Positions 1-64,000 of a stretch of 64,000 nucleotides of DNA are shown here, one piece after another. The notes beneath the pieces are model-generated. The model made no database searches. It was not told the DNA's origin and was given only the letters and a program-made list of their open reading frames with translations. The translations under genes were made by a program, and so were the position numbers. Every line of letters begins with the position of its first letter. The stretch's first letter is position 1. The DNA is from Pararhodobacter aggregans (GTDB lineage: Bacteria; Pseudomonadota; Alphaproteobacteria; Rhodobacterales; Rhodobacteraceae), in the NCBI RefSeq assembly GCF_003075525.1, contig NZ_QDDR01000005.1, positions 186,001 through 250,000 of the forward strand. Direction: 5' to 3'.

Positions 1-1
1 C

Positions 2-763
2 AAATCGCGCGGCGGGGCCGAGCCGACCGAGGATGCGCGCCGCCTTTTTGTGCTGGTCGACAAATTCTTCGTCGGGCTCGAGGAGATGAATCAGGAGGTC
101 CACGCGATTCGCTCGCTGGCCAGCGGCACGGTGACGATCGCCGCGCAGGGCCCTTACGACAACGGTCTGATCCCCGAGGTGGTGGCGCTATTCCGCAAAC
201 GCTATCCCGACATCGCCATCCGGCTGGAAAGCCAGCCGCAGGACCGGATCGCCGAATGGATCGCCTCGCGCCGGGCCGATATCGGCATCGTCTCGCTGCC
301 GATTTCCAGCGCCGCGGTGACGGTGCGCGAACTGGTGAAGATGCCCGCGCTCTGCGTGCTGCCCGCCGGTCATCCTCTGGCCGAGAAAGCCGCGATCAAG
401 GCCGAGGATCTGGCCGACGAAAGCTTCGTCAGCTTCCCGCGCGGCGCGCCCTTCCGCTTCGAGACCGATATCCTGTTCGAGAAGAAGGGCATCGACCGGC
501 GCATGCTGACCGAGGCCACGACGCATGAATCGGTCTGCAATCTGGTCGCGGCGGGGCTGGGCGTGTCCATCGTCAGCCCCTATTCGCCGCATCTGCGGCG
601 CAATCCCCGCCTTGAATTCCGTCCCTTCACCCCGGCCATGCCGATCTCGCTGGGCATGATCTGCAGCGAGGATTCGCTCTCGGTCGCGGCCCAGGCCTTC
701 CACGATTTCGTGCTCAGCCGGACCGACGCCTACAAGGCCGCGCTGGAACGCGCCGCCAGTTGA
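2..763 (+). CDS. LysR-type transcriptional regulator, 5'-truncated by window edge
   Basis: The frame is open from base 2 and lacks a proper start, so the gene begins left of the window and its winged-helix DNA-binding domain is not seen. What remains is the end of the linker helix followed by a LysR substrate-binding domain. Seen: GTVTIAAQGPYDNGLIP (start of the periplasmic-binding fold), ADIGIVSLPI, PALCVLPAGHPLAEK and ESVCNLVAAGLGVSIVSP, all in the normal LysR order. A GTG at 50 is internal and is not a start. The stop lies 21 bp before the FAD oxidoreductase gene on the same strand, so it may be co-transcribed with, and control, the amine/acyl-CoA cluster. Effector unknown. Confidence 0.88.
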   Translation, partial: KSRGGAEPTEDARRLFVLVDKFFVGLEEMNQEVHAIRSLASGTVTIAAQGPYDNGLIPEVVALFRKRYPDIAIRLESQPQDRIAEWIASRRADIGIVSLPISSAAVTVRELVKMPALCVLPAGHPLAEKAAIKAEDLADESFVSFPRGAPFRFETDILFEKKGIDRRMLTEATTHESVCNLVAAGLGVSIVSPYSPHLRRNPRLEFRPFTPAMPISLGMICSEDSLSVAAQAFHDFVLSRTDAYKAALERAAS

Positions 764-784
764 TCGCAAACCACAGGATGCCCC

Positions 785-2116
785 ATGAACGCTGAGTTCC
801 CCCCCACTGCCGACTTCTCCGTTGTCCCGCTCGAGACCGAGGTGGTGATCGTCGGCGGCGGCATCGTCGGCGTCTCGACCGCCTTGTTCCTGGCGCAGAA
901 GGGCGTGCCGGTGGTGCTGTGCGAAAAGGGCACGCTGGGCGAGGAGCAATCGGGCCGCAACTGGGGTTGGGTGCGCAAGATGGGCCGCGACCCGCGCGAA
1001 GTGCCGCTGATGAAGCATGCGATGGACCTCTGGGGCCGCATGCAGCAGATGGTCGGCGCCGATGTCGGCTTCCGGGTGCGCGGCATCACCTATTTCGTCA
1101 ATGAAGAGCCGGATCTGGTCCGCTACGAGGCCTGGATGAAGGAGGTCGCGCAATTCGGCCTCGACACCCGCTGGGTTTCCAAGGCCGAGATCAACAGTTT
1201 CGTCCCCGGCGCCACGCGGCAATTCGGCGGCGGTCTGCACACGGCCTCGGACGGGTTCGCCGAGCCGCATATCGCCACGAAACTGATCGGCCGGGGCGCC
1301 GCCAGGCTGGGCGCCCGGATCATCGAGGGCTGCGCCGTGCGCGGCTTCGAGACCGAGGGCGGGCGGGTGAGCGAGGTGGTGACCGAAAAGGGCCGCATCA
1401 AGTGCAAGCATGTGGTCTTGGCGGGGGGGATCTGGTCGTCGCTCTTTGCCCGGTCGGTCGATGTGAAGATGCCGCAGCTGAAGATGCTGAGCCAGGTGAT
1501 GCGCACCCGGCCCATTTCAGGCGGGCCGCAGGGCTGCGGCTCGGGCCCCGGCTTCGGTTTCCGCGAGCGGCTGGACGGCGGCTACAACGTCGGCATGCGC
1601 TCGGCCCATCCGGTCGATATCGTGCCCGACAGCTTCCGCTACCTGAAGGATTACGTCCCGGCGCTGAAGAACGAATGGCGGGCGATGAAATTCCGCATCG
1701 GGCGCCGGACGTTCCAGGAGGTCGGGATGGAAAAGGGCTGGCGGCTGGACCAGCGTTCGCCCTTCGAGAAATACCGCATCATGCGGCCCGAGCCGGGGCA
1801 CAGCATCCTCGATCAGGCAACCGTCAACATCAAGAAATTGTTCCCGCAGTTCAGGGACATGGTGGTGAACGAGCGGATGTCGGCCTGGATCGACGTTTCG
1901 CCCGACGCGATCCCGGTGATCTCGCCGGTCGAGGCGATTCCGGGTTTCTACATCTCGACCGGCTATTCCGGCCACGGCTTCGGCATCGCCCCGGCGGCGG
2001 GGCAGCTCATGGCCGAGATGATTACCGGCGAGACCCCGGTGGTGGACCCGACGCCCTTCCGCCACAGCCGCTTCATCGACGGCTCGAAGATCGTCCACTG
2101 GCCGATCGGGTTCTGA
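785..2116 (+). CDS. FAD-dependent oxidoreductase, DAO family (DadA/sarcosine oxidase-like)
   Basis: 443-aa flavoprotein of the D-amino-acid oxidase fold, expected to oxidise the C-N bond of a secondary amine or amino acid and release an imine or aldehyde. The N-terminal Rossmann motif VVIVGGGIVGVSTALFLA (about residues 20-37) is followed by the acidic end of strand 2 (CEKG), the conserved SGRNWGWVRKMGRDPRE block, and the C-terminal FAD-contacting YSGHGFGIAPAAGQLMAE. No signal peptide or membrane segment is seen. The start is the ATG 21 bp after the LysR stop. It heads the plus-strand cluster that continues with SDR, kinase and acyl-CoA genes, so its product may feed that pathway. The substrate cannot be told from sequence. 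Confidence 0.85.
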   Translation: MNAEFPPTADFSVVPLETEVVIVGGGIVGVSTALFLAQKGVPVVLCEKGTLGEEQSGRNWGWVRKMGRDPREVPLMKHAMDLWGRMQQMVGADVGFRVRGITYFVNEEPDLVRYEAWMKEVAQFGLDTRWVSKAEINSFVPGATRQFGGGLHTASDGFAEPHIATKLIGRGAARLGARIIEGCAVRGFETEGGRVSEVVTEKGRIKCKHVVLAGGIWSSLFARSVDVKMPQLKMLSQVMRTRPISGGPQGCGSGPGFGFRERLDGGYNVGMRSAHPVDIVPDSFRYLKDYVPALKNEWRAMKFRIGRRTFQEVGMEKGWRLDQRSPFEKYRIMRPEPGHSILDQATVNIKKLFPQFRDMVVNERMSAWIDVSPDAIPVISPVEAIPGFYISTGYSGHGFGIAPAAGQLMAEMITGETPVVDPTPFRHSRFIDGSKIVHWPIGF

Positions 2117-2146
2117 GGCGTCGGGCGCAGCAGAGGAGAAGGCGCA

Positions 2147-2893
2147 ATGACGGATCTTTCGGGGCAGATCGCCATCGTGACGGGGGCGTCGGGCGGGCTG
2201 GGCGCGCAATTCGCCCGGGCGCTGGCCGGGCGCGGCGCCCGGGTGGCGCTGGCCGCGCGGCGCGTTGACCGGCTGTCGGCGCTGGCCGGGGAACTGGGCG
2301 ACGGCGCCGCGGCCTTCGCCTATGATGCCGAGGATCTGCAGGCCGCGCCCGCCCTGATCGACCGGATTTCCGAGCGGCTGGGCGCGCCGACGCTGCTCAT
2401 CAACAATGCGGGCATCAGCCTGCCCGGCCGCGCCCAGGACCAGACGCCCGAGGAATTCGACCGTACCATGGCCGTGAACCTGCGCGCGCCCTGGCGGCTG
2501 TCGCAGCTCTGCGCGCAGCTCTGGATCGGGGCGGGAACCGGCGGCGCCATCGTCAATGTGGCCTCCATGCTGGCCAGGCGGGCGGGGTCGGGCGTCTCGC
2601 TCTATTGCATGTCGAAGGCGGCGCTCCAGCACATGACTGCCTGCCACGCGCTGGAATGGGCCCGGCACGGGATCCGGGTGAACGCGCTTTGCCCGGGCTA
2701 TATCCGCACCGAGATCAACGACGCCTTCTGGGAGACGCCGCGCGGGCAGGCGGAACTGGCGCGGCTGCCCCGCCGCCGGGTCGGCACGCCGCGGGATCTG
2801 GACACGGCGCTGCTGTTCCTCTGCGATCCGGCCAGCGGCTTCGTCAACGGCGCCTCGCTGACCGTGGACGACGCGGAAAGCTGGGCGATCTGA
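2147..2893 (+). CDS. SDR family NAD(P)-dependent oxidoreductase
   Basis: 248-aa classical short-chain dehydrogenase. It has the cofactor motif TGASGGLG near residue 11, NNAG near residue 85, and a catalytic Ser-Tyr-Lys set in IVNVASML and LYCMSKAAL. The C-terminal VNGASLTVDDAESW replaces the usual VDGG end. An AGAGGAGAAGG ribosome-binding site precedes the ATG. Its TGA overlaps the next ATG (TGATG at 2891-2895), so it is translationally coupled to the APH-type kinase. In the Lva 4-hydroxy-acid pathway an SDR accompanies the kinase and acyl-CoA dehydrogenase, which makes a keto/hydroxy-acyl interconversion here a reasonable inference. Substrate unproven. Confidence 0.85.
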   Translation: MTDLSGQIAIVTGASGGLGAQFARALAGRGARVALAARRVDRLSALAGELGDGAAAFAYDAEDLQAAPALIDRISERLGAPTLLINNAGISLPGRAQDQTPEEFDRTMAVNLRAPWRLSQLCAQLWIGAGTGGAIVNVASMLARRAGSGVSLYCMSKAALQHMTACHALEWARHGIRVNALCPGYIRTEINDAFWETPRGQAELARLPRRRVGTPRDLDTALLFLCDPASGFVNGASLTVDDAESWAI

Positions 2894-3978
2894 TGGCGCC
2901 CGATCTGCCCCTTGATCCCGTGCTGATCCGCGATCCCGCGCAGGCGTTGCCTTTCGACCATGCGGCGCTGGCCCGGTATCTGGCGGCGGCGGGGCAGACC
3001 CTCGACGACACGCCGCTCAGGCAATTCGCCGGGGGCTATGGCAACCTCAACTACCTGATCCGGGTCGGCGGGCGCTGGGCGGTCCTGCGCCGCCCGCCGC
3101 CGGGCGAGATCCCCAAGGGCGCCAATGACATGGGGCGCGAGCATCGGGCATTGTCGATCCTGTCGCCGGTCTGGCCGCTGGCCCCGCGTCCCTTGGCCTA
3201 TTGCGAGGATGCCGGGGTGCTGGGCGCGCCGTTCCTGATCTCCGAATTCCGCGCGGGCCTGCCGCTGCACGGCACCGCGCCCCTCGGCGCGGCGATGACG
3301 CCCGGGACGGCGCGTGCCCTGTCGCTTTTGCAGACCGACATCCTGACCCAGCTCCACGCCTTCGACCCGGCGGCGATCGGCGCGCTGGGCCTCGGCCGGG
3401 CCTCGGGCTTCGCCGAGCGCACGCTGCGGGGCTGGAGCGCCCGGCTGCATGGTGCTGGGGCGGGGGTGCCGCCCGAAGCGGTCGCGCTTTTCGACCGGCT
3501 GGGGCAGGTCGGGCCCGCCGACGCGCGGCTCACGGTCATTCACAACGATTTCAAGCTCGACAACGTGGTGGTTGACCCGGTGACGCTGGCGCCGAACGCG
3601 GTGCTCGACTGGGACATGGCGACGCTGGGCGCGCCCTTCTTCGATCTGGCGACGATGCTCAGCTATTGGGCCGAGGCCGACGATCCCGCGGGGCTGAAGG
3701 CCATCAACCTGACCCATTCCGAAGCCCCGGGCGCGCTGAGCCGCCGGGCGCTGGCCGAGGCCTATGTCCAGGCCACCGGCTTCGACAGCCCGACGGACGA
3801 GGCCGATCTGCGCTTCTTCCTGGCGCTCGCCTTCGGCAAGCTGGGGGTCGTGTGCCTGCAACTCTACGACAAGTTCCGCGCCGATCCCGAGGGAAACCGG
3901 CGCAACGAGAAATTCGGCGCCGCCGCGCCCGGGGCCTTTGCCCGGGGCCTCGACGTACTGGACGGCGGCCTGATCTGA
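2893..3978 (+). CDS. Phosphotransferase, APH family (ACAD10/11- and LvaA-like acyl-CoA kinase)
   Basis: 361 aa with an aminoglycoside-phosphotransferase kinase fold. Seen: an N-terminal nucleotide-binding lobe (FAGGYGNLNYLIRVGG), the AVLRRPPPGE segment typical of the kinase domain of ACAD10/ACAD11, the catalytic loop HNDFKLDN from about residue 217, and the metal-binding DWD at about 239-241 followed by APFFDLA. Family knowledge: such kinases phosphorylate the hydroxyl of 4-hydroxyacyl-CoAs, and a partner acyl-CoA dehydrogenase then removes the phosphate. The next gene is exactly that kind of dehydrogenase, 11 bp downstream. The ATG at 2893 was chosen because it overlaps the SDR stop; the open frame extends further upstream only inside the SDR gene. 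Confidence 0.82.
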   Translation: MAPDLPLDPVLIRDPAQALPFDHAALARYLAAAGQTLDDTPLRQFAGGYGNLNYLIRVGGRWAVLRRPPPGEIPKGANDMGREHRALSILSPVWPLAPRPLAYCEDAGVLGAPFLISEFRAGLPLHGTAPLGAAMTPGTARALSLLQTDILTQLHAFDPAAIGALGLGRASGFAERTLRGWSARLHGAGAGVPPEAVALFDRLGQVGPADARLTVIHNDFKLDNVVVDPVTLAPNAVLDWDMATLGAPFFDLATMLSYWAEADDPAGLKAINLTHSEAPGALSRRALAEAYVQATGFDSPTDEADLRFFLALAFGKLGVVCLQLYDKFRADPEGNRRNEKFGAAAPGAFARGLDVLDGGLI

Positions 3979-3989
3979 GGGAGGAACCC

Positions 3990-5204
3990 ATGGCGAAATT
4001 CTACAGCGATGTGACGATGTCCGAACTGCCCGGCGCGGTGGATCGCCTGGCCGAAAAGGTCCGCGATTTCGTGATCCGCGACTGCATCCCCGAGGAGGCC
4101 GCCTGGCGCGCCTCGGGCGAGGAGGTGAGCGAGGAACTGCGCCGCGCGCTGATGGCGCGGGCGCGCGACGCCGGGGTCTATGGGCTGCATCTGCCGAAGG
4201 CCTTCGGCGGCGCCGGGCTCGACCATCGCGGCAAGGCCAAGGTGCTGGAGGCGGCGGGCTATTCCATGCTGGGCCCGCTGGCACTGCATTGCGCGGCACC
4301 CGACGAGGGCAACCAGCACCTTCTGGACGTGGTGGCCGAGGGCAGCCATCGCGAGGACTACCTGCGCCCCTTGTGCGAGGGCGAGCGGTCGTGCTTCCTG
4401 ATGACCGAGCCGGGCGGCGCCGGGGCCGATCCTGCGGGGATGAAGACCCTCGCGGTGCGGGACGGGGGCGATTACGTCATCAACGGGCGCAAATGGTTCA
4501 TCACCGGGGCGCTGGGCGCGCGGTTTGCCATCATCATGGCCCGCGATGCCAGCGCCGGCGGTGCGCCCACCCTGTTCCTGACGCCGATGACCACGCCCGG
4601 GATCAACGTGATCCGCCCGATGGAGGTCATGGCGCATGATTCCACCGGCGGGCATTGCCTCGTGGATCTGGTCGATGTGCGGGTGCCGGCCTCGGCGGTG
4701 CTGGGCGAGCCGGGGCAGGGGTTCCGCTATGCGCAGGTGCGGCTCGCGCCCGCGCGGCTGACCCATTGCATGCGCTGGCTCGGGGCGGCCCAGCGCAGCC
4801 ATGACGTGGCGCGGTCCCATGCGGCGCATCGGCACCTCTTTGGCGATCTGCTGGGCCATCATCAGGGCGTCTCCTTCCAGCTGGCCGACAACGAGATGGA
4901 CCTCTACGCCGCCCGCGCCGTCACCGCACAGGCCTGCGCCGTGCTCGATGCGGGCTCGCAAGGGCGGCACGAAAGCTCGATGGCCAAGGTCTTCGTCTCC
5001 GAAGCGGCCAGCCGGGTCGTAGACCGGTCGGTGCAGATCCTGGGCGGGCTGGGCGTCACCGGCATGACCCCGGTCGAGCATATCTACCGCTCGATCCGCG
5101 CCTTCCGCATCTATGACGGCCCGTCCGAGGCGCATCGCATGGCCATCGGCCGCCGGTCCCTGCCCAAGGGCGACGACCTGCTGCCGGATCTGACGGATTT
5201 CTGA
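3990..5204 (+). CDS. Acyl-CoA dehydrogenase, ACAD10/11-type
   Basis: 404-aa flavin enzyme with the acyl-CoA dehydrogenase N-terminal, middle and C-terminal domains. FAD/substrate blocks seen: CFLMTEPGGAGADPAG, YVINGRKWFITGALG and QILGGLGVTGMTPVEHIYR. The C-terminal IYDGPSEAHRMAIGR (about residue 374 on) has DGPSE where many family members have EGTSE. This variant is what I associate with the ACAD10/11 branch that works with an APH kinase. A strong GAGGGAGGAA ribosome-binding site (around 3976-3985) sets the start; the longer open frame upstream lies inside the kinase gene. Coupled in position and probably function to the kinase before it. Confidence 0.85.
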   Translation: MAKFYSDVTMSELPGAVDRLAEKVRDFVIRDCIPEEAAWRASGEEVSEELRRALMARARDAGVYGLHLPKAFGGAGLDHRGKAKVLEAAGYSMLGPLALHCAAPDEGNQHLLDVVAEGSHREDYLRPLCEGERSCFLMTEPGGAGADPAGMKTLAVRDGGDYVINGRKWFITGALGARFAIIMARDASAGGAPTLFLTPMTTPGINVIRPMEVMAHDSTGGHCLVDLVDVRVPASAVLGEPGQGFRYAQVRLAPARLTHCMRWLGAAQRSHDVARSHAAHRHLFGDLLGHHQGVSFQLADNEMDLYAARAVTAQACAVLDAGSQGRHESSMAKVFVSEAASRVVDRSVQILGGLGVTGMTPVEHIYRSIRAFRIYDGPSEAHRMAIGRRSLPKGDDLLPDLTDF

Positions 5205-5228
5205 GGCAGCGCGGGGGGAGGAGACCAC

Positions 5229-6875
5229 ATGCTGTTGCCAAAGCTCGAGGATTACGCCCGGGACGCCGCTGCCTATCGGCGGCCACCCGCGCCCGGGACG
5301 TTCAATTACTGCGACATCATCGACGGCTATGCGCGGGATCCGGCGCGGGAGGCGCTGATCTGGCTCAATGCCGCCGGGGACGAACGCCGCCTGACCTTTG
5401 CCGAGATCAGCGAGGGATCGAAGCGCATGGCCTCTGTGCTGCGCGCGCAGGGCGTCGGCCGGGGTGACCGGGTGCTCATCATGCTGCCGCGCCTGCCGGA
5501 ATGGCAGATGGCGATGCTGGCGGTCTTCCGGCTGGGGGCGATCGCCATCCCCTGCATCACCATGCTGACCCCCAAGGATCTGGCCTATCGGATCGAGGCG
5601 ACCGAGCCCCGGGCGCTGATTACCCTGCCGTCCGAAACCGGCAAATTCGCGGGCCTCGCGCCCGGGGCCGCACGGCTGGTCGTGCCCTATGGCAAGGGCG
5701 AGGCCGGGGGATGGCAGGATCTGGTGGCGCTGGCCGCCGCCAGTTCGGCCGAGATCGCCACCGAGGCGATGCGCCCGGACGAGGGGGCGCTGCTTTACTT
5801 CACCTCGGGCTCGACCGGGCTGCCCAAGGGGGTGCTGCATTCGGCCTATTTTCCGCGCGCCTATCTGGAATGTTCGGCCTGGTGGTTCGACCTGAACGAC
5901 CAGCGGGCCGATGACCTGATGTGGGGCACCTCGGATACCGGCTGGTCGTTCTCGTTGACCGCGACGCTGGTCGGGCCCTGGCTCGCCGGGGTCAGGACGC
6001 TGACCTATGACGGGCCGTTCGATGCCAGGGAACGGCTGCGGATCATGGACCAGTATGGCGTCACCGTCTTCGCCGCCGCCGCCAGCGAATTCCGCCAGAT
6101 GCTGGCGCAGGAGATCGAGGCCCACGACCTGAGCCGCCTGCGGCTGTCGGCCACGGCCGGCGAGGCGCTGGACGGCCCCACCGCCCGCGCCTGGATGCGT
6201 CGCGCGGGCTGCCGGATCCACGAGGCCTATGGCCAGACCGAGGCGCTGATGGTCGTCGCCAATTACCCGGCGACCGAGATCCGGCCCGGGGCCATGGGCC
6301 TGCCGCTGCCGGGCCTGCCGATCGAGGTGATTTCCGAGGAAGACTTCCGCCCCCTCGGCCCGGCGCAGGTCGGCCATGTCGCCATCCGCATGCCGATGGA
6401 GGGGATGATGCTGGGCTATTGGCGCGCGCCCGAGAAGACCGAACGCTGCTTCGTGACCGATGCGCAGGGGCAGCGCTGGTACATTTCGGGCGACCTCGCG
6501 CACAAGGATGCGGAGGGGTATTTCTGGTACGAGGGGCGCTCGGACGATGTCATAAACACCGCAGGCTACCGCGTGGGTCCGGCCGAGGTGGAAAGCGCGG
6601 TGATGGCGCATCCCGCCGTCAGGGATTGCGCGGCGGTGGCCAGCCCCGATGCCGAGCGCGGGGAAGTCGTGAAGGCCTTTATCGTGCTGCATGACGGGCA
6701 CGAACCCAGTGCCGAACTGGCGCGCGAGATCCAGGATTTCGTCAAGCGCGAGACCGCGCCCTACAAATACCCCCGCCGCATCGAATTCATCGACGCCTTG
6801 CCCCGCACCACGACCGGCAAGGTCCGCCGCAAGGATCTGCGCGACCGCGAGGCGGCGAAGGGGGGCCCGGCATGA
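5229..6875 (+). CDS. AMP-forming acyl-CoA synthetase (MACS/benzoate-CoA ligase-like)
   Basis: 548-aa ANL-family ligase that activates a carboxylic acid via an acyl-AMP to its CoA thioester. Seen: P-loop-like LYFTSGSTGLPKGVLHS, the MWGTSDTGWSFS block typical of medium-chain/aromatic acyl-CoA synthetases, the A5 motif EAYGQTEALM, the hinge region around WYISGDLAHKD, and the catalytic-lysine end RTTTGKVRRKDLR. A GGGGGGAGGAG ribosome-binding site precedes the ATG. It sits 24 bp after the acyl-CoA dehydrogenase and probably makes the CoA ester that the kinase and dehydrogenase act on. Chain or ring specificity cannot be read. Confidence 0.86.
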   Translation: MLLPKLEDYARDAAAYRRPPAPGTFNYCDIIDGYARDPAREALIWLNAAGDERRLTFAEISEGSKRMASVLRAQGVGRGDRVLIMLPRLPEWQMAMLAVFRLGAIAIPCITMLTPKDLAYRIEATEPRALITLPSETGKFAGLAPGAARLVVPYGKGEAGGWQDLVALAAASSAEIATEAMRPDEGALLYFTSGSTGLPKGVLHSAYFPRAYLECSAWWFDLNDQRADDLMWGTSDTGWSFSLTATLVGPWLAGVRTLTYDGPFDARERLRIMDQYGVTVFAAAASEFRQMLAQEIEAHDLSRLRLSATAGEALDGPTARAWMRRAGCRIHEAYGQTEALMVVANYPATEIRPGAMGLPLPGLPIEVISEEDFRPLGPAQVGHVAIRMPMEGMMLGYWRAPEKTERCFVTDAQGQRWYISGDLAHKDAEGYFWYEGRSDDVINTAGYRVGPAEVESAVMAHPAVRDCAAVASPDAERGEVVKAFIVLHDGHEPSAELAREIQDFVKRETAPYKYPRRIEFIDALPRTTTGKVRRKDLRDREAAKGGPA

Positions 6876-6918
6876 GCGCCTGCCTTGCCCCCTGTGGTGC
6901 CCGGCCGGGGCGCGTCCG

Positions 6919-8013
6919 ATGACGGGCCTGCCGCTTGCGGGGCTCAAGGTCCTGTCGATGGCCGAGCAATACCCCGGCCCCATGGCCACGCTGATCCTGT
7001 CCGACATGGGCGCCGATGTGATTCAGGTGGAACGCCGTGGCACCGGCGATCCCTCGCGCTTTCTCAAGGGGTTCTTCGAGGCGATGAACCGCGGCAAACG
7101 CTCGGTGGCGCTGGATATCCGCGACCCGGCGGACAAGGCACGGCTTCTGGCGCTGGCGGCCGAGGCGGATGTGTTTCTGGAAGGCTTCCGGCCCGGCAAG
7201 CTGGCGCGGCAGGGGCTGGGGTATGACGACCTTTCGGCGCTGAACCCCGGGCTGATCTATTGCTCGATCACCGGCTACGGCCAGACCGGCCCCTACCGCG
7301 ACCGGCCGGCGCATGACCTGACCTTTCAGGGCGTCGGCGGCGCGCTGGAAGAGCGGCTCGACGGTGCCGTGACCGGCCTGCCGCCAGCGTTGCTCTTGGG
7401 CGACAATGCCTCCGGGCTCTATGCGGCCATCGGCATTCTGGCAGCGCTCAGGGCACGGGACGCGACGGGGCGCGGCACGCATGTGGATATCGCCATGTCG
7501 GACAGCGTGACCGCCCTGCAGACCGCCTTTGTCGGCATGCTGGGCGAGGCGGGCGACCCGCCGCCGCAGGCCGAACCGGCCTATGACCTCTTTACCTGCG
7601 CCGATGGGCGGCCGCTCACCCTGTCCATCGCCCATGAGGATGCCTATTGGGACCGGCTCTGCGCCGACCTCGGCCTCGACGATCTGGTCGGCCTGAAGCG
7701 CCCGGCCCGGGTCGGCCAGCGCGCGGTCCTGAAGGCGCGGATCGGCGGGGCGATTGCCAGCCAGCCGTTCGCCCATTGGGCCGGGGTGCTGGAGCGCGCG
7801 GGCCAGATGTGGGGGCCGGTCAACCGGCTGTCGGACCTGCCCGCCGATCCCCAAGTCACGGCGCGCGGCCTTCTGGACCGCGTGACCCGGGCCGACGGGA
7901 CCGAGCAATGGGTGGTCCGCCAGCCGATCCGCTTTTCCGCCTGGGAGAACGCGCCGCTGAGCCGCGCGCCTGCCCTCGACGAACACCGGGACGCGGGTTT
8001 TGCCCGGCCCTGA
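6919..8013 (+). CDS. CaiB/BaiF-type (family III) CoA-transferase
   Basis: 364-aa family III CoA-transferase, moving CoA between organic acids. Seen: the N-terminal LAGLKVLSMAEQYPGPMATLI, DVFLEGFRPGKLARQGLG, the signature LIYCSITGYGQTGPYRDRP, and LLLGDNASGLYAAIG carrying the aspartate expected to form the acyl anhydride. The middle insertion is shorter than in CaiB or Frc, making this a compact member. The ATG at 6919 gives the normal family N-terminus; the frame is open to 6691 but only inside the ligase gene. With the AMP-forming ligase just upstream, the cluster has two ways to make an acyl-CoA. Confidence 0.86.
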   Translation: MTGLPLAGLKVLSMAEQYPGPMATLILSDMGADVIQVERRGTGDPSRFLKGFFEAMNRGKRSVALDIRDPADKARLLALAAEADVFLEGFRPGKLARQGLGYDDLSALNPGLIYCSITGYGQTGPYRDRPAHDLTFQGVGGALEERLDGAVTGLPPALLLGDNASGLYAAIGILAALRARDATGRGTHVDIAMSDSVTALQTAFVGMLGEAGDPPPQAEPAYDLFTCADGRPLTLSIAHEDAYWDRLCADLGLDDLVGLKRPARVGQRAVLKARIGGAIASQPFAHWAGVLERAGQMWGPVNRLSDLPADPQVTARGLLDRVTRADGTEQWVVRQPIRFSAWENAPLSRAPALDEHRDAGFARP

Positions 8014-8056
8014 TCCCTTCGCCGGTCCCGGACCGGCCCTAGCCAAGGAGAGCCCC

Positions 8057-8902
8057 ATGGACCCCTTTCTGGTCGAACCCCAATGGTTGCAGGACAGGCT
8101 GGGCGATCCCGCCGTCGTGACCCTCGACTGCTCGTGGTACATCCCCGAGGCGCAGAAAAGCGCCCGCGCCGAATTCGAGGCGGCGCATATCCCCGGCGCG
8201 CGGTTCTTCGATCTGGACGCGGCCTCGGACCTGACCTCGCCCTATGTCAACATGCTGCCGCCGCCTGCGCAATTCGCCGCGGTGGCGGGTGCGCTGGGCA
8301 TCGGGCCGGACACCGATGTCGTGGTCTATGATTCCAGCTATGTCTCGGCCCGGGTCTGGTGGATGTTCCGCCATTTCGGCCATGAGCGCGTCGCCATCCT
8401 GAACGGCGGCTGGAAGCGCTGGCAGGCCGAGGGGCGCCCCGTCGCCAGCGGCCCCGCGCCCGAGATCGCCCCCCGCGCCTTCACCGCCCGGCCCGCCACC
8501 GGCGGGGTCGCCGGCTGGCAGGAGGTGCAGGCGGCGCTGGCTGATGGCGCGGCGGGCGTGGTCGATGCCCGCACGCGCGAGCGGTTCACGGGCGAATTGC
8601 CCTCGGGCTATCCCGGCGTCGCGGGCGGGCACATGCCCGGCGCGGTCAACGTGCCCTGGGGCGGTTTGCTGCCGCAGAAGGGCGATTTCACCTTTCTTGA
8701 GCCCGAGGCGGCGCGCGCGGTGCTGTCCGGCGCCGGGGTCGATCTGGAAAAGCCGGTGATCGCCACCTGCGGCTCGGGCGTGACGGCGGCGATCCTCGCC
8801 TTCCAGATGGCGCGGCTGGGGAAGGCGGATGTGACGCTCTATGACGGCTCCTGGCACGAATGGGGCCAGCGGGCGGATCTGCCGAAGGAATCGCTCTCGT
8901 GA
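8057..8902 (+). CDS. Sulfurtransferase (3-mercaptopyruvate sulfurtransferase/rhodanese)
   Basis: 281 aa with two rhodanese domains. The inactive N-terminal half starts WLQDRLGDPAVVTLDCSWY; the C-terminal half has VVDARTRERFTGE and the active-site loop TCGSGVTA. CGSGVT is the loop typical of mercaptopyruvate sulfurtransferases rather than thiosulfate sulfurtransferases. AAGGAG at 8045-8050 sets the ATG. Its stop overlaps the GTG start of the PLP lyase (GTGA), so the two are coupled. Together they suggest sulfur release from a cysteine-type or other thiol amino acid and transfer of the sulfane sulfur. Confidence 0.88.
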   Translation: MDPFLVEPQWLQDRLGDPAVVTLDCSWYIPEAQKSARAEFEAAHIPGARFFDLDAASDLTSPYVNMLPPPAQFAAVAGALGIGPDTDVVVYDSSYVSARVWWMFRHFGHERVAILNGGWKRWQAEGRPVASGPAPEIAPRAFTARPATGGVAGWQEVQAALADGAAGVVDARTRERFTGELPSGYPGVAGGHMPGAVNVPWGGLLPQKGDFTFLEPEAARAVLSGAGVDLEKPVIATCGSGVTAAILAFQMARLGKADVTLYDGSWHEWGQRADLPKESLS

Positions 8903-10056
8903 CCGGAAAGCTTGCCACCACCCTCGTCTCGACCGCGCGGCCCCGGGGGACTGGCATCACCTCGGTCAACCCGCCGCTGGTCCGGGCCTCGACCTTCGTC
9001 TTCGACACCTTGGCCGAGTTCGAGCGCGCCGCGAAGACCCCGTTCGACGTGCCCTTCTACGGACGGGTCGGCACGCCCACCACCTTCGCTTTCGAGGAGG
9101 CCATGGCCGAGATCGAGGGCGGGCACCGGGCGATTGCCACCTCCTCGGGCGTTTCGGCCATCTCGGCCACGCTGCTCGCCTTCCTCAGGCAGGGCGATCA
9201 CCTGCTGGTGGTGGATACGGTCTATGAGCCGGTGCGGCGCTTTTGCAACCGGGCGCTGACCCGGATGGGGGTGGAGACGAGTTTCTACGACCCGGCGCTG
9301 GGCGCCGGGCTCGCCGATCTGATCCGTCCGAACACCCGGCTCATCTATCTGGAATCCCCCGGTTCGGGCACCTTCGACGTGCAGGACGTGCCGGCCATCG
9401 TCGCGCTGGCCCAGGCGCGGGGCATCCGCACCGCCATCGACAACACCTGGGCCACGCCGCTGTTCTTCCGGCCGCTGGAGCATGGGGTCGATGTCTCGAT
9501 CCATGCCGCGACCAAGTATATCGTCGGCCATTCCGACGCGATGCTGGGCGTGGTTACGGCCAATGCCGACAGCTATGACGACATCCGCCGGGCCACGCAG
9601 GATCTGGGCGCCTGCGCCGGGATCGAGGAATGCAACCTCGGCCTGCGCGGTTTGCGCACGCTGGGGGTGCGGCTGAAACGGCACGAGGAGACGGGGTTGA
9701 CGCTGGCCCGCTGGCTGGCCGGCCGGCCCGAGGTGGCGCGCGTCCTGCATCCGGCGCTGCCCTCCTGCCCCGGGCACGAGTATTGGGCGCGGGATTTCGA
9801 CGGGGCGGCCGGGCTCTTCTCGGTCGAACTGGCCAGCCGCGACCCCGAGGCCAAGCGCCGCTTCATCGACGCGCTGCAGCATTTCCGCATCGGCTTCAGC
9901 TGGGGTGGCTACGAGAGCCTGGTGCTGCCGATGCATCCCGAAAGCCGCAGCCTGCCGCGCTGGCAGGCGCTGGGGCCGGTGGTGCGGTTGCAGATCGGGC
10001 TCGAGGACGCGGACGACCTGCAGGCCGATCTGGAACAGGCGCTGGGCCGGATCTAG
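8899..10056 (+). CDS. Cys/Met metabolism PLP-dependent enzyme (cystathionine beta-lyase type)
   Basis: 385-aa fold-type I PLP enzyme. Seen: FYGRVGTPTTFAFEEAMAEI (cofactor phosphate region), SSGVSAISATLLAFL, AIDNTWATPLFFRPLEHG with the pyridine-binding Asp, and SIHAATKYIVGHSDAMLG with the Schiff-base lysine. The C-terminal SWGGYESLVLPM matches MetC-type lyases. I prefer the GTG at 8899, whose GTGA overlaps the sulfurtransferase stop; an ATG at 8860 would put 13 residues inside that gene. The role is probably C-S cleavage of cystathionine or a related thioether, with sulfur handed to the neighbour. Its TAG shares a CTAG tetranucleotide with the stop of the convergent SDR gene. Confidence 0.88.
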   Translation: MTGKLATTLVSTARPRGTGITSVNPPLVRASTFVFDTLAEFERAAKTPFDVPFYGRVGTPTTFAFEEAMAEIEGGHRAIATSSGVSAISATLLAFLRQGDHLLVVDTVYEPVRRFCNRALTRMGVETSFYDPALGAGLADLIRPNTRLIYLESPGSGTFDVQDVPAIVALAQARGIRTAIDNTWATPLFFRPLEHGVDVSIHAATKYIVGHSDAMLGVVTANADSYDDIRRATQDLGACAGIEECNLGLRGLRTLGVRLKRHEETGLTLARWLAGRPEVARVLHPALPSCPGHEYWARDFDGAAGLFSVELASRDPEAKRRFIDALQHFRIGFSWGGYESLVLPMHPESRSLPRWQALGPVVRLQIGLEDADDLQADLEQALGRI

Positions 10057-11585
10057 CTGGCGGCGCCAGCGCTGCCGAAGGCGTTCCAGCCGCCGTCCAC
10101 CCCCAGCAACGTGCCGCTGATGTAACTGGCGGCGGGCGAGGCGACGAAGGCCACGGCCTCGGCGATATCCTCGGGGCGGCCCAGATCGCCCATCGGGATG
10201 CGGGCGCGGATGGCGGCGGTGTCGATCCGCGCCGCCGCCTCGAGCGCCGCGACGCCCGGCGTGCGGATATAGCCCGGTGCGACAGTGACGACCCGCAGGC
10301 CCTTGGGGCCCAGTTCGGCCGCGAGGCAGCGGGTCAGGATGTCGATCCCGGCCTTCGAGGCGCCATAGGCATGGCGCGGCGCCATCGGAACCAGCCCGGC
10401 GATGGAGCCGAGGTTGACGATCACGCCGCGCCCCGGCGCCATGCGCGGGATCGCCGCCTTGGCGCAGGCAAAGGCGCCGGTCAGGTTGACCTCCAGCGTG
10501 CGGTCGAGGTCGGCGAAATCCTGCTCCAGCGCCGGTTTGAAATCGTCGGCGATGGCGGCGTTGTTGACCAGAACGTCCAGCGTGCCGATCTGCGCGAAGG
10601 CCGCCGCGACCGCGCCCTCGTCCGTCACGTCGCAGGGGATCGCGGTGGCCTGCGGGCCCAGCGCCTTAGCCCGGGCGGTCAGCGCCCCGGCGTTGCGGTC
10701 CAGCAGGAACACCCTGTCGCCCGCCGCCACGAAGAGCGCGGCGATGGCGGCGCCGATGCCGTCGGCGGCGCCGGTGATGACCACGCGGCGGGGGCCGGGC
10801 GCGGTGTCGGGGCGGGCGAGTTCGGCGGCGGGGACCTCGGCGGCGGGGGGATGCGCCTCGCCCGGTTGGTTGAAGGACATCCAGCCGCCATCAACGCCCA
10901 GGATCGAGCCGGTCACATAGCGCGCCTTGTCCGAGGCGAGGAAGGCGATGGCCGAGGCCATCTCGTCCGCGCGGGCGAGGCGGCCCATCGGGATCCGGCG
11001 GCGCACGGCGGCGAGGTCGGCCTTGCCCGCCGCCTCCAGTGCCGCGACCATCGGCGTGCGGACATAGCCGGGCGCGATGGCGTTGACGCGGATGCCCCGC
11101 CCGGCCCATTCGCAGGCCAGCGAGCGGGTCATGGAGATGAGCGCGGCCTTCGACGCGGCATAGGCATTGCGGGTCGGGTTGCCCAGGACGCCTGCCAGCG
11201 AGGCGGTGTTGACGATGGCGCCGCCCCCGGCCATCCGCCGCGCCGCCTCGCGCGCCATCAGGAACGGGCCGTTCACATTGGTCCGCAGCGTCAGGCGGAA
11301 ATGGGCGAGGTCGGTCTCCACCGTCGGCGCCATGGTCGGGCCGATGGCGGCGTTGTTGACCAGCACGTCCACCTTTTCCCCCAGCGCGTCGAGCTGCCGC
11401 CACAGGGACAGGATCTGCCCCTCGTCCGACAGGTCGCATTCGAGGCCGAGGACGCCTTGCAGCCCGGTGACGCCGCTGCCGGGCAGGTCGACGGCGATGA
11501 TCCGGCTGTCGGGGTCGCCGAATTCGGCGATCAGGGCGCGGCCGATGCCGCCCGCGGCGCCGGTAATCAGACAGGTGCGGCTCAT
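10053..11585 (-). CDS. Tandem SDR fusion protein (two complete short-chain dehydrogenase domains)
   Basis: 510 aa holding two full SDR domains in one frame. Domain 1 (about 1-245) has TGAAGGIG, NNAA, IVNTASLAG, YAASKAALI and VDGGW. After a proline/alanine-rich linker, domain 2 (about 263-510) has TGAADGIG, NNAA, IVNLGSIAGL, YGASKAGID and VDGGW. Both halves keep the cofactor glycines and the Ser-Tyr-Lys triad, so both look catalytic. SDRs normally work as dimers or tetramers of about 250-aa subunits, so this may be a covalent pseudo-dimer or may couple two oxidations. It is convergent with the PLP lyase and lies just downstream of the flavin reductase gene on the same strand. Confidence 0.9.
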   Translation of the reverse strand: MSRTCLITGAAGGIGRALIAEFGDPDSRIIAVDLPGSGVTGLQGVLGLECDLSDEGQILSLWRQLDALGEKVDVLVNNAAIGPTMAPTVETDLAHFRLTLRTNVNGPFLMAREAARRMAGGGAIVNTASLAGVLGNPTRNAYAASKAALISMTRSLACEWAGRGIRVNAIAPGYVRTPMVAALEAAGKADLAAVRRRIPMGRLARADEMASAIAFLASDKARYVTGSILGVDGGWMSFNQPGEAHPPAAEVPAAELARPDTAPGPRRVVITGAADGIGAAIAALFVAAGDRVFLLDRNAGALTARAKALGPQATAIPCDVTDEGAVAAAFAQIGTLDVLVNNAAIADDFKPALEQDFADLDRTLEVNLTGAFACAKAAIPRMAPGRGVIVNLGSIAGLVPMAPRHAYGASKAGIDILTRCLAAELGPKGLRVVTVAPGYIRTPGVAALEAAARIDTAAIRARIPMGDLGRPEDIAEAVAFVASPAASYISGTLLGVDGGWNAFGSAGAAS

Positions 11586-11589
11586 GGTC

Positions 11590-12099
11590 TCACTCCGTTC
11601 CGAGGCGGCGGAAGAACCCGTCGCGATAGAGTAGGCTGGCGCCCGGCGCGGTGCCGAGGTCGATGACCCGGCCCAGAAACACCCAATGGCTGCCCTGTTC
11701 GAACGCCGCTTCGACCGCGCAGTCGAAGCGGCTGACGGCGCGGTCCAGTACCGGCGCGCCGCTGGCGCCGGTGGTCCAGAGCGCGGGCGCGAAGGCCTCG
11801 CGCTCCTCGCCCGGATGGGACGAGAAGCGCCGGGCGATCTCGGCCTGTTCGTCGCTGAGGAAATTCACCGCGAACCGGCCCGCCTCGCGGATCCGCTCGG
11901 CCGCGGATTTGTCGCCCCGGATGCAGACCACCAGCGTCGGCGGCTCGGTGGTGGCGGAACAGATGGCGGTGACGGTCAGCCCCTCGGGCACACCGGCATG
12001 GGTCCAGGTCACGACGGCGACGGGCGAGACGACATGGCGCATCGCGTTCTTGTACTCATCGACCGAGACGGCGGCGGGGGTGGGGGCCTTCATGGGCAA
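11590..12099 (-). CDS. Flavin reductase-like FMN-binding protein
   Basis: 169-aa protein of the flavin reductase domain family, the reductase component of two-component flavin monooxygenases. Seen: YKNAMRHVVSPVAVVTW at the N-terminus, GLTVTAICSATTEPPTLVVCI, ESKAAERIRE-like KSAAERIREAGRFAVNFLS, and the C-terminal HWVFLGRVIDLG/LLYRDGFFR. A second ATG six bases on (MKAPT) is an equally good start. It lies between the tandem SDR (4 bp away) and the SnoaL-like gene (9 bp away). No obvious partner oxygenase is adjacent; the monooxygenase at 18913 is an NADPH-type single-component enzyme by its motifs. Confidence 0.86.
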   Translation of the reverse strand: MPMKAPTPAAVSVDEYKNAMRHVVSPVAVVTWTHAGVPEGLTVTAICSATTEPPTLVVCIRGDKSAAERIREAGRFAVNFLSDEQAEIARRFSSHPGEEREAFAPALWTTGASGAPVLDRAVSRFDCAVEAAFEQGSHWVFLGRVIDLGTAPGASLLYRDGFFRRLGTE

Positions 12100-12108
12100 G
12101 TCCTGCGT

Positions 12109-12639
12109 TCAGGGCCGGGGGGCGAGGCGGTAGATGGGATCGTCGGGGAAGGCGGCGCCGATCGGCTGGCGGGGGCCGAAGCGCTCGGCCTCGCTGGCCT
12201 CGGGCACCGGCTGATCCTCGGCCCAGTCATAGACCACGACCCGCTCGGCCACCCGCCACTCGGTCCCGCGCTTCTCAAACCGGTCGCAATAGCGGCCGAT
12301 CAGCATGACCTGCCGCACCACGCCATCAGCCCCCGCGCCGCGCTGATGGGCGGTGAAATAGCTTTCCACCGCCGCGCCGGTCGGGCCGGTGAACTCGATC
12401 AGGACGTTGCTGACCACATGGATGTTGCGCGGTCCCGTCGCCCAGACCCGTTTCGCCCAGTCGATGAAGCCCTCGACCGGGCCGGAATAGGGGCCGTGGC
12501 GGTCGGTCGCGTCGGGCCAGTAGGACGCGCGCAACGCGGCCTCGTCGGCCCGGTCGATGCCCCGGCAATAGCGGTAGAGGCAATCGCGGATCGCCTCGCG
12601 GTCCAGCAATTCCTGCAGCTGGGCGGCTGGGTCAGTCAT
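12109..12639 (-). CDS. SnoaL-like / nuclear transport factor 2 family protein
   Basis: 176 aa with the cone-shaped NTF2 fold pattern: [22 protein letters not shown], then the acidic/aromatic [42 protein letters not shown] and [12 protein letters not shown]. The DREAIRD...YCRGID opening is typical of the SnoaL_4 group, which includes polyketide cyclases, dehydratases and small ring-hydroxylase-associated proteins. The pocket is expected to bind a small hydrophobic or cyclic compound; the reaction is unknown. The start codon overlaps the stop of the NDP-forming ligase by 3 bp (12636-12639), so it is co-translated in this minus-strand operon. Confidence 0.8.
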
Positions 12640-14726
12640 GGGGCCTCCAGTTCGATGAGTGCGTCGAGCGCGATGACGCCCTGTCCCTTGGGCAGGACGC
12701 GCACGGGGTTGAGGTCGATGCCGACCACGCCGTCCCGATGCGCGGCGGCAAAGCGCGACAGGTCCGACAGAAGCCGCGCCAGCGCGTCGATATCGGCGGG
12801 TTCGGCCCCGCGCACGCCTTCCAGCAGCGCATAGCCCCGGATTTCGCGCAGCATCCGGTGGGCTTCGGGCACGTCGAAGGGGGCGGCGCGGAAGGTCACG
12901 TCCTTCAGCACCTCGACGAAGATGCCGCCGAGGCCCGCCATCACCACCGGCCCCAGCACCGGGTCGCGGGTGACGCCGACAATGACCTCGACCCCGCCCG
13001 GGACCATCGGCGCGACCAGCACGCCCTCGATGCGCGCGCCGGGGGCCTTGGCCCGGGCGCGGGCGAGGATCTCGGCGGTGGCCTGCCGGACGGCGGCGGC
13101 GTCCTTGAGGTTCACCGCCACCCCGCCGATCTCGGTCTTGTGGGCGATGTCGGGCGAGCAGATCTTGACCACCACGGGATAGCCCAGCGCCCCGGCCGCC
13201 TGCACGGCGGCCTCGGCGTCAGGGGCGAGGTGTTCGGCCGGGAACTGGATGCCGGCCTGCTTCAGCAGCGCCTTGGCACCGGCCTCGGACAGGGGGCCCT
13301 GCGGCAGGGGCAGGGGCTCCATCGGCGCGGGGGCCGAGGCGGGGCGGTCGAAGGCGTCGCGGAACCGGGCCAGCGCGCCCAAGGAATGCGCCAGCGCCGA
13401 GCCGTCCTCGTAGACCAGAAAGCCGTCGGCCTCGTAGCGGCGCTGGGCCTCGACCGGGGCGGACATGGTGAGGGCGCGGATGCTGCCCTCATGCCCGGCC
13501 AGCGCCTGCATCAGCGCCTCACGCAGGGGGTCGGCATAGGTCTTCGACCCCGGCCCGGTGCCGAGGATGGCGGTGAAGGCGTCGTAGCCACCCCGCTCCA
13601 TCATCGTGCGCACGCAGGCTTTCAAGACGTTCAGGTCGCTCACCGCCTGCGCCGTGGCATCGACCGGGTTGCGGGGCGAGGCATAGGGCAGGAGGTCCAG
13701 CAATTCCTTCTGCGCATCCTCCGGCATGGGCGCGACATCCAGCCCCGCGGCCTCCAGATCGTCGGCCAGCTGGATGCCGAAGCCGCCCGACATGGTGAAG
13801 ATCCCGACCCGGTCCCCGGCGGGAAAACGCCCCGAGGCCGCGGCATAGGCCACGTCGATCTGTTCGGCGGTGGTCGCGGCGCGGTGGACGCCATATTGGC
13901 GCAGCACCGCGTCGAAGACCCTGTCCGACCCGGCCAGCGCGGCGGTATGCGAGGCGGCGGCGGCGGCACCGACGGCCGAACGGCCGGTCTTCATGAAGAC
14001 GATGGGCTTGTGCATCTGCCGCGCGGTTTCCAGCGCCTCGATAAACAGGTCGCGGTCGCGCACCCCCTCGGCATAGGCCATGACGACCTTGGTGTCGGGC
14101 TGGCGGACCATGTGGTTCAGCGCCTCGGCCACGTCGATATCGGCCTCGTTCCCGGTGGTGATCCACTGGCTGATGCCGAGGCCCCGGGCGCGGGCCAAAT
14201 GGGCGATATGCGCACCATAAGCCCCCGATTGCGAGACGATGCCGACCGGGCCGGGGTGGATCATCTCTCGGTCGAGGATCACCGAGAACGTGCCGTAATA
14301 GCCCAGCGCCGGGTTGAAGACGCCCAGGCAATTGGGCCCCAGCAGCCGCATCCCGGCCGCGCGCGCGGTGGCGGTGAGGCGGGCTTGCAGCGCCTCGCCC
14401 TCGGCCCCCGTCTCGGCGAAACCGGCCGAGAAGATCACCGCCGAGCGCACGCCCCTGGCCGCGCATTCCTCGACCGCTTGCAGGGTCGCGGCGGCGGGCA
14501 GGGCGAGGATGGCGGTATCCGGCACCTCGGGGAGGGCGGCGATCGAGGCATAGGCGGGCAGGCCCTGCACCGTCTCGCGCTTGGGATTCACCGGCAGCAC
14601 CCGGCCCTTGAACCCGGCCTCGCGCAGATAGCGCAACGGGCGCCCGCCGATGCGCGAGGCATCGTCCGAGGCGCCGACCAGCGCCACGCTGGCCGGGGCG
14701 AAGAGGGCGTCGAAGGCGTCACGCAT
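12636..14726 (-). CDS. Acetate--CoA ligase family protein (NDP-forming acyl-CoA synthetase)
   Basis: 696-aa single-chain ligase of the ADP-forming acetyl-CoA synthetase type. Domain order: CoA-binding domain ([17 protein letters not shown], about 1-130), succinyl-CoA-synthetase-like domains carrying the phosphohistidine loop [20 protein letters not shown], then a C-terminal ATP-grasp domain ([20 protein letters not shown] on to [15 protein letters not shown]). It converts an organic acid, CoA and NTP to acyl-CoA with phosphate and NDP, or the reverse. The start at 14726 matches the family N-terminus; the frame runs open to 15341 only through the SMP-30 gene. A second paralogue of the same family lies at 60817. 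Confidence 0.88.
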
Positions 14727-15627
14727 CGGCTTGCCCTCCGGCGGAAAGGCGCATCCGGGGCTCGGACAGGCCCCTGACCCCCAGCCCGTCGACGGCAAAG
14801 AGGTATCCGCCCTGCGGATGGCGGGAAATCGCCCGGCCCGAGCCGCTGTCCTTGATCGAGGTGACGTAGAGCGTGGCCAGATCCGGCCCGCCGAAGGCAA
14901 GGCAACTGGGCATGTCGGTAGGGGCGGGCAGCAGGCGCTCCAGCTTGCCCGAGGGGGCGAAGCAGGCGATCTTGCCGACATTGACCAGCGCCACCCAGAC
15001 CTGCCCCTCGGCATCGACGGTGGCGCCATCGGGGCCCGAGTTGAATTGCTGGGTATCGGCAAAGACCCGGGGACGGGCCAGTTCGCCGTTCTCGTAATCA
15101 TAGGCGCGCACGAAGCGGTCCAGGCTGTCCGAGAAATACATCGTCCGCCCGTCGGGGCTGAAACAGAGCGAGTTCGAGATGCGGATGCCATTGGCCAGAA
15201 CCTCGGCCCGGCCGGTGCCGTCGACGCGGACCAGCTCGCCCACCGGCTCGGCGAAGACGCCCATGCCACCGCAGACGAAGCGGCCCTGCCGGTCGACCTT
15301 GCCGTCGTTGAAGCGCATCCGCTCGTTCTTGGGCGGGACATGGAGGGGGGCGAGGGTGCCGGTGTCGGGATCGACCAGATAGATCCCGTCGAAAAGGCCC
15401 GCGACCAGCCGCCCGTCCTCGCACAGCCCGATGGAGCCGATGATCGAGGGCGTGGCGATCTGCCCCTCGGCCCCGCTGGCGGGTTCGTGGAAGCGGATCA
15501 CGCGCGAGACGCCATCCACCCAGTAAAGCCGCTGGCGGCGGTCGTCCCACAGCGGGCTTTCGCCCAGAAGGTCGGGCGTCGAGCCGACGCGGGTTGCGAC
15601 GATCTTGGCGTCGGAGGGTGAGGTCAT
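14719..15627 (-). CDS. SMP-30/gluconolactonase/LRE family protein (lactonase)
   Basis: 302-aa six-bladed beta-propeller, probably a metal-dependent lactone hydrolase. The first metal ligand is in LLGESPLWDDRRQRLYWVD; later ligands are suggested by NDGKVDRQGRFVCGGMG, NGIRISNSLCFSPDGRTMYFSD and FNSGPDGATVDAEGQVW, each at a normal position. I start at the ATG at 15627; an upstream TTG (15642) would add five residues. The gene overlaps the following ligase gene by 8 bp. Lactone opening followed by CoA activation fits the ligase downstream, and a Baeyer-Villiger enzyme in the neighbouring IclR block could supply lactones (inference). Confidence 0.85.
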   Translation of the reverse strand: MTSPSDAKIVATRVGSTPDLLGESPLWDDRRQRLYWVDGVSRVIRFHEPASGAEGQIATPSIIGSIGLCEDGRLVAGLFDGIYLVDPDTGTLAPLHVPPKNERMRFNDGKVDRQGRFVCGGMGVFAEPVGELVRVDGTGRAEVLANGIRISNSLCFSPDGRTMYFSDSLDRFVRAYDYENGELARPRVFADTQQFNSGPDGATVDAEGQVWVALVNVGKIACFAPSGKLERLLPAPTDMPSCLAFGGPDLATLYVTSIKDSGSGRAISRHPQGGYLFAVDGLGVRGLSEPRMRLSAGGQADA

Positions 15628-15647
15628 CTCTGGTGTCCGCAAAAGGC

Positions 15648-15682
15648 AAAAAAAAGGGCGGCCGGGGCTGAGCCCGGCCGCC
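15648..15682 (-). terminator. Rho-independent terminator after the substrate-binding protein gene
   Basis: Read on the minus strand, 11 bases past the binding-protein stop there is a perfect 10-bp G/C stem (arms 15657-15666 and 15673-15682) with a 6-base loop. It is followed immediately by eight T residues (A tract at 15648-15655 on the plus strand). This is a textbook intrinsic terminator and should separate the SDR/binding-protein transcript from the SMP-30 operon downstream. Confidence 0.9.
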
Positions 15683-15693
15683 AGCGGGGAGGA

Positions 15694-16914
15694 TTACTGC
15701 GTGAAGAGCGCGCAGCTGCTCTCTTCGCGGCTGCGCCAGGATTGTTCGGCCGGGATCAGGCCCAGCACGTTGTAATAATCCCAGGGCCCGGTCGATTCGG
15801 CGGGCGATTTCACCTGCACCATGATCATCGGATGCATGACGACGCCGTCCTCGCGGATCGAGACGTCCTGCATCAGGGGATCGTTCACCGGCGTCGCGCG
15901 CATCTGGTCCATGACCGCCACACCCTCGTCCGAACCCAGCGCAGACAGCGCTTCGAGGTAGTGGTTGACCGCCGAATAGGTGACGAGTTGCGCCTCGTTC
16001 GGGTAACGCCCGTCGAAGGCGGCATTGTAGCGCTCGGTCAGGGCGCGGCTCGCGTCGTAGTAGTTCCAGTAAGCCGCGGCCGAGAACACCAGGCCCTGCG
16101 TGGCCTCAAGCCCGATGCCGTGGATGTTGTTGGTCAGGATGCCCAGCGGCGCCAGATGCTGACCGGCGGCGACGATGCCGAATTCCTCGGCCTGCTTGAT
16201 GACGTTGGCAAGGTCGGCGCCCGCATTGGCGATGCCGATGACCTGCGCGCCGCTGGCCTGCGCCTGCAGCAGTTGCGAGGAGAAGTCGGTGGCGCCCAAG
16301 GGATGCAGGGTCGAGCCCAGCACCTCGCCGCCCGCCGCTTCGATGAAGCGGGTGGCATCGGCCTGCCAGGCATGGCCGAAGGTGTAGTCGACGGTGATGA
16401 AATACCAGCGCAGGTTGCCCTGCTCGATCTGAGCATTCACCGAGCCGCGGGCCAGCGTATAGGTGTCATAGGCCCAGTTGGTGGTCATGGGCGAACACTG
16501 GCTGTTGGTCGTCTCGGTCGTGGCGGTGCCGGCGATCAGATAGGGGCGTTCGTGCTGGCGCATCACGTCCTGCACGGCCAGCGCGATGGACGAGGCCGAG
16601 CAGCCGACGATGGCGTCGACGCCCTCTTCCTCGACCCAGCGGCGGGCGGTCGAGACGCCGATGTCGGGCTGGTTCTGGTCGTCGGCGATCACCAGTTCCA
16701 CCGGCACGCCGTTGATGGCGCCGCCGTGGTCCTCGATGGCCAGCCGCGCCATGGTGACGGAGCCCGCGCCGCAATTGTCAGCGTAGGGGCCCGATTGGTC
16801 GTTCATCACGCCGATCCGGATCACGCCGTCGGTGAAATCGGCCCAGGCGGGCGCGGCGGTGAGGGCGGTACAGGTCATCATCAGCGCCAGGGCGCCGGTC
16901 TTGGTCAGTGTCAT
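15694..16914 (-). CDS. ABC transporter substrate-binding protein, branched-chain amino acid (LivJ/HAAT) type
   Basis: 406-aa periplasmic binding protein. A Sec signal peptide is clear (MTLTKTGALALMMTCTALTA ending APAWA, cleavage near residue 25). The mature part begins IRIGVMNDQSGPYADNCGAG, the usual type I ligand-binding start, followed by VELVIADDQNQPDIGVSTAR and DAIVGCSASSIALAVQD. Members with such sequences often bind aromatic or other carboxylates rather than leucine. No permease or ATPase gene is adjacent; the only Liv-type transporter in the window is 6.6 kb away (23527-26787) and lacks its own binding protein, so the two probably belong together. Downstream terminator at 15648-15682. 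Confidence 0.9.
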   Translation of the reverse strand: MTLTKTGALALMMTCTALTAAPAWADFTDGVIRIGVMNDQSGPYADNCGAGSVTMARLAIEDHGGAINGVPVELVIADDQNQPDIGVSTARRWVEEEGVDAIVGCSASSIALAVQDVMRQHERPYLIAGTATTETTNSQCSPMTTNWAYDTYTLARGSVNAQIEQGNLRWYFITVDYTFGHAWQADATRFIEAAGGEVLGSTLHPLGATDFSSQLLQAQASGAQVIGIANAGADLANVIKQAEEFGIVAAGQHLAPLGILTNNIHGIGLEATQGLVFSAAAYWNYYDASRALTERYNAAFDGRYPNEAQLVTYSAVNHYLEALSALGSDEGVAVMDQMRATPVNDPLMQDVSIREDGVVMHPMIMVQVKSPAESTGPWDYYNVLGLIPAEQSWRSREESSCALFTQ

Positions 16915-16934
16915 GGTCTTCCTCCCTTGGGTTT

Positions 16935-16957
16935 GGCGGGGGCTCCTCTCCCCCGCC
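16935..16957. other. Strong stem-loop between SDR and substrate-binding protein genes
   Basis: Perfect 8-bp G/C stem (16935-16942 with 16950-16957), 7-base loop, no following T tract in either direction. It lies in the 51-bp gap between the SDR stop and the binding-protein ribosome-binding site (GGGAGGAAG). Stem-loops in this place commonly protect or terminate upstream message, so the binding protein can be made in excess; here that role is inferred. Confidence 0.6.
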
Positions 16958-16965
16958 GGGTCAGT

Positions 16966-17724
16966 TCACGAAAAAGCGTAGGTGACGCCCCCATCCACGA
17001 ACAGCATGTCGCCGGTGATGAAGGAGGCCTCGTCCGAGGCCAGGAACACGGCCGCATTGGCCATGTCCGCGGGTTGTCCCAGCCGGCCGATGGGCATGCG
17101 CTGGCGACGGCGTTCCCAGCCGTCCTCGCTCACCACCATATTGGCGCCGTCGGTCTGGGTGGGGCCGGGGGCGATGGCGGTGACGCGGATGTTGTCGGGG
17201 CCGAATTCGGCCGCGCCCGAGCGGGTCGCGGCAGCGACCGCGGCCTTGATGGCCGAGTACATGATGCCGTGTTTCATCGCCAGAACGGCCGAGGGCGAGG
17301 CGATGTTAACGATGACCCCGCCGCCTGCCGCGCGCATCTGCGGCACCGCCGCCTGATAGCCCCAGATCACCCCCTTGAAGCCCACGTCGATCATGCGCGA
17401 GATCATCGGCTCGGTCTGCTCTTCCAGCGGGCCGTAGCGGTTGTACATCGCGTTGTTGACCAGCACGGTGATCGGCCCGAAAGCGTGTTTCAGCTGCGCG
17501 GCCGCGGTGAAGACTTCTTCACGGTCGGCCACATTGGCCTTCAGCGCCAGCGCCTCGCCGCCCGCGGCGCGGATGGCGTCGGCGCATTCCTCGGCAACCT
17601 CGAGCTTGAGGTCCAGCACGCCCACTTTCGCCCCTTCACGGGCATAGGCCTCGCTGATCGCGCGGCCGATCCCGCGTCCGCCGCCCGTCACCAGGGCGAC
17701 CCGGTTGGCAAGTCTGCCTCCCAT
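16966..17724 (-). CDS. SDR family oxidoreductase
   Basis: 252-aa classical short-chain dehydrogenase: TGGGRGIGRAISEAYAREG (cofactor), VLVNNAMYN, VIVNIASPSAVLAM (catalytic Ser), YSAIKAAVA (YxxxK), and the C-terminal FVDGGVTYAFS. In NNAM the usual final G or A is Met. The ATG at 17724 has a good GGAGGAAAGGA ribosome-binding site; the frame remains open to 17979 but across the control region. It is divergent from the IclR regulator with the palindrome at 17919-17934 in between, and is followed by the binding-protein gene in one transcript. Confidence 0.88.
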   Translation of the reverse strand: MGGRLANRVALVTGGGRGIGRAISEAYAREGAKVGVLDLKLEVAEECADAIRAAGGEALALKANVADREEVFTAAAQLKHAFGPITVLVNNAMYNRYGPLEEQTEPMISRMIDVGFKGVIWGYQAAVPQMRAAGGGVIVNIASPSAVLAMKHGIMYSAIKAAVAAATRSGAAEFGPDNIRVTAIAPGPTQTDGANMVVSEDGWERRRQRMPIGRLGQPADMANAAVFLASDEASFITGDMLFVDGGVTYAFS

Positions 17725-17918
17725 TGTCTTCGTCCTTTCCTCCCGGTCCCGCGACCCGCCGCACGCCCCCTCCCCGAGGGTGCAGGCAACACGCGGCCGG
17801 GGCGCCGTGGCGCCCGTCCCGGTGGTCTTGCCTGCCGGATGCGGCTGGTCTCTGGGTGTGAGGGAAGGATTGCACGCGTCCGTGCAGGCGGCTAGAAAAT
17901 TCCGTCGGTGAAGTGGAG

Positions 17919-17934
17919 TTTCACACTTGTGAAT
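17919..17934. promoter_or_regulatory. Operator-like palindrome 1 (SDR/IclR divergent region)
   Basis: TTTCACACTTGTGAAT: 6-bp arms TTCACA and TGTGAA around a CT centre. It sits 33 bp before the IclR start at 17967 and 195 bp upstream of the divergent SDR gene. The same motif recurs at 18755-18770 and 30060-30075, always outside coding sequence and always upstream of a catabolic operon. Most likely the binding site of the IclR protein encoded next to it, allowing autoregulation. Confidence 0.7.
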
Positions 17935-17966
17935 TCCGGCCGAACGGGGATGGGGAGGTCCCGCCG

Positions 17967-18746
17967 ATGTCCAACGCACAGGTCAAGTCCGCCATGCGGG
18001 CTTTCGAGATCCTCGAACATTTCCGCCTGACCCAGCAGCCGCGCACCATGTCGGAACTCTCGGTCGATCTGGGCTATCCGCTGTCCTCGACCACGGTGCT
18101 GCTGAAGACGCTCGTGAACCTCGGCTACCTGAACTACGACCGCGGCAAGCGGGTCTATTTCCCGACCACCAAGGTCACCGGGCTGGGCGATTGGGTGCCG
18201 CGCGCGCTGTTCGGGTCGGGGCATGTCATCGATGCGATGAACGATGTCCACGCGATGACCAGCGAGGGGATCTTCGTCGGCACCCGCAACGATGTTTATC
18301 TGCAATACCTGAAGACCAAGCAATCCCTGCACGCGCTGCGCTTCTTCATCGACGAGGGGACGGTGCGGCCGATCACCCGGTCGGCGGCGGGCTGGGTGCT
18401 GATGTCGACCATGAGCGACGACAAGATCGAGAACATGGTCCGCCGCGCCAATATCGCCACGCAGAACCCGGCCGAGCGGGTGCTGGTGCCCGAGATCTTC
18501 CAGCGCGTGGCCGAGATTCGCGCCCGTGGCTATGGCTGGGCCGAGGACGTGCCCTTCGCGGGCGGCGCCACCATCGCCGTGCTGATGCCGGGCACGATCC
18601 TGGGCAGTCCGGTGACGCTGGCGCTGGGCGGGGTGACCGACCGGATCAAGAAGAATTTCGACAAGTACTTGGGCGCGCTGCGTCTTGCAGCGCGTTCGGT
18701 CCCGGCCGAGCCCGATTTCGACACGCCGATCCATATCGAGCTGTGA
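17967..18746 (+). CDS. IclR-family transcriptional regulator
   Basis: 259 aa. N-terminal winged helix: SAMRAFEILEHFRLTQQPRT then MSELSVDLGYPLSSTTVLLK (recognition helix) and LGYLNYDRGKRVYFPT. The C-terminal effector domain includes LHALRFFIDEGTVRPITRSA, GWVLMSTMSDDKIENMVRRA and TIAVLMPGTILGSPVTLALG. IclR effector domains bind small organic acids, often aromatic, and can repress or activate. I use the ATG at 17967 with a GGGGAGG ribosome-binding site; a GTG at 17913 would include the palindrome in the coding region. It is flanked on both sides by copies of the same palindrome, which suggests control of itself and both neighbouring operons. Confidence 0.9.
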   Translation: MSNAQVKSAMRAFEILEHFRLTQQPRTMSELSVDLGYPLSSTTVLLKTLVNLGYLNYDRGKRVYFPTTKVTGLGDWVPRALFGSGHVIDAMNDVHAMTSEGIFVGTRNDVYLQYLKTKQSLHALRFFIDEGTVRPITRSAAGWVLMSTMSDDKIENMVRRANIATQNPAERVLVPEIFQRVAEIRARGYGWAEDVPFAGGATIAVLMPGTILGSPVTLALGGVTDRIKKNFDKYLGALRLAARSVPAEPDFDTPIHIEL

Positions 18747-18754
18747 CGCCGGTT

Positions 18755-18770
18755 TTTCACGGATGTGAAT
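18755..18770. promoter_or_regulatory. Operator-like palindrome 2 (upstream of monooxygenase)
   Basis: TTTCACGGATGTGAAT, the same 16-bp layout as the copies at 17919 and 30060 with one arm mismatch (TTCACG against TGTGAA). It lies 9 bp after the IclR stop and 142 bp before the monooxygenase start, just upstream of the AT-richer GATATGCTGTAAT that may hold a -10 element. Confidence 0.6.
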
Positions 18771-18912
18771 GTCAGCGACCGATATGCTGTAATCGTTGAT
18801 CGCCGGGCCAAGACGGCGTTTCATCCCCCCAGACTGGGCGGCGAGGAGGCTGCCCCTGGCGCCGACCCGCCCAGCCGGGTGTCGCGCGCCATCGTTCAAA
18901 GGGAGGATCGAC

Positions 18913-20562
18913 ATGGGTCGAGCGCAAACGGTCGCCTCGGGGGCCGAACGGATTGACATGGTCATCGTCGGCGCGGGTTTCGGCGGCATGTATGCCACCT
19001 GGAAGTTCCGTGAGATGGGCCTGAACATCGTCAGCATCGAGGAAGGCGGCGATGTCGGCGGTGTCTGGTACTGGAACCGCTACCCGGGCGCGCGCTGCGA
19101 CCTGCTGTCGGTCGATTACAGCTATGGTTTCTCGGAAGAAGTACAGCAGGAATGGACCTGGTCCGAGCAATTCGCCGCCCAGCCCGAGATCCTGGCCTAT
19201 GCCAATTTCGTCGCCGACCGGCTGACGCTGCGTCCGCATTACCGCTTCAACACCCGTGTGGACAGCGCCAAATGGGACGATGCCCGCCAGCTTTGGGTCG
19301 TGCGGACGAATGACGGCAAGGTGCTGGAGGCGACGTATTGCGTCATGTCCACGGGCCCCTTGTCCAAGCCGACCGATCCCGACATCCCGGGGCTGAACCG
19401 CTTCAAGGGCCTGACCCTGCGCGCCGCCCGCTGGCCGCATGAGGAGCCGGATCTGAAGGGAAAGCGGATCGGCGTGCTGGGCACCGGGTCCTCGGGGATG
19501 CAGATCATCCAGACGTTGGGCCGCACCGAGTGCGAGCTCTTCGTGTTCCAGCGCACCCCCAGCTTCACCCTGCCGATGCGCAACCGCAAGGTCACCGACC
19601 GTGACGTGGCGGAGCTGAAGGCGAATTACGCCTCGATCCGCGCGGCCTGCCGGCTGAACCCGACGGGCGGCGCGCGCCCGGTGTCCACCCGGCCCTTCTT
19701 TTCCATCCCCGCCGATCACCGGCAGGAGCTGATGGAGCAGGCCTGGCAGCACGGCGGGCATACCTTCCTCGGCATCTTTTCCGACCTGATGGTCAATCAG
19801 GCGGCCAACGATCAGGTGGCGGATTTCGTCCGTGACCGGATCCACGACACGGTGATCGACAAGACCCTGGCCGAAAAGCTGAAGCCGCGCGGCTATCCGA
19901 TCTTCGCCCGGCGGCCCTGCCTCGATACCGGCTATTACGAGACCTACAACCGGCCGAACGTGCATCTGGTCGATTGCCTGGAGGACCCGATCGTCGAGAT
20001 CACCGACAAGGGCATCCGCACGCAATCGGGCGAGCATGAACTTGACGTGCTGATCCTCGCCACCGGCTATGACGCGCTGACCGGCGCGCTCTTGGCCTTC
20101 GAGATCACCGGCAAGGACGGGCTGGCGCTGAAGGACAAATGGGAGGGCGGGCCGCGCTCGCTCTTCGGGATCATGATGGCGGGTTTCCCGAACATGTTCA
20201 TGACCACGGGGCCGAACGGCCCGGCGGCGCTGGCCAATATCTTCACCATTTCCGAGAATGATGTGGATTTCATCGCCGGACTCATCGCCCATATGCGGGC
20301 GAAGGGGCAGGGCGCGGTCGAGCCCTCGCGCGCGGTCGAGGATGCCTGGATGGATCAGATCCAGGTGCTGGCCAGCCGCTCGCTGATGCTGAAGGCAAAG
20401 ACCTGGTGGACCGGCTCGAACGTGAAGGGCAAGCCGCAGGGCATGTCGATGTTCACCGGCGGTTTCCACAAATACCGCGAGGCCTGCGAGGCGGCGGTGG
20501 CGAACGGCTACCGTGACCTGAGCTTCGCGCCCGCGCATCAGGCCGAACCCGTCGCCGGCTGA
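18913..20562 (+). CDS. NAD(P)/FAD monooxygenase, Baeyer-Villiger type with altered fingerprint
   Basis: 549-aa single-component flavin monooxygenase. FAD motif GAGFGG at residues 20-25, then GGDVGGVWYWNRYPGARCD typical of Baeyer-Villiger enzymes, NADPH motif GTGSSG at about 190-195, and LILATGYDALTG. The Baeyer-Villiger fingerprint F-x-G-x3-H-x3-[WF]-P is present at residues 164-175 but the His is Arg (FKGLTLRAARWP). Length and overall order match cyclohexanone/acetone monooxygenase-like proteins. AAAGGGAGGA sets the ATG. It is followed 77 bp later by an acyl-CoA ligase and preceded by IclR palindrome 2. Expected to oxygenate a ketone or related carbonyl compound; the substrate, and whether ester formation survives the His change, is open. 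Confidence 0.87.
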   Translation: MGRAQTVASGAERIDMVIVGAGFGGMYATWKFREMGLNIVSIEEGGDVGGVWYWNRYPGARCDLLSVDYSYGFSEEVQQEWTWSEQFAAQPEILAYANFVADRLTLRPHYRFNTRVDSAKWDDARQLWVVRTNDGKVLEATYCVMSTGPLSKPTDPDIPGLNRFKGLTLRAARWPHEEPDLKGKRIGVLGTGSSGMQIIQTLGRTECELFVFQRTPSFTLPMRNRKVTDRDVAELKANYASIRAACRLNPTGGARPVSTRPFFSIPADHRQELMEQAWQHGGHTFLGIFSDLMVNQAANDQVADFVRDRIHDTVIDKTLAEKLKPRGYPIFARRPCLDTGYYETYNRPNVHLVDCLEDPIVEITDKGIRTQSGEHELDVLILATGYDALTGALLAFEITGKDGLALKDKWEGGPRSLFGIMMAGFPNMFMTTGPNGPAALANIFTISENDVDFIAGLIAHMRAKGQGAVEPSRAVEDAWMDQIQVLASRSLMLKAKTWWTGSNVKGKPQGMSMFTGGFHKYREACEAAVANGYRDLSFAPAHQAEPVAG

Positions 20563-20639
20563 GGCCTTTCCCCCCGATGTCGCTGTCACCGGCCGCGCCC
20601 GACGCGGCCGGGCAAACCCTGTCACCCCGGAGGTATCCC

Positions 20640-22274
20640 ATGCTGGGTCTCATGCAGGATCGGCCGCTGCTGATCTCGTCCCTTCTGACGCACGCCGAGC
20701 GCTACCATCCGCAGAGCGAGATCGTGTCCGTCACCTGCGAGGGGGCGGTGGTGCGCAGCGATTGGGCGGGGATCGCCCGGCGCGCGCGGCAGGCGGCGCA
20801 GGCGCTCAGGCGGCTGGGGGTGAAGCCCGGCGACCGGGTGGCGACGCTGGCCTGGAACACGCACCGGCATCTGGAACTCTACTATGCTGCCGCCGGGATC
20901 GGCGCGGTGCTGCACACGGTCAATCCCCGGCTTTTCCCCGAGCAGATCGACTACATCCTGAACCACGGCGCGGCCGAGGTGCTGTTGCTCGACACGCCCT
21001 TCCTGCCGCTGGTCGACGGGCTGGCGGGCAAGCTCGATCACGTCCGGCACCGCGTCCTGCTGTCCGACGCTCTGCCCGAGGGCCGCGCGGATCTGGCCTG
21101 TTACGAGGATCTTCTGGAAGCCGAGGACGGCATGCTGGACTGGCCGGTGTTCGACGAGAAACAGGCCTCGGGGCTCTGCTATACCTCGGGCACCACCGGG
21201 AACCCGAAGGGTGTGCTCTATTCCCACCGCTCGACCGTGCTGCACGCCTTCCTCTGCTGTCAGGTCGACGGGCTGCATCTGTCGCGGGCCGATTCCACGC
21301 TGCTGGCCGTGCCGCTGTTCCATGTGAACGCCTGGGGGATTCCCTATGCCTCGGCCTTGTGCGGGGCGAAGCTGGTGCTGCCGGGGCCGAAGCTGGACGG
21401 GCAGTCGCTGTTCGATCTGGCGCGGGCCGAGGGCTGCACCTTTTCGCTGGGGGTGCCGACGGTCTGGATCGGGCTGTTCAAGTATCTGGACGAGGCGGGG
21501 CTCCAGACCCGCGACCTGCCCTTCGAGCGCGTGCTGATGGGTGGCTCGGCCGCGCCCCGGGCGCTGCTGGAACGCTTCCACGCCGCCGGGATTCACGCCT
21601 TCCAGGCCTGGGGCATGTCGGAAACCAGCCCCGTCGCCACCGTCGCCACCCTGCTGCCTCATCACCGGGATCTGCCGAAGGCGAGCCAGATCGACGTGCT
21701 GGCCCGGCAGGGGCGGGCGATGTTCGGGGTCGAGCTGAAGATCGTCGGCGAGGACGGGGCGGAACTGCCGCAGGACGGCAGCGCCTCGGGCGAGCTGATG
21801 GTGCGGGGGCCCTGGGTCACGTCGGGCTATTACGGCGGGGTCGGCGGGCAGGTGGTCGATGAGGGCGGCTGGTTCGCGACCGGCGACGTGGCGAAGATCG
21901 ACGCCGAGGGGTTCGTCACGCTGACGGACCGGTCCAAGGACGTCATCAAGTCGGGCGGCGAGTGGATCAGCTCCATCGAGCTGGAGAATGCGGCGCTGGG
22001 CCATCCGGCGGTCGAGGCCGCGGCGGTGGTGGGCGTGACGCACGAGCGCTGGCAGGAACGCCCGCTGATGCTGGTGGTGAGGAAACCGGGCGCGCAGGTC
22101 GAACCGGGCGCGATCCTCGCCTTCCTCGAGGACAAGGTGGTGCGCTGGTGGTTGCCCGACGATGTGGTCTTCGTCGAGACCCTGCCGCTGACCGCGACGG
22201 GAAAGCTGGACAAGAAGGTCCTGCGCGAGGCTTGGCGGGATCATCTGGTCAGGGCCGGGGCGTCAGCTCCATAA
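20640..22274 (+). CDS. AMP-forming long/medium-chain acyl-CoA synthetase
   Basis: 544-aa ANL ligase: [20 protein letters not shown], then [52 protein letters not shown] and the lysine end [16 protein letters not shown]. The N-terminus ([14 protein letters not shown]) is that of AlkK-type fatty acyl-CoA synthetases. CCCGGAGG at 20626-20633 marks the ATG at 20640; an in-frame ATG at 20577 lacks such a site. It lies in the same transcript as the monooxygenase and probably activates the acid made from its product. Its 3' end overlaps the convergent WYL regulator by 26 bp. Confidence 0.87.
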
Positions 22275-22974
22275 ACGGGCAGACATCCGCTTCGAACGGG
22301 ACACGGCGACGCCGGAACGGCGGTCCGGGGGCGATCTCGGGCCGCGCGATCCTGTCCATGCGGAAATGTCGGAAATCGGCCCGCTCGCGGTCCCAGCCGA
22401 CCAGATACCACAAGGGCGGCAGGATCAGCATCGCCTGCGGCTCGGCCAACCGCCGGGTCGCGCGACCCTTGGCGTCGCGATAGTCGAAGGTCAGGGGCTG
22501 ACGGTCCAGAAACGCCGTCTCGAAACAGGGCAGCAGGGCCGGGTCCATGGCGCCCCGGTCGGACAGGTCCTGCAGGGGCGACAGCCGTCCGACATGCAGC
22601 CCCTCCAAGAGCGCGCGCAGGTCGCGGAGTTGGTCTGGCGGCAGGTTTTTCTCGATCTTGGCAAGGCCCGAGTCGGCCAGCTCGGCAAAGGGCACATCCC
22701 GCGCGATCTGCATGGCCGAGACGGTGACGATCAACGCGAAGACCTCGCTGACCGACAGGCGCGGGCCGGACCGGGCGGCCTGCGGATCGAGCTGCAATCC
22801 ACCGCCGGGGCCGGGCTCGGAATGGATGAGGTAGCCCTCATCACGCAGGCAGGACAGGTCGCGCAGCACCGTGCGGCGCGAGGCGCCGACCGTTTGGGCC
22901 AGCGTCCCGATCGTGGTGAGGCCGTTGCGGCGGAGGTGGCGGATCAGCTGGTCCTGGCGGGCGCGGGTGTTCAT
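22249..22974 (-). CDS. YafY-family transcriptional regulator (HTH + WYL domain)
   Basis: 241 aa. N-terminal winged HTH: RQDQLIRHLRRNGLTTIGTL, GASRRTVLRDLSCLRDEGYL, SEPGPGGGLQLD. The C-terminal WYL domain begins LTFDYRDAKGRATRRLAEPQ and has LPPLWYLVGWDRERADFRHF. Such proteins are ligand-responsive repressors or activators that often control a divergent small gene. Here the divergent gene is the RidA-like protein, and a two-tier dyad (22982-23027) fills the 87-bp gap. The 3' end overlaps the acyl-CoA ligase on the other strand. Confidence 0.88.
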   Translation of the reverse strand: MNTRARQDQLIRHLRRNGLTTIGTLAQTVGASRRTVLRDLSCLRDEGYLIHSEPGPGGGLQLDPQAARSGPRLSVSEVFALIVTVSAMQIARDVPFAELADSGLAKIEKNLPPDQLRDLRALLEGLHVGRLSPLQDLSDRGAMDPALLPCFETAFLDRQPLTFDYRDAKGRATRRLAEPQAMLILPPLWYLVGWDRERADFRHFRMDRIARPEIAPGPPFRRRRVPFEADVCPFMELTPRP

Positions 22975-22981
22975 GCGCCAA

Positions 22982-23027
22982 GGATAGCATGATTGGTGAC
23001 AAGTTTTGGCACCAATGCTGGCTATCC
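22982..23027. promoter_or_regulatory. Nested dyad between WYL regulator and ridA-like gene
   Basis: Two perfect 7-bp inverted repeats nested about one centre. The inner arms are ATTGGTG (22992-22998) and CACCAAT (23010-23016); the outer arms are GGATAGC (22982-22988) and GCTATCC (23021-23027). It covers most of the divergent promoter gap, as expected for the regulator's operator. This could also form an RNA hairpin, but its place before both starts favours protein binding. Confidence 0.65.
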
Positions 23028-23061
23028 CGTGTCAGGCACTCAAGACACAGGAGATTTCGCC

Positions 23062-23472
23062 ATGACCGCCAACACCTTGCCCCGGATCGTCAACCCCGCG
23101 CCGCTGCCCGATCCCAGCCCGAACGGCTACAGCACGGCGGTGATCGCGCCCGCATCGGCACGGCTTGCGTTCATCTCCGGGCAGGGCGGGCAGGATCACT
23201 CGGGCGCGCTGTCGCCCGATTTCGCGGCTCAGGTCCGGCAGGCTTATGCCAACCTCGGCGCGGTGCTCGGCGGGTTGGGTGCCGGGCCTGAGCGCGTGGT
23301 GAAGCTGACCACTTATGTCGTGGATCACGACCCGTCGAAACTGGGTCCGCTGACTGAGGCAGTGATCGCCCTGTTCGGGGATCGCTTGCCGGCTCAGACA
23401 TTGGTGGGGGTCTCGGCGCTCGCCATCCCGCCGATGCTGTTCGAGGTCGAGGCCGTTGTCGCGGTGGACTGA
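23062..23472 (+). CDS. RidA/YjgF-family protein lacking the canonical arginine
   Basis: 136-aa small Rid-fold protein: LAFISGQGGQDHSGALSPDF, QVRQAYANLGAVLGGLGAGP, VVKLTTYVVDH and FEVEAVVAVD at the C-terminus. True RidA deaminates reactive enamines/imines with an Arg in a PARS/T motif; here that position reads PAQT (Gln at about residue 112), so it belongs to one of the Rid groups without proven imine deaminase activity. The start ATG has a CAGGAG site; upstream in-frame codons fall in the operator. It is divergent from, and probably controlled by, the WYL regulator. Confidence 0.85.
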   Translation: MTANTLPRIVNPAPLPDPSPNGYSTAVIAPASARLAFISGQGGQDHSGALSPDFAAQVRQAYANLGAVLGGLGAGPERVVKLTTYVVDHDPSKLGPLTEAVIALFGDRLPAQTLVGVSALAIPPMLFEVEAVVAVD

Positions 23473-23483
23473 GCGCAGGGCAA

Positions 23484-23506
23484 AGGGGCGGGATTGACCC
23501 GCCCCT
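23484..23506. terminator. Probable bidirectional terminator between ridA-like gene and livM
   Basis: Perfect 9-bp stem AGGGGCGGG/CCCGCCCCT with a 5-base loop, in the 54-bp gap between two convergent stops (23472 and 23527). The plus-strand exit is only moderately T-rich (CGCTGTCTTGT), and the minus-strand exit starts TTT, so termination strength is uncertain. Confidence 0.55.
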
Positions 23507-23526
23507 CGCTGTCTTGTGGCCGGTGG

Positions 23527-24453
23527 TCAGGCCTTCGCCGAGCGGCGCCTGATGAAAGCCTGCAACTCGCCGACCAAGCCCCGGCGGAAGAACAGGATCA
23601 CCACCAGGAACACGGTGCCCTGGATTATCAGTGCCCATTCCCCGAATTGCGCGAGGTGGTCGTTCAGCATCACGATCAGCGCGGCGCCGACCATGGGGCC
23701 GGCCATGGTGCCAAGACCGCCCAGCAACGCCATGAAGATGATCGTGCCGGACACGTGGAACGACAGGTCGTGCAGCGTCGCGATCTGATAGACCGAGGCC
23801 TTCATCGCCCCCGCCAGCCCCGCCAGCCCGGCCGAGAGGGTCAGCGCCACGATCTTGAACCGTTCGGGCACGAAGCCCAGGGATTCCACCCGCCCCTCGT
23901 TGTCGCGGATGGCGCGCAGCACCTCGCCGAAGGGGGAATGCACGATGCGGTAGAAGAACCAGATCGCCGCCACCGAGATGGCCAGGATCAGGTAATAGAG
24001 CGACAGGTTCGACGACACGTCGATCACCCCGAAGAGGTCCGAGCGCGGGATGCGCTGCAACCCGTCCTCGCCATGGGTGAAGGGCGCGCGCAACAGCAGG
24101 AAATAGACGAATTGCGAGATGGCCAGCGTGATCATCGCGAACTGGATCCCGCCGCGCCGGGCCGAGATCAGCCCCACGACCCAGCCCAGCGCCGCCATGG
24201 CAAGCGTCGTCGCAGCAAAGGCCAGCTCGATGCTGAACCCGCCCTCCTTCATCAGCCAGCCGCCGATATAGGCGCCGGTGCCGAAGAACATGGCGTGCCC
24301 GAAGCAGAGGAGCCCCGCGTAGCCCAAGAGCAGGTTGAAGCTGGAGGCGAAGACCATGAAGCACAGGATGGTCATCAGCAGGATCGGATAGACGAAGAAC
24401 GGCGCGGCAAGGGCCACCACGGCCAGCGCGGCGAGAAGCAGGATGCGGGTCAT
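23527..24453 (-). CDS. livM: Branched-chain amino acid ABC transporter permease, LivM type
   Basis: 308-aa inner-membrane permease with about nine hydrophobic segments (from ILLLAALAVVALAAPFFVYP onward) and the conserved cytoplasmic loop FGEVLRAIRDNEGRVESLGF, the EAA-like coupling motif for the ATPases. It overlaps livH by 4 bp (ATGA) and is the last gene of the minus-strand operon acyl-CoA dehydrogenase - hydratase - dehydrogenase - livG - livF - livH - livM. There is no binding protein in this operon; the orphan at 15694 is the likely partner. Confidence 0.93.
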   Translation of the reverse strand: MTRILLLAALAVVALAAPFFVYPILLMTILCFMVFASSFNLLLGYAGLLCFGHAMFFGTGAYIGGWLMKEGGFSIELAFAATTLAMAALGWVVGLISARRGGIQFAMITLAISQFVYFLLLRAPFTHGEDGLQRIPRSDLFGVIDVSSNLSLYYLILAISVAAIWFFYRIVHSPFGEVLRAIRDNEGRVESLGFVPERFKIVALTLSAGLAGLAGAMKASVYQIATLHDLSFHVSGTIIFMALLGGLGTMAGPMVGAALIVMLNDHLAQFGEWALIIQGTVFLVVILFFRRGLVGELQAFIRRRSAKA

Positions 24454-25334
24454 CGGGAGGACTCCGGCGAAGAGAACAGGCCATTGGGCCGCAGGATCAG
24501 CGCGACGATCATGATGACGAAGATCGCGAGGTTCGAGGCTTCGGGGTAGAAGACCTTGGTCAGGCCCTCGACAATGCCGATCAGATAGCCGGTGAGGATC
24601 GCGCCGAGGATCGAGCCCATGCCGCCAATCACCACCACGGCGAAGATGACGATCATCAGGTTCGAGCCCATCGAGGGCGAGACCTGATAGATCGGCGCGG
24701 CCAGCACGCCCCCCAGACCCGCCAGCCCGACGCCGAAGGCATAGGTCAGGCTCATCATCCGCGGCACGTTGATGCCGAAGCTTTCGACAATCTCGGGCCG
24801 TTCATTGGCCGCCCGCAGATAGGCGCCGAGCTTGGTCTTTTCGATCAGCAGCCAGGTGGCGATGCACACGACCAGCGAGAAGATCACCACCCAGCCCCGG
24901 TAATAGGGCAGGAACATGAAGCCGAGGTTGACGCCGCCCGGCAGCGGCGAGGCATAGGGCAGTCCGGTCGAGCCGAATTCCAGCCGCATCAACCCCTCGA
25001 TAATCAGCACCGCCGCGAAGGTGGCGAGCAGGCTGTAAAGGTGGTCGAGGTGCCTGAGCGGCTTCAGGATGGTCTGTTCCATCAATAGGCCAAAGGCCCC
25101 CACCACCACCGGCGCGATGATGAGCGCGCCCCAATAGGGGATGCCCAGATGGTTCAGCAGCAGGAGCGCGACGAAGGCGCCCAGCATGTATTGCGCGCCA
25201 TGGGCGAAGTTCACCACATGGATCAGGCCGAAGATGATGGCGAGGCCGAGGCTGAGCATGGCATAGAAAGACCCGTTGATAAGGCCGATCAGCAATTGCC
25301 CCAGCAGCAGCTGCATCGAGATGTGGTCGAACAT
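24450..25334 (-). CDS. livH: Branched-chain amino acid ABC transporter permease, LivH type
   Basis: 294-aa membrane protein: LLGQLLIGLINGSFYAMLSL start, GLIHVVNFAHGAQYMLGAFV, the coupling loop LGAYLRAANERPEIVESFGI, and GGMGSILGAILTGYLIGIVE near the end. It forms the heterodimeric channel with LivM. It follows livF by 3 bp and runs into livM with a 4-bp overlap. Substrate class for Liv-type systems is hydrophobic amino acids or small carboxylates; the surrounding acyl-CoA genes favour a carboxylic acid. Confidence 0.93.
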   Translation of the reverse strand: MFDHISMQLLLGQLLIGLINGSFYAMLSLGLAIIFGLIHVVNFAHGAQYMLGAFVALLLLNHLGIPYWGALIIAPVVVGAFGLLMEQTILKPLRHLDHLYSLLATFAAVLIIEGLMRLEFGSTGLPYASPLPGGVNLGFMFLPYYRGWVVIFSLVVCIATWLLIEKTKLGAYLRAANERPEIVESFGINVPRMMSLTYAFGVGLAGLGGVLAAPIYQVSPSMGSNLMIVIFAVVVIGGMGSILGAILTGYLIGIVEGLTKVFYPEASNLAIFVIMIVALILRPNGLFSSPESSR

Positions 25335-25337
25335 GGC

Positions 25338-26034
<697 letters not shown>

Positions 26035-26042
<8 letters not shown>

Positions 26043-26787
26043 CGACGCCTCCCATATAGGCGGTAATCACCTCGGGATCGGTCGAGACCTCGGCATAGGT
26101 GCCTTCGGTCAGGACCTCGCCATGCTGCAAGACGGTGATCCGCTCGCAGAGGCTGGAGACGACCGAGAGGTTATGCTCGACGATCAGGATCGTCCGCCCG
26201 GCCGAGACCTTGCGGATCAGGTCGGTGATCGGCTCCACATCCTCGTGCCCCATCCCGGCGGTGGGCTCGTCGAGCAGCATCACCTTGGGGTCGAGCGCCA
26301 GCGTCGTCGCAATCTCCAGCGCGCGCTTCTTGCCGTAGCTGAGTTCGGTCGCGGGCGTCTCCTCGCGCCCGGCCAGACCCACTTGGGCCAGCAGCTCGCG
26401 GGCGCGCTGGTTCAGCGGTTCCACCGCTTTCAGCGAGCGCCAGAACTGGAACGCCGTGCCGTTGTTCGATTGCAGCGCGACGCGGACGTTTTCCAGACAG
26501 GTCAGATGCGGGAAGGTGGCCGAGATCTGGAAGCTGCGCACGAGGCCCAGCTTCGCCACCTGTGCCGACCGCAGCTTGGTGATGTCCTGCCCGTCCAGCA
26601 GCACCTGACCCGCGGTGGGCGTCAGGGTCTTGGTCAGCAGGTTGAAACAGGTGGTCTTGCCGGCGCCATTGGGGCCGATCAGCGCATGGATCGACCCGCG
26701 CCGGACCTTCAGGTTCACGTCCTTCACCGCGTGGAAGCCGCCGAAGGTCTTGGTCAGCCCCCGCGCTTCGAGTGCATAGTCGCTCAT
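26035..26787 (-). CDS. livG: Branched-chain amino acid ABC transporter ATP-binding protein, LivG type
   Basis: 250-aa ATPase: GPNGAGKTTCFNLLT (Walker A), ELSYGKKRALEIATTLA (LivG-type signature, SYG instead of SGG), MLLDEPTAGMG (Walker B) and LIVEHNLSVV (H-loop). Two starts are possible: ATG at 26787, used here, or a GTG at 26796 that overlaps the preceding dehydrogenase stop as GTGA and adds MTA. Either way it is coupled to the acyl-CoA dehydrogenase upstream, tying the transporter to the catabolic genes. Confidence 0.92.
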
Positions 26788-26792
26788 CGCCG

Positions 26793-27977
26793 TCACCGTG
26801 AGGGCAGGCCGAGGACGGCCTTGGCAAGGATGTTGCGCTGGATCTCGTTGGAACCCCCGAAGATGGCGGGCGCGCGGGCGTCGAGGAACAGGTTCATCGC
26901 GTCGACATGGCCGCCGTCGCCCAGGGGCAGGTCGTCATAGTAGCGCGCCTCCTCACCCGCGACGGCCAGCGTCTCCTCGGTGATGCGCTGGTAGAGTTCG
27001 GTGCAGAAGAGCTTCAGGACCGAGACATCGGCGCCCAGAGTGCCGCCCTCGCGCAGAACCTTGGCGAACCGCTCGAAGGCCGAGCCGAGGTCGTAGAGGT
27101 CGAGCCTGAGCTTGGCAAAGCGCGAGCGGAAGGCGGGGTCGTCAAAGGCGCCGCGGTCTTCGGCCAGCATCTCCAGCCTTGTCAGGGCGTATTCGGGCCG
27201 GGACGGCGCGCCGAGGAAGATGCGCTCATGCCCCAGCACGGCCTTGGCCAGCGCCCAGCCCGCGTTGACCTCGCCCACGACGTTCTTGGCGGGGACACGG
27301 ACGTTGTCGAAGAAGACCTCGCAGAAATCGGCCTCTTCGCGCAGGTTGGGGATGGTACGGACCACGACGCCGGGCGAGGTGAGGTCCACGAGCAGCACGG
27401 TGATCCCGTTCTGCGGCTTGGCGGCCTCCTTGTCGGTGCGGGCCAAGAGCAGGATCCAGTTGGCGCAATGCGCCAGCGTGGTCCAGATCTTCTGGCCGTT
27501 GATGACGAATTCGTCGCCATCCCGCACGGCCGAGGTGCGCAAGGACGCCAGATCCGAGCCCGCGTTCGGTTCGGAATAGCCCTGACACCAGACATGCTCA
27601 CCGGACAGGATGCGGGGCAGGAAGAAGTCCTTCTGCGCCTCGGTGCCGAATTCGATCAGCAGGGGCCCGGTCAGCCCGATGCCATGGTCGGGAATGCGGG
27701 GACAGCCCAGCCGCGCCCATTCCTCGACATAGACGATGTGCTTGGCGGCGTTCAGCCCCATCCCGCCGTGTTCCTGCGGCCAGACCGGCGAGAGCCAGCC
27801 CTTGCGGGCCAGCGCGTGATACCATTCCGCCACCTCGTCGAAGACCGGGCGCTGCTTGCGCATGAAGCGCAGATGGGCGGGGCAGTTCTGATCCACCCAG
27901 TCGCGGAAGATCGCCCGGAAGTCCTCGTCCGTCAGCGCGTTCCAGTCCTGTTGCTCGGGCACAGCCTTGGTCAGCAT
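26793..27977 (-). CDS. Acyl-CoA dehydrogenase (large, alpha-type subunit)
   Basis: 394 aa with all three acyl-CoA dehydrogenase domains: WVDQNCPAHLRFMRKQRP N-terminal, WCQGYSEPNAGSDLASLRT and FVINGQKIWTTLAHCANWIL for FAD binding, and IFGGSNEIQRNILAKAVL at the C-terminus. The YSEPNAGSDLA and FGGSNEIQ motifs are those of the FAD-binding partner in heteromeric (alpha2beta2) dehydrogenases of steroid and alicyclic pathways. The smaller partner is probably the gene at 28768. The start overlaps the hydratase stop by one base (TGATG). Confidence 0.9.
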   Translation of the reverse strand: MLTKAVPEQQDWNALTDEDFRAIFRDWVDQNCPAHLRFMRKQRPVFDEVAEWYHALARKGWLSPVWPQEHGGMGLNAAKHIVYVEEWARLGCPRIPDHGIGLTGPLLIEFGTEAQKDFFLPRILSGEHVWCQGYSEPNAGSDLASLRTSAVRDGDEFVINGQKIWTTLAHCANWILLLARTDKEAAKPQNGITVLLVDLTSPGVVVRTIPNLREEADFCEVFFDNVRVPAKNVVGEVNAGWALAKAVLGHERIFLGAPSRPEYALTRLEMLAEDRGAFDDPAFRSRFAKLRLDLYDLGSAFERFAKVLREGGTLGADVSVLKLFCTELYQRITEETLAVAGEEARYYDDLPLGDGGHVDAMNLFLDARAPAIFGGSNEIQRNILAKAVLGLPSR

Positions 27978-28756
27978 CACAGACCATCCCCGAAGACGGC
28001 CGGGCGCTTTTCCATGAAGGCGCGCATGGCTTCCTTGCTGTCGGGATGGCGGGTCATCTCGACCGTCAGGTTCTGCTCGAAGCGGTAGCCGTCCTTCAGG
28101 CCCATCGTCTCGACGGTGTTGAGGGCGCGCTTGGCCAGCCGGATCGCGGCCGGGCTTTTCGAGGCGATGTTGCGGGCGATCTCCATCGCCGTGTCCATCA
28201 GGTCCTCGGGCGCGACACAGGCCTCGATCAGGCCGCGGCGGTAGAGTTCCGCGGCGGGCACGCGCCAGCCGGTCAGCACCATGCGGCGGGTCAGCGACAT
28301 GGGGAAGACCCGCATCGTGTGGCGCACGCCGCCCATCAGGCCGATGTCGATCTCGGGCAGGCCGAAGACCGCGTTCGTGGAGGCCACGATCATGTCGGAA
28401 CAGATCGCGAGGCCCATGCCCGCGCCCAGCGCCGGGCCGTTCACGGCGGCGATGACGGGGACGTTCATCTCCATGATGACGAAGCCCACCTCGCGCGCGC
28501 GGCGCAGGTGGCGATAGGTGTCGCCCGGCACGCCGTCCGCGAGTTTGGCGCGCGACTTGATGTCGGCCCCGGCCGAGAAGCACTTGCCCGCGCCGGTCAG
28601 CACGATGCAGCGCACGCCGGGGGTTTCGTTCAACGCGTCGAAAACCTCGATCAGTTCCTCCATGAAGGCGCGCGACTGGGCGTTCACGGGCGGCGCGTCC
28701 ATGGTGATGACGGCAACGTGGTCGGTGATCTCGGTCTTGATCAGCTCGTTTCGCAT
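27977..28756 (-). CDS. Enoyl-CoA hydratase/isomerase (crotonase family)
   Basis: 259-aa crotonase fold: VAVITMDAPPVNAQSRAFME, CIVLTGAGKCFSAGADIKSR (first oxyanion-hole strand), NGPALGAGMGLAICSDM (second oxyanion element) and AVFGLPEIDIGLMGGVRHTM. The catalytic Glu region reads GLPEIDIG, normal for hydratases of this group. It lies between the two acyl-CoA dehydrogenase genes, as in a beta-oxidation-like unit: dehydrogenate, then hydrate. Start ATG with AGGACA upstream, 11 bp after the previous stop. Confidence 0.9.
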   Translation of the reverse strand: MRNELIKTEITDHVAVITMDAPPVNAQSRAFMEELIEVFDALNETPGVRCIVLTGAGKCFSAGADIKSRAKLADGVPGDTYRHLRRAREVGFVIMEMNVPVIAAVNGPALGAGMGLAICSDMIVASTNAVFGLPEIDIGLMGGVRHTMRVFPMSLTRRMVLTGWRVPAAELYRRGLIEACVAPEDLMDTAMEIARNIASKSPAAIRLAKRALNTVETMGLKDGYRFEQNLTVEMTRHPDSKEAMRAFMEKRPAVFGDGL

Positions 28757-28767
28757 GGAATGTCCTT

Positions 28768-29862
28768 TCAGGCAGCACGCTCGGCGGCGAGGAACGCCAG
28801 CCGCAGCTCTTCGGGTTGGCCCAGCGTCGCGTTGAGGGCGATCGCGCGCTTGAGGTAGAGGCCGATGTCGCATTGGTCGGTGAAGCCCATGGCGCCATGC
28901 AGCTGGATCGCCTTGCGGGTGATCGAGGTGGCGCTGTCGCCGGCCCGGGCCTTGGCGGCGAGCACGGCCTGCGCGACCTCGCCCTCGGGCGCGGTGGCGG
29001 CGTTGGTGCAGGCCGAGCAGGCGAATTCCGCCTCGGCCCACATGTCCACCAGCCGGTGCTGGATCGCCTGGAAACTGGCGATGGTCTTGCCGAATTGGAC
29101 CCGGTTCGCGGTGTACTCGACGGTGATCTCCAGCGCGCGGGCGCCGATGCCCGCCAATTCCGCGGCAAGCGCCATGCGGGCCGTGGTGATGGCGGTCCCG
29201 AGCGCGGTCTCCAGCGCCGCCCCACGGGCCAGCACCCTCCCCGCCGGGACGTCATGCAGCGAGACGGTCGCCAGCGTCGCGCCGTCGATGCCCGGGCGGG
29301 TGACGACGCGCAGCCCGGGCGCCCCGGCGGGCAGGTGGATCAGCACGGGCGTCTCGGCGTTATTTGCCAGCACCAGAAAGCCGGTGGCCGAACTGGCGCC
29401 CGCCACCAGATGGGCGGTGCCGTTCAGCAGGTCGTCGGTCAGCGCCAGCGGCGCCGTGCGGCCGCGGGCATCCTGCCAGAGGACCGGCAGGATCGCCTCG
29501 CCCCGGCCCAGCCCGGCGCCGAGCGCCTGCAGGTGCTCGTCCGGCGGCAGCGCGGCCAGCAGGGCGCCGGGGAAGACGGCGAGCGTGGCGAAGGGTTCGG
29601 TGATCAGCGCCCGGCCCAGCGCCTCGGCGGCGACGGTCAGCTCGGGGCGGCCCAGCGCCAGCCCGCCCATATCCTCGGGCAGGGGCAGGGCCAGAAAGCC
29701 CGCCTCGGCCAGCGCCGTCCAGACCTGCGGGTCCAGATCGGCCCCGGCGGCGCGGCGGCGGCGGAAGGTGGCGGGGCCATCGGCCTCGGCCGCCAGCGCG
29801 GCGAGGCTGTCGCGCAGCATGGCCAGCGTGGCGTCGGGATCGTCGAGTTGGATGAGGGGCAT
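28768..29862 (-). CDS. Acyl-CoA dehydrogenase family protein (small, beta-type subunit)
   Basis: 364-aa acyl-CoA dehydrogenase-like protein with weakly conserved FAD contacts: the middle domain lacks the T-E-P/SDL blocks (it has VLWQDARGRTAPLAL instead), while the C-terminal domain retains FGKTIASFQAIQHRLVDMW and AIQLHGAMGFTDQCDIGLY. Such degenerate partners pair with a conventional subunit such as the one at 26793. First gene of the minus-strand operon that ends with livM; palindrome 3 lies 198 bp upstream of its ATG. GGAGGCACC precedes the start. Confidence 0.88.
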   Translation of the reverse strand: MPLIQLDDPDATLAMLRDSLAALAAEADGPATFRRRRAAGADLDPQVWTALAEAGFLALPLPEDMGGLALGRPELTVAAEALGRALITEPFATLAVFPGALLAALPPDEHLQALGAGLGRGEAILPVLWQDARGRTAPLALTDDLLNGTAHLVAGASSATGFLVLANNAETPVLIHLPAGAPGLRVVTRPGIDGATLATVSLHDVPAGRVLARGAALETALGTAITTARMALAAELAGIGARALEITVEYTANRVQFGKTIASFQAIQHRLVDMWAEAEFACSACTNAATAPEGEVAQAVLAAKARAGDSATSITRKAIQLHGAMGFTDQCDIGLYLKRAIALNATLGQPEELRLAFLAAERAA

Positions 29863-30247
29863 GGTGCCTCCGGCAGTTGCATCAACGGCGCGGCAGGCTC
29901 CCGGCAGGGTCGGCGCAATAGGCGACCCTCGTCGCCCGAAGGCGAACGGTTTCGCTGTCTGGATTGGCCTCCCCCGCGGGACCCAGGTCCACGCGCTCCG
30001 GCTACAGGAGGCGGGTTCGGGGGCTTTTTGTCAAAACCTATCGCATGCTGGGAAGGCAGTTTCACAAGTGTGAAATGACCGGGGTGAGGGGAGGCCGGGC
30101 AAGCCCGCCGCGGGCGGTGGGAGGGGGCGGCGCAGATCGGTGTCAGCTTGCGTCCGGTGGGCCGGGACGGGGCGGGCCGGACCAGCGCCGGGGCGTGCAC
30201 CCCGGCCTTGGCGCGTCGGGCCGCGGTCCCGTGCCGGTCGCGGACCG
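29863..30247. other. Non-coding control region between acyl-CoA dehydrogenase operon and PRTase gene
   Basis: 385 bp without a credible gene. It contains the 16-bp palindrome at 30060-30075, an AT-richer patch just left of it (CTTTTTGTCAAAACC, 30024-30038) that could hold promoter elements for the minus-strand operon, and then a very G/C-rich stretch to 30247 behind the stop of the phosphoribosyltransferase gene. I see no convincing terminator with a T tract. Confidence 0.6.
30060..30075. promoter_or_regulatory. Operator-like palindrome 3 (upstream of acyl-CoA dehydrogenase/liv operon)
   Basis: TTTCACAAGTGTGAAA, the most perfect of the three copies: 7-bp arms TTTCACA/TGTGAAA around AG. It lies in the long non-coding region 198 bp upstream of the minus-strand operon that carries both dehydrogenases, the hydratase and livGFHM. 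Its match with 17919 and 18755 links the transporter operon to the IclR regulator 12 kb away. Confidence 0.7.
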
Positions 30248-30934
30248 TTAGGCCGTGTCGCCGGGGTCGCGGAACCCGTCGCCCTCGGCCTGCAGGATCG
30301 GGGTGCGGAACACGCCGCGGATGCGGTCGGCGCCGGGGATCTGCTGCTGCCAGCGGGTGCCCTGTTCCATCGCCACGGCAATGCCCAGAGGCTCGATCCC
30401 GGCCTTTTCCAGCAGCCGCAGGACCGCGGCCAGCGAACTGCCCGAACTCACCACGTCATCGACCAGCAACACGCGCTTGCCCCTGAGCAACGGCAGCATC
30501 CGGGGATCGAGGTAGATGTCCTTGCCGCCGCCCGGCGTCGTGATCGACCTCAGGGGTTCCGACAGCGCCGGGTCGTACCAGAACTTGCGCGAGGTCCCCA
30601 GCGCCACGACGCGGCTGTGCCCCAGCCGCCGCGCCACGCCCTCGGCCAAGGGTAGGCCCAGCGTCGGCACGCCGATCACCACCTCGGGCCGGGCCTCGCG
30701 CCAGAGGGACACCATGGCCTCGGTCAGCGCGTCCAGCACCGCGAACGAGGCCTGATTGACGATCAGCGAGGCCACCGCCTGCCCGCCATCCCCCGGCAAG
30801 ACCCGGATCGGCAGCAGGATCTGGCGGCCATCGGGCAGGGTGGCGGGATAGAAGCCGCGATGGGGGATACCGGCCACGGGAAAGCTGCCGGGGGCGAAGA
30901 GCGTCTGCCAGAAATCGTGCGGTTCAAGGATCAT
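30248..30934 (-). CDS. Phosphoribosyltransferase (purine/pyrimidine PRTase-like)
   Basis: 228-aa type I phosphoribosyltransferase. The PRPP motif is RVLLVDDVVSSGSSLAAVLR; a hood-like N-terminal part precedes it (FYPATLPDGRQILLPIRVLP) and VIGVPTLGLPLAEGVARRLG forms the upstream PPi-loop region. It would attach a base to PRPP. ATG at 30934 follows an AAGGATC site; the open frame continues upstream but overlaps the divergent M20 gene. Its place beside nucleoside hydrolases and deaminases suggests nucleobase salvage. Exact base unknown; a regulatory PRTase is also possible. Confidence 0.83.
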   Translation of the reverse strand: MILEPHDFWQTLFAPGSFPVAGIPHRGFYPATLPDGRQILLPIRVLPGDGGQAVASLIVNQASFAVLDALTEAMVSLWREARPEVVIGVPTLGLPLAEGVARRLGHSRVVALGTSRKFWYDPALSEPLRSITTPGGGKDIYLDPRMLPLLRGKRVLLVDDVVSSGSSLAAVLRLLEKAGIEPLGIAVAMEQGTRWQQQIPGADRIRGVFRTPILQAEGDGFRDPGDTA

Positions 30935-31007
30935 GGGGCTCTCTGGCAATCGGCGGAGGGATCGGTCAAGGTGGGATATGACAAGCCTCCTGACCGATTG
31001 ACAAGCC

Positions 31008-32165
31008 ATGCCGCTTTCCCCCGCCGCGCTGAGCCGCCTTGTGGCCCTTCGCCACGACCTGCACGCCCATCCCGAACTGGGGTTCGAGGAGACGCGCACC
31101 GCCGATCTGGTGGCAGCGGTACTGCAGGAGGCGGGGATCACCACCCACCGCGGGCTGGGCGTCACCGGCGTGGTCGGCACGCTGACGCGGGGCAACGGGC
31201 CGGGGCGGATCGCGCTCAGGGCCGATATGGACGCGCTGGCGATGCCGGAGCTGACCGGCCTGCCGCATGCCAGCCGCACCCCCGGCCGGATGCATGCCTG
31301 CGGCCATGACGGGCATACGGTGATGTTGCTGGGCGCCGCCTTGGAACTGGCGCGCGACGGCGGGTTCGACGGCACCGTGCATTTCATCCTCCAACCGGCG
31401 GAAGAGGGGCGGGGCGGGGCCGCGCGGATGGTCGCGGATGGATTTTTCCAGCGGTTTCCGGTGGATCGCGTCTATGGGCTGCACAACATGCCGGGCCTCG
31501 ACCCCGACGAGATCGCCGTGGTCGAGGGGCCGCAGCTGGCCTCTTCCGACCGCTGGGAGGTGGTCTTTACCGGCGAGGGCACGCATGGCGCGAAACCCCA
31601 TCTGGGCCGCGATCCGATCACCGCGGCAGGGGCGTTCCTGAGCGCGATCCACAGCATCGTGGCGCGGGTGGTCGATCCGCTGGCGCCCGCCGTGGTCAGC
31701 GCCTGCGCGCTGGAGGCGGGGGATTTCGCGGCGCTCAACGTGATCCCCGATACGGCGCGGGTGGGCGGCACCGCGCGGGCCTATGCCCCCGAGGTCCGCG
31801 ATCAGCTTGAGGCGGAACTCGACCGCATCGCCCGTGGCATCGCTGCGACCTATGGCCTCACGGCCGCCTTCAGCTATCGCCGGGGCGTGCCGCCGGTGGT
31901 CAATGATCCGGGCGCCACCGCCATCGCGCTGGGTGCCGCCCGCGCCGCCTTGCCCAAGGTGCGGACCGCCTTCCCGCCCTCGACCGCCGGGGACGATTTC
32001 GCGGTCTTCTCGCAGGAGGTGCCGGGCTGCTACGTCTGGCTGGGCAACGGCCCGGCGGTGGAAGGGGCGCTGCACCACAACACGCGCTACGATTTCAACG
32101 ATGCGGCGATTGCCCCGGGCGTGGCCTATTGGTGCGCGCTGGTCAGGGCTGATCTGCGCGCATGA
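31008..32165 (+). CDS. M20-family amidohydrolase (hippurate hydrolase/IAA-amino acid hydrolase type)
   Basis: 385-aa metallohydrolase cleaving N-acyl amino acids or similar amides. Seen: HDLHAHPELGFEETRTADLV, MHACGHDGHTVMLLGAALEL (metal Cys/His), FILQPAEEGRGGAARMVADG (catalytic Glu), YGLHNMPGL, the dimerisation insert with GTHGAKPHLGRDPI, and PSTAGDDFAVFSQEVPG. No signal peptide. The only plus-strand gene between 30 and 41 kb; it is divergent from the PRTase (73 bp) and its end overlaps the convergent nucleoside hydrolase by 23 bp. No strong ribosome-binding site is seen before the ATG. Confidence 0.9.
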   Translation: MPLSPAALSRLVALRHDLHAHPELGFEETRTADLVAAVLQEAGITTHRGLGVTGVVGTLTRGNGPGRIALRADMDALAMPELTGLPHASRTPGRMHACGHDGHTVMLLGAALELARDGGFDGTVHFILQPAEEGRGGAARMVADGFFQRFPVDRVYGLHNMPGLDPDEIAVVEGPQLASSDRWEVVFTGEGTHGAKPHLGRDPITAAGAFLSAIHSIVARVVDPLAPAVVSACALEAGDFAALNVIPDTARVGGTARAYAPEVRDQLEAELDRIARGIAATYGLTAAFSYRRGVPPVVNDPGATAIALGAARAALPKVRTAFPPSTAGDDFAVFSQEVPGCYVWLGNGPAVEGALHHNTRYDFNDAAIAPGVAYWCALVRADLRA

Positions 32166-33042
32166 GCCCGTCCCAGAGCATCCGCTTGACCGCCACCGCG
32201 TCGATGCGCATCGCCACCTGAACCGGCGGGCGGCTGGCGTCGGGGACCAGTCGGCCCGGATGCTCGACCAGATCGACGCCGAGCCGCATCTCGTCGCAGC
32301 CGAAAAGCTCGGGCGCCAGCGCCATCAGCATGACGCAGGGGTCGTGCAGCGGCCGGGATTCGCGGGCGGAACCCAGGAAATAGGCCTCGATCAGCGAGGC
32401 GGCGGTGGTGCCCGCGGGCGTGCCGCTGGCGCGCAGGGGCTCCAGTTCGGCCAGGGTGGCGCGGAAGCGGCGGGTCACGTCCAGCGGGATCATGGTGATC
32501 GGCACGCCCGAGCCCAGCACGATCGAGGCTGCCAGCCCATCGGCGCCGATGTTGTATTCGGCGAAGGGCCCGGCATTGCCCTTCTCGTGGATCGCGCCGC
32601 CCATGGCGATGATATGGCCGACGCGGGCGAAGGCCTGCGGGTGGTCGCGGGCGAGGATCGCCAGATTGGTCATCGGCGCCAGCGCGAGGATGGTCAGGGT
32701 TCCGGGCGGCTCGGCCATCAGGCGCTTGGCCACGAATCCGGTGGCATCCGACAGCGAGCCGTTGGGCGACAGGGGCAACGTGACACCCCCCAGCCCGTCG
32801 GCGCCGTGGATCGTCTCTTCGTTGCGGCCGGTGCCGCTGAGGGGGCCGGTGGCGCCCTGCACCACGGGGATCTGCCGCCCCGAGACGGCGACAAGGCGCA
32901 GGGCGTTGTCGGTGGTGCGGGTGATGCCGATATTGCCCGCCACGCTGGTGATCGCCTGCACGTCGAAGCGCGGCTCGTTCAGCGCGTAGAGGATGGCCAC
33001 GGCGTCGTCGAGGCCGGGGTCGGTGTCGATGATGACTTTCAT
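32143..33042 (-). CDS. Nucleoside hydrolase (IUNH family)
   Basis: 299-aa N-ribohydrolase cleaving ribonucleosides to base and ribose. The Ca-binding Asp cluster is IIDTDPGLDDAVAI at the N-terminus; IGITRTTDNALRLV, the central MTNLAILARDHPQAF and GGAIHEKGNAGPFAEYNIGAD supply the ribose-binding residues, and DPCVMLMALAPELF gives the last metal Asp/His region (RPLHDPCV). Last gene of the long minus-strand operon; its start overlaps the amidohydrolase stop by 4 bp. Confidence 0.92.
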   Translation of the reverse strand: MKVIIDTDPGLDDAVAILYALNEPRFDVQAITSVAGNIGITRTTDNALRLVAVSGRQIPVVQGATGPLSGTGRNEETIHGADGLGGVTLPLSPNGSLSDATGFVAKRLMAEPPGTLTILALAPMTNLAILARDHPQAFARVGHIIAMGGAIHEKGNAGPFAEYNIGADGLAASIVLGSGVPITMIPLDVTRRFRATLAELEPLRASGTPAGTTAASLIEAYFLGSARESRPLHDPCVMLMALAPELFGCDEMRLGVDLVEHPGRLVPDASRPPVQVAMRIDAVAVKRMLWDGLMRADQP

Positions 33043-34354
33043 GTCTGCCCTTGGTCGATGGCGTTCATTTCGGCCCGGAACTGACCGGCAACTTGCAACG
33101 CATCTGACAGGACCCTGTCGGTCTCCAGGGTCAGGACCTGCCGGTTCCGCATCAGCCAGTGCCCGGCGACCATCACGTCGTGCACATCGGCGGGCTGGGC
33201 GGCAAACACCAGCATGGAATAGACATCGTAGACGGGATGCAGGCGGGGCGCATCCAGCGAAATACGTATAATGTCAGCTTTTTTCCCGGGCTCGAGCGAG
33301 CCGATCCGGTCGTCGAGCGCCAGCGCCCGCGCGCCTTCGAGCGTGGCCATGCGGACCACCTCGGCCGCCGGAAGGGGCTTGCGGGAATGGCCGAGGATCT
33401 TGGCGAAGATCGACACCGGCCCGAATTGCGCGAAAAGGTCGAGGGTGTTGCCGCTCATCGGCCCGTCGGTGGCGATGCCCACGGGGATGCCCGCGCGGCG
33501 CATGTCCTCGACCCGCGCCATGCCCCGCCCGGCCTTGCCGTTCGAGCGCGCGTTATGCGCGACCCCGGCGCCGGTTTCGGCCAGCAGCGCGATGTCGGCG
33601 TCGTCCATCAAGAGGCAATGCGCGGCCACGGTTCCGGGACGCAGGATGCCCGACTTGGCGGCCAGTGCCGTGGTAGACATGCCGTGTTCGCGCCGGGCCC
33701 AGGCGGTTTCGGCCTCGGTCTCCGCCAGATGGATCTGCACCCGGGTGCCCGGGTGGTCGTCGTGCCAGCGCGCGGCGCGTTCCAGCACGGCGGGGCCGGT
33801 GGAATAGGGCGCATGCGGCGCGATGGAGGCGATGAGGCGCGGGTGCCCGGCCAGCCGGTCGGCCAGCGCATCGCAGAGGGCGAAACCCTCGTCGAAGCTG
33901 GCGTGATCGGGGGCGGCGAAATCGGCGAGGGTCTGGCCTAGCACGGCGCGCAGGCCCGCGCGGTCCATGACCTCGGCGATCTCGGTCTCGAAATAATACA
34001 TGTCGGCGATGGTCGTCACGCCGCCCATGATCGATTCCAGCGCGGAAAGCGCCGTGCCGGCGCGGACCATGGCGGGCGAGACGAATTTGCGTTCGAGGGG
34101 CAGGATGTAGCGGAAGAGGCGGTCGTCCACATCCTCGCCCAGTCCCCGGAACAGCGACATCGGCAGGTGGCAATGCGGGTTGACCATGCCGGGCATGAGG
34201 ACGTCGCCGCCCATGTCGAGCACCTCGCCCCCCTCGGGCGCGGGGCCATTGCCCAGGGCGGCGATGGTCTCGCCTTCGATCCTCACCCAACCGTTGCGGA
34301 ACTCGGTCAGTCCCCGGTCCATCGTCAGCACCCAGGCATTGGCGAGGGTGAGGC

Positions 34355-34358
<4 letters not shown>
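33039..34358 (-). CDS. Amidohydrolase of the TrzN/AtzB - SAH/MTA deaminase group
   Basis: 439-aa zinc amidohydrolase, likely a purine/nucleoside deaminase. Seen: GMVNPHCHLPMSLFRGLGED (HxH metal ligands), SIAPHAPYSTGP, RVQIHLAETEAETAWA (third His, catalytic Glu), AAHCLLMDDADIALLAETGA, and GIATDGPMSGNTLDLF (metal Asp). These are the motifs of S-adenosylhomocysteine/methylthioadenosine and 8-oxoguanine-type deaminases. The ATG at 34358 overlaps the ABC ATPase stop as ATGA; an upstream in-frame start (34379) lies inside that gene. Function in base deamination is inferred from the operon. Confidence 0.87.
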
Positions 34359-35413
<1,055 letters not shown>

Positions 35414-35417
35414 GGGT

Positions 35418-36206
35418 CTATTTCGCGACGATGGCCAGGCCGAGCGTGCGCTCGACGATGATCATGACGAGGATGGTGAGCAGCATCAGCACGACCGAGA
35501 CCGAGGCGATGGTCGGGTCGAAGAACTGCTCCATATGGGCGAGAAGCTGGATCGGCAGGGTCGAAACCCCCGGCCCGGTCAGGAACAGCGAGACCGAGAC
35601 ATCGTTGATCGAGGTGATGAACGACAGGATGAAGGCCGCGATCACGCCCGAGCGGATGTTGGGCAGGACGATGGTGAAGAAGGTCCGCGCGGGCGGCGAG
35701 CCGAGGCTGATGGCGGCCTCCTCGATGGAGAAGTCGAAGGACGCCAGCGAGGCCGAGACGACGCGGATCACATAGGGAATGACCAGCAGCGTGTGGCCGA
35801 TCAGCAGCGCGTACCAGACGGGCACCCCCGCCTGCACCGTGACCGAGCGCAGGAGTGAGAAGCCGATGACGATCTCGGGCACCAGAATGGGCAGGACGAA
35901 CAGCGTCGACAGCCAGCCGGGCAGGGTGACGCGGTAGCGGTTCAGCGCATAGGCGGCGGGGATGCCGACGATCAGCGCGATCCCGGTGCCGAGGAAGGCC
36001 ATCTGCAACGAGGTGACGATGGTGCGCCGGAAGGCCGAGATATCCCAGATGTTCTGGAACCACCGGAAACTCAGCCCCTGCGGCGGGAAGGTGAGGTAGG
36101 TCGTGTCGCTGAGCGACGCGCCGAAGATGATGATGAGCGGGCCCAGCAGGAAGACATAGACCAGCACCGTGAACAGGATCAGAAGGGGATGGATGCGGGT
36201 TGCCAT
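35418..36206 (-). CDS. ABC transporter permease, PotC/MalG-like
   Basis: 262-aa membrane permease with six hydrophobic segments, opening IHPLLILFTVLVYVFLLGPL. The cytoplasmic EAA coupling loop reads FDFSIEEAAISLGSPPARTF, and FILSFITSINDVSVSLFLTG is the typical PotC segment after it. It follows the other permease by 1 bp and precedes the ATPase by 4 bp. Confidence 0.91.
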   Translation of the reverse strand: MATRIHPLLILFTVLVYVFLLGPLIIIFGASLSDTTYLTFPPQGLSFRWFQNIWDISAFRRTIVTSLQMAFLGTGIALIVGIPAAYALNRYRVTLPGWLSTLFVLPILVPEIVIGFSLLRSVTVQAGVPVWYALLIGHTLLVIPYVIRVVSASLASFDFSIEEAAISLGSPPARTFFTIVLPNIRSGVIAAFILSFITSINDVSVSLFLTGPGVSTLPIQLLAHMEQFFDPTIASVSVVLMLLTILVMIIVERTLGLAIVAK

Positions 36207-36207
36207 G

Positions 36208-37044
36208 TCAGGTCGCCATCGGGTTGAGGCGCCGGGCCACGCGCGTCATGACCAGCACCGTCGCCACGATAACCGCCAGCATGATCGCCGCCACCACGGC
36301 CGCGCCCGGCCAGTCGAAGGCCACCAGCGCGCGTTGTTGCAGGAAGGTGCCCATCATCATCTGCCGCGTGCCGCCCAGCAGATGCGGCGTCGCGTAGGAG
36401 GTGAAGCTGGCGGTGAAGACCAGCACCGCGCCGACGATCAGCCCCGGCACGGCCAGCGGCAGGGTGATCTGGAAGAACCCGGCGACCGGCCCCGCGCCGA
36501 GGCTGGACGAGGCTTGCAGCAGATCCTCGGGGATATTCTCCAGCACGCCCACCAGCACCAGCACCATCAAGGGCACGAAGATATAGACCATGGCGACGAT
36601 CACCGCGCCCTGGGTGTAGAGCATGGCGACCGGGCCATCCGTCAGCCCGGTGGCTTGCAGGACCTGGTTCACCATCCCCTCGCGCCCCAGCAGCACCAGC
36701 CAGGCGAAGGAGCGGACCACGACGCCCGTCAGCAGCGGAAAGACCGCCAGCACGATCAGCGTGGATTTCATCCAGGGCGGGCAGCGGGCCACGACATAGG
36801 CGGTGGCCAGCCCCGCCGCCAGCGAAATGACCGTCACCCAGCCCGCCACGGTGAAGGTCCGCCACAACACGTTGCGCCGAAAGCCCGAGGCGAAGAAATC
36901 GGCATAGGGCTGCACGATGCCCCAGTCGCCCTGTCCGGGGCTGCCGAAGCTGAGGCCCACGGTGATGGCGACCGGGATCACCAGAAGGAAGGTGATCGCC
37001 AGCGTCGCCGGTGAGGCGAGCATCCATCCGGCCAGTCGTTTCAT
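36208..37044 (-). CDS. ABC transporter permease, PotB-like
   Basis: 278-aa permease. The N-terminal segment WMLASPATLAITFLLVIPVA is typical of PotB; later segments include STLIVLAVFPLLTGVVVRSF and the coupling loop IPEDLLQASSSLGAGPVAGF (EAA-type), then TLPLAVPGLIVGAVLVFTAS. Separated from the binding-protein gene by 60 bp containing a strong stem-loop, and followed directly by the second permease. Confidence 0.91.
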   Translation of the reverse strand: MKRLAGWMLASPATLAITFLLVIPVAITVGLSFGSPGQGDWGIVQPYADFFASGFRRNVLWRTFTVAGWVTVISLAAGLATAYVVARCPPWMKSTLIVLAVFPLLTGVVVRSFAWLVLLGREGMVNQVLQATGLTDGPVAMLYTQGAVIVAMVYIFVPLMVLVLVGVLENIPEDLLQASSSLGAGPVAGFFQITLPLAVPGLIVGAVLVFTASFTSYATPHLLGGTRQMMMGTFLQQRALVAFDWPGAAVVAAIMLAVIVATVLVMTRVARRLNPMAT

Positions 37045-37063
37045 GGGGGTCTCCGGCAGGTCC

Positions 37064-37084
37064 GGCCCCCGTCAGCCGGGGGCC
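37064..37084. other. Stem-loop between binding-protein and permease genes
   Basis: Perfect 8-bp stem (37064-37071 with 37077-37084), 5-base loop, no T tract. It sits just after the binding-protein stop, in the same relative place as stem-loops that stabilise binding-protein mRNA in other importer operons; the role here is inferred. Confidence 0.55.
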
Positions 37085-37104
37085 TGTCGTCGCATGTCTT
37101 CGGC

Positions 37105-38145
37105 TTACATGCCGAAGGTTTCGTTCCAGCGGTCCAGCCAGCGGTCGCGGGCCGGGTTCAGCTGCGAATAGTCGATGCGCTGCAGGCTGTCGATCTGCTC
37201 TTGCCCATAGGTCCACATGCCCGCGGCTTCCGGCGACAGCTCGACCGTGGCGTTGACCGGGGCATCGACGCCCTGCTCGGCCAGCTGGCGCTGGATATCC
37301 GCCGAGAGGACGAAGTTGATGAACTGATGCGCCAATTCCACGTTCTCGGAGCCGGTGGGGATGTTGATCGTGTTCAGCACGGCGATCTCGCCATCCGTGA
37401 GCGTCGCCCATTCAATGGTCGGCACCGCGTCGCGCAACCGGCCCAGCGTGAAGTCCTGGGTCATCGACACCGAGATCTCGCCGGTCGAGAAGAGGTTAAT
37501 CATCTCGGAGCCGGTGTTGTAATTGGTGACGATATTCGGCGCCAGCTCGGCCAGCGCGGCAAAGGTCGCGTCTTCATCGGTATAGGCATCGACCCCCGCG
37601 TGGCGCCCGGCCTGCAGCACGACCATGGGGCCGGCGGTGGTGGTGATGTTGGGCAGCGACAGCGAGCTTGCCAGATCCGCGCGCCACAGGTCGTTCCACG
37701 AGGTGATCGGCGGGTCGACGCGGGCCGCGTCATAGACCAGCCCGATGCGGCCCACGGTATAGGCCGGGCCGAACTCGCCCTGCGGCGCCTGGGCCAGGTC
37801 ATAGAGTTCGGCGATGTTCGGCACCTGCGCCCGGTCGATGGGCTGGAAGAGCCCCTGCTCGATCCCGGCCTGGCTGTAGCTGTCGGTCAGGTAGATGACA
37901 TCCACCCCGGCGCCCGAGCGCATCGCCAGACGGTTCAGCCGGTCGCCGTTGTTGCCGGTCTCGAACACGACTTCGCAGCCGCAGAGTTCCTGGAACGGGT
38001 TGACGATGATCTCCTGCATCTTGTCGCCGTTGAAGCCCCACCACGAGATGGTGAAGGTCGTGGCGCCGGCGGGCAGGGCGGCGAGGAGGGCGGCGGCGGA
38101 AATCGAGGACAGGGCAAGGCGCTGGTATCGGGGCATGGCAGACAT
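37105..38145 (-). CDS. Periplasmic substrate-binding protein, PotD/PotF-like (type II fold)
   Basis: 346 aa with a signal peptide (RLALSSISAAALLAALPAGA, cleaved near ATT). The mature protein starts FTISWWGFNGDKMQEIIVNP, with two Cys (CGC) near residue 55 that could form a disulfide or be a short chelate. Later: DVIYLTDSYSQAGIEQGLFQ and PNITTTAGPMVVLQAGRHAG, the usual PotD layout. Either of two ATGs (38145, 38136) could start it. First component of the importer, following the adenine-deaminase-like gene by 102 bp, so likely to bind a purine or nucleoside; the family itself mostly binds polyamines, metals or thiamine. Confidence 0.87.
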   Translation of the reverse strand: MSAMPRYQRLALSSISAAALLAALPAGATTFTISWWGFNGDKMQEIIVNPFQELCGCEVVFETGNNGDRLNRLAMRSGAGVDVIYLTDSYSQAGIEQGLFQPIDRAQVPNIAELYDLAQAPQGEFGPAYTVGRIGLVYDAARVDPPITSWNDLWRADLASSLSLPNITTTAGPMVVLQAGRHAGVDAYTDEDATFAALAELAPNIVTNYNTGSEMINLFSTGEISVSMTQDFTLGRLRDAVPTIEWATLTDGEIAVLNTINIPTGSENVELAHQFINFVLSADIQRQLAEQGVDAPVNATVELSPEAAGMWTYGQEQIDSLQRIDYSQLNPARDRWLDRWNETFGM

Positions 38146-38247
38146 CCGCTGTGGAAGGGGTGGCAGGGGCGCCCGGGCGGGCGGCCTCGGCCGGCAGGCT
38201 AAGGGCGTGTCAGCGTCAATGCAAGCGGTCCCGCCCGGCGTTCCGGG

Positions 38248-40110
38248 CTACCAGACCACCGGATGGGTCTGCCCGGTGGCCACATTGACGAAGCCCTCGG
38301 GCGCCAGCGGCGAGGGCGCGACCAGCACCCAGCGCCAGGGCGCGCAGGTCAGGGTGGCGAAGGCCAGACGCTCGGGGAAGCCCGGGAACCAGCGGGGGCT
38401 GAACGTGGGCTCGTACATCCACTCGATTTTCGCCCCTTCCGCATAGAGGCGCTGCATCTCGGCGTCGAGGGCCTCGGGCGGGCGGCAGGTCATCAGCCCG
38501 GCGATCTCGTAGCGGACGGTGGCGACCAGCTGCCCCTCGCGCACCAGCGCCCAGCCGCCTTGCAGATCGTTCAGGGCGTTGACGGCGATGGCCATTGCCT
38601 CATCCGACGACCCGACTGCCCAGATATTGTGCTTGTCATGTCCCATCGAACAGGCAAGTGCCGAATCGGGCGTCTTCGGTCCGGTGCCCAGCCAGAACAT
38701 GGCCGAGGTCCGCCCCTCGCCGGAAAAGCGGTCGACGATGGCGAATTTGGTGATGTTGCGGCTGGCGTCGCGCTGGACCTCGCTGTCCGCGACCGGCAGT
38801 TCGGCGGTCAGGAAATCGTCGGCCCAGTGGAAGGGTCTGAGCAACGCGGCCTGCATCGTCTGCCGCCCCGGTTCGGCCTTGATGGCGAAATCGGCGGCAA
38901 TCATCGGGCGGGTGATGTTCACGGTCCTGGTGGCCCAGTCCGGCCAGTCGATGCGGGGCACGGGTTTGAGATACCGCGCGCCCTCGGACACCTGTTCCCC
39001 ATCCGCCCAGACCTCGGCGATGGAGAGGGTGGGAAGGTCATCCAGCAGCACCAGATCGGCGAAGCGGCCGGGTGCGATGGAGCCGACCCAGGGCGTCAGC
39101 CGCATGTGGCGGGCGGGGTTCAGCGTGACCATCTGGATCGCGACCTCGGGCGCCAGCCCGGCCTCGATGGCGAGGCGCACGTTGTAATCCGTCGCCCCCA
39201 TCTTCATCGTGTCCGAGCAGGAGCGGTCATCGGTGGTCAGCGCGAATTGCGACCAGTCCTGAAGCCCTGCGGCCAGCAGCCCCTGGATCATCTCGCGCGC
39301 CGAATGGGGGCGCAGCTCCATGAAAAGGCCGCGGCGCAGCTTGTCCAGCACCTCCTCCGCCGTCCAGGCCTCGTGGTCGGACGCCAGCCCCGCAGCGGCG
39401 AAGGCGTTGATGTTGGGCAGGTCGCGGATGCCGGCCGCGTGCCCCTCGACCACGCCGCGGGCGGCGAAGGTGGCCTCGATCATGCCCCAGAGCCGGTCGT
39501 GCGAGGGGTTCTCGGGCGACCAGACGGCGGGCCAGTCCATCACCTCGTCAAGGCCCGCGACCATCAGGCTTTCCGACAGGAACGCCGCCTGTTCGTCCCT
39601 CCCGAAATACCCGCCGCCCCATTCATAGGCGGTGGGCGGCACGGCGGAACCGGGCAGGGGGAAGATCTTCTGCGGGCTGCCCGCCAGCCGCGCGGCCAGC
39701 CAGAAATCCAGCGTCTTGGCGCCGTTGACGTTGGAGAATTCGTGGCTCGCCTCGCAGGTCCAGGTGTTGCCATGGGGCAGGACCAGCGCGGCCTCCCATT
39801 CCGGCGAGACATGGCTCGATTCGATGTGCTTGTGTACCTCGCCGAAGCCCGGCACCGCCATCAGGTGGGAGCGGTCCAGGGTTTCCGCCGCCGTCCCGGG
39901 CCAGGAGCCGAAGGGCCCGACATAGGCGATGCGGCGCCCGGCGATGATGATTTCCTGATCCCTGAGCCACATGCGGGAATGCACGTCCAGCAGCCGCCCC
40001 ACCCGGACGCGCCGGTCAGCGGGCAGATCGCCCCGCGCCACACGGGTCAGGCGCTGGCGGATCGTCACCTCGTCCTTGGGGGAAATCAGCAGGTCGTCGG
40101 GAAGGGTCAT
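38248..40110 (-). CDS. ade: Adenine deaminase-like amidohydrolase
   Basis: 620-aa two-part enzyme matching bacterial adenine deaminase in length and order. Metal site HKHIESSHVSPEWEAALVLP, VVEGHAAGIRDLPNINAFAA, LASDHEAWTAEEVLDKLRRG, FALTTDDRSCSDTMKMGATD, an Ade-type second half starting around ADFAIKAEPGRQTMQ and containing MGHDKHNIWAVGSSDEAMAI. It would convert adenine to hypoxanthine and ammonia. Oddities: the canonical GFIDAHxHIES reads GFGEVHKHIES, and the block usually ending in DPHEI reads CEASHEFSNVNG, so activity on another purine-like compound is possible. Starts 4 bp inside the preceding nucleoside hydrolase gene. Confidence 0.85.
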   Translation of the reverse strand: MTLPDDLLISPKDEVTIRQRLTRVARGDLPADRRVRVGRLLDVHSRMWLRDQEIIIAGRRIAYVGPFGSWPGTAAETLDRSHLMAVPGFGEVHKHIESSHVSPEWEAALVLPHGNTWTCEASHEFSNVNGAKTLDFWLAARLAGSPQKIFPLPGSAVPPTAYEWGGGYFGRDEQAAFLSESLMVAGLDEVMDWPAVWSPENPSHDRLWGMIEATFAARGVVEGHAAGIRDLPNINAFAAAGLASDHEAWTAEEVLDKLRRGLFMELRPHSAREMIQGLLAAGLQDWSQFALTTDDRSCSDTMKMGATDYNVRLAIEAGLAPEVAIQMVTLNPARHMRLTPWVGSIAPGRFADLVLLDDLPTLSIAEVWADGEQVSEGARYLKPVPRIDWPDWATRTVNITRPMIAADFAIKAEPGRQTMQAALLRPFHWADDFLTAELPVADSEVQRDASRNITKFAIVDRFSGEGRTSAMFWLGTGPKTPDSALACSMGHDKHNIWAVGSSDEAMAIAVNALNDLQGGWALVREGQLVATVRYEIAGLMTCRPPEALDAEMQRLYAEGAKIEWMYEPTFSPRWFPGFPERLAFATLTCAPWRWVLVAPSPLAPEGFVNVATGQTHPVVW

Positions 40111-41048
40111 GCGGATACCGAAGCGGAATAAAGGGCGATGACGCGGGCGAGGTCGCAGCGGCGGACCAACGTGACGGGCGGGGTGCCGAGGCGGCCCGAG
40201 GGGTCCACGACGACCATCCCGCGCGTCAGGCCGGGGGCGAGCGAGACGGCGAGCGAGGCCTTCAGGCTGTCGGTGACGATGCCGGGGTCGATCAGCACCG
40301 CCGCCGCCAAGGGGTCGACGAAGCGGAAATACTCCTTGCCGGTGAAGCCCTTGATGACCCGCATCGCATGGGCGGACAGGGCCGCCGAGAACCGCGCAAG
40401 GTCGCCGTCCGGCAGGCCAGCAAACAGCGCCGCCACCTGATCGCCCGGCATCCGGTTATCGGCGCAGGCCTCCCACGGGACCAGCGTGCAATCGAGGCCC
40501 GCGGTCAGCACGATCTGCGCCGCCTCGGGGTCGGCGTAGATGTTGAACTCGGCGGCAGGGGTGACGTTGCCCCGCCCGTCGATGGTGCCGCCCATGATGA
40601 CCAGCCGGCCGACGCCCGCCGCACACTCGGGCGCCTGCCGCAGGACCAGCGCGAGGTTGGTGAGGGGGCCGATCATCATCAGATCGACCTTCCGGCCCCC
40701 GGCGATGGCGGCGCGCAGCTCGGCGATCAGGAAGCCCACCGCATCCTCGCCAGCCGGTTCGGGCAGCGTCGCGGGGCGGGGGGCGCCGCCCAGACCGTCC
40801 TCGCCATGGATCTCGCGCGCGGCGATCGGCGGGTTTATCAGCGCCGCCGCCGCGCCCTTGTGGACCGGTACCTCGGGCACGCCGCCATGGGCCAGAACGC
40901 TCAGGATATTGCCGGTCGCGGTGTCCAGATCGACGTTGCCGAAGACCGTCGTCACCGCATCGGGCACATGCCCCGCGGCGATCAGCATCAGCAATGCCTG
41001 CGCGTCATCCACGCCGCCATCGGTATCGAGGATCAATCTGTTTCGCAT
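40107..41048 (-). CDS. Nucleoside hydrolase (IUNH family), second copy
   Basis: 313 aa. Metal cluster LILDTDGGVDDAQALLMLIA at the N-terminus, AVTTVFGNVDLDTATGNIL, DLMMIGPLTNLALVLRQAPE, GGTIDGRGNVTPAAEFNIYA (ribose contacts) and FRFVDPLAAAVLIDPGIVTD near the end. It differs clearly from the copy at 32143 and has DGGVDD for the more common DPGxDD, so the two may split purine and pyrimidine nucleosides. First gene of the minus-strand salvage operon; the promoter should lie in 41049-41252. Confidence 0.91.
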   Translation of the reverse strand: MRNRLILDTDGGVDDAQALLMLIAAGHVPDAVTTVFGNVDLDTATGNILSVLAHGGVPEVPVHKGAAAALINPPIAAREIHGEDGLGGAPRPATLPEPAGEDAVGFLIAELRAAIAGGRKVDLMMIGPLTNLALVLRQAPECAAGVGRLVIMGGTIDGRGNVTPAAEFNIYADPEAAQIVLTAGLDCTLVPWEACADNRMPGDQVAALFAGLPDGDLARFSAALSAHAMRVIKGFTGKEYFRFVDPLAAAVLIDPGIVTDSLKASLAVSLAPGLTRGMVVVDPSGRLGTPPVTLVRRCDLARVIALYSASVSA

Positions 41049-41150
41049 CGCTCACCTTTCCGCGCCCGGGGTCTGACTTTGCCCAAGCCCGCGCGTTTGT
41101 CCATGCCCCGCCGATGCCCCCGCTGCGTCGCAGGTTCCCTGAGATTTGAT

Positions 41151-41173
41151 ATTGTGTATATCCGAAATACAAT
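41151..41173. promoter_or_regulatory. Imperfect dyad in divergent promoter region
   Basis: ATTGTGTAT (41151-41159) and ATACAAT-type right arm (41165-41173), 7 of 9 positions symmetric, 5-base centre. It is the only AT-rich patch in the 204-bp gap between the salvage operon (minus) and the amidohydrolase (plus). Candidate operator, perhaps for the IclR protein at 42273; also may overlap promoter elements. Confidence 0.4.
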
Positions 41174-41252
41174 GTTGAATGACGCGGCCCGCATCAGGCG
41201 CGGGTGGCGCGTGCCCCGCACGCGGCCGGATTTCGCCGCCCGGGAGGAGCGC

Positions 41253-42269
41253 ATGAAAAAGATCGACGTTTTCAACCACATCTGGCCCGAGCCGTTTTTC
41301 AACGCGCTGATCAAGCAGATCGGCTCGATGAGCGACATGACCAAGCGGTCGGGCGATGTGCCGATGATGACCGACCTCGACCGCCGGTTCGAGGTGATGG
41401 ACATGTTCGGCGAGGATTACTGCCAGATCCTGTCGCTGGCCTCGCCGCCCCTGGAAAAGTTCGGCGATCCGGCGATCGCGCTGGAGCTGTCGAGGATCGG
41501 CTCGGATTCGATGGCGGAACTGTGCCAGAAATACCCCGACCGCTTCCCCGGTTTCGTCGGCACCGCGCCGATCACCCACCCCGAGGGGATGGTGACGGAA
41601 TCAAAGCGCGCCATCGAGGAGCTGGGCGCGGTCGGCATGCAGATCTTCACCAATGTGAACGGCACCGCGCTGGACCTGCCCGCCTATGCGCCCTTCTTCG
41701 AATACATGAACAGCGTCGGCAAGCCGATCTGGCTGCACCCGGCGCGGGGTCAGGATTTCGCCGATTACAAGACCGAGAGCCGCTCGGAATACGAGATCTT
41801 CTGGACCTTCGGCTGGCCCTACGAGACCTCGGCGGCGATGGCGCGCATGGTCTTCTCGCAATTCTTCGACAAATGGCCGGACCTCAAGATCATCACCCAC
41901 CACGCGGGCGGCATGATCCCCTATTTCGAGGGCCGCGTCGGCCCCGGCTGGGACCAGATGGGCAAGCGCACCTCGGACCGCGACCTGAGCGTGGTGCGGA
42001 CCGCGCTGAAGCGGCCGCATCTGGAATATTTCAAGGAATTCTATGCCGATACCGCCTCCTTCGGCTCGCGCAAGGCGATCGAGCACGCCATCGAATTCTT
42101 CGGCGAGAGCCGGGTGCTCTTCGCCTCCGACGCGCCCTTCGATCCCGAAGGCGGGCCCTATTACATCCGCGAGACCATCAACCTGATCGAGCGGATGGAC
42201 ATCTCGGACGAACTGCGCCGCAAGATCTTTCAGGACAACGCGGTCGCGCTGCTGGGCCTCAAGCTCTGA
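41253..42269 (+). CDS. Amidohydrolase-2 family protein (ACMSD/decarboxylase-like)
   Basis: 338-aa TIM-barrel metalloprotein of the aminocarboxymuconate-semialdehyde decarboxylase group, which hydrolyses or decarboxylates aromatic-derived acids. N-terminus MKKIDVFNHIWPEPFFNALI; later PIWLHPARGQDFADYKTESR, LKIITHHAGGMIPYFEGRVG and VLFASDAPFDPEGGPYYIRE (metal Asp). In ACMSD the N-terminal motif is DxHxH; here the first His is Phe (D5-V-F7-N-H9). A GGGAGGAG ribosome-binding site marks the ATG at 41253; the frame is open far upstream but only antisense to the nucleoside hydrolase. The stop is 3 bp from the convergent IclR gene's stop. Confidence 0.86.
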   Translation: MKKIDVFNHIWPEPFFNALIKQIGSMSDMTKRSGDVPMMTDLDRRFEVMDMFGEDYCQILSLASPPLEKFGDPAIALELSRIGSDSMAELCQKYPDRFPGFVGTAPITHPEGMVTESKRAIEELGAVGMQIFTNVNGTALDLPAYAPFFEYMNSVGKPIWLHPARGQDFADYKTESRSEYEIFWTFGWPYETSAAMARMVFSQFFDKWPDLKIITHHAGGMIPYFEGRVGPGWDQMGKRTSDRDLSVVRTALKRPHLEYFKEFYADTASFGSRKAIEHAIEFFGESRVLFASDAPFDPEGGPYYIRETINLIERMDISDELRRKIFQDNAVALLGLKL

Positions 42270-42272
42270 GGC

Positions 42273-43100
42273 TCAGGCCCTGACGCGCGGCGCGTAGCCC
42301 AGGCGCCGCGACAAACGGCCGGTGGTCTCCAGCAAGACGCTGGTGACCGCCTTTGCCTTGGTGCCGGTCATCGACTTGTCGGATCCCAGCACCGTGACCG
42401 TCGCCGCGATCTGGCCGGAATGGTCGAAGACCGGCGCGGCCATGGCGGCGAAATTGGCGTTGATGTTGTTCTTCGAGGTGGCAAAGCCGCGCTCGCGGAC
42501 GCTCTGGATCAGCGCCTCCAGCCGCTCGCTATCGGCGATGAGGTCGGGGTTCAGCGTCCAGTTCTCCTCGCTCAGCCGGGCGCTGTTGCGCTCCTCGTCC
42601 AGGATCGGCGCGGTCACGCCGCGGTCGAGCCAGGCCAGGAACACCTGCCCCGTGGCGGAGGCGGTCAGCGGCAGGACATAGCCCAGCCGCACGGCCAGCG
42701 AGCCCTGCCGGTGGCCGTCGACCTTCGACACGATCCCCGGCCCCCGGTTGCCCCAGAGCGACAGATAGGTGGCAAAGCCGGTCGCCGCCTGCAAGACGCC
42801 CAGTTCCTCGCGCGCGAGGTCGACGATATCGACCTGCCGGATCGCCGAATGGCCCAGCTGGATGGCAAAGGCGCCGAGGCCGTAATGGCCGGTATGCGGA
42901 TCCTGCCGCACCAGCCCCTCGCGGATGAAGCTGACGAGGTAGAGATGCGCTTTCGACGGCGGCATGCCGGCAGCAGCGGCGATGTCGCGCAGCGGCATCG
43001 GGCCATCGGCGGCCTCCATGGCGCGGATCACCTTGAAGCCCACCTCGATGGACTGGATGCGCCGCTGCGACCAATCCTCGTCTTTATCGCCCTTCTTCAT
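42273..43100 (-). CDS. IclR-family transcriptional regulator, second
   Basis: 275 aa. HTH: IQSIEVGFKVIRAMEAADGP, PLRDIAAAAGMPPSKAHLYL, REGLVRQDPHTGHYGLGAFA; effector domain: YLSLWGNRGPGIVSKVDGHR, AVRLGYVLPLTASATGQVFL and FAAMAAPVFDHSGQIAATVT. I use the ATG at 43100; a GTG at 43142 adds 14 residues without motif support. It lies between two amidohydrolase genes of the same superfamily and probably controls one or both, sensing an aromatic or heterocyclic acid. It is only distantly similar to the IclR protein at 17967. Confidence 0.9.
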   Translation of the reverse strand: MKKGDKDEDWSQRRIQSIEVGFKVIRAMEAADGPMPLRDIAAAAGMPPSKAHLYLVSFIREGLVRQDPHTGHYGLGAFAIQLGHSAIRQVDIVDLAREELGVLQAATGFATYLSLWGNRGPGIVSKVDGHRQGSLAVRLGYVLPLTASATGQVFLAWLDRGVTAPILDEERNSARLSEENWTLNPDLIADSERLEALIQSVRERGFATSKNNINANFAAMAAPVFDHSGQIAATVTVLGSDKSMTGTKAKAVTSVLLETTGRLSRRLGYAPRVRA

Positions 43101-43154
43101 GCCTGTCCCCGGCCCGTTTCGACCTGTTCTACCCGGCTTCACGGGGGGAATCCA

Positions 43155-44390
43155 TCACAGGGTCTTTACGGGCCGCGGATCGAGGCCGAAGAGTTTCGCC
43201 GCGTTGAGCCCGAGGATGTTGCGCTTGGCCTGTTCGCTGAGGAACGGCAGGTCGTAGATCTCCTGCGGGAGGTCGAAGTCGAAGTGCGGCCAGTCGGAGG
43301 CAAAGAGCAGCTGGCTCTCGGCGTTTATCATCTCCAGCGTGACTTGCAGCGCCTTCATGTTCACGGTTTCCATCGGCTGGGTCGTGTACCAGCAGTGTTC
43401 GCGCATGTATTCCGACGGCAGGCGTTTCAACTGCGGCGCCTCGGAGGGGCGCATCAGGTACTGGTCATCGAGCCGCTGCATCAGGAACGGCACCCAGGCC
43501 AGCCCGCTTTCCACCCAGATGCTTTTGAGCTTCGGAAAACGCTCGGGGATGCCGTTCAGGATCCAGTTGGTCATGTGGACCATGTTGCACCAGGCGAACC
43601 CCAGCGCATGCATGCCCAGGAACCGGTTCACGGTCGCCAGCGACGGGTCCTGCCAGTGATAGGCGGCGTGGAACGCGACGGGTTTGCCCAGCTCCTCCAG
43701 CATCGCATAGCAGCGCATGTAATCGTTGTGGTGCAGCGCCTTGTGGCGGACCGAAGGCACGCAGAAGCCGATCACCCCGGGCTGGTCGGCGAATTCGCCG
43801 ATCATCGCCTCGGCCTCGCGCGGGGTGTTGAAGGGCAGATAGGCCAGCGTCTTGATGCGGTTGTCCACCTTCAGCACATTGTCGATGAGCCAGTGGTTGT
43901 AGGCGCGGGACAGATGCACCTCCATCTCGGGCTGCGGATGCAGGCCGAGGGTCAGCATCGGCGTGGGGAAGAGGACCATGTAGTCGATCCCCAGCGCCTG
44001 CATCGCCCGGCGGGTCAGCGTCACGTCGCGGTGGACTGACGTGTCGTCCACCGGCTCGCGCACCCCCGCCTGATGCGGGATGCAGCCGCCCACGTCCTGA
44101 TACTTCAGCCCCGCGTCGCCGTTCAGCCCATAGGGCGCGCCGCCGGTCTTTTCCTGATGGAACAACATCGCCTGATGGCGGATCACCGGGTCCTCGATGT
44201 ACCGGACCATCTCGTGCCAGTTCACCGTCTCGACATGATGCGCGTCGACGTCGCAAATCAGCCAGTCCTGAAAGCCGCGTTTCCGTGCCCCTTGCTGGGC
44301 GTGGCGCAGCACCTCGCGCGTGTCGGTGAAGACGTCGATTTCCTGCACGGGCAGGGGGCGGGCGGCGGGGATCGGTTTGGCGTCCATCAC
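43155..44390 (-). CDS. Amidohydrolase-2 family protein (LigW/ACMSD superfamily)
   Basis: 411-aa TIM-barrel protein. The N-terminal extension (about 45 residues) precedes the metal motif DWLICDVDAHHVETVNWHEM; further on YMVLFPTPMLTLGLHPQPEM, KPVAFHAAYHWQDPSLATVN, ESGLAWVPFLMQRLDDQYLM and LLFASDWPHFDFDLPQEIYD (metal Asp). The DxDAHH and SDWPHxDFD signs are those of members found with aromatic-degradation genes. Its ATG overlaps the stop of the small unknown gene (ATGA), so Rieske protein, unknown protein and this enzyme are one transcript. Decarboxylase or hydrolase; substrate unknown. Confidence 0.87.
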   Translation of the reverse strand: MMDAKPIPAARPLPVQEIDVFTDTREVLRHAQQGARKRGFQDWLICDVDAHHVETVNWHEMVRYIEDPVIRHQAMLFHQEKTGGAPYGLNGDAGLKYQDVGGCIPHQAGVREPVDDTSVHRDVTLTRRAMQALGIDYMVLFPTPMLTLGLHPQPEMEVHLSRAYNHWLIDNVLKVDNRIKTLAYLPFNTPREAEAMIGEFADQPGVIGFCVPSVRHKALHHNDYMRCYAMLEELGKPVAFHAAYHWQDPSLATVNRFLGMHALGFAWCNMVHMTNWILNGIPERFPKLKSIWVESGLAWVPFLMQRLDDQYLMRPSEAPQLKRLPSEYMREHCWYTTQPMETVNMKALQVTLEMINAESQLLFASDWPHFDFDLPQEIYDLPFLSEQAKRNILGLNAAKLFGLDPRPVKTL

Positions 44391-44725
44391 GGGGCTTTCA
44401 TCTCGTCAGGGCGGTGGCGGAACCACAGGGCCAGTTCCATCGGGCTGAGGTGCTGGGCGCGCAGCAGTTCCGAGACGGCGGTCAAGAGTTCCGTGGCGCT
44501 GACCCGGTCGCCGCGGCCGGTCAGGGGCGAAAAGGTCCGCTCCTCGCCGTCCGACTTGGCGGCATAGAGCCGGATCGCCGCGGTCATCAGCTGCGCCACC
44601 GCCTCGTCCGAGACCCGCGCCGCCTCGCCCCCCGCGACCAGCGCGACCGAGGCCTCGTCGATGGCCCGCGCGGCCTCGTCGATCCAGCCGTAGGGGTCGT
44701 TCTTCAGGGGATCAGAGGCTGACAT
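44387..44725 (-). CDS. Uncharacterised 112-aa protein in Rieske-amidohydrolase operon
   Basis: I do not recognise this protein. It has 112 residues, is predicted to be soluble and mostly helical (IDEAARAIDEASVALVAGGE, SDEAVAQLMTAAIRLYAAKS, TELLTAVSELLRAQHLSPME), and has no Cys and no signal peptide. The end MELALWFRHRP is a compact basic/aromatic tail. It overlaps the Rieske gene by 14 bp at its start and the amidohydrolase by 4 bp at its end, so it is certainly a translated part of this three-gene unit. A small structural or accessory subunit for the Rieske protein or amidohydrolase is one possibility. Confidence 0.75.
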   Translation of the reverse strand: MSASDPLKNDPYGWIDEAARAIDEASVALVAGGEAARVSDEAVAQLMTAAIRLYAAKSDGEERTFSPLTGRGDRVSATELLTAVSELLRAQHLSPMELALWFRHRPDEMKAP

Positions 44726-45077
44726 AGACCACGCCCCCGTCCTCGCGCAGCCGGGCCGGCCTGAGCCGCATCGCCGCGCGGCCCTGACAGCGGCCGGTTT
44801 CCAGGTCGAATTCGTAGCCGTGCCAGGGGCAGACGAGGTGCGGCTCGTCCTCGGCATAGGCCAGCAGCCGCGTGGTGCCATCGGCCGCCACGGGTTCGAT
44901 GACGCGGGCATAGATCCGGCCCTGACAGACCGGCCCCTGCCGGTGCGGGCAGACATTGTGCCAGGCAACCAGCGCGCCCTTGAGGCGGAAGACCCCCACC
45001 TCGATCCCGTCGCAATCGACCACCAGCCGGCCACCTTCGGCAATCGCCTCGGCGGGGCCCACGCAGTACTCCTGCAT
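44712..45077 (-). CDS. Rieske [2Fe-2S] ferredoxin-type protein
   Basis: 121-aa soluble Rieske protein. Cluster ligands are visible in the two loops: C-x-H in NVCPHRQGPVCQG and C-x2-H in HLVCPWHGYEFDLETGRCQG, with the usual spacing. No membrane anchor. It could be the electron-transfer ferredoxin of a ring-hydroxylating oxygenase, but no oxygenase alpha subunit or reductase lies nearby; alternatively it supports the amidohydrolase pathway. First gene of the minus-strand unit; divergent from the hotdog gene at 45222 with a 144-bp gap. Confidence 0.87.
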   Translation of the reverse strand: MQEYCVGPAEAIAEGGRLVVDCDGIEVGVFRLKGALVAWHNVCPHRQGPVCQGRIYARVIEPVAADGTTRLLAYAEDEPHLVCPWHGYEFDLETGRCQGRAAMRLRPARLREDGGVVYVSL

Positions 45078-45221
45078 CTCGCCTCCGTTCGATCATGTTG
45101 AACGCTATATGACATGGTTATCTTATCCGGTGTCGGTTGCGGCGCAATACCCCGCCGCATCGTATCAGCTTGCCTTACATTCCGCCGCGCCGTAGCGTGG
45201 CCTGAAACGGAGGAGGATCAG

Positions 45222-46142
45222 GTGGATCGGGAAGTCTGGCGGGGCAGTGTCGCGGCCTGGGAATGCGACGAGATGGGGCATCTGAACACCCGTTTCTACG
45301 TGCTGCGCGCGGTCGAGGGGGTGGCGATGCTGCTGGCGCAGCTGGGCCTGCCGGGCACGACCCGCGCCGATGCCGAAACCAGTTTCGCCGTCGAGGACAT
45401 GCACATCCGCTTCCACCGCGAGGCGCGGCAGGCGGCCTCGCTGAGCCTGTCGGGCGGGGTGCTGGAGGCGGGGCCGGACTGGGCCGAGGTGCTGCTGGTG
45501 ATGGAGGATGTGGCCAAAGCCGAGGTGAAGGCCACCTTCCGCATCCGCCTGCGTCCCATCCGCCCGGCGAGCGGAGCGGCCCTGCCCTGGCCCGAGGGTT
45601 TCGCCGCCCGGGCCGAGGCGCGGCGCGTGACCATGCCCGAGATCGCGGCCCCGCGCTCGACCCCGGTGGGGGCGGTGGTGTCGCGGGCTTCGGCCGCGGC
45701 GGCTCAGGGCATGGCGCGGCTGTCGATGGGGGTGGTCGGGCCCGACCGGGTCGATGCGTTCGGGCGGATGGGGGCGTGGCATTTCATCGGCGCGGTCTCG
45801 GACGGGATCCGCTCGCTGACCGGGCCCTTCCGCGACATCATCGCGCAGAACGCCGATCCGGTGCCCGCGCGGGTCGGCGGCGCGGTGGTCGAGTTCCGCA
45901 TCCTGCATCTCGACTGGCCGCGGCTGGGGGATGGCTATGAGGTCCGGGGCGGGTTGCAGGGGATCGAGGGGCAGGTGCAGAAGCTGGTGTTCTGGATGCT
46001 CGACCCGGTGACGGGGCGGGTTTTCGGCACGATGCAGTCGATCGCGGTGAATTTCGATCTGGAGACGCGGAAGGTGATCCGCATGTCGGACCGGGCGCGG
46101 GAGCTGCTGGTCCCGTTGAGCCTGCCGGATCTGGGGTTGTGA
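45222..46142 (+). CDS. Double-hotdog thioesterase-like protein
   Basis: 306 aa, apparently two hotdog halves. The first (about 1-130) starts VWRGSVAAWECDEMGHLNTR, where DEMGHLNTRFY resembles the D-x-x-GHVNN-x-x-Y site of 4-hydroxybenzoyl-CoA-type thioesterases. The second (about 155-300) has VDAFGRMGAWHFIGAVSDGI and FWMLDPVTGRVFGTMQSIAV, with the Asp site degenerate. It should hydrolyse or bind an acyl-CoA. The start is a GTG at 45222 behind a strong GGAGGAGG site. Divergent from the Rieske gene; followed by the repeat island at 46150. Confidence 0.75.
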   Translation: MDREVWRGSVAAWECDEMGHLNTRFYVLRAVEGVAMLLAQLGLPGTTRADAETSFAVEDMHIRFHREARQAASLSLSGGVLEAGPDWAEVLLVMEDVAKAEVKATFRIRLRPIRPASGAALPWPEGFAARAEARRVTMPEIAAPRSTPVGAVVSRASAAAAQGMARLSMGVVGPDRVDAFGRMGAWHFIGAVSDGIRSLTGPFRDIIAQNADPVPARVGGAVVEFRILHLDWPRLGDGYEVRGGLQGIEGQVQKLVFWMLDPVTGRVFGTMQSIAVNFDLETRKVIRMSDRARELLVPLSLPDLGL

Positions 46143-46149
46143 GGGGGAC

Positions 46150-46446
46150 CGGGGTGGGTTGAAAACCCACCCTACGGGGTCTTGGACGGTGCGTGCGAGC
46201 ACGCACCCTACCGGTGGGCACAGCCGTGAAAGGACCCTCTTGCCCGCGATAAGGGCGGCGCCCGTACCGCCGGGGTGGGCGAGAAGCGCCCGCCCCGGGG
46301 GGGCGGTGCGGGCGCTGCCCGGCGTGCCGCCGGGCGGGACACAACTCGGCTGAGCGCGGCAAGACCGCATCCCGTAGGGTGCGTGCTCGCACGCACCATC
46401 CCGCGCCCCACGGAACGGCCCCGTAGGGTGGGTTTTCAACCCACCC
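46150..46446. repeat. Mosaic REP-like repeat island 1 (nested inverted hairpins)
   Basis: The whole 304-bp gap between the hotdog gene and the convergent hydratase gene is repeat. In order: hairpin A (46152-46172, GGGTGGGTT/AACCCACCC then TACGGGG), hairpin B (46188-46207, GGTGCGTGC/GCACGCACC then CTAC), a G/C-rich core (about 46249-46341), hairpin B in reverse orientation (about 46376-46400), and hairpin A in reverse (about 46423-46446). The outer and inner hairpins mirror each other about the core. The same hairpins and core recur at 55430-55760. No gene seen. Confidence 0.85.
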
Positions 46447-47160
46447 CTACCGGAACCGCTCCGCCGTCGCCGCCGCGTTCAACAGCGCCGCCAGCTCCCG
46501 CCGTGTCGCCCCCGAGGCCTCGGGGGCGCGCTTGAGGAACGCCTTCACCGCCCGCACCACGGCCGGGGAATTGGCCGAAAGCCCCTCGACCACACCCGCC
46601 ACAGCCGCGTCCAGATCCTCGGCCACCACGCCGACCAACCCCATCGCCTGCGCCTCCGCCGCGCTGACCGCCTGCCGGGTCAGCACCAGCCGGGCCAGCA
46701 CCGCCCGCGGCACCCGGTCGACCAGCGCGTCCATCACCAGCGTGGGCGCGATGTCGTGGTTCATCTCGGGCACCGAGAAGACTGCCGCCCGCTCGGCCAC
46801 CGCCACATCGGCCAGCGCCGCCAGCGCGCAGCCCACCCCCGCTGCGCGGCCCTGCACCCGGGCGACCACCGGCACCGGCGCCGACCGTAGCGCCTCGTAG
46901 AAGGCCAGCACCGGGTCCGAGATCTTCACCCTGAGGTCATTGGCCGTCAGCCGCGCGTCCTTGGGCGGCATGACCGGCGCGCGGCCGGTGCAGAAATCCG
47001 CCCCCTCGGCCCGGAGCAGGATCACCGTCACCTCCGGCGGCGGGGCCGAGACCGCCGCCGCGATCCCCTCGGTCATGCCTGCGGTCAGCGCGTTTCCCGC
47101 CTCGCCCCGGCAGAGCGTGATCTCCAGCACCTTGCCCGTCGTCTCGACCCTAAGCTCCAT
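46447..47160 (-). CDS. Enoyl-CoA hydratase/isomerase family protein
   Basis: 237-aa crotonase: LEITLCRGEAGNALTAGMTE, VTVILLRAEGADFCTGRAPV (first oxyanion strand), VARVQGRAAGVGCALAALAD (second oxyanion element) and AVFSVPEMNHDIAPTLVMDA. The catalytic Glu region reads VPEMNHDIAPT, without the usual GLPE...G-I-x-P, so hydration is not assured; a ring-opening or isomerase role is possible. The start overlaps the molybdopterin dehydrogenase stop by 11 bp, so both are co-expressed. The 3' end abuts repeat island 1. Confidence 0.82.
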   Translation of the reverse strand: MELRVETTGKVLEITLCRGEAGNALTAGMTEGIAAAVSAPPPEVTVILLRAEGADFCTGRAPVMPPKDARLTANDLRVKISDPVLAFYEALRSAPVPVVARVQGRAAGVGCALAALADVAVAERAAVFSVPEMNHDIAPTLVMDALVDRVPRAVLARLVLTRQAVSAAEAQAMGLVGVVAEDLDAAVAGVVEGLSANSPAVVRAVKAFLKRAPEASGATRRELAALLNAAATAERFR

Positions 47161-49486
47161 CGCGTGCCCTCCCGATCGCGTCCCAGATGGCCAGCGGCGT
47201 CGCCGGCATTTCCACATGATGCACGCCCAGATCCCCCAGGGCATCGGCAATCGCGCTGACGAAAACGCCGAGCGCCGGCGTCGTGCCGCCCTCGCCCCCG
47301 GGGCGGAAGCCCATCGGGTGGCTGGTCGCCGGAACCTCGCTCAGCGCGGTGGCGAAGCCGGGGTAATCCGTGGCGCGGGGCATGGCGTAATCCATGAAAC
47401 TGGCCGTCACCGGCTGGCCGTCCGCGTCGAAGCGGATCGCCTCCTGCCAGGCCTGACCCACGCCCTGCACGATCCCGCCATGGGTCTGGCCGTGCAGGAT
47501 CAAGGGGTTCAGCGCCCGGCCGACATCATCGACCGAGGTATAGCGGGGGATGGTCAGCGCGCCCGTCTCGGGGTCAATCTCGACCTCGCAGATTGCCGCG
47601 CCATAGGGGAAGCTCAGCCCCGCCGTCACCGCATCGCCCACCGCCGTCAGGGGCCCCTGCAGATCCTCGGGCAGGGCGGGGTCGGCGGTCCGGGCGGCGA
47701 GTTCGAAGAGGGTCATGGCGAGGTTGGTGCCCGGCGCGCGGAACACGCCGTCCTCGAATTCGGCCTCCGCCCCGGTCAGGACGCCGAAGACGGCCTTGGC
47801 GCGGGCCAGCACGCCCTTCACCGCCTGATCCATGACGATGCTGCCGAACCTCAGCGAGCGGCCCGAATGCGAGCCACCCCCGGCGATCACGTCATCCGTA
47901 TCGCCGGTCCTGAGCACCACCTGTTCGGGCGCCAGCCCCAGCCAGCCCGCGACCAGCTGGGCGAAGGCGGTACGGTGGCCCTGGCCGGTGTCCTGGGTGC
48001 CCAGCACCACCTCCACCCGGTCGTCCAGCACCGTGACCACGGCGAGTTCGCGGGGGAAACCGCCCGCGCCCTCGATGTAATTGCCGATGCCGAGGCCCCG
48101 GTACATGCCGCGCGTCCGCGCCTCGGCCCGCCGCGCCTCGAACCCCGCGGCGTCGGCCATCTCCAGCGCGGTGGCCAGCGTCGCCAGATGGTCGCCGCTG
48201 TCATAGGTCACGCCGAAGGGGTTGCGATAGGGGAAGGCCTCGCGCGGGATCATGTTGCGGCGGCGCAGCGCGACCCGGTCGATGCCGGTCTGCAAGGCCG
48301 CCAGATCCACCAGCCGCTCGATGGCATAGATCGCCTCGGGCCGCCCGGCGCTGCGGTAGGGGATGGTCGAGGGCGTGTTGGTCAGCACCGCCCGCCCCAC
48401 GGCATGGGCCACCGGCACGCGGTAGACCCCGGTCATCAACTGCAGGCCCTTGTTGAGAGGCGTGTAGCTGACGGTATGGGCGCCTAGGTTCGAGGTGTTG
48501 ACGCAGCGCAGGGCGAGGAAATTCCCGTCCCCGTCCAGCGCCAGTTCCGCCTCGATATGCAGGTCGCGGGCCTGAAAATCGCTGACGAAAGCCTCCAGCC
48601 GTTCGACCCGATGCTTGACCGGACGGCCGATCAGCCTGGCGGCATGGGCGATGACCACCCATTCGGGATAGGTCGCGTTGCGGCTGCCGAAATTGCCGCC
48701 GACATCCGGCGGGGCGAGGATGCGGACCGCCTCCATCCCCACGCCCAGCGAGGCCGCGACATGCTCGCGGATCTGCACCACGCCGCCGCCGCCCGAGCAA
48801 TGCACAATATAGCGGCCGTCCCGGTACTCGGCGGCGGCGGTGCGGGGCTCCATATGCACGCCGGTCACGCGGTTGACGTGGCTTTGGAAGCGGACGATAT
48901 GCGCGGCCTTCGCAAAGGCGGCCTCGGTCGCGGCGGCGTCGCCCAGCTCGGCCTCCAGCGCCAGATTGCCGGGTACGTTGAGCCAGACCTGAGGCGCCTC
49001 GGGGGCCAGCGCCTGCATCGCGTCGGTGACGGCGGGCAGGTCGTCGAACTCGGCCTCGATCAGCTCGGCCGCGTCCTTGGCGGCGTCCAGCGTTTCGGCG
49101 ACGACGCAGGCATAGGCCTCACCGGCGAAGCGCACGGCATCCAGCGGCAGCGGATGGTGCAGCGTCCTGAGCCGGGCCGAGCCGTCGCGCTGGCGGAGCG
49201 GCATGTCGGACCCCCGGTCGGCGCTGCCGATCTGATGCGGGATCGGGCCCACGCCCGCCGCGGCCAGATCGGCGCCGGTCAGCACCGCCAGCACGCCGGG
49301 TACTTCGCGCGCGGCGGCGGTGTCGATGCGGAGGATGCGGGCATGGGCCACGGGCGCGCGGGCGAAGACGGCGAAGGCGGCGCCGGGCAGGGCCAGATCG
49401 TCGGCAAAGCGGCCCTGTCCCTGCAACAGGGCCACATCCTCGCGCCGGGGCAGGGCGGCGCCGATCCAGCGATTCGCTTCGGTCAT
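47150..49486 (-). CDS. Xanthine dehydrogenase family molybdopterin-binding (large) subunit, orphan
   Basis: 778-aa molybdopterin-cytosine-dinucleotide hydroxylase large subunit. Seen: RREDVALLQGQGRFADDLAL N-terminus, the a/b-hammerhead region ATFAVFARAPVAHARILRID-like segment, DVGGNFGSRNATYPEWVVIA (Mo-cofactor), TIPYRSAGRPEAIYAIERLV, GTQDTGQGHRTAFAQLVAGW (Q-loop) and GEGGTTPALGVFVSAIADAL with the catalytic Glu. It lacks the CoxL AYXCSFR motif, so it is not a CO dehydrogenase. It would hydroxylate a heteroaromatic or aldehyde, but no FAD-binding or [2Fe-2S] subunit gene is within the window. AGGGAGGCA precedes the ATG at 49486; the frame's earlier codons reach into the promoter. Confidence 0.88.
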   Translation of the reverse strand: MTEANRWIGAALPRREDVALLQGQGRFADDLALPGAAFAVFARAPVAHARILRIDTAAAREVPGVLAVLTGADLAAAGVGPIPHQIGSADRGSDMPLRQRDGSARLRTLHHPLPLDAVRFAGEAYACVVAETLDAAKDAAELIEAEFDDLPAVTDAMQALAPEAPQVWLNVPGNLALEAELGDAAATEAAFAKAAHIVRFQSHVNRVTGVHMEPRTAAAEYRDGRYIVHCSGGGGVVQIREHVAASLGVGMEAVRILAPPDVGGNFGSRNATYPEWVVIAHAARLIGRPVKHRVERLEAFVSDFQARDLHIEAELALDGDGNFLALRCVNTSNLGAHTVSYTPLNKGLQLMTGVYRVPVAHAVGRAVLTNTPSTIPYRSAGRPEAIYAIERLVDLAALQTGIDRVALRRRNMIPREAFPYRNPFGVTYDSGDHLATLATALEMADAAGFEARRAEARTRGMYRGLGIGNYIEGAGGFPRELAVVTVLDDRVEVVLGTQDTGQGHRTAFAQLVAGWLGLAPEQVVLRTGDTDDVIAGGGSHSGRSLRFGSIVMDQAVKGVLARAKAVFGVLTGAEAEFEDGVFRAPGTNLAMTLFELAARTADPALPEDLQGPLTAVGDAVTAGLSFPYGAAICEVEIDPETGALTIPRYTSVDDVGRALNPLILHGQTHGGIVQGVGQAWQEAIRFDADGQPVTASFMDYAMPRATDYPGFATALSEVPATSHPMGFRPGGEGGTTPALGVFVSAIADALGDLGVHHVEMPATPLAIWDAIGRARDGA

Positions 49487-49518
49487 CGGGTGCCTCCCTG
49501 TTTCTGGACTATTGCAAA

Positions 49519-49549
49519 CCGGCTTATACATTGACAAATTCGAAGCCGG
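49519..49549. promoter_or_regulatory. Inverted repeat CCGGCTT/AAGCCGG in divergent promoter region
   Basis: Perfect 7-bp arms at 49519-49525 and 49543-49549 with a 17-base AT-rich spacer (ATACATTGACAAATTCG). It lies 33-63 bp upstream of the molybdopterin subunit start and can bracket a promoter; candidate operator for one or both divergent operons. Confidence 0.45.
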
Positions 49550-49622
49550 GGCAAGGGGTTTCGGACTGGCCCGGTTCCGGGGTCTTGGGGGCTGGGCACA
49601 GGGCGACCTCGATCATTGACAA
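49529..49622 (+). promoter_or_regulatory. Direct repeat CATTGACAA (two copies) with -35-like boxes
   Basis: CATTGACAA occurs at 49529-49537 and again at 49614-49622, each containing a perfect -35-like TTGACA. The second copy continues into the AT-rich TATCAGGCTTTCTTATATC, the best promoter candidate for the plus-strand mandelate-like operon, about 85 bp before its first ATG. -10 assignment is uncertain (TTATAT or TATATC at short spacing). Confidence 0.4.
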
Positions 49623-49704
49623 TATCAGGCTTTCTTATATCAAAGCGGAACCGGCGGGCGAGGGCAAGGCCCGATTGCGCGGCCGGATCAGGGGGAGGGA
49701 TCGC

Positions 49705-51165
49705 ATGACCGACAGCGCGGAAGTGCTTGTGCCGCAAGGCTATACCGAGGCCGAACTGCTGATCGACGGCGACTGGATCGGCGCCGATGCCCGGCATTCC
49801 ACGCCCATCGTGAACCCCGCGACCGGCCGCGCCATCGGCCGCGTGCCCCATGCCAATGCGGCGGATCTGGACCGGGCGCTGGTCGCCGCCGAGCGGGAAT
49901 TCCCGAAATGGCGCAAAGTCTCGCCGCGCGAACGGGGCCGGATCCTGAAACGCGCCGCCGACCTGCTGCACGAAAGGGGCGATGCCATCGCGCGCCTCGC
50001 CACGCTGGAGATGGGCAAGCCGCTGGGCGAGGCCAAGATCGAGCTGCATGTCGCCTGCGAGGAACTGGAATGGTTCGCCGAGGAAGCGCGCCGCACTTGG
50101 GGCCGCATCCCGCCGGGCCGCTTCGGCGACACCCGCTTCAGCGTGATCCGTCAACCGGTCGGCCCCGCCGCCGGTTTCTCGGCCTGGAATTTCCCGATCG
50201 GCAACGCCTGCCGCAAGATGGGCTCGGCGCTCGCTGCCGGCTGCCCGATGATCTACAAACCGGGCGAGGAGGCCCCGGCCTCGGCCCTCGCCGTCGCGCG
50301 CTGTCTGGTCGATGCGGGGGTGCCCGCGGGCGTCATCGCCGTGGTCTTCGGCGTGCCGGACACCATTTCGCGCCACCTGATCGCCTCACCCGTGATCCGC
50401 AAGATTTCCTTCACCGGCTCGGTCCCGGTCGGCAAGCACCTCATCAAGCTGGCGGCCGAAGGCGTGAAGCGGACGACGATGGAACTGGGCGGCCACGCGC
50501 CGGTGCTGGTCTTCGACGACGCGCCCTTCGAGGCGACGCTGGAGCAATCCGTCTTCCGCAAATACCGCAACGCCGGGCAGGTCTGCGTCTCGCCCACCCG
50601 CTTTTATGTGCAGGATGCCACTTATGACGCGTTCTGCGCGGGCTTCGCCGAGCGCGCCAAGAAGATCCGCGTCGGCGACGGGCTGGCCGCCGACACACAG
50701 ATGGGCCCCCTGGTCCATGCACGCCGCCGCGACGGGATCGAGGCGCTGGTGCAGGACGCCGTGGCCAAGGGCGCGAAGCTGCTGGCGGGTGGCGAGCGGC
50801 TGGGCAATGACGGGTTCTATTACGCCCCGACCGTGCTGGCCGATGTCCCGGACGAGGCGCGGATCATGTCCGAGGAACCCTTTGGCCCGGTCGCCGTGCT
50901 GAACCGCTTCACCGGCATCGACGATGCGATCCAAAAGGCCAATGCGCTGCCCTATGGTCTGGCGGCCTATGCCTTCACCCAGTCGGTGGCCAATATCCAC
51001 CGGCTGTCGGACGAGATCGAGGCCGGGATGTTCGGCATCAATTCCTTCAACATCTCGATGCCCGAAACCCCGTTCGGCGGGGTCAAGGAAAGCGGGCTGG
51101 GGTCGGAGGTCGGGACCGAGGGTCTGGACGCTTATCTCGTCACCCGCACCATCTCTGTCACCTGA
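49705..51165 (+). CDS. Aldehyde dehydrogenase (NAD(P)-dependent), pathway gene of a 2-hydroxyacid operon
   Basis: 486-aa ALDH: GFSAWNFPIGNACRKMGSAL (cofactor/Asn), FTGSVPVGKHLIKLAAEGVK, MELGGHAPVLVFDDAPFEAT (catalytic Glu), RNAGQVCVSPTRFYVQD (catalytic Cys) and EEPFGPVAVLNRF. It oxidises an aldehyde to the acid. AGGGGGAGGGA marks the ATG at 49705; the frame is open to 49531 only across the promoter. First gene of a plus-strand operon with a ThDP decarboxylase and two 2-hydroxyacid dehydrogenases, the same enzyme set as in mandelate catabolism, where it would be the benzaldehyde dehydrogenase equivalent. Confidence 0.88.
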   Translation: MTDSAEVLVPQGYTEAELLIDGDWIGADARHSTPIVNPATGRAIGRVPHANAADLDRALVAAEREFPKWRKVSPRERGRILKRAADLLHERGDAIARLATLEMGKPLGEAKIELHVACEELEWFAEEARRTWGRIPPGRFGDTRFSVIRQPVGPAAGFSAWNFPIGNACRKMGSALAAGCPMIYKPGEEAPASALAVARCLVDAGVPAGVIAVVFGVPDTISRHLIASPVIRKISFTGSVPVGKHLIKLAAEGVKRTTMELGGHAPVLVFDDAPFEATLEQSVFRKYRNAGQVCVSPTRFYVQDATYDAFCAGFAERAKKIRVGDGLAADTQMGPLVHARRRDGIEALVQDAVAKGAKLLAGGERLGNDGFYYAPTVLADVPDEARIMSEEPFGPVAVLNRFTGIDDAIQKANALPYGLAAYAFTQSVANIHRLSDEIEAGMFGINSFNISMPETPFGGVKESGLGSEVGTEGLDAYLVTRTISVT

Positions 51166-51173
51166 GGCCGCCC

Positions 51174-52874
51174 ATGAAATACCAGATCCCGACCGGCACC
51201 ACCGCGGCCGAAGATGTCCTGAGCCGCCTGAAAGCCGCGGGGGTCGAGGTGCTGTTCGCCAATGGCGGCACCGATTTCCCTTCGATCATCGAGGCTTATG
51301 CGAATGCGGGCGAAAGCGGGCTGGACCTGCCCACGGTCCACACGATCACGCATGAGGGCGTGGCGCTGGGCATGGCGCATGGCTGGTATCTGATGAAAGG
51401 CACGCCCGCCGGGGTCATGGTGCATGTGAACGTGGGGCTGGCCAATGCGGTCATGGGCCTTGTCAACGCCCGGTCGGAAAGCGTGCCGGTGGTGATGTGT
51501 TCGGGCCGGACGCCGCTGACCGAGGGCAATAGGTTCGGCGCGCGCTCCTCACCCATCCACTGGGGGCAGGAGATGCGCGATCAGGCGGCGATGATCCGCG
51601 AGGTGGTGAAATGGGATTACGAGCTGCGCTACCCTGAGCAGGGCGGCGCGGTGGTGGACCGGGCGGTCAGCATCGCCATGAGCGAGCCGCGGGGGCCGGT
51701 CTATCTGTCCCTCCCGCGTGAGGTTCTGGCCGAGGAAAAGCCCGTGCCGCCGCATCGCCCGGGGACCAACGTGGCGCCGACCAGCTACGCCGCCGCCGAT
51801 CCCGCCGCGATCCGCCGGGCGGCCGAGGCTCTGGCCAAGGCCAAGCGCCCGGTCATCATCTCGCAAAGCCCCGACCATTTCGCGGGCTTCGATCTGCTGG
51901 CCGCGCTGGCCGAGACCCATGCCATTCCGGTCGTGGAATACTGGTCGATCCGGCAGGCCCTGCCGACCACGCATCCGATGCACGCGGGCCGGGAGCCCAC
52001 ACCCTGGGTCAGGGACGCCGATGTGATCGTGGCCTTGAACGCCATGGTGCCGTGGATCCCCGAGACGGTCGAGCCGCCCTCCGATTGCACGATTATCGCG
52101 CTGGGCCCCGATCCCTTGCACCAGACGGTGCCGAACCGGGGCTTCCCCATCGACATCTCGCTGGCGGGCGGCATCACGCCGACGCTGGCCGCGCTGATGG
52201 CCGAACTGGACGCGCTGGCGGGCGACACCGCCCATCCCGAACGCCGCGCCCGGGTGGCCGAGTTCCGCGCCAGGCAGGCCGAGGGCGTGGCGAAGCGCGT
52301 CGCCGCCGGGCAGGGGCAGCCGATGAGCCCGGCCTATGTCTCGAAATGCCTGTCGGACGCGGCCGATGACAGCTTCACCTTTTTCAACGAGCTGGGCGTC
52401 GACCCCTCGGTGATGGAGTTCCGCGCGCCCATGACGCTGTTCGGCTCGCCCCTGTCGGGGGGCCTCGGCTGGGGGATGACGGCGGCGCTGGGCGCGCAAC
52501 TCGCGGCGCGCGACCGGCAGGTGGTGGCCTGCGTGGGGGACGGGTCGTACCTTTTCGCCAACCCCTCGGCCTGCCACCAGACGGCGGCGGCGCTGGGCCT
52601 GCCGCTGCTGACGGTGGTGTTCAACAACGGCATCTGGAACGCGGTGCGGCGCTCGACGCTCTATATGTACCCAGAGGGGAAAGCGGCGCAGGCCAACACC
52701 ATGCCGATCACCTCGCTGGCGCCGATGCCCGACCACGCGGCTGCGGCCCGGGCCCATGGCGCCCATGCCGAGCAGGTGGTGGACGGCGCCGACCTGCCCG
52801 CCGCGATCCAGCGCGCGCTGGCCGCGACCAAGGCCGGGCAACAGGCGCTTCTTGAGGTGGTGGTGAGCTACTGA
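51174..52874 (+). CDS. Thiamine diphosphate-dependent enzyme (2-oxoacid decarboxylase/ALS-like)
   Basis: 566-aa ThDP enzyme in three domains. Pyr domain: AAEDVLSRLKAAGVEVLFAN and HTITHEGVALGMAHGWYLMK with the cofactor-activating Glu. Central domain: ADPAAIRRAAEALAKAKRPV. PP domain: VACVGDGSYLFANPSACHQT and LLTVVFNNGIWNAVRRSTLY, the GDG...NN Mg-ThDP motif. The SSPIHWGQEMRDQAAMIREV stretch is unlike acetolactate synthase, and there is no regulatory subunit gene. With 2-hydroxyacid dehydrogenases after it and an aldehyde dehydrogenase before it, benzoylformate-decarboxylase-like action on a 2-oxoacid is the best guess. The stop overlaps the next ATG (TGATG). Confidence 0.85.
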   Translation: MKYQIPTGTTAAEDVLSRLKAAGVEVLFANGGTDFPSIIEAYANAGESGLDLPTVHTITHEGVALGMAHGWYLMKGTPAGVMVHVNVGLANAVMGLVNARSESVPVVMCSGRTPLTEGNRFGARSSPIHWGQEMRDQAAMIREVVKWDYELRYPEQGGAVVDRAVSIAMSEPRGPVYLSLPREVLAEEKPVPPHRPGTNVAPTSYAAADPAAIRRAAEALAKAKRPVIISQSPDHFAGFDLLAALAETHAIPVVEYWSIRQALPTTHPMHAGREPTPWVRDADVIVALNAMVPWIPETVEPPSDCTIIALGPDPLHQTVPNRGFPIDISLAGGITPTLAALMAELDALAGDTAHPERRARVAEFRARQAEGVAKRVAAGQGQPMSPAYVSKCLSDAADDSFTFFNELGVDPSVMEFRAPMTLFGSPLSGGLGWGMTAALGAQLAARDRQVVACVGDGSYLFANPSACHQTAAALGLPLLTVVFNNGIWNAVRRSTLYMYPEGKAAQANTMPITSLAPMPDHAAAARAHGAHAEQVVDGADLPAAIQRALAATKAGQQALLEVVVSY

Positions 52875-54055
52875 TGGACCCGCGCCTCGTCCCGCTCCGG
52901 CGTCGTTTCCCCATGGTGGCGGATCTGGAACGCCGGGCGCGCTGGCGCATCCCGCGTTTCGCCTTCGACTTCCTGCAAGGCGGCGCGGGGGACGAGACAG
53001 GCATGCCCCGCAACCGCCGCGCGCTGCAAGCGGTCGAGGTGATGCCGCGCTATGGGGTCAAGGTTTCGGACGTTGACCCCTCGGCTGACCTCTTCGGGCA
53101 CCGCTATGCGGCACCCGTGGGGATCGCGCCCATCGGCTTTGACGGGATCATGTGGCCGGGCGCGACGCGGGCCTTCGCCGAGGCCGCGCAGGCGCTGAAC
53201 CTGCCCTATATGGTCGGCACGCTGGCGACCGAGACCATCGAGACGGTGGCGGCGCTGGCCCCCGATGTGACCTGGTTCCAGCTCTATCCGCTGGCGGCCG
53301 AGGATCACCGGATGACCTTCGACCTCGCCGACCGGGCGGAACGCGCGGGCGCCAGGGTGCTGGCCGCGACTCTGGACGTGCCCGCCCGCACCAAGCGGCC
53401 GCGCGACATGCGCAACGGCTTCGGGATGCCCTTCCGCCTGACCGCGAGCCTTCTCGCGCAGGCCGCCGTGGCCTGGCCCTGGTCGCTGGCCATCGCCCGG
53501 CACGGCATCCCGACCTTCGCCAATATCGTGCCTTACTCAGGCCCCGGCCGCGACGTGACGGCGGCCTTTGTCGGCAAGCATGTCGGCGGCGGTTTTGACT
53601 GGGAGGCGCTGGCGCGGCTGCGCGACCGCTGGCCCCGGGCGATGATGGTCAAGGGCGTGATGCACCCCGAGGATGCGGAAAAGGCCGTGGCGCTGGGCAT
53701 CGACGGGGTGGTCGTTTCGAACCACGGCGGGCGGCAGTTCGACGCGGCACCGGCCTCGGCGGACGTGCTGCCCTTGGTCGTGGCGGCGGTGGGAGACCGG
53801 GCCACGGTGATGCTGGACAGCGGGGTCACGGCGGGCGTCGACGTGCTGCGGGCGCTTGCGCTCGGCGCGCGGGGCGTGCTGGCCGGCCGGGCCTTCATGC
53901 TGTCGCTGGCCGCGCTGGGCGACATCGGCGCGCGGCACATGGGCGGGGCCTTCATCGAGGAATTGAGCCTCGCCATGGGCCAGTCGGGCGTGACCCGCGT
54001 CGAGGATATCCCGACCCTCGCCACCCGTCACCCCGGCGCCTGGAGCCTCTCATGA
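52874..54055 (+). CDS. FMN-dependent alpha-hydroxyacid dehydrogenase (LldD/MdlB family)
   Basis: 393-aa (S)-2-hydroxyacid oxidising flavoprotein. Seen: RIPRFAFDFLQGGAGDETGM (FMN site), APVGIAPIGFDGIMWPGATR, MVGTLATETIETVAALAPDV, WFQLYPLAAEDHR (Tyr), MMVKGVMHPEDAEKAVALGI (FMN-N5 Lys), VVVSNHGGRQFDAAPASADV (catalytic His-Gly-Gly-Arg-Gln) and LDSGVTAGVDVLRALALGAR. It turns an L-hydroxyacid into the 2-oxoacid used by the ThDP enzyme before it. Overlaps the gene on either side by 1-4 bp. Confidence 0.9.
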   Translation: MDPRLVPLRRRFPMVADLERRARWRIPRFAFDFLQGGAGDETGMPRNRRALQAVEVMPRYGVKVSDVDPSADLFGHRYAAPVGIAPIGFDGIMWPGATRAFAEAAQALNLPYMVGTLATETIETVAALAPDVTWFQLYPLAAEDHRMTFDLADRAERAGARVLAATLDVPARTKRPRDMRNGFGMPFRLTASLLAQAAVAWPWSLAIARHGIPTFANIVPYSGPGRDVTAAFVGKHVGGGFDWEALARLRDRWPRAMMVKGVMHPEDAEKAVALGIDGVVVSNHGGRQFDAAPASADVLPLVVAAVGDRATVMLDSGVTAGVDVLRALALGARGVLAGRAFMLSLAALGDIGARHMGGAFIEELSLAMGQSGVTRVEDIPTLATRHPGAWSLS

Positions 54056-55419
54056 CCCCGTTCCTGACCGAGCTGACCGCGGCTTTGGGCGAGAAGGTCT
54101 CGCTCAACGAAGCCGTCCGCGACCACCACGGCCACGACATGAGCCGCCTGCCGGCCCATCGCCCCGACGCGGTGGTCTTCGCGACCGGCGAGGCCGATGT
54201 GGTCGCCGCCGTGACGATCTGCGCGACGCATGGCGTTCCGGTGGTGGCGGTCGGCGCGGGCTCGTCGATGGAGGGGCATACCATCCCGGTGAAGGGCGGC
54301 ATCAGCCTCGACCTGAAGGGCATGAACCGGATCCTCGCCGTCAACGACGCCGATTTCGACGCGGTGGTCGAGGCCGGCGTGACCCGCAAGCAGCTGAACG
54401 AATACCTGCGCGACCGGGGGCTGATGTTCACCGTCGATCCGGGCGCGGATGCGTCGCTAGGTGGCATGGCCTCGACCCGCGCCTCGGGCACCACGGCGGT
54501 CAGATACGGCACGATGCGCGAGACGGTGATCGCGCTGCGCGTCGTCACGGCCTCGGGCGCGGTGGTGGAAACCGGGCGGCGGGTCAAGAAATCCTCGACC
54601 GGCTATGATCTGACGAAGCTCTTCGTCGGGGCCGAGGGGACGCTGGGCATCATCACCGAGGTCACGGTGAAGCTGCACCCGATCCCCGAGGTCACGGCCT
54701 CGGCCATCTGCGCCTTTGCCACGATGGAGGGGGCGGTGCAGACGGTGGTCGAGACCCTGCAATCGGCCCTGCCGGTGGCGCGGATCGAGTTCCTGGACGA
54801 GGTGGCGGTTCAGGCGGCGAATGCCCATGCCGGGCTGGGCCTGACTGTGGCGCCGACGCTGTTTCTGGAGTTCCACGGGTCCGAGCGCTGGGTGGCCGAG
54901 CAATCCGAGGCGGTCCGGGCACTGGCCTTGGACAATGGCGGCGCCGATTTCGCCTGGTCGACCCGGCCCGAGGACCGGGCGCGGCTCTGGAAGGCGCGGC
55001 ACGAGACGATCTATTCCAACCAGTCGCTGCGCCCGGGCTGCAAGACCTATACGACGGATGTCTGCGTCCCCGTCTCGCGGCTGGCGGAGGCGGTGCTGGA
55101 GGCCCGGCGCGAGGCCGACACGGCGCCCTTTCCGGTCAAGATCATCGGCCATGTGGGAGACGGGAATTTCCACGTCGGCTATCTGATCATGCCGGGCGAC
55201 GAGGGCGAATACGCCATCGCCGACGCCTTGGCCGAGCGGCTCTACCAGCGGACGATGGACATGGGCGGGACCTTCTCGGGCGAGCACGGGGTGGGGGTGT
55301 CGAAGCTGAAGTACCTCCGGCGCGAGCATGGCGGCGGGGTCGATCTGATGAAGGCGATCAAGGCGGCGCTGGACCCGCAAGGGATCATGAACCCGGGGAA
55401 GCTGGGGCAGGAGGGGTAG
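54052..55419 (+). CDS. FAD-linked oxidase, D-2-hydroxyacid dehydrogenase (GlcD/Dld family)
   Basis: 455 aa. PCMH-type FAD domain: VPVVAVGAGSSMEGHTIPVK, DPGADASLGGMASTRASGTT and EGTLGIITEVTVKLHPIPEV. Cap and C-terminal domain: KIIGHVGDGNFHVGYLIMPG and GTFSGEHGVGVSKLKYLRRE, the metal/His signature of D-lactate and D-2-hydroxyglutarate dehydrogenases. No ferredoxin partner gene. With the FMN enzyme just before it, the operon can oxidise both enantiomers of a hydroxyacid to one oxoacid. ATG overlaps the previous stop (ATGA). Followed by repeat island 2. Confidence 0.9.
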   Translation: MTPFLTELTAALGEKVSLNEAVRDHHGHDMSRLPAHRPDAVVFATGEADVVAAVTICATHGVPVVAVGAGSSMEGHTIPVKGGISLDLKGMNRILAVNDADFDAVVEAGVTRKQLNEYLRDRGLMFTVDPGADASLGGMASTRASGTTAVRYGTMRETVIALRVVTASGAVVETGRRVKKSSTGYDLTKLFVGAEGTLGIITEVTVKLHPIPEVTASAICAFATMEGAVQTVVETLQSALPVARIEFLDEVAVQAANAHAGLGLTVAPTLFLEFHGSERWVAEQSEAVRALALDNGGADFAWSTRPEDRARLWKARHETIYSNQSLRPGCKTYTTDVCVPVSRLAEAVLEARREADTAPFPVKIIGHVGDGNFHVGYLIMPGDEGEYAIADALAERLYQRTMDMGGTFSGEHGVGVSKLKYLRREHGGGVDLMKAIKAALDPQGIMNPGKLGQEG

Positions 55420-55429
55420 GGGCGAGGGC

Positions 55430-55760
55430 ATGGTGCGTGCGAGCACGCACCCTACGGGGAAGGTTGGCGGTATGGCCTGAACCGAGAGATGAGGGCGGCG
55501 CCCGCCCCGGGGGGGGGCGGTGCGGGCGCTGCCCGGCGTGCCGCCGGGCGGGACATTGTCGGGCCGGAGCGGTGCGTGCAAGCACGCACCCTACACTCCC
55601 CACCCGTAGAGTGTGTGCTCGCACGCACCTTGGCCCCATGATGCCGGCCGTTGGTCGCCAAGGTGGGATGAAATCCCACCCTACGGGGCCTCCGCTAGGG
55701 GCCTACCCGCCCGTAACAACGCCGGGCGCCCGTAGGGTGGGGTTTCACCCCACCACGCCC
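55430..55760. repeat. Mosaic REP-like repeat island 2
   Basis: The 342-bp gap between the FAD oxidase and the convergent ybaK gene is repeat. Seen: hairpin B (about 55433-55452, GGTGCGTGC/GCACGCACC), the same G/C-rich core as island 1 (about 55487-55555), hairpin B again (about 55571-55590, GGTGCGTGCAAGCACGCACC), hairpin B reversed (about 55604-55628), an A-type variant (about 55661-55682, GGTGGGAT/ATCCCACC) and a second A-type variant reversed (about 55733-55756, GGTGGGGTTTCACCCCACC). Most are followed or preceded by CCTAC/GTAGG. No gene seen. Confidence 0.85.
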
Positions 55761-55761
55761 C

Positions 55762-56235
55762 TCACCGCGTCAGCACCGCCGTCGCGCACCCAAGCACCCG
55801 CAGGATCTCGCCAGGCGCGATCAGGATCTGCAACCCGCGCTGCCCGCCGTTCACATAGATCGCCGCGAACCCCAGCGCGCTTTCGTCCAGCACCGCCGGC
55901 GCGCGCGAGCGCTGGCCGAAGGGGCTGACGCCGCCGACCTTGTAGCCCGTCCGCCGCTCGGCATCCGGCACGGCCATCATCTTCGCCGCCTTCCCGCCCA
56001 GAGCCGCCGCCGCCAGCTTCATCGTCAGCTCCTGATCCGAGGGCAGGATGGCGCAAGCGGGCTTGCCGTCGACCTCGATCATCAGCGTCTTGAAGACCTG
56101 CGCGGGCGGCACGCCCAGGGCCTCGGCCGCCTGCAGGCCCACGCGGGGCGCGTCGGGGTCGTACGCGTAGCTCGCCAGCGTGAAGGCCGCCTTCGCCTTG
56201 ACCAGCGCCTGTGTCGCGGGGGTTGTCTTCGCCAT
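55762..56235 (-). CDS. ybaK: YbaK/EbsC-family Cys-tRNA(Pro) deacylase
   Basis: 157-aa editing hydrolase that clears mischarged Cys-tRNA(Pro). Seen: YDPDAPRVGLQAAEALGVPP, QVFKTLMIEVDGKPACAILP (substrate Lys in FKTL), GYKVGGVSPFGQRSRAPAVL (GGVSPFG signature) and IYVNGGQRGLQILIAPGEIL. Normal length. It is the only translation-related gene in the window and is unrelated in role to its neighbours; transcription may come from its own promoter in the 36-bp gap or by read-through from the dehydrogenase operon. Confidence 0.93.
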   Translation of the reverse strand: MAKTTPATQALVKAKAAFTLASYAYDPDAPRVGLQAAEALGVPPAQVFKTLMIEVDGKPACAILPSDQELTMKLAAAALGGKAAKMMAVPDAERRTGYKVGGVSPFGQRSRAPAVLDESALGFAAIYVNGGQRGLQILIAPGEILRVLGCATAVLTR

Positions 56236-56271
56236 GGGCCGTTTCTGCCCCGACGCCCCCGCGCGCGCAAG

Positions 56272-58521
56272 TCAGCCGATGAGCGCCCGGGCGATGATCT
56301 CCAGCTGGATCTCGTTCGAGCCGCCGAAGATGCTTTGCGCCCGCGCATTCAGATAGGCGGGGACCGCGACCTTGCGCTCCTCGGCCAGCGCGCTCTCCAC
56401 GGGCAGGGCGTCGAGCGGCCGCGTGGTTTCCCAGCGCAGGGCCTCGGGGCCGAGGGAATGGGCGGCGAGTTCGGTGATCGCCTGCCGGATCCGGCTGCGT
56501 TCGATCTTCATCACGGCGGCCGGCACCGCGCCGGGGTTCCCGCCCGAGGCGACGGCCGACATCGCGCCCAGTTCCAGCATGTCATTGGCGTCGATGTCCG
56601 TGCCGATCTCGGCGAAACGCGTGCGGAACACGGGATCACCGGTCAGGCCCGAGCCCTCGGCGATCCGCCAGAGCCTTGCGAAAAGCGCCCTGAGCAACCC
56701 CCCGGCGAAGGCCCCCCCACGCTCGAATTCCAGCAGATACTTGGCGATTTCCCAGCCGTCGCCTTCCTCGCCCACGCGGTCGGCCACCGGCACCCGCACG
56801 CCGTCGAAGAAGGTCTGGTTGAACTCATGCGTCCCGTCGATGGACCGGATTGGCCGCAGGCTGACGCCCGGCGCCTTCAGGTCGATCAGCAGGAAGGTGA
56901 TGCCCTGCTGCTTCCTGCCGCTGTCGTCGGTGCGGACCAGCGCGAACATCTTCGTCGCGTGATGGGCATGGGTGGACCAGATCTTCGAGCCGGTGACGAT
57001 ATACTCGTCGCCGTCGCGCACAGCCTTGCAGGCGAGCGAGGCGAGGTCCGAGCCCGAGCCGGGCTCGGAATAGCCCTGCGCCCAGAAATCCTGACCGTTC
57101 AGGATGCGGGGCAGATAATGGGCCTTCTGCGCCTCGGTCCCGTAGCGCATCAGGACGGGCGCGATCATCTTGAAACTGGCGCCGCGGAAATGCGGCTCGC
57201 CGGCGCGCTCGCTCTCCTGATCGAAGAGGTAGCGCTGGGTGAGGGTCCAGCCGGGGCCGCCGTGGTCTGCAGGCCACGACGGCACGGCCCAGCCCTCGGG
57301 CAGTTTTTGCAGCCACGCCAGTCCGGTCGGCGGATGGGCGAGGAAGGACGGGTTCAGGCGCTCGGCCCGTTCGGTGGCGGGGTCCAGCGTCGCGGTGAAG
57401 AAGGCGCGGACCTGATCGCGGAAGGCAATGTCCTCGGGCGAGGTCGACAGGTTCATCCCCGCGTCCGACCCCGGGCGCAACAGGCCCTCCTCGCGCAGCG
57501 CGGGGTCTGCCATGAGGTCGGCGTAGCGGGCCAGATGCGCGTCGGTATGGCCCCAGCGGTTCTCGAAGGCAAAGAGGCCGCGCAGCCAGAGGCCCAGCGG
57601 CATCTCCTCGGAGACGCCCATGGCGCCGTGCAACTGGATCGCCTCATGCGCGACATGGCGGGAGAGCCGCCCGATCTTGGCCCGCGCGCCCGAAACGGCG
57701 CGGGCGCGGTCCCTGGGCGAGAGCGTCAGGCTGAGGGCGGCGAGCAGGGCGGAACCCCGGGCCTCGTCGCGCTTGACGGCCATCTCGGCCATGCGGTGCC
57801 TGAGCGCCTGAAACTTGGCCAGCGGCTGACCGAATTGCACGCGTGTCTTGGTGTAGTCGACCGTTGCATCGATCAGCCCCTCCATGGCGCCCAAGGCTTC
57901 GGCGCAGGCGGCGGCATTGGCGCGGTCGAGGGCTTCCAGAAGCGCGGGGGTCGCATCGGTGCCGGGGCCGCCCAAGGGGACGGCGAGGGTAGCGGCAAAC
58001 GTCAGATCCGCAGCGCGGCCGCCGTCGATGTGGTCGTATTCCGTGACCGCAAAGGGCGTCACGGCGAAGACGCCGAGCCCGGCGTCGGTCCGGGCGGTGA
58101 CGAGCCAGAGGTCGGCCGTTCCCGCACCCATCACGGCGCGCTTGCGTCCGTGCAACGCCCCGTCCCAGCGGGTCGCGACACCCAGAAGCGTGCGGTCCTC
58201 GTCATGGGCGACGGCGATGCGCAACCGGCCCTCAGCCAGCGCGGGCAGCCATTCGGCCTTCTGCGCCTCGCTGGCCGCGGCCTCGATCAGCGCGGCGGGC
58301 AGGACGGCGCCCGCGACCCAGCCGGGGATACGGGCGCGGCCCATCTCCTCGGCCAGAACCGCGATCAGGGGAGCGGCGCCACCGAGGCCGCCGAACGCCT
58401 CCGTCACCGGCAAGGCCAACCAGCCCTGTTCGGCGAAATCGGCCCAGCCCGCGCCACGCGCCAGCAGCCCCCGCGCGGCATCCCGCAAGAGGCGCTCGTC
58501 ATCCCCCGGGGTCAGGCGCAT
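56272..58521 (-). CDS. Double acyl-CoA dehydrogenase fusion protein
   Basis: 749 aa with two acyl-CoA dehydrogenase units. Unit 1 (about 1-350) is the degenerate type: LPVTEAFGGLGGAAPLIAVL, FGQPLAKFQALRHRMAEMAV and EAIQLHGAMGVSEEMPLGLW. Unit 2 (about 356-749) is the FAD-binding type: IAFRDQVRAFFTATLDPATE, FWAQGYSEPGSGSDLASLAC, YIVTGSKIWSTHAHHATKMF and IFGGSNEIQLEIIARALIG. These correspond to the separate small and large subunits at 28768 and 26793, so this is a single-chain version of a heteromeric dehydrogenase. The start overlaps nothing; the stop of the hydratase-lyase gene comes directly before (58522). In the hydroxycinnamate-type operon it may act on a saturated side chain. Confidence 0.9.
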   Translation of the reverse strand: MRLTPGDDERLLRDAARGLLARGAGWADFAEQGWLALPVTEAFGGLGGAAPLIAVLAEEMGRARIPGWVAGAVLPAALIEAAASEAQKAEWLPALAEGRLRIAVAHDEDRTLLGVATRWDGALHGRKRAVMGAGTADLWLVTARTDAGLGVFAVTPFAVTEYDHIDGGRAADLTFAATLAVPLGGPGTDATPALLEALDRANAAACAEALGAMEGLIDATVDYTKTRVQFGQPLAKFQALRHRMAEMAVKRDEARGSALLAALSLTLSPRDRARAVSGARAKIGRLSRHVAHEAIQLHGAMGVSEEMPLGLWLRGLFAFENRWGHTDAHLARYADLMADPALREEGLLRPGSDAGMNLSTSPEDIAFRDQVRAFFTATLDPATERAERLNPSFLAHPPTGLAWLQKLPEGWAVPSWPADHGGPGWTLTQRYLFDQESERAGEPHFRGASFKMIAPVLMRYGTEAQKAHYLPRILNGQDFWAQGYSEPGSGSDLASLACKAVRDGDEYIVTGSKIWSTHAHHATKMFALVRTDDSGRKQQGITFLLIDLKAPGVSLRPIRSIDGTHEFNQTFFDGVRVPVADRVGEEGDGWEIAKYLLEFERGGAFAGGLLRALFARLWRIAEGSGLTGDPVFRTRFAEIGTDIDANDMLELGAMSAVASGGNPGAVPAAVMKIERSRIRQAITELAAHSLGPEALRWETTRPLDALPVESALAEERKVAVPAYLNARAQSIFGGSNEIQLEIIARALIG

Positions 58522-59355
58522 TCAGCCCTCGCGCACATAGGACCCGTGGCCGGGCCGATAGGTCTTGTCGTCGAGGAATTGCTTCAACCCGTGCTCGCGG
58601 CCCTTTTCGGGGTCCACGAAGGTGGTCTGGTCGGCCTTGGCGGTCAGGTATTCCGCCGCCTGCTCCCAATCCATGTACCGGGCGTATTTATAGGCCATGC
58701 GCGCCTGACGCAGCACGGTCGGGTTCTTGCCCAGCAGGATCTTGGCCAGTTCCGTGGTGCGGGCACGGAGTTGATCGGCCGGCACGGCCTCGTTGATCAG
58801 GCCCATTTCCTCGGCCTTCCGGCCGTCGAATTTCTCGCCGGTCATGACGTAATACATCGCCTTGCGGTCGCCCATCACGGTCGAGATCGCCTTCGAGACC
58901 ACGCCGCCCGGGATCACGCCCCAGTTGATTTCGGAAAGGCCGAAGGTCGCGCCCTCATCGGCAATCGCCAGATCGCAGCAGATCAAGGGCGTGAAAGCGC
59001 CGCCGAAGCACCAGCCGTTGACCATGGCGATGGTGGGCTTGGCGTAATGGATCAGCCCCCGCCATTGCCAGTAGCGGGTCGAGCGATAGGCGCGCATCCG
59101 CTCCACATCCGACACGCCATCGGTCGCGCGGAAGAAATCCTTCAGGTCCATCCCGGCCGAAAACGCCTCGCCCACGCCGGTCAGCACGATGACGCCGCAG
59201 CGGTCGTCCACCTCCAGCGCGTCGAGCGTGGCGCTCATCTCACGGGCCAGACCCACCGACATGGCGTTGCGCTTGTCGGGGCGGTTCAGCTGCACCCAGG
59301 CGATGCCGTCCTCGAAATCTACCAGAACATCCTGGCCCCAGGGATCATTGGACAT
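58522..59355 (-). CDS. p-Hydroxycinnamoyl-CoA hydratase-lyase (feruloyl-CoA hydratase/lyase, crotonase family)
   Basis: 277-aa crotonase closely resembling the hydroxycinnamoyl-CoA hydratase-lyase that turns feruloyl-, caffeoyl- or coumaroyl-CoA into the aromatic aldehyde and acetyl-CoA. Seen: QLNRPDKRNAMSVGLAREMS, GEAFSAGMDLKDFFRATDGV, KPTIAMVNGWCFGGAFTPLI, ATFGLSEINWGVIPGGVVSK (catalytic Glu), and the family end REHGLKQFLDDKTYRPG. As I recall, the usual GGGFSP reads GGAFTP here. GGAGAG precedes the ATG. Neighbours (aldehyde dehydrogenase and FerA-like ligase upstream) complete the pathway to the aromatic acid. Confidence 0.87.
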   Translation of the reverse strand: MSNDPWGQDVLVDFEDGIAWVQLNRPDKRNAMSVGLAREMSATLDALEVDDRCGVIVLTGVGEAFSAGMDLKDFFRATDGVSDVERMRAYRSTRYWQWRGLIHYAKPTIAMVNGWCFGGAFTPLICCDLAIADEGATFGLSEINWGVIPGGVVSKAISTVMGDRKAMYYVMTGEKFDGRKAEEMGLINEAVPADQLRARTTELAKILLGKNPTVLRQARMAYKYARYMDWEQAAEYLTAKADQTTFVDPEKGREHGLKQFLDDKTYRPGHGSYVREG

Positions 59356-59364
59356 GGTCTCTCC

Positions 59365-60813
59365 TTACGATTGGCTGATGGTCTTGGTGACCAGATAGGC
59401 GTCCATCCCCTCGGTCCCGCCCTCGCTGCCGTAGCCGGATTGCTTGACGCCGCCGAAGGGGGTTTCGGGCATGTTTATCATGGTGTTGTTGATGCCGAGC
59501 ATCCCCGCCTCGACCCGGTCGGAGAGCGCCTGCGCGGTCGCGCTGTCGCGGGTGAAAGCATAGGAGGCGAGGCCGAAGGGCAGGCGGTTGGCCTGATGGA
59601 TCACCTCATCCAGCGACTGGAACCGGGCGGTCACGGCGATGGGGCCGAAGGGCTCCTCGTTCATGATGCGGGCGGTGTCGGGCACATCGGTCAGGATCGT
59701 GGGCGCGAAGAAATTGCCGCGGTTGCCCAGCGCCTCGCCGCCCAGGCGGAGGCTCGCGCCGTGGTTCACCGCATCCTCGACCAGCGCCTGCATGGCGGTG
59801 ATCCGGCGGGGGTTGGCCAGGGGGCCCATGGTCGTGGCCGGGTCCATGCCGTCGCCGACCTTCAGCTTTTCGGCCGCCGCGGCGAAGCCCTCGACAAAGC
59901 GGTCATGCACCGCCTCGTGGATATAGAAGCGGGTCGGCGCGATGCAGATCTGGCCGGCGTTGCGGAATTTCGCCCCGGCCAGCGCCTGCACGGCGGCGTC
60001 GACATCGGCATCCGCGAAGATCATCACCGGGGCGTGGCCGCCCAGCTCCATCGTCGCCCGCTTGACGCCCGCCTTGGCGGCGAGGATCGCCAGTTGCTGG
60101 CCGACACTGGTCGAGCCGGTAAAGGTGATCTTGCGGATTTCCGGGGCGGCGATCAGGCGTTCGCTGACCTCGCCCGGCACGCCATAGACGACGTTCAGCA
60201 CGCCCTTGGGCAGGCCCGCGTCATCGAGCGCGCGGGCCAGTTCCATGACCGAGGCCGGGGTTTCCTCGGACGGTTTGATGACCATGGTGCAGCCGGTCGC
60301 CAGCGCGGCCGAGATCTTGCGCGCCGGGATCACGGCGGGGAAGTTCCAGGGGGTGAAGGCGGCGACCGGGCCCACCGGCTCGCGCGTGACCATCCAGCGC
60401 ATGCCGGGCACGCGGGCGGGGACGATGCGGCCATAGGTCCGGCGCCCCTCGTCAGCGGTATAGTCGAAGATATCGGCCGAGATCAGGGCCTCCATCCGCG
60501 CCTCGGCGAAGGGTTTGCCCTGTTCCAGCGTCATCCGGCGGCCGATATGGTCGGCGCGCTCCCGCAGCAGATTGGCCGCCTTGCGCAGGATCATCGCCCG
60601 GTCATAGGCGGGCACCCGGCGCCAGCTGGCGAAGGCCGTCTCCGCCGCCGCCGTCGCGCGGTCCAGATCCGCGGCGCTGGCATGGGGCAGCAGGCCAACG
60701 GGTTCGCCGGTCGCGGGGTTCAGGACGGGCTCCGTCACCCGGCCCTCGGCCCCCAGCCATTCACCGGCGATGAAGAGCTGCAAGGCGCCGTAGCGGTCGT
60801 CGATCTTGGTCAT
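59365..60813 (-). CDS. Aldehyde dehydrogenase, vanillin/benzaldehyde or succinate-semialdehyde type
   Basis: 482-aa ALDH: MRWMVTREPVGPVAAFTPWN, SAALATGCTMVIKPSEETPA, FTGSTSVGQQLAILAAKAGV, TMELGGHAPVMIFADADVDA (catalytic Glu) and FRNAGQICIAPTRFYIHEAV (catalytic Cys). The SSADH/GabD-like group includes several vanillin dehydrogenases. It lies between the hydratase-lyase (9 bp) and the NDP-forming ligase (3 bp), so oxidation of the aromatic aldehyde released by the lyase is the natural role. It is related to, but clearly different from, the ALDH at 49705. Confidence 0.89.
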   Translation of the reverse strand: MTKIDDRYGALQLFIAGEWLGAEGRVTEPVLNPATGEPVGLLPHASAADLDRATAAAETAFASWRRVPAYDRAMILRKAANLLRERADHIGRRMTLEQGKPFAEARMEALISADIFDYTADEGRRTYGRIVPARVPGMRWMVTREPVGPVAAFTPWNFPAVIPARKISAALATGCTMVIKPSEETPASVMELARALDDAGLPKGVLNVVYGVPGEVSERLIAAPEIRKITFTGSTSVGQQLAILAAKAGVKRATMELGGHAPVMIFADADVDAAVQALAGAKFRNAGQICIAPTRFYIHEAVHDRFVEGFAAAAEKLKVGDGMDPATTMGPLANPRRITAMQALVEDAVNHGASLRLGGEALGNRGNFFAPTILTDVPDTARIMNEEPFGPIAVTARFQSLDEVIHQANRLPFGLASYAFTRDSATAQALSDRVEAGMLGINNTMINMPETPFGGVKQSGYGSEGGTEGMDAYLVTKTISQS

Positions 60814-60816
60814 GGC

Positions 60817-62940
60817 TCACTCCGTCACGAAGAGGGCGTCGAGCGCGACCGCGCCCTCCGCATGGACAACCAGCGGGTTGATATCGACCTCGAGGATCTG
60901 CGGATTGGCCCGCATCAGCGCGCCGAGCCGCACCGCCACCTCGGCCACCGCATCGACATCGCGCGCGGGCTGGCCGCGGAACGGGCCGAGGAGACGGGCG
61001 GATTTCAGGGACAGGATCTCGGCCTTGGCGCGGGCGAGGCTGACATCGGCGGGCATCAGGCGGGAATCGCGCAGCACCTCGATCCAGACGCCGCCAAGGC
61101 CCACCAGCACCATCGGCCCCCAGTTCGGATCGCGCTTGGCGCCGATCACCAGTTCGAGGCCGGGGGCCACCATCTCCTCGACCAGCACGCCGTCCAGCGT
61201 CAGGCCGGGAGCGGCGGCGGCGATATTGGCCTGAAGGCGGTCCCACCCGGCCCTGAGCGAGGCCTCGTCCTTCAAGCCCACGATGACCCCGCCCGCGTCG
61301 CTCTTGTGGCTCAGCTTGGCGGCCTGCGCCTTCAGCACCAGCGGGTAGCCGATGCGCGCCGCAATCGCGACGGCCTCGTCGGCGGTCTTGGCCATGCCGC
61401 CCTTCGGGACCGAGAGGCCCAGATCGGCCAGCACCTGCTTGCCGAGATATTCCACCACCGCGCCACCCCTGGGCAGGTCCAGCGTCGGGGCGCTGCGCGT
61501 GTCGCGATCCTCGGCCGCGACGCGGGCGGCGGCGTAATCCGCGACCAGCTTCATCGCCCGCATGGCCCGTTCGGGCGAGCGGAAGAAGGGGATGCCGCAG
61601 GCGCGTACCTTCTCCACGAAGGCGGGCGCCAGCGGGTAATCGTCACCGATCAGACAGAAGACGATGGGTTTGCCCGCGGTCTGATAGACCGGCAGCAGGT
61701 AGTCGATCTTCTTCTCCTGCATGGCGGGCGAGCCGCCGGCATGGACGCTGAGGATGATGCCGACGCCCGGGTCCTTCAGCATCGCCGTGGCCGAGGTGCC
61801 GTAGATCCCGGGATTGGCAAAGCCCGTGGTGCCGATGTCGAAGGGGTTGTCGACATGGACGTAAGGCGGGACCTGTTCGGTCAGTTCGGCCGTGACCTCG
61901 GGCGAGAGCTGGGCGATGGGCAGGCCGATCGTCTCGCCGAAATCGAAGGCAAGGCCGCGGATGGCGCCCGAATTGGTGACGATGCCCGCAGCCCCCGGGG
62001 CGGGGGCGGGGAAGCGGGCGAGGATGGCGCAGGTGTCGAACATCTCGTCCAGCGTCGGCACGCAGACCACAGCCTCGGCCCGGGCAGCCGCCAGCATCAG
62101 CGCGTGATCGCCCGCGAGCGCCCCGGTGTGGGACTCCGCCGCCTTGCGCCCCCGTTCCGAGGAACCCGGGTGCAGCATGACGATGGGTTTGCCCAAGCCC
62201 CGGGCGCGCGCGGCCAGCGTCAGGAACCGCGCCGGGTCGCGCAGCTGTTCGACATAGACGGCGATGACGGCGATTTTCGCGTCATCGAGCGCGTGGTCGA
62301 TGAAATCCTCGGCGCTGAGCAGCGCCTCGTTGCCGGTGGCCACGACATGCGAGATGGCGACCGAGCGGGCCTGCAGCGCGAAACGGATATTGGCCGCCGT
62401 GGCGCCGGATTGGGCGATGATGGCGACGCGGGCGCCGTCGCCCACGTCATGCCGGGCGACAGGCTCGAAGGTCATCGGCACGCCGGCGACGAAATTGGTG
62501 TAGCCCATGCAGTTCGGACCCAGCAGCGCCACGCCCGCGTCCGAACAAAGCTGCGCCAGCTCCTCCTGCGCGCGGCGGCCGTCGTCCGAGGCCTCGGCAA
62601 AGCCCGAGGTGAAGATGACGATGGCGCCGACGCCCTGCGCGATGCAGGCCACGACCGAGTCGCGGATCGCCTTGAAGGGCACGATCAGCACGGCCACGTC
62701 CACGCCCCTCGGCAGGTCGGCCACCGATTTGACGCAGGGCCGCCCGTTGATCTCGTCGCGCGAGCGGCTGACGAGGTGGATGTCGCCCTTGAAGCCGAAA
62801 AGCTCGAGGTTCGACAAAACCCCGCCGCCCACCGAGTCGCGTTCCGGCGTCGCACCCAGGATCGCCACCGAGCGCGGGTTGAGCAGGCGCTCCACCGCGC
62901 CGCGCGCGCTGCCCTCCGGCTTTGCAGTTTCGCCCATCAT
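60817..62940 (-). CDS. NDP-forming acyl-CoA synthetase, FerA-like (putative hydroxycinnamoyl-CoA ligase)
   Basis: 707 aa, domain order CoA-binding (ERLLNPRSVAILGATPERDS, SVADLPRGVDVAVLIVPFKA), succinyl-CoA-synthetase-like with phosphohistidine loop AAESHTGALAGDHALMLAAA, and C-terminal ATP-grasp (YPLVLKAQAAKLSHKSDAGG, EMVAPGLELVIGAKRDPNWG, LEVDINPLVVHAEGAVALDA). Feruloyl-CoA synthetase FerA of sphingomonads belongs to this family, and the two genes that follow are lyase and aldehyde dehydrogenase, so a hydroxycinnamate substrate is likely. First gene of the operon; promoter and dyad at 62980-63008. Paralogue of 12636. Confidence 0.87.
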   Translation of the reverse strand: MMGETAKPEGSARGAVERLLNPRSVAILGATPERDSVGGGVLSNLELFGFKGDIHLVSRSRDEINGRPCVKSVADLPRGVDVAVLIVPFKAIRDSVVACIAQGVGAIVIFTSGFAEASDDGRRAQEELAQLCSDAGVALLGPNCMGYTNFVAGVPMTFEPVARHDVGDGARVAIIAQSGATAANIRFALQARSVAISHVVATGNEALLSAEDFIDHALDDAKIAVIAVYVEQLRDPARFLTLAARARGLGKPIVMLHPGSSERGRKAAESHTGALAGDHALMLAAARAEAVVCVPTLDEMFDTCAILARFPAPAPGAAGIVTNSGAIRGLAFDFGETIGLPIAQLSPEVTAELTEQVPPYVHVDNPFDIGTTGFANPGIYGTSATAMLKDPGVGIILSVHAGGSPAMQEKKIDYLLPVYQTAGKPIVFCLIGDDYPLAPAFVEKVRACGIPFFRSPERAMRAMKLVADYAAARVAAEDRDTRSAPTLDLPRGGAVVEYLGKQVLADLGLSVPKGGMAKTADEAVAIAARIGYPLVLKAQAAKLSHKSDAGGVIVGLKDEASLRAGWDRLQANIAAAAPGLTLDGVLVEEMVAPGLELVIGAKRDPNWGPMVLVGLGGVWIEVLRDSRLMPADVSLARAKAEILSLKSARLLGPFRGQPARDVDAVAEVAVRLGALMRANPQILEVDINPLVVHAEGAVALDALFVTE

Positions 62941-62979
62941 GCCCCTCCCTCAAGTCCCGGTTTTCGGTCCGGCGAGAAC

Positions 62980-63008
62980 TGGGTATCAGGGAGCCGTATA
63001 TCTGTCAA
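62980..63008 (-). promoter_or_regulatory. Promoter with overlapping operator dyad before FerA-like ligase
   Basis: On the minus strand a perfect TTGACA (63008-63003) is followed after 17 bases by TACCCA (62985-62980), 40 bases from the ATG. The spacer is filled by a dyad at 62983-63001, GTATCAGG-GAG-CCGTATAT on the plus strand. The same core is perfectly symmetric at 63957-63975. A regulator bound here would block RNA polymerase. Confidence 0.55.
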
Positions 63009-63038
63009 CGCGCCCCCTGATCCCCGCTCGCCCCGTCC

Positions 63039-63764
63039 TCAGCCGCGGCCGAGGAAGGGCATGGTCACCGGCAGGATCGTGCCCTCGTAGAGGTTCACGT
63101 CATCGGGCAGCGAGGCCATCAGCACCACGACCCGCGCCACGTCCGAGGCCGCCATGGTGCCCGGGCGAGGCTGGTCGGTGATGCCCGGCACCAGCGAGCT
63201 GACGGTCGAGCCCGGGTGGACCATCGACACGGCGATGCCATGCGGACGGCCATCCAGCGCCAGCGAATGCGTCAGCCCCTCAAGCCCGAACTTGGTCGCG
63301 GCATAGGCGGCGGTATCCGGGCGCGGCACCTTGGCCGAGATCGAGCCCACGTTGATGACCCGCCCGCCGCCCGCCGGGATCATGGCGCGGAACGCCGCCC
63401 GCGCGCCGAGGAAGACCGAGGTGAGGTTGATCGCCACCACCTCGGACCAGCGGTCGAGGGTCAGGTCGACGGTCGGCGTGTGATCGGCGATGCCGGCGTT
63501 GTTGACCACCAGCCGCGGCGGGCCGAAGGCCGCCTCGCAGGCGGCAAAGAGCGCCTCGACCTGGCCCTCATCCGTCATGTCGGTGGGCACGGCCAGCGCG
63601 GTGCCGCCCTTGGCCTCGATCCCGGCCACGAGCGCAGCCAGCTTGTCGGCGCTGCGCGCGGCGACGACGACCTTGGCGCCCTCGGCCGCCAGAGCCTCGG
63701 CAATGGCCAGCCCGATGCCCGAACTGGCCCCGGTCACGATGGCGATACGATCCTTCAGCAGCAT
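63039..63764 (-). CDS. SDR family oxidoreductase
   Basis: 241-aa classical short-chain dehydrogenase: IVTGASSGIGLAIAEALAAE, LVVNNAGIADHTPTVDLTLD, RVINVGSISAKVPRPDTAAY (catalytic Ser) and YAATKFGLEGL (YxxxK), with the region SMVHPGSTVSSLVPGIT after it. The YGASK-type Tyr is YAATK, normal. A GGGAGGAAG site supports the ATG at 63764; the frame is open upstream without further motif. It precedes the ligase operon on the same strand with a 98-bp gap holding that operon's own promoter. Role in the hydroxycinnamate module (alcohol or beta-hydroxy oxidation) is a guess. Confidence 0.88.
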   Translation of the reverse strand: MLLKDRIAIVTGASSGIGLAIAEALAAEGAKVVVAARSADKLAALVAGIEAKGGTALAVPTDMTDEGQVEALFAACEAAFGPPRLVVNNAGIADHTPTVDLTLDRWSEVVAINLTSVFLGARAAFRAMIPAGGGRVINVGSISAKVPRPDTAAYAATKFGLEGLTHSLALDGRPHGIAVSMVHPGSTVSSLVPGITDQPRPGTMAASDVARVVVLMASLPDDVNLYEGTILPVTMPFLGRG

Positions 63765-63956
63765 GTCTTCCTCCCAGAGTGTCGATGTTCCGGCCCCGAC
63801 CCGGTGGCCAGAATCAGCCCCCGGATCGCGACAATCCTCCTGCGGTTGAGCGCCGGTCCCCGAGGTCCCCGCCGAGCGCGGCGATCTGCCCGCAAGATCG
63901 GCCCCGCAGGGCCTGTCATCCGACATCGTATAAATTCATGTGACAGAGTTGAAGCG

Positions 63957-63975
63957 ATATTCGGGAGCCGAATAT
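63957..63975. promoter_or_regulatory. Perfect 8-bp inverted repeat near right edge
   Basis: ATATTCGG-GAG-CCGAATAT, perfect arms with a 3-base centre, in an AT-rich stretch 193 bp upstream of the SDR start (minus) and next to the window edge. A TTCAAC/TATACG promoter-like pair for the minus strand lies just downstream of it. The core matches the dyad at 62983-63001, suggesting one regulator, probably encoded beyond the window. The pattern also fits a LysR T-N11-A box. Confidence 0.65.
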
Positions 63976-64000
63976 ACAAAAAAATTATGATAATACAGAT

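What the first reader, a model, noticed from the sequence alone, without database searches (positions are those of the whole stretch)
17919..30075. A 16-bp palindrome at three control regions defines a probable IclR regulon
TTTCACACTTGTGAAT (17919), TTTCACGGATGTGAAT (18755) and TTTCACAAGTGTGAAA (30060) share the layout TTTCAC-N4-TGTGAA(A/T). All three are non-coding, and I noticed no other copy while reading the window. They lie upstream of the SDR/binding-protein operon and the IclR gene (one divergent region), the monooxygenase/ligase operon, and the dehydrogenase/liv operon. An IclR gene sits between the first two. So one regulator plausibly controls uptake, oxygenation, CoA activation and beta-oxidation of one compound.
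Basis: partly seen in the sequence, partly recalled or inferred. Interest (0 to 1): 0.8.

Follow-up and report, generated by a model that had tools for sequence, protein, structure and literature searches.

The report
IclR regulon for a lactone-forming catabolic pathway
Three copies of a short DNA palindrome mark the switches of a bacterial gene set that probably imports and breaks down an unknown ketone, and the same palindrome follows the same regulator and genes in related bacteria, which makes it very likely the docking site of that regulator.

Summary
The three palindromes are real, non-coding and specific. TTTCAC-N4-GTGAAW occurs at only these three places in the 5.08-Mb genome (about 0.07 expected). 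IclR orthologues (61-99% identity) in Rhodobacterales and some Rhizobiales carry the palindrome just upstream: 19 of 19 within 3 mismatches, against 1 of 27 other IclR loci. The sites follow the operons through rearrangement and also occur on other contigs: before tctC in Albibacillus and before the monooxygenase gene in two Mesorhizobium MAGs. The refined operator is TTTCACA-NN-TGTGAAA, at some promoters with a third half-site 21 bp from the first, and with a TTGACA-like box 24-25 nt downstream. This resembles the published three-box (PcaU-type) IclR operators and suggests activation. The controlled genes (SDR, ABC transporter, Baeyer-Villiger-type monooxygenase, SMP-30 lactonase, CoA ligases, beta-oxidation enzymes) fit ketone-to-lactone catabolism; substrate unknown, binding untested. 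New member of a known kind.

The parts
17919..17934 (.). Palindrome 1 (TTTCACACTTGTGAAT) in the divergent SDR / iclR control region
   Evidence: aligned with 12 orthologous regions
17907..17913 (-). Third half-site (CTTCACC, 5 of 7 to TTTCACA) 21 bp from the first half-site, on the SDR side
18755..18770 (.). Palindrome 2 (TTTCACGGATGTGAAT) upstream of the monooxygenase/ligase operon
   Evidence: present at the same place in the six loci L041-L046
18796..18801 (+). Predicted -35 box TTGATC, 25 nt after palindrome 2
   Evidence: inferred
18819..18824 (+). Predicted -10 box TTTCAT, 17 nt after the -35 box
   Evidence: TTTCAT in 6 of 7 promoters of this class (inferred)
30060..30075 (.). Palindrome 3 (TTTCACAAGTGTGAAA) upstream of the dehydrogenase/liv operon
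30029..30034 (-). Predicted -35 box TTGACA, 25 nt after palindrome 3 (its -10 box is not clear)
   Evidence: inferred
17967..18746 (+). IclR-family regulator (HTH_IclR + IclR_C), the presumed binder of all three sites
16966..17724 (-). SDR-family dehydrogenase
15694..16914 (-). Periplasmic substrate-binding protein (Peripla_BP_6)
14719..15642 (-). SMP-30/gluconolactonase-like protein, likely lactonase
   Evidence: SGL, E 5.8e-77; annotated in the plasmid orthologue
12636..15341 (-). Open frame holding an ADP-forming acyl-CoA synthetase (domains at residues 217-898; the N-terminal part overlaps the SMP-30 gene and is probably not translated)
12109..12639 (-). SnoaL-like protein
11590..12099 (-). 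Flavin reductase domain protein
10053..11585 (-). Tandem SDR protein
18913..20562 (+). Baeyer-Villiger-type monooxygenase, closest solved relative phenylacetone monooxygenase
20577..22274 (+). AMP-forming acyl-CoA ligase (best NCBIfam model 3-(methylthio)propionyl-CoA ligase, below its cut-off)
28768..29862 (-). Acyl-CoA dehydrogenase (best NCBIfam model pimeloyl-CoA dehydrogenase small subunit, below its cut-off)
27977..28762 (-). Enoyl-CoA hydratase/isomerase family protein
26793..27962 (-). Second acyl-CoA dehydrogenase
23527..26796 (-). livG, livF, livH, livM-type transporter genes (ATPases and permeases; no binding protein in this operon)
   Evidence: for livG, livF and livH; livM from its sequence and its place

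Best explanation
The three palindromes are operators of the IclR-family regulator encoded at 17967-18746. It binds TTTCACA-NN-TGTGAAA, at some promoters together with a third half-site two helical turns from the first, as reported for PcaU and PobR. Bound just upstream of the -35 box, with its effector present, it most likely activates three operons that take up a compound and degrade it. In the proposed pathway the SDR oxidises an alcohol to a ketone, the monooxygenase makes a lactone or ester, the SMP-30 protein opens it, and CoA ligases and beta-oxidation enzymes finish the job. Because palindrome 1 lies only 32 nt before the regulator's own start codon, binding there probably also represses iclR. 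Shown here: occurrence, specificity, conservation with this regulator, movement with the operons, sites on other contigs, and a shared spacing to a -35-like box. Inferred: binding, activation, autorepression, effector and pathway.
For: Exactly three sites in the genome. 19 of 19 orthologues have the palindrome (within 3 mismatches) upstream of iclR, against 1 of 27 controls. In an alignment of 13 of the 19 SDR-iclR intergenic regions (45% mean column identity) 13 of the 20 invariant columns fall in the palindrome, the T after it and the third half-site. Sites stay with operons that are arranged differently: before the ligase gene in L047-L055, before the monooxygenase gene in L041-L046. A whole-genome motif scan of two Mesorhizobium MAGs led to the same cluster (all but the monooxygenase gene) with a 61% IclR that the protein search had missed. 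Sites on other contigs: before tctC in Albibacillus and before the monooxygenase gene in both Mesorhizobium MAGs. Third half-site: 3.86 of 7 matches on average against a shuffle maximum of 2.64 (0 of 2000), present on the SDR side and absent on the iclR side. TTGACA-like box at positions 41-42: 3.96 of 6 (one base of play allowed) against a shuffle maximum of 3.0 (0 of 1000). Of the two regulator genes of the window that were sought in the related loci, IclR recurs with the cluster and the WYL gene is in 1 of 17 loci.
Against: No binding or expression data. The third half-site is weak at palindrome 3 and absent at palindrome 2 in the window, and absent at the tctC sites. The SDR promoter has no TTGACA box at the shared spacing; its best match is at position 61. 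Three of the 19 orthologues (two of them one species) need 3 mismatches. In the related genomes the motif is less exclusive than in the window's own: the 12-position form within 1 mismatch has 5-14 places per genome in 16 genomes (reversed control 0-3), the 14-position form within 2 mismatches 4-15 in 17 genomes (control 0-8); most of these places were not examined, and one that was (L093 4001) has no cluster gene beside it. At 1 mismatch 72 of 291 genomes without a close orthologue also have a match, 21 of them two or more (my count). The two Mesorhizobium MAGs also carry a 58% IclR paralogue with a nearly identical recognition helix and no palindrome upstream, so more than one regulator could use the sites there. 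Other regulator types (TetR, LysR) lie near the cluster on one plasmid.
Confidence: 0.85

Rival explanations
1. The IclR protein binds the same sites but acts as a classical repressor that an inducer releases.
For: [quoted passage not shown] palindrome 1 is close to the iclR start codon, a repressing position.
Against: At the ligase, dehydrogenase and monooxygenase promoters the palindrome ends 24-25 nt upstream of the -35-like box and does not overlap the presumed core promoter.
Confidence: 0.25
2. The palindrome belongs to a general regulator of another family (CRP/FNR-like, GntR, TetR) that controls catabolic genes.
For: It is a 16-bp inverted repeat, a shape many regulators use; the window also encodes a WYL regulator near the ligase gene.
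Against: Only three sites in the genome, all here. Presence follows the IclR orthologue. The WYL gene is found in only 1 of 17 loci. The half-site fits the published IclR group-1 consensus.
Confidence: 0.04
3. The sites are copies of one ancestral promoter region kept by descent, without current function.
For: The clusters are related, so their promoters are not independent.
Against: The surrounding intergenic DNA has diverged (45% mean column identity) while the boxes stay; sites also lie before tctC genes and on separate contigs.
Confidence: 0.02

Closest known systems
PcaU / PobR (Acinetobacter baylyi), IclR-family regulators with a three-box operator
   Same: Group-1 palindrome plus an external direct half-site repeat; regulator of catabolic genes (PMC8222616: passages, sections). 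That they are activators appears there in the titles of cited papers.
   Different: Half-site TTTCAC(A) instead of the PcaU/PobR type (TTTGTTCGAT, TTGTCCGAT); the third half-site is missing at some promoters of the regulon; the genes suggest a Baeyer-Villiger/lactone/CoA pathway, not 4-hydroxybenzoate or protocatechuate use.
IclR-family group-1 motif, subgroup WTTYCRYW3RYGRAAW (Suvorova and Gelfand 2021, PMC8222616)
   Same: Same half-site pattern WTTYCRY / RYGRAAW (the outer W is only weakly kept here).
   Different: Four bases between the half-sites instead of three; four is the spacing of subgroup NGTYCRAW4TYGRACN.
Phenylacetone monooxygenase (PDB 1w4x) for the controlled oxygenase
   Same: Alignment over almost the whole length, E 5e-165; first fingerprint and both Rossmann motifs present.
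   Different: The fingerprint His of FxGxxxHxxxW[P/D] is Arg.

Membership tests
IclR-family transcription factor | N-terminal IclR HTH domain and C-terminal IclR effector domain, about 250 residues | tested here: met
   HTH_IclR 4.8e-11 (42.7 bits, cut-off 22), IclR_C 2.3e-7 (31 bits, cut-off 24); 259 aa
IclR-family operator, group 1 | Palindrome GKTYCRY-W3-4-RYGRAMC | tested here: met
   Consensus of 28 non-redundant sites TTTCAC-N4-GTGAAA fits the six inner positions of each half; the outer G/C is not kept and the spacer is A-NN-T rather than all W (consensus)
PcaU-type three-box operator | Third half-site, direct repeat of the first, outside the palindrome | tested here: inconclusive
   Met for the SDR and ligase promoters at exactly 21 bp; weak for the dehydrogenase promoters; absent for the Pararhodobacter-group monooxygenase and the tctC promoters
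PcaU-type activator | Activation of the adjacent catabolic promoter with an effector | not testable with these tools
   Only the position upstream of a -35-like box is consistent
One-regulator regulon | Sites co-occur with the regulator across genomes and are specific to its target operons | tested here: met
   in the related genomes further places with 1-2 mismatches were left unexamined
CRP/FNR-type general regulator | Many sites at unrelated operons across the genome | tested here: not met
   Three places in 5.08 Mb, all here
Type I Baeyer-Villiger monooxygenase | Two Rossmann motifs, [A/G]GxWxxxx[F/Y]P[G/M]xxxD and FxGxxxHxxxW[P/D] (PMC4498894, passages) | tested here: not met
   Rossmann motifs and the first fingerprint are present; the second has Arg for His in the window and in 14 of 14 cluster orthologues. 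By sequence it is a close relative of phenylacetone monooxygenase; activity is untested

The most novel reading that the evidence does not exclude
An undescribed, patchily spread catabolic regulon for an unidentified cyclic alcohol or ketone. It is run by a PcaU-like activator whose three-box operator is tuned promoter by promoter (third box strong, weak or absent) at a fixed distance from the -35 box. Its oxygenase is a Baeyer-Villiger-type clade with Arg in place of the fingerprint His, which fingerprint-curated surveys would exclude.
Probability: 0.4. Interest if true: 0.55.

Novelty: new member of a known kind. Interest (0 to 1): 0.42.

Why it matters
The palindrome gives a testable regulon for a catabolic gene set whose substrate is unknown. 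It ties a liv permease operon without a binding protein to the binding-protein gene elsewhere in the cluster, a tctCBA transporter to the same control in some species, and a Baeyer-Villiger-type monooxygenase to a lactonase. Physiological substrates of these monooxygenases are widely unknown (PMC4498894, start of abstract), so a regulator with a defined operator offers a handle for finding the inducer, and through it the substrate.

Tried and rejected
CRP/FNR-like general site: rejected by the genome count. Paracoccus RamB paper (PMC10370305), which holds both half-site strings: in the passages they are in primers, so it is unrelated. The 12-position pattern with up to 2 mismatches is too loose (85 places in the own genome). 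The extra tandem pair GTTCACAGCTGTGAAC on contig C17 lies between a RepC-like and a ParB-like frame and is probably a plasmid partition site (genes judged by eye from the sequences, recalled families, no family search). The other two 1-mismatch places in the own genome lie inside open frames. Palindrome-like hits within 2 mismatches in the orthologue loci that I did not count as operators: L045 3153, L048 803 (inside ACAD1), L054 8771 (inside the binding-protein gene). L050 19020, a second copy 53 bp from 18967, was left out of the promoter statistics. L053, L055 and L090 have degenerate iclR-side palindromes (3 mismatches). The iclR promoter itself could not be placed. In L055 the tct genes are remnants: the tctC match stops at residue 159 and runs into the end of tctA, so its site counts for little. 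Phylum-wide search: apart from the own genome no relative above 38% in 398 genomes. Literature, listings only: searches (2 papers; none; 6 papers; 15 of 42 shown) gave no title that reports this regulon; the supplementary regulog tables of PMC8222616 could not be read, so the regulog may be listed there.

Redundancy: L017, L034, L042 are one genome (G222/G296); L018, L036, L054 one (G192/G307); L019, L039, L052 one (G092/G305); L048 and L092 one contig; L055 and L090 one species. The 19 orthologues are therefore at most 18 species. Promoter statistics used 28 of 42 promoters after removing those at least 70% identical to one already kept; the tctC sites and the Mesorhizobium monooxygenase sites came later and are not among the 42. 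L044's genome was not held, so it is in none of the genome-wide scans.
Full report
Observation. The three palindromes are at the stated places and lie outside genes. The genome behind the window (5,079,942 bases, 32 contigs) has exactly three places for it, all within 12.2 kb, where 0.07 are expected at the window's base composition.

Genes. Leftward from palindrome 1: an SDR, a periplasmic binding protein, an SMP-30/gluconolactonase-like protein (14719-15642), an ADP-forming CoA ligase, a SnoaL-like protein, a flavin reductase and a tandem SDR. Rightward from palindrome 1: the IclR gene. Rightward from palindrome 2: a monooxygenase whose best solved relatives are phenylacetone and steroid monooxygenases and an AMP-forming CoA ligase. 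Leftward from palindrome 3: an acyl-CoA dehydrogenase, an enoyl-CoA hydratase family protein, a second acyl-CoA dehydrogenase and livGFHM-type genes. The set reads as uptake, ketone formation, lactone formation, lactone opening, CoA activation and beta-oxidation. The order is inferred from family functions; the substrate is not known.

Orthologues. In 295 same-family genomes the regulator has close relatives (63% or more) in 4, including its own; the other matches are at 29-34%. A scan of named genomes gave 17 relatives at 58-99% and 8 at 27-31%. Fifteen of the 17 (L041-L055) lie with the same genes, in several arrangements, and all 15 have the 12-position palindrome within 2 mismatches just before iclR. 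The other two (L056, L057; Mesorhizobium MAGs, 58%) have neither. A motif scan of those two genomes found three palindromes within about 9.3 kb in each. The stretches hold the cluster, all but the monooxygenase gene, with a 61% IclR orthologue and sites before iclR, before the ligase gene and before the dehydrogenase gene. So the DNA motif found a cluster that the protein search had missed.

Control for specificity. With the 14-position consensus, the 400 bp upstream of iclR hold a match within 2 mismatches in 16 of 19 orthologues and within 3 in 19 of 19; among 25 non-orthologues (27-38%) and the 2 paralogues the number is 1 of 27 at either level. Within 1 mismatch, 76 of 295 genomes have any match; the four orthologue-bearing genomes have 2, 2, 3 and 2, and by my count of the printed table 21 of the other 291 reach two or more. 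Within the orthologue-bearing genomes the looser forms have further places: 5-14 per genome for the 12-position form at 1 mismatch (control 0-3) and 4-15 for the 14-position form at 2 mismatches (control 0-8). Most of these were not examined.

Sites on other contigs. The third 1-mismatch place in Albibacillus (G092 contig 28, position 5391) is about 118 nt before the presumed start of a tctC gene, on a different contig from the cluster. The tctC orthologue in Pseudooceanicola onchidii has a site 113 nt before its presumed start (L036 5633). Pseudosulfitobacter has one before a tctC remnant (L055 19929). In both Mesorhizobium MAGs the monooxygenase orthologue (67%) is on another contig. It has a conserved TTTCACGARTATGAAT, then six bases, then TTCACAT or TGCACAT upstream; this palindrome has 3 mismatches to the consensus and was not found by the genome scans. 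One of the two also has a stronger palindrome 40 bp further upstream that the other lacks.

Architecture. Forty-two promoters were anchored on the palindrome and reduced to 28 below 70% identity. A direct repeat of the left half-site lies at positions 22-28, exactly 21 bp from the first: mean 3.86 of 7 matches, shuffle maximum 2.64 in 2000 shuffles. It is strong for SDR and ligase promoters (4.38, 4.71), weaker for dehydrogenase promoters (3.33), absent for the Pararhodobacter-group monooxygenase promoters (1.60). A T two bases after the palindrome is kept in 27 of 28. The repeat is on the SDR side and not on the iclR side of palindrome 1 (4.50 against 1.29). A TTGACA-like box lies at positions 41-42 (3.96 of 6 with one base of play, shuffle maximum 3.0 in 1000 shuffles), clearest for ligase (5.1) and dehydrogenase (5.0) promoters, less so for monooxygenase promoters (3.6). 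Seventeen bases later comes a plausible -10 box, TTTCAT in 6 of 7 monooxygenase promoters. The SDR promoter fits this spacing poorly, its best TTGACA match being at 61. In an alignment of 13 of the 19 SDR-iclR regions, 13 of 20 invariant columns lie in the boxes, and most of the rest in two short stretches further downstream that may be promoter elements.

Comparison. The review of IclR motifs (PMC8222616; outline, passages and sections 4, 13, 14, 15 seen) gives the group-1 consensus GKTYCRYW3-4RYGRAMC, reports predicted three-box sites for 32 orthologous groups, and states that PcaU, PobR and HmgR have an external direct half-site that PcaU needs. The operators here fit that kind, with a WTT-type half-site and a four-base spacer. 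I judge activation more likely than repression because the operator lies upstream of the presumed core promoter. That is geometry, not a measurement.

Verdict. It is a new member of a known kind. The unusual parts are the uneven use of the third box within one regulon and the monooxygenase clade with Arg for the fingerprint His.

Noticed in passing
window 18913-20562: The monooxygenase has FKGLTLRAARWP where the Baeyer-Villiger fingerprint asks for FxGxxxHxxxW[P/D]: the His is Arg. The Arg is kept in 14 of 14 cluster orthologues and in L096 and L097, while phenylacetone monooxygenase has His. A survey that curated by the fingerprint (PMC4498894, passages) would drop this clade.
   Followed up: partly
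G000:C17:71421-71482 (L091 9422-9483): Tandem GTTCACAGCTGTGAAC palindromes between a RepC-like and a ParB-like frame, probably a plasmid partition site; the contig may be a plasmid (families judged by eye, no family search).
   Followed up: partly
L090 (NZ_CP054606.1): The same catabolic genes lie on a 250-kb plasmid of Pseudosulfitobacter pseudonitzschiae H46, which may explain the patchy spread; the livG to second-dehydrogenase part there aligns in broken pieces.
   Followed up: no
L055 19035-19929: A tct transporter operon reduced to the start of tctC and the end of tctA, with a palindrome still upstream.
   Followed up: no
window 22249-23472: A WYL-domain regulator and a RidA-like gene lie between the ligase gene and livM; both recur in 1 of 17 related loci (L043).
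   Followed up: no
window 32143-41048: A neighbouring gene set with two nucleoside hydrolases, an amidohydrolase, a protein with an adenine-deaminase C-terminal domain and an ABC transporter suggests nucleoside salvage; no palindrome within 2 mismatches there.
   Followed up: no
L056, L057: A 58% IclR paralogue in Mesorhizobium MAGs with a nearly identical recognition helix but no palindrome upstream and none of the cluster genes nearby.
   Followed up: partly
L050 18967 and 19020: Pseudooceanicola nanhaiensis has two palindromes with the same core 53 bp apart before the ligase gene.
   Followed up: no
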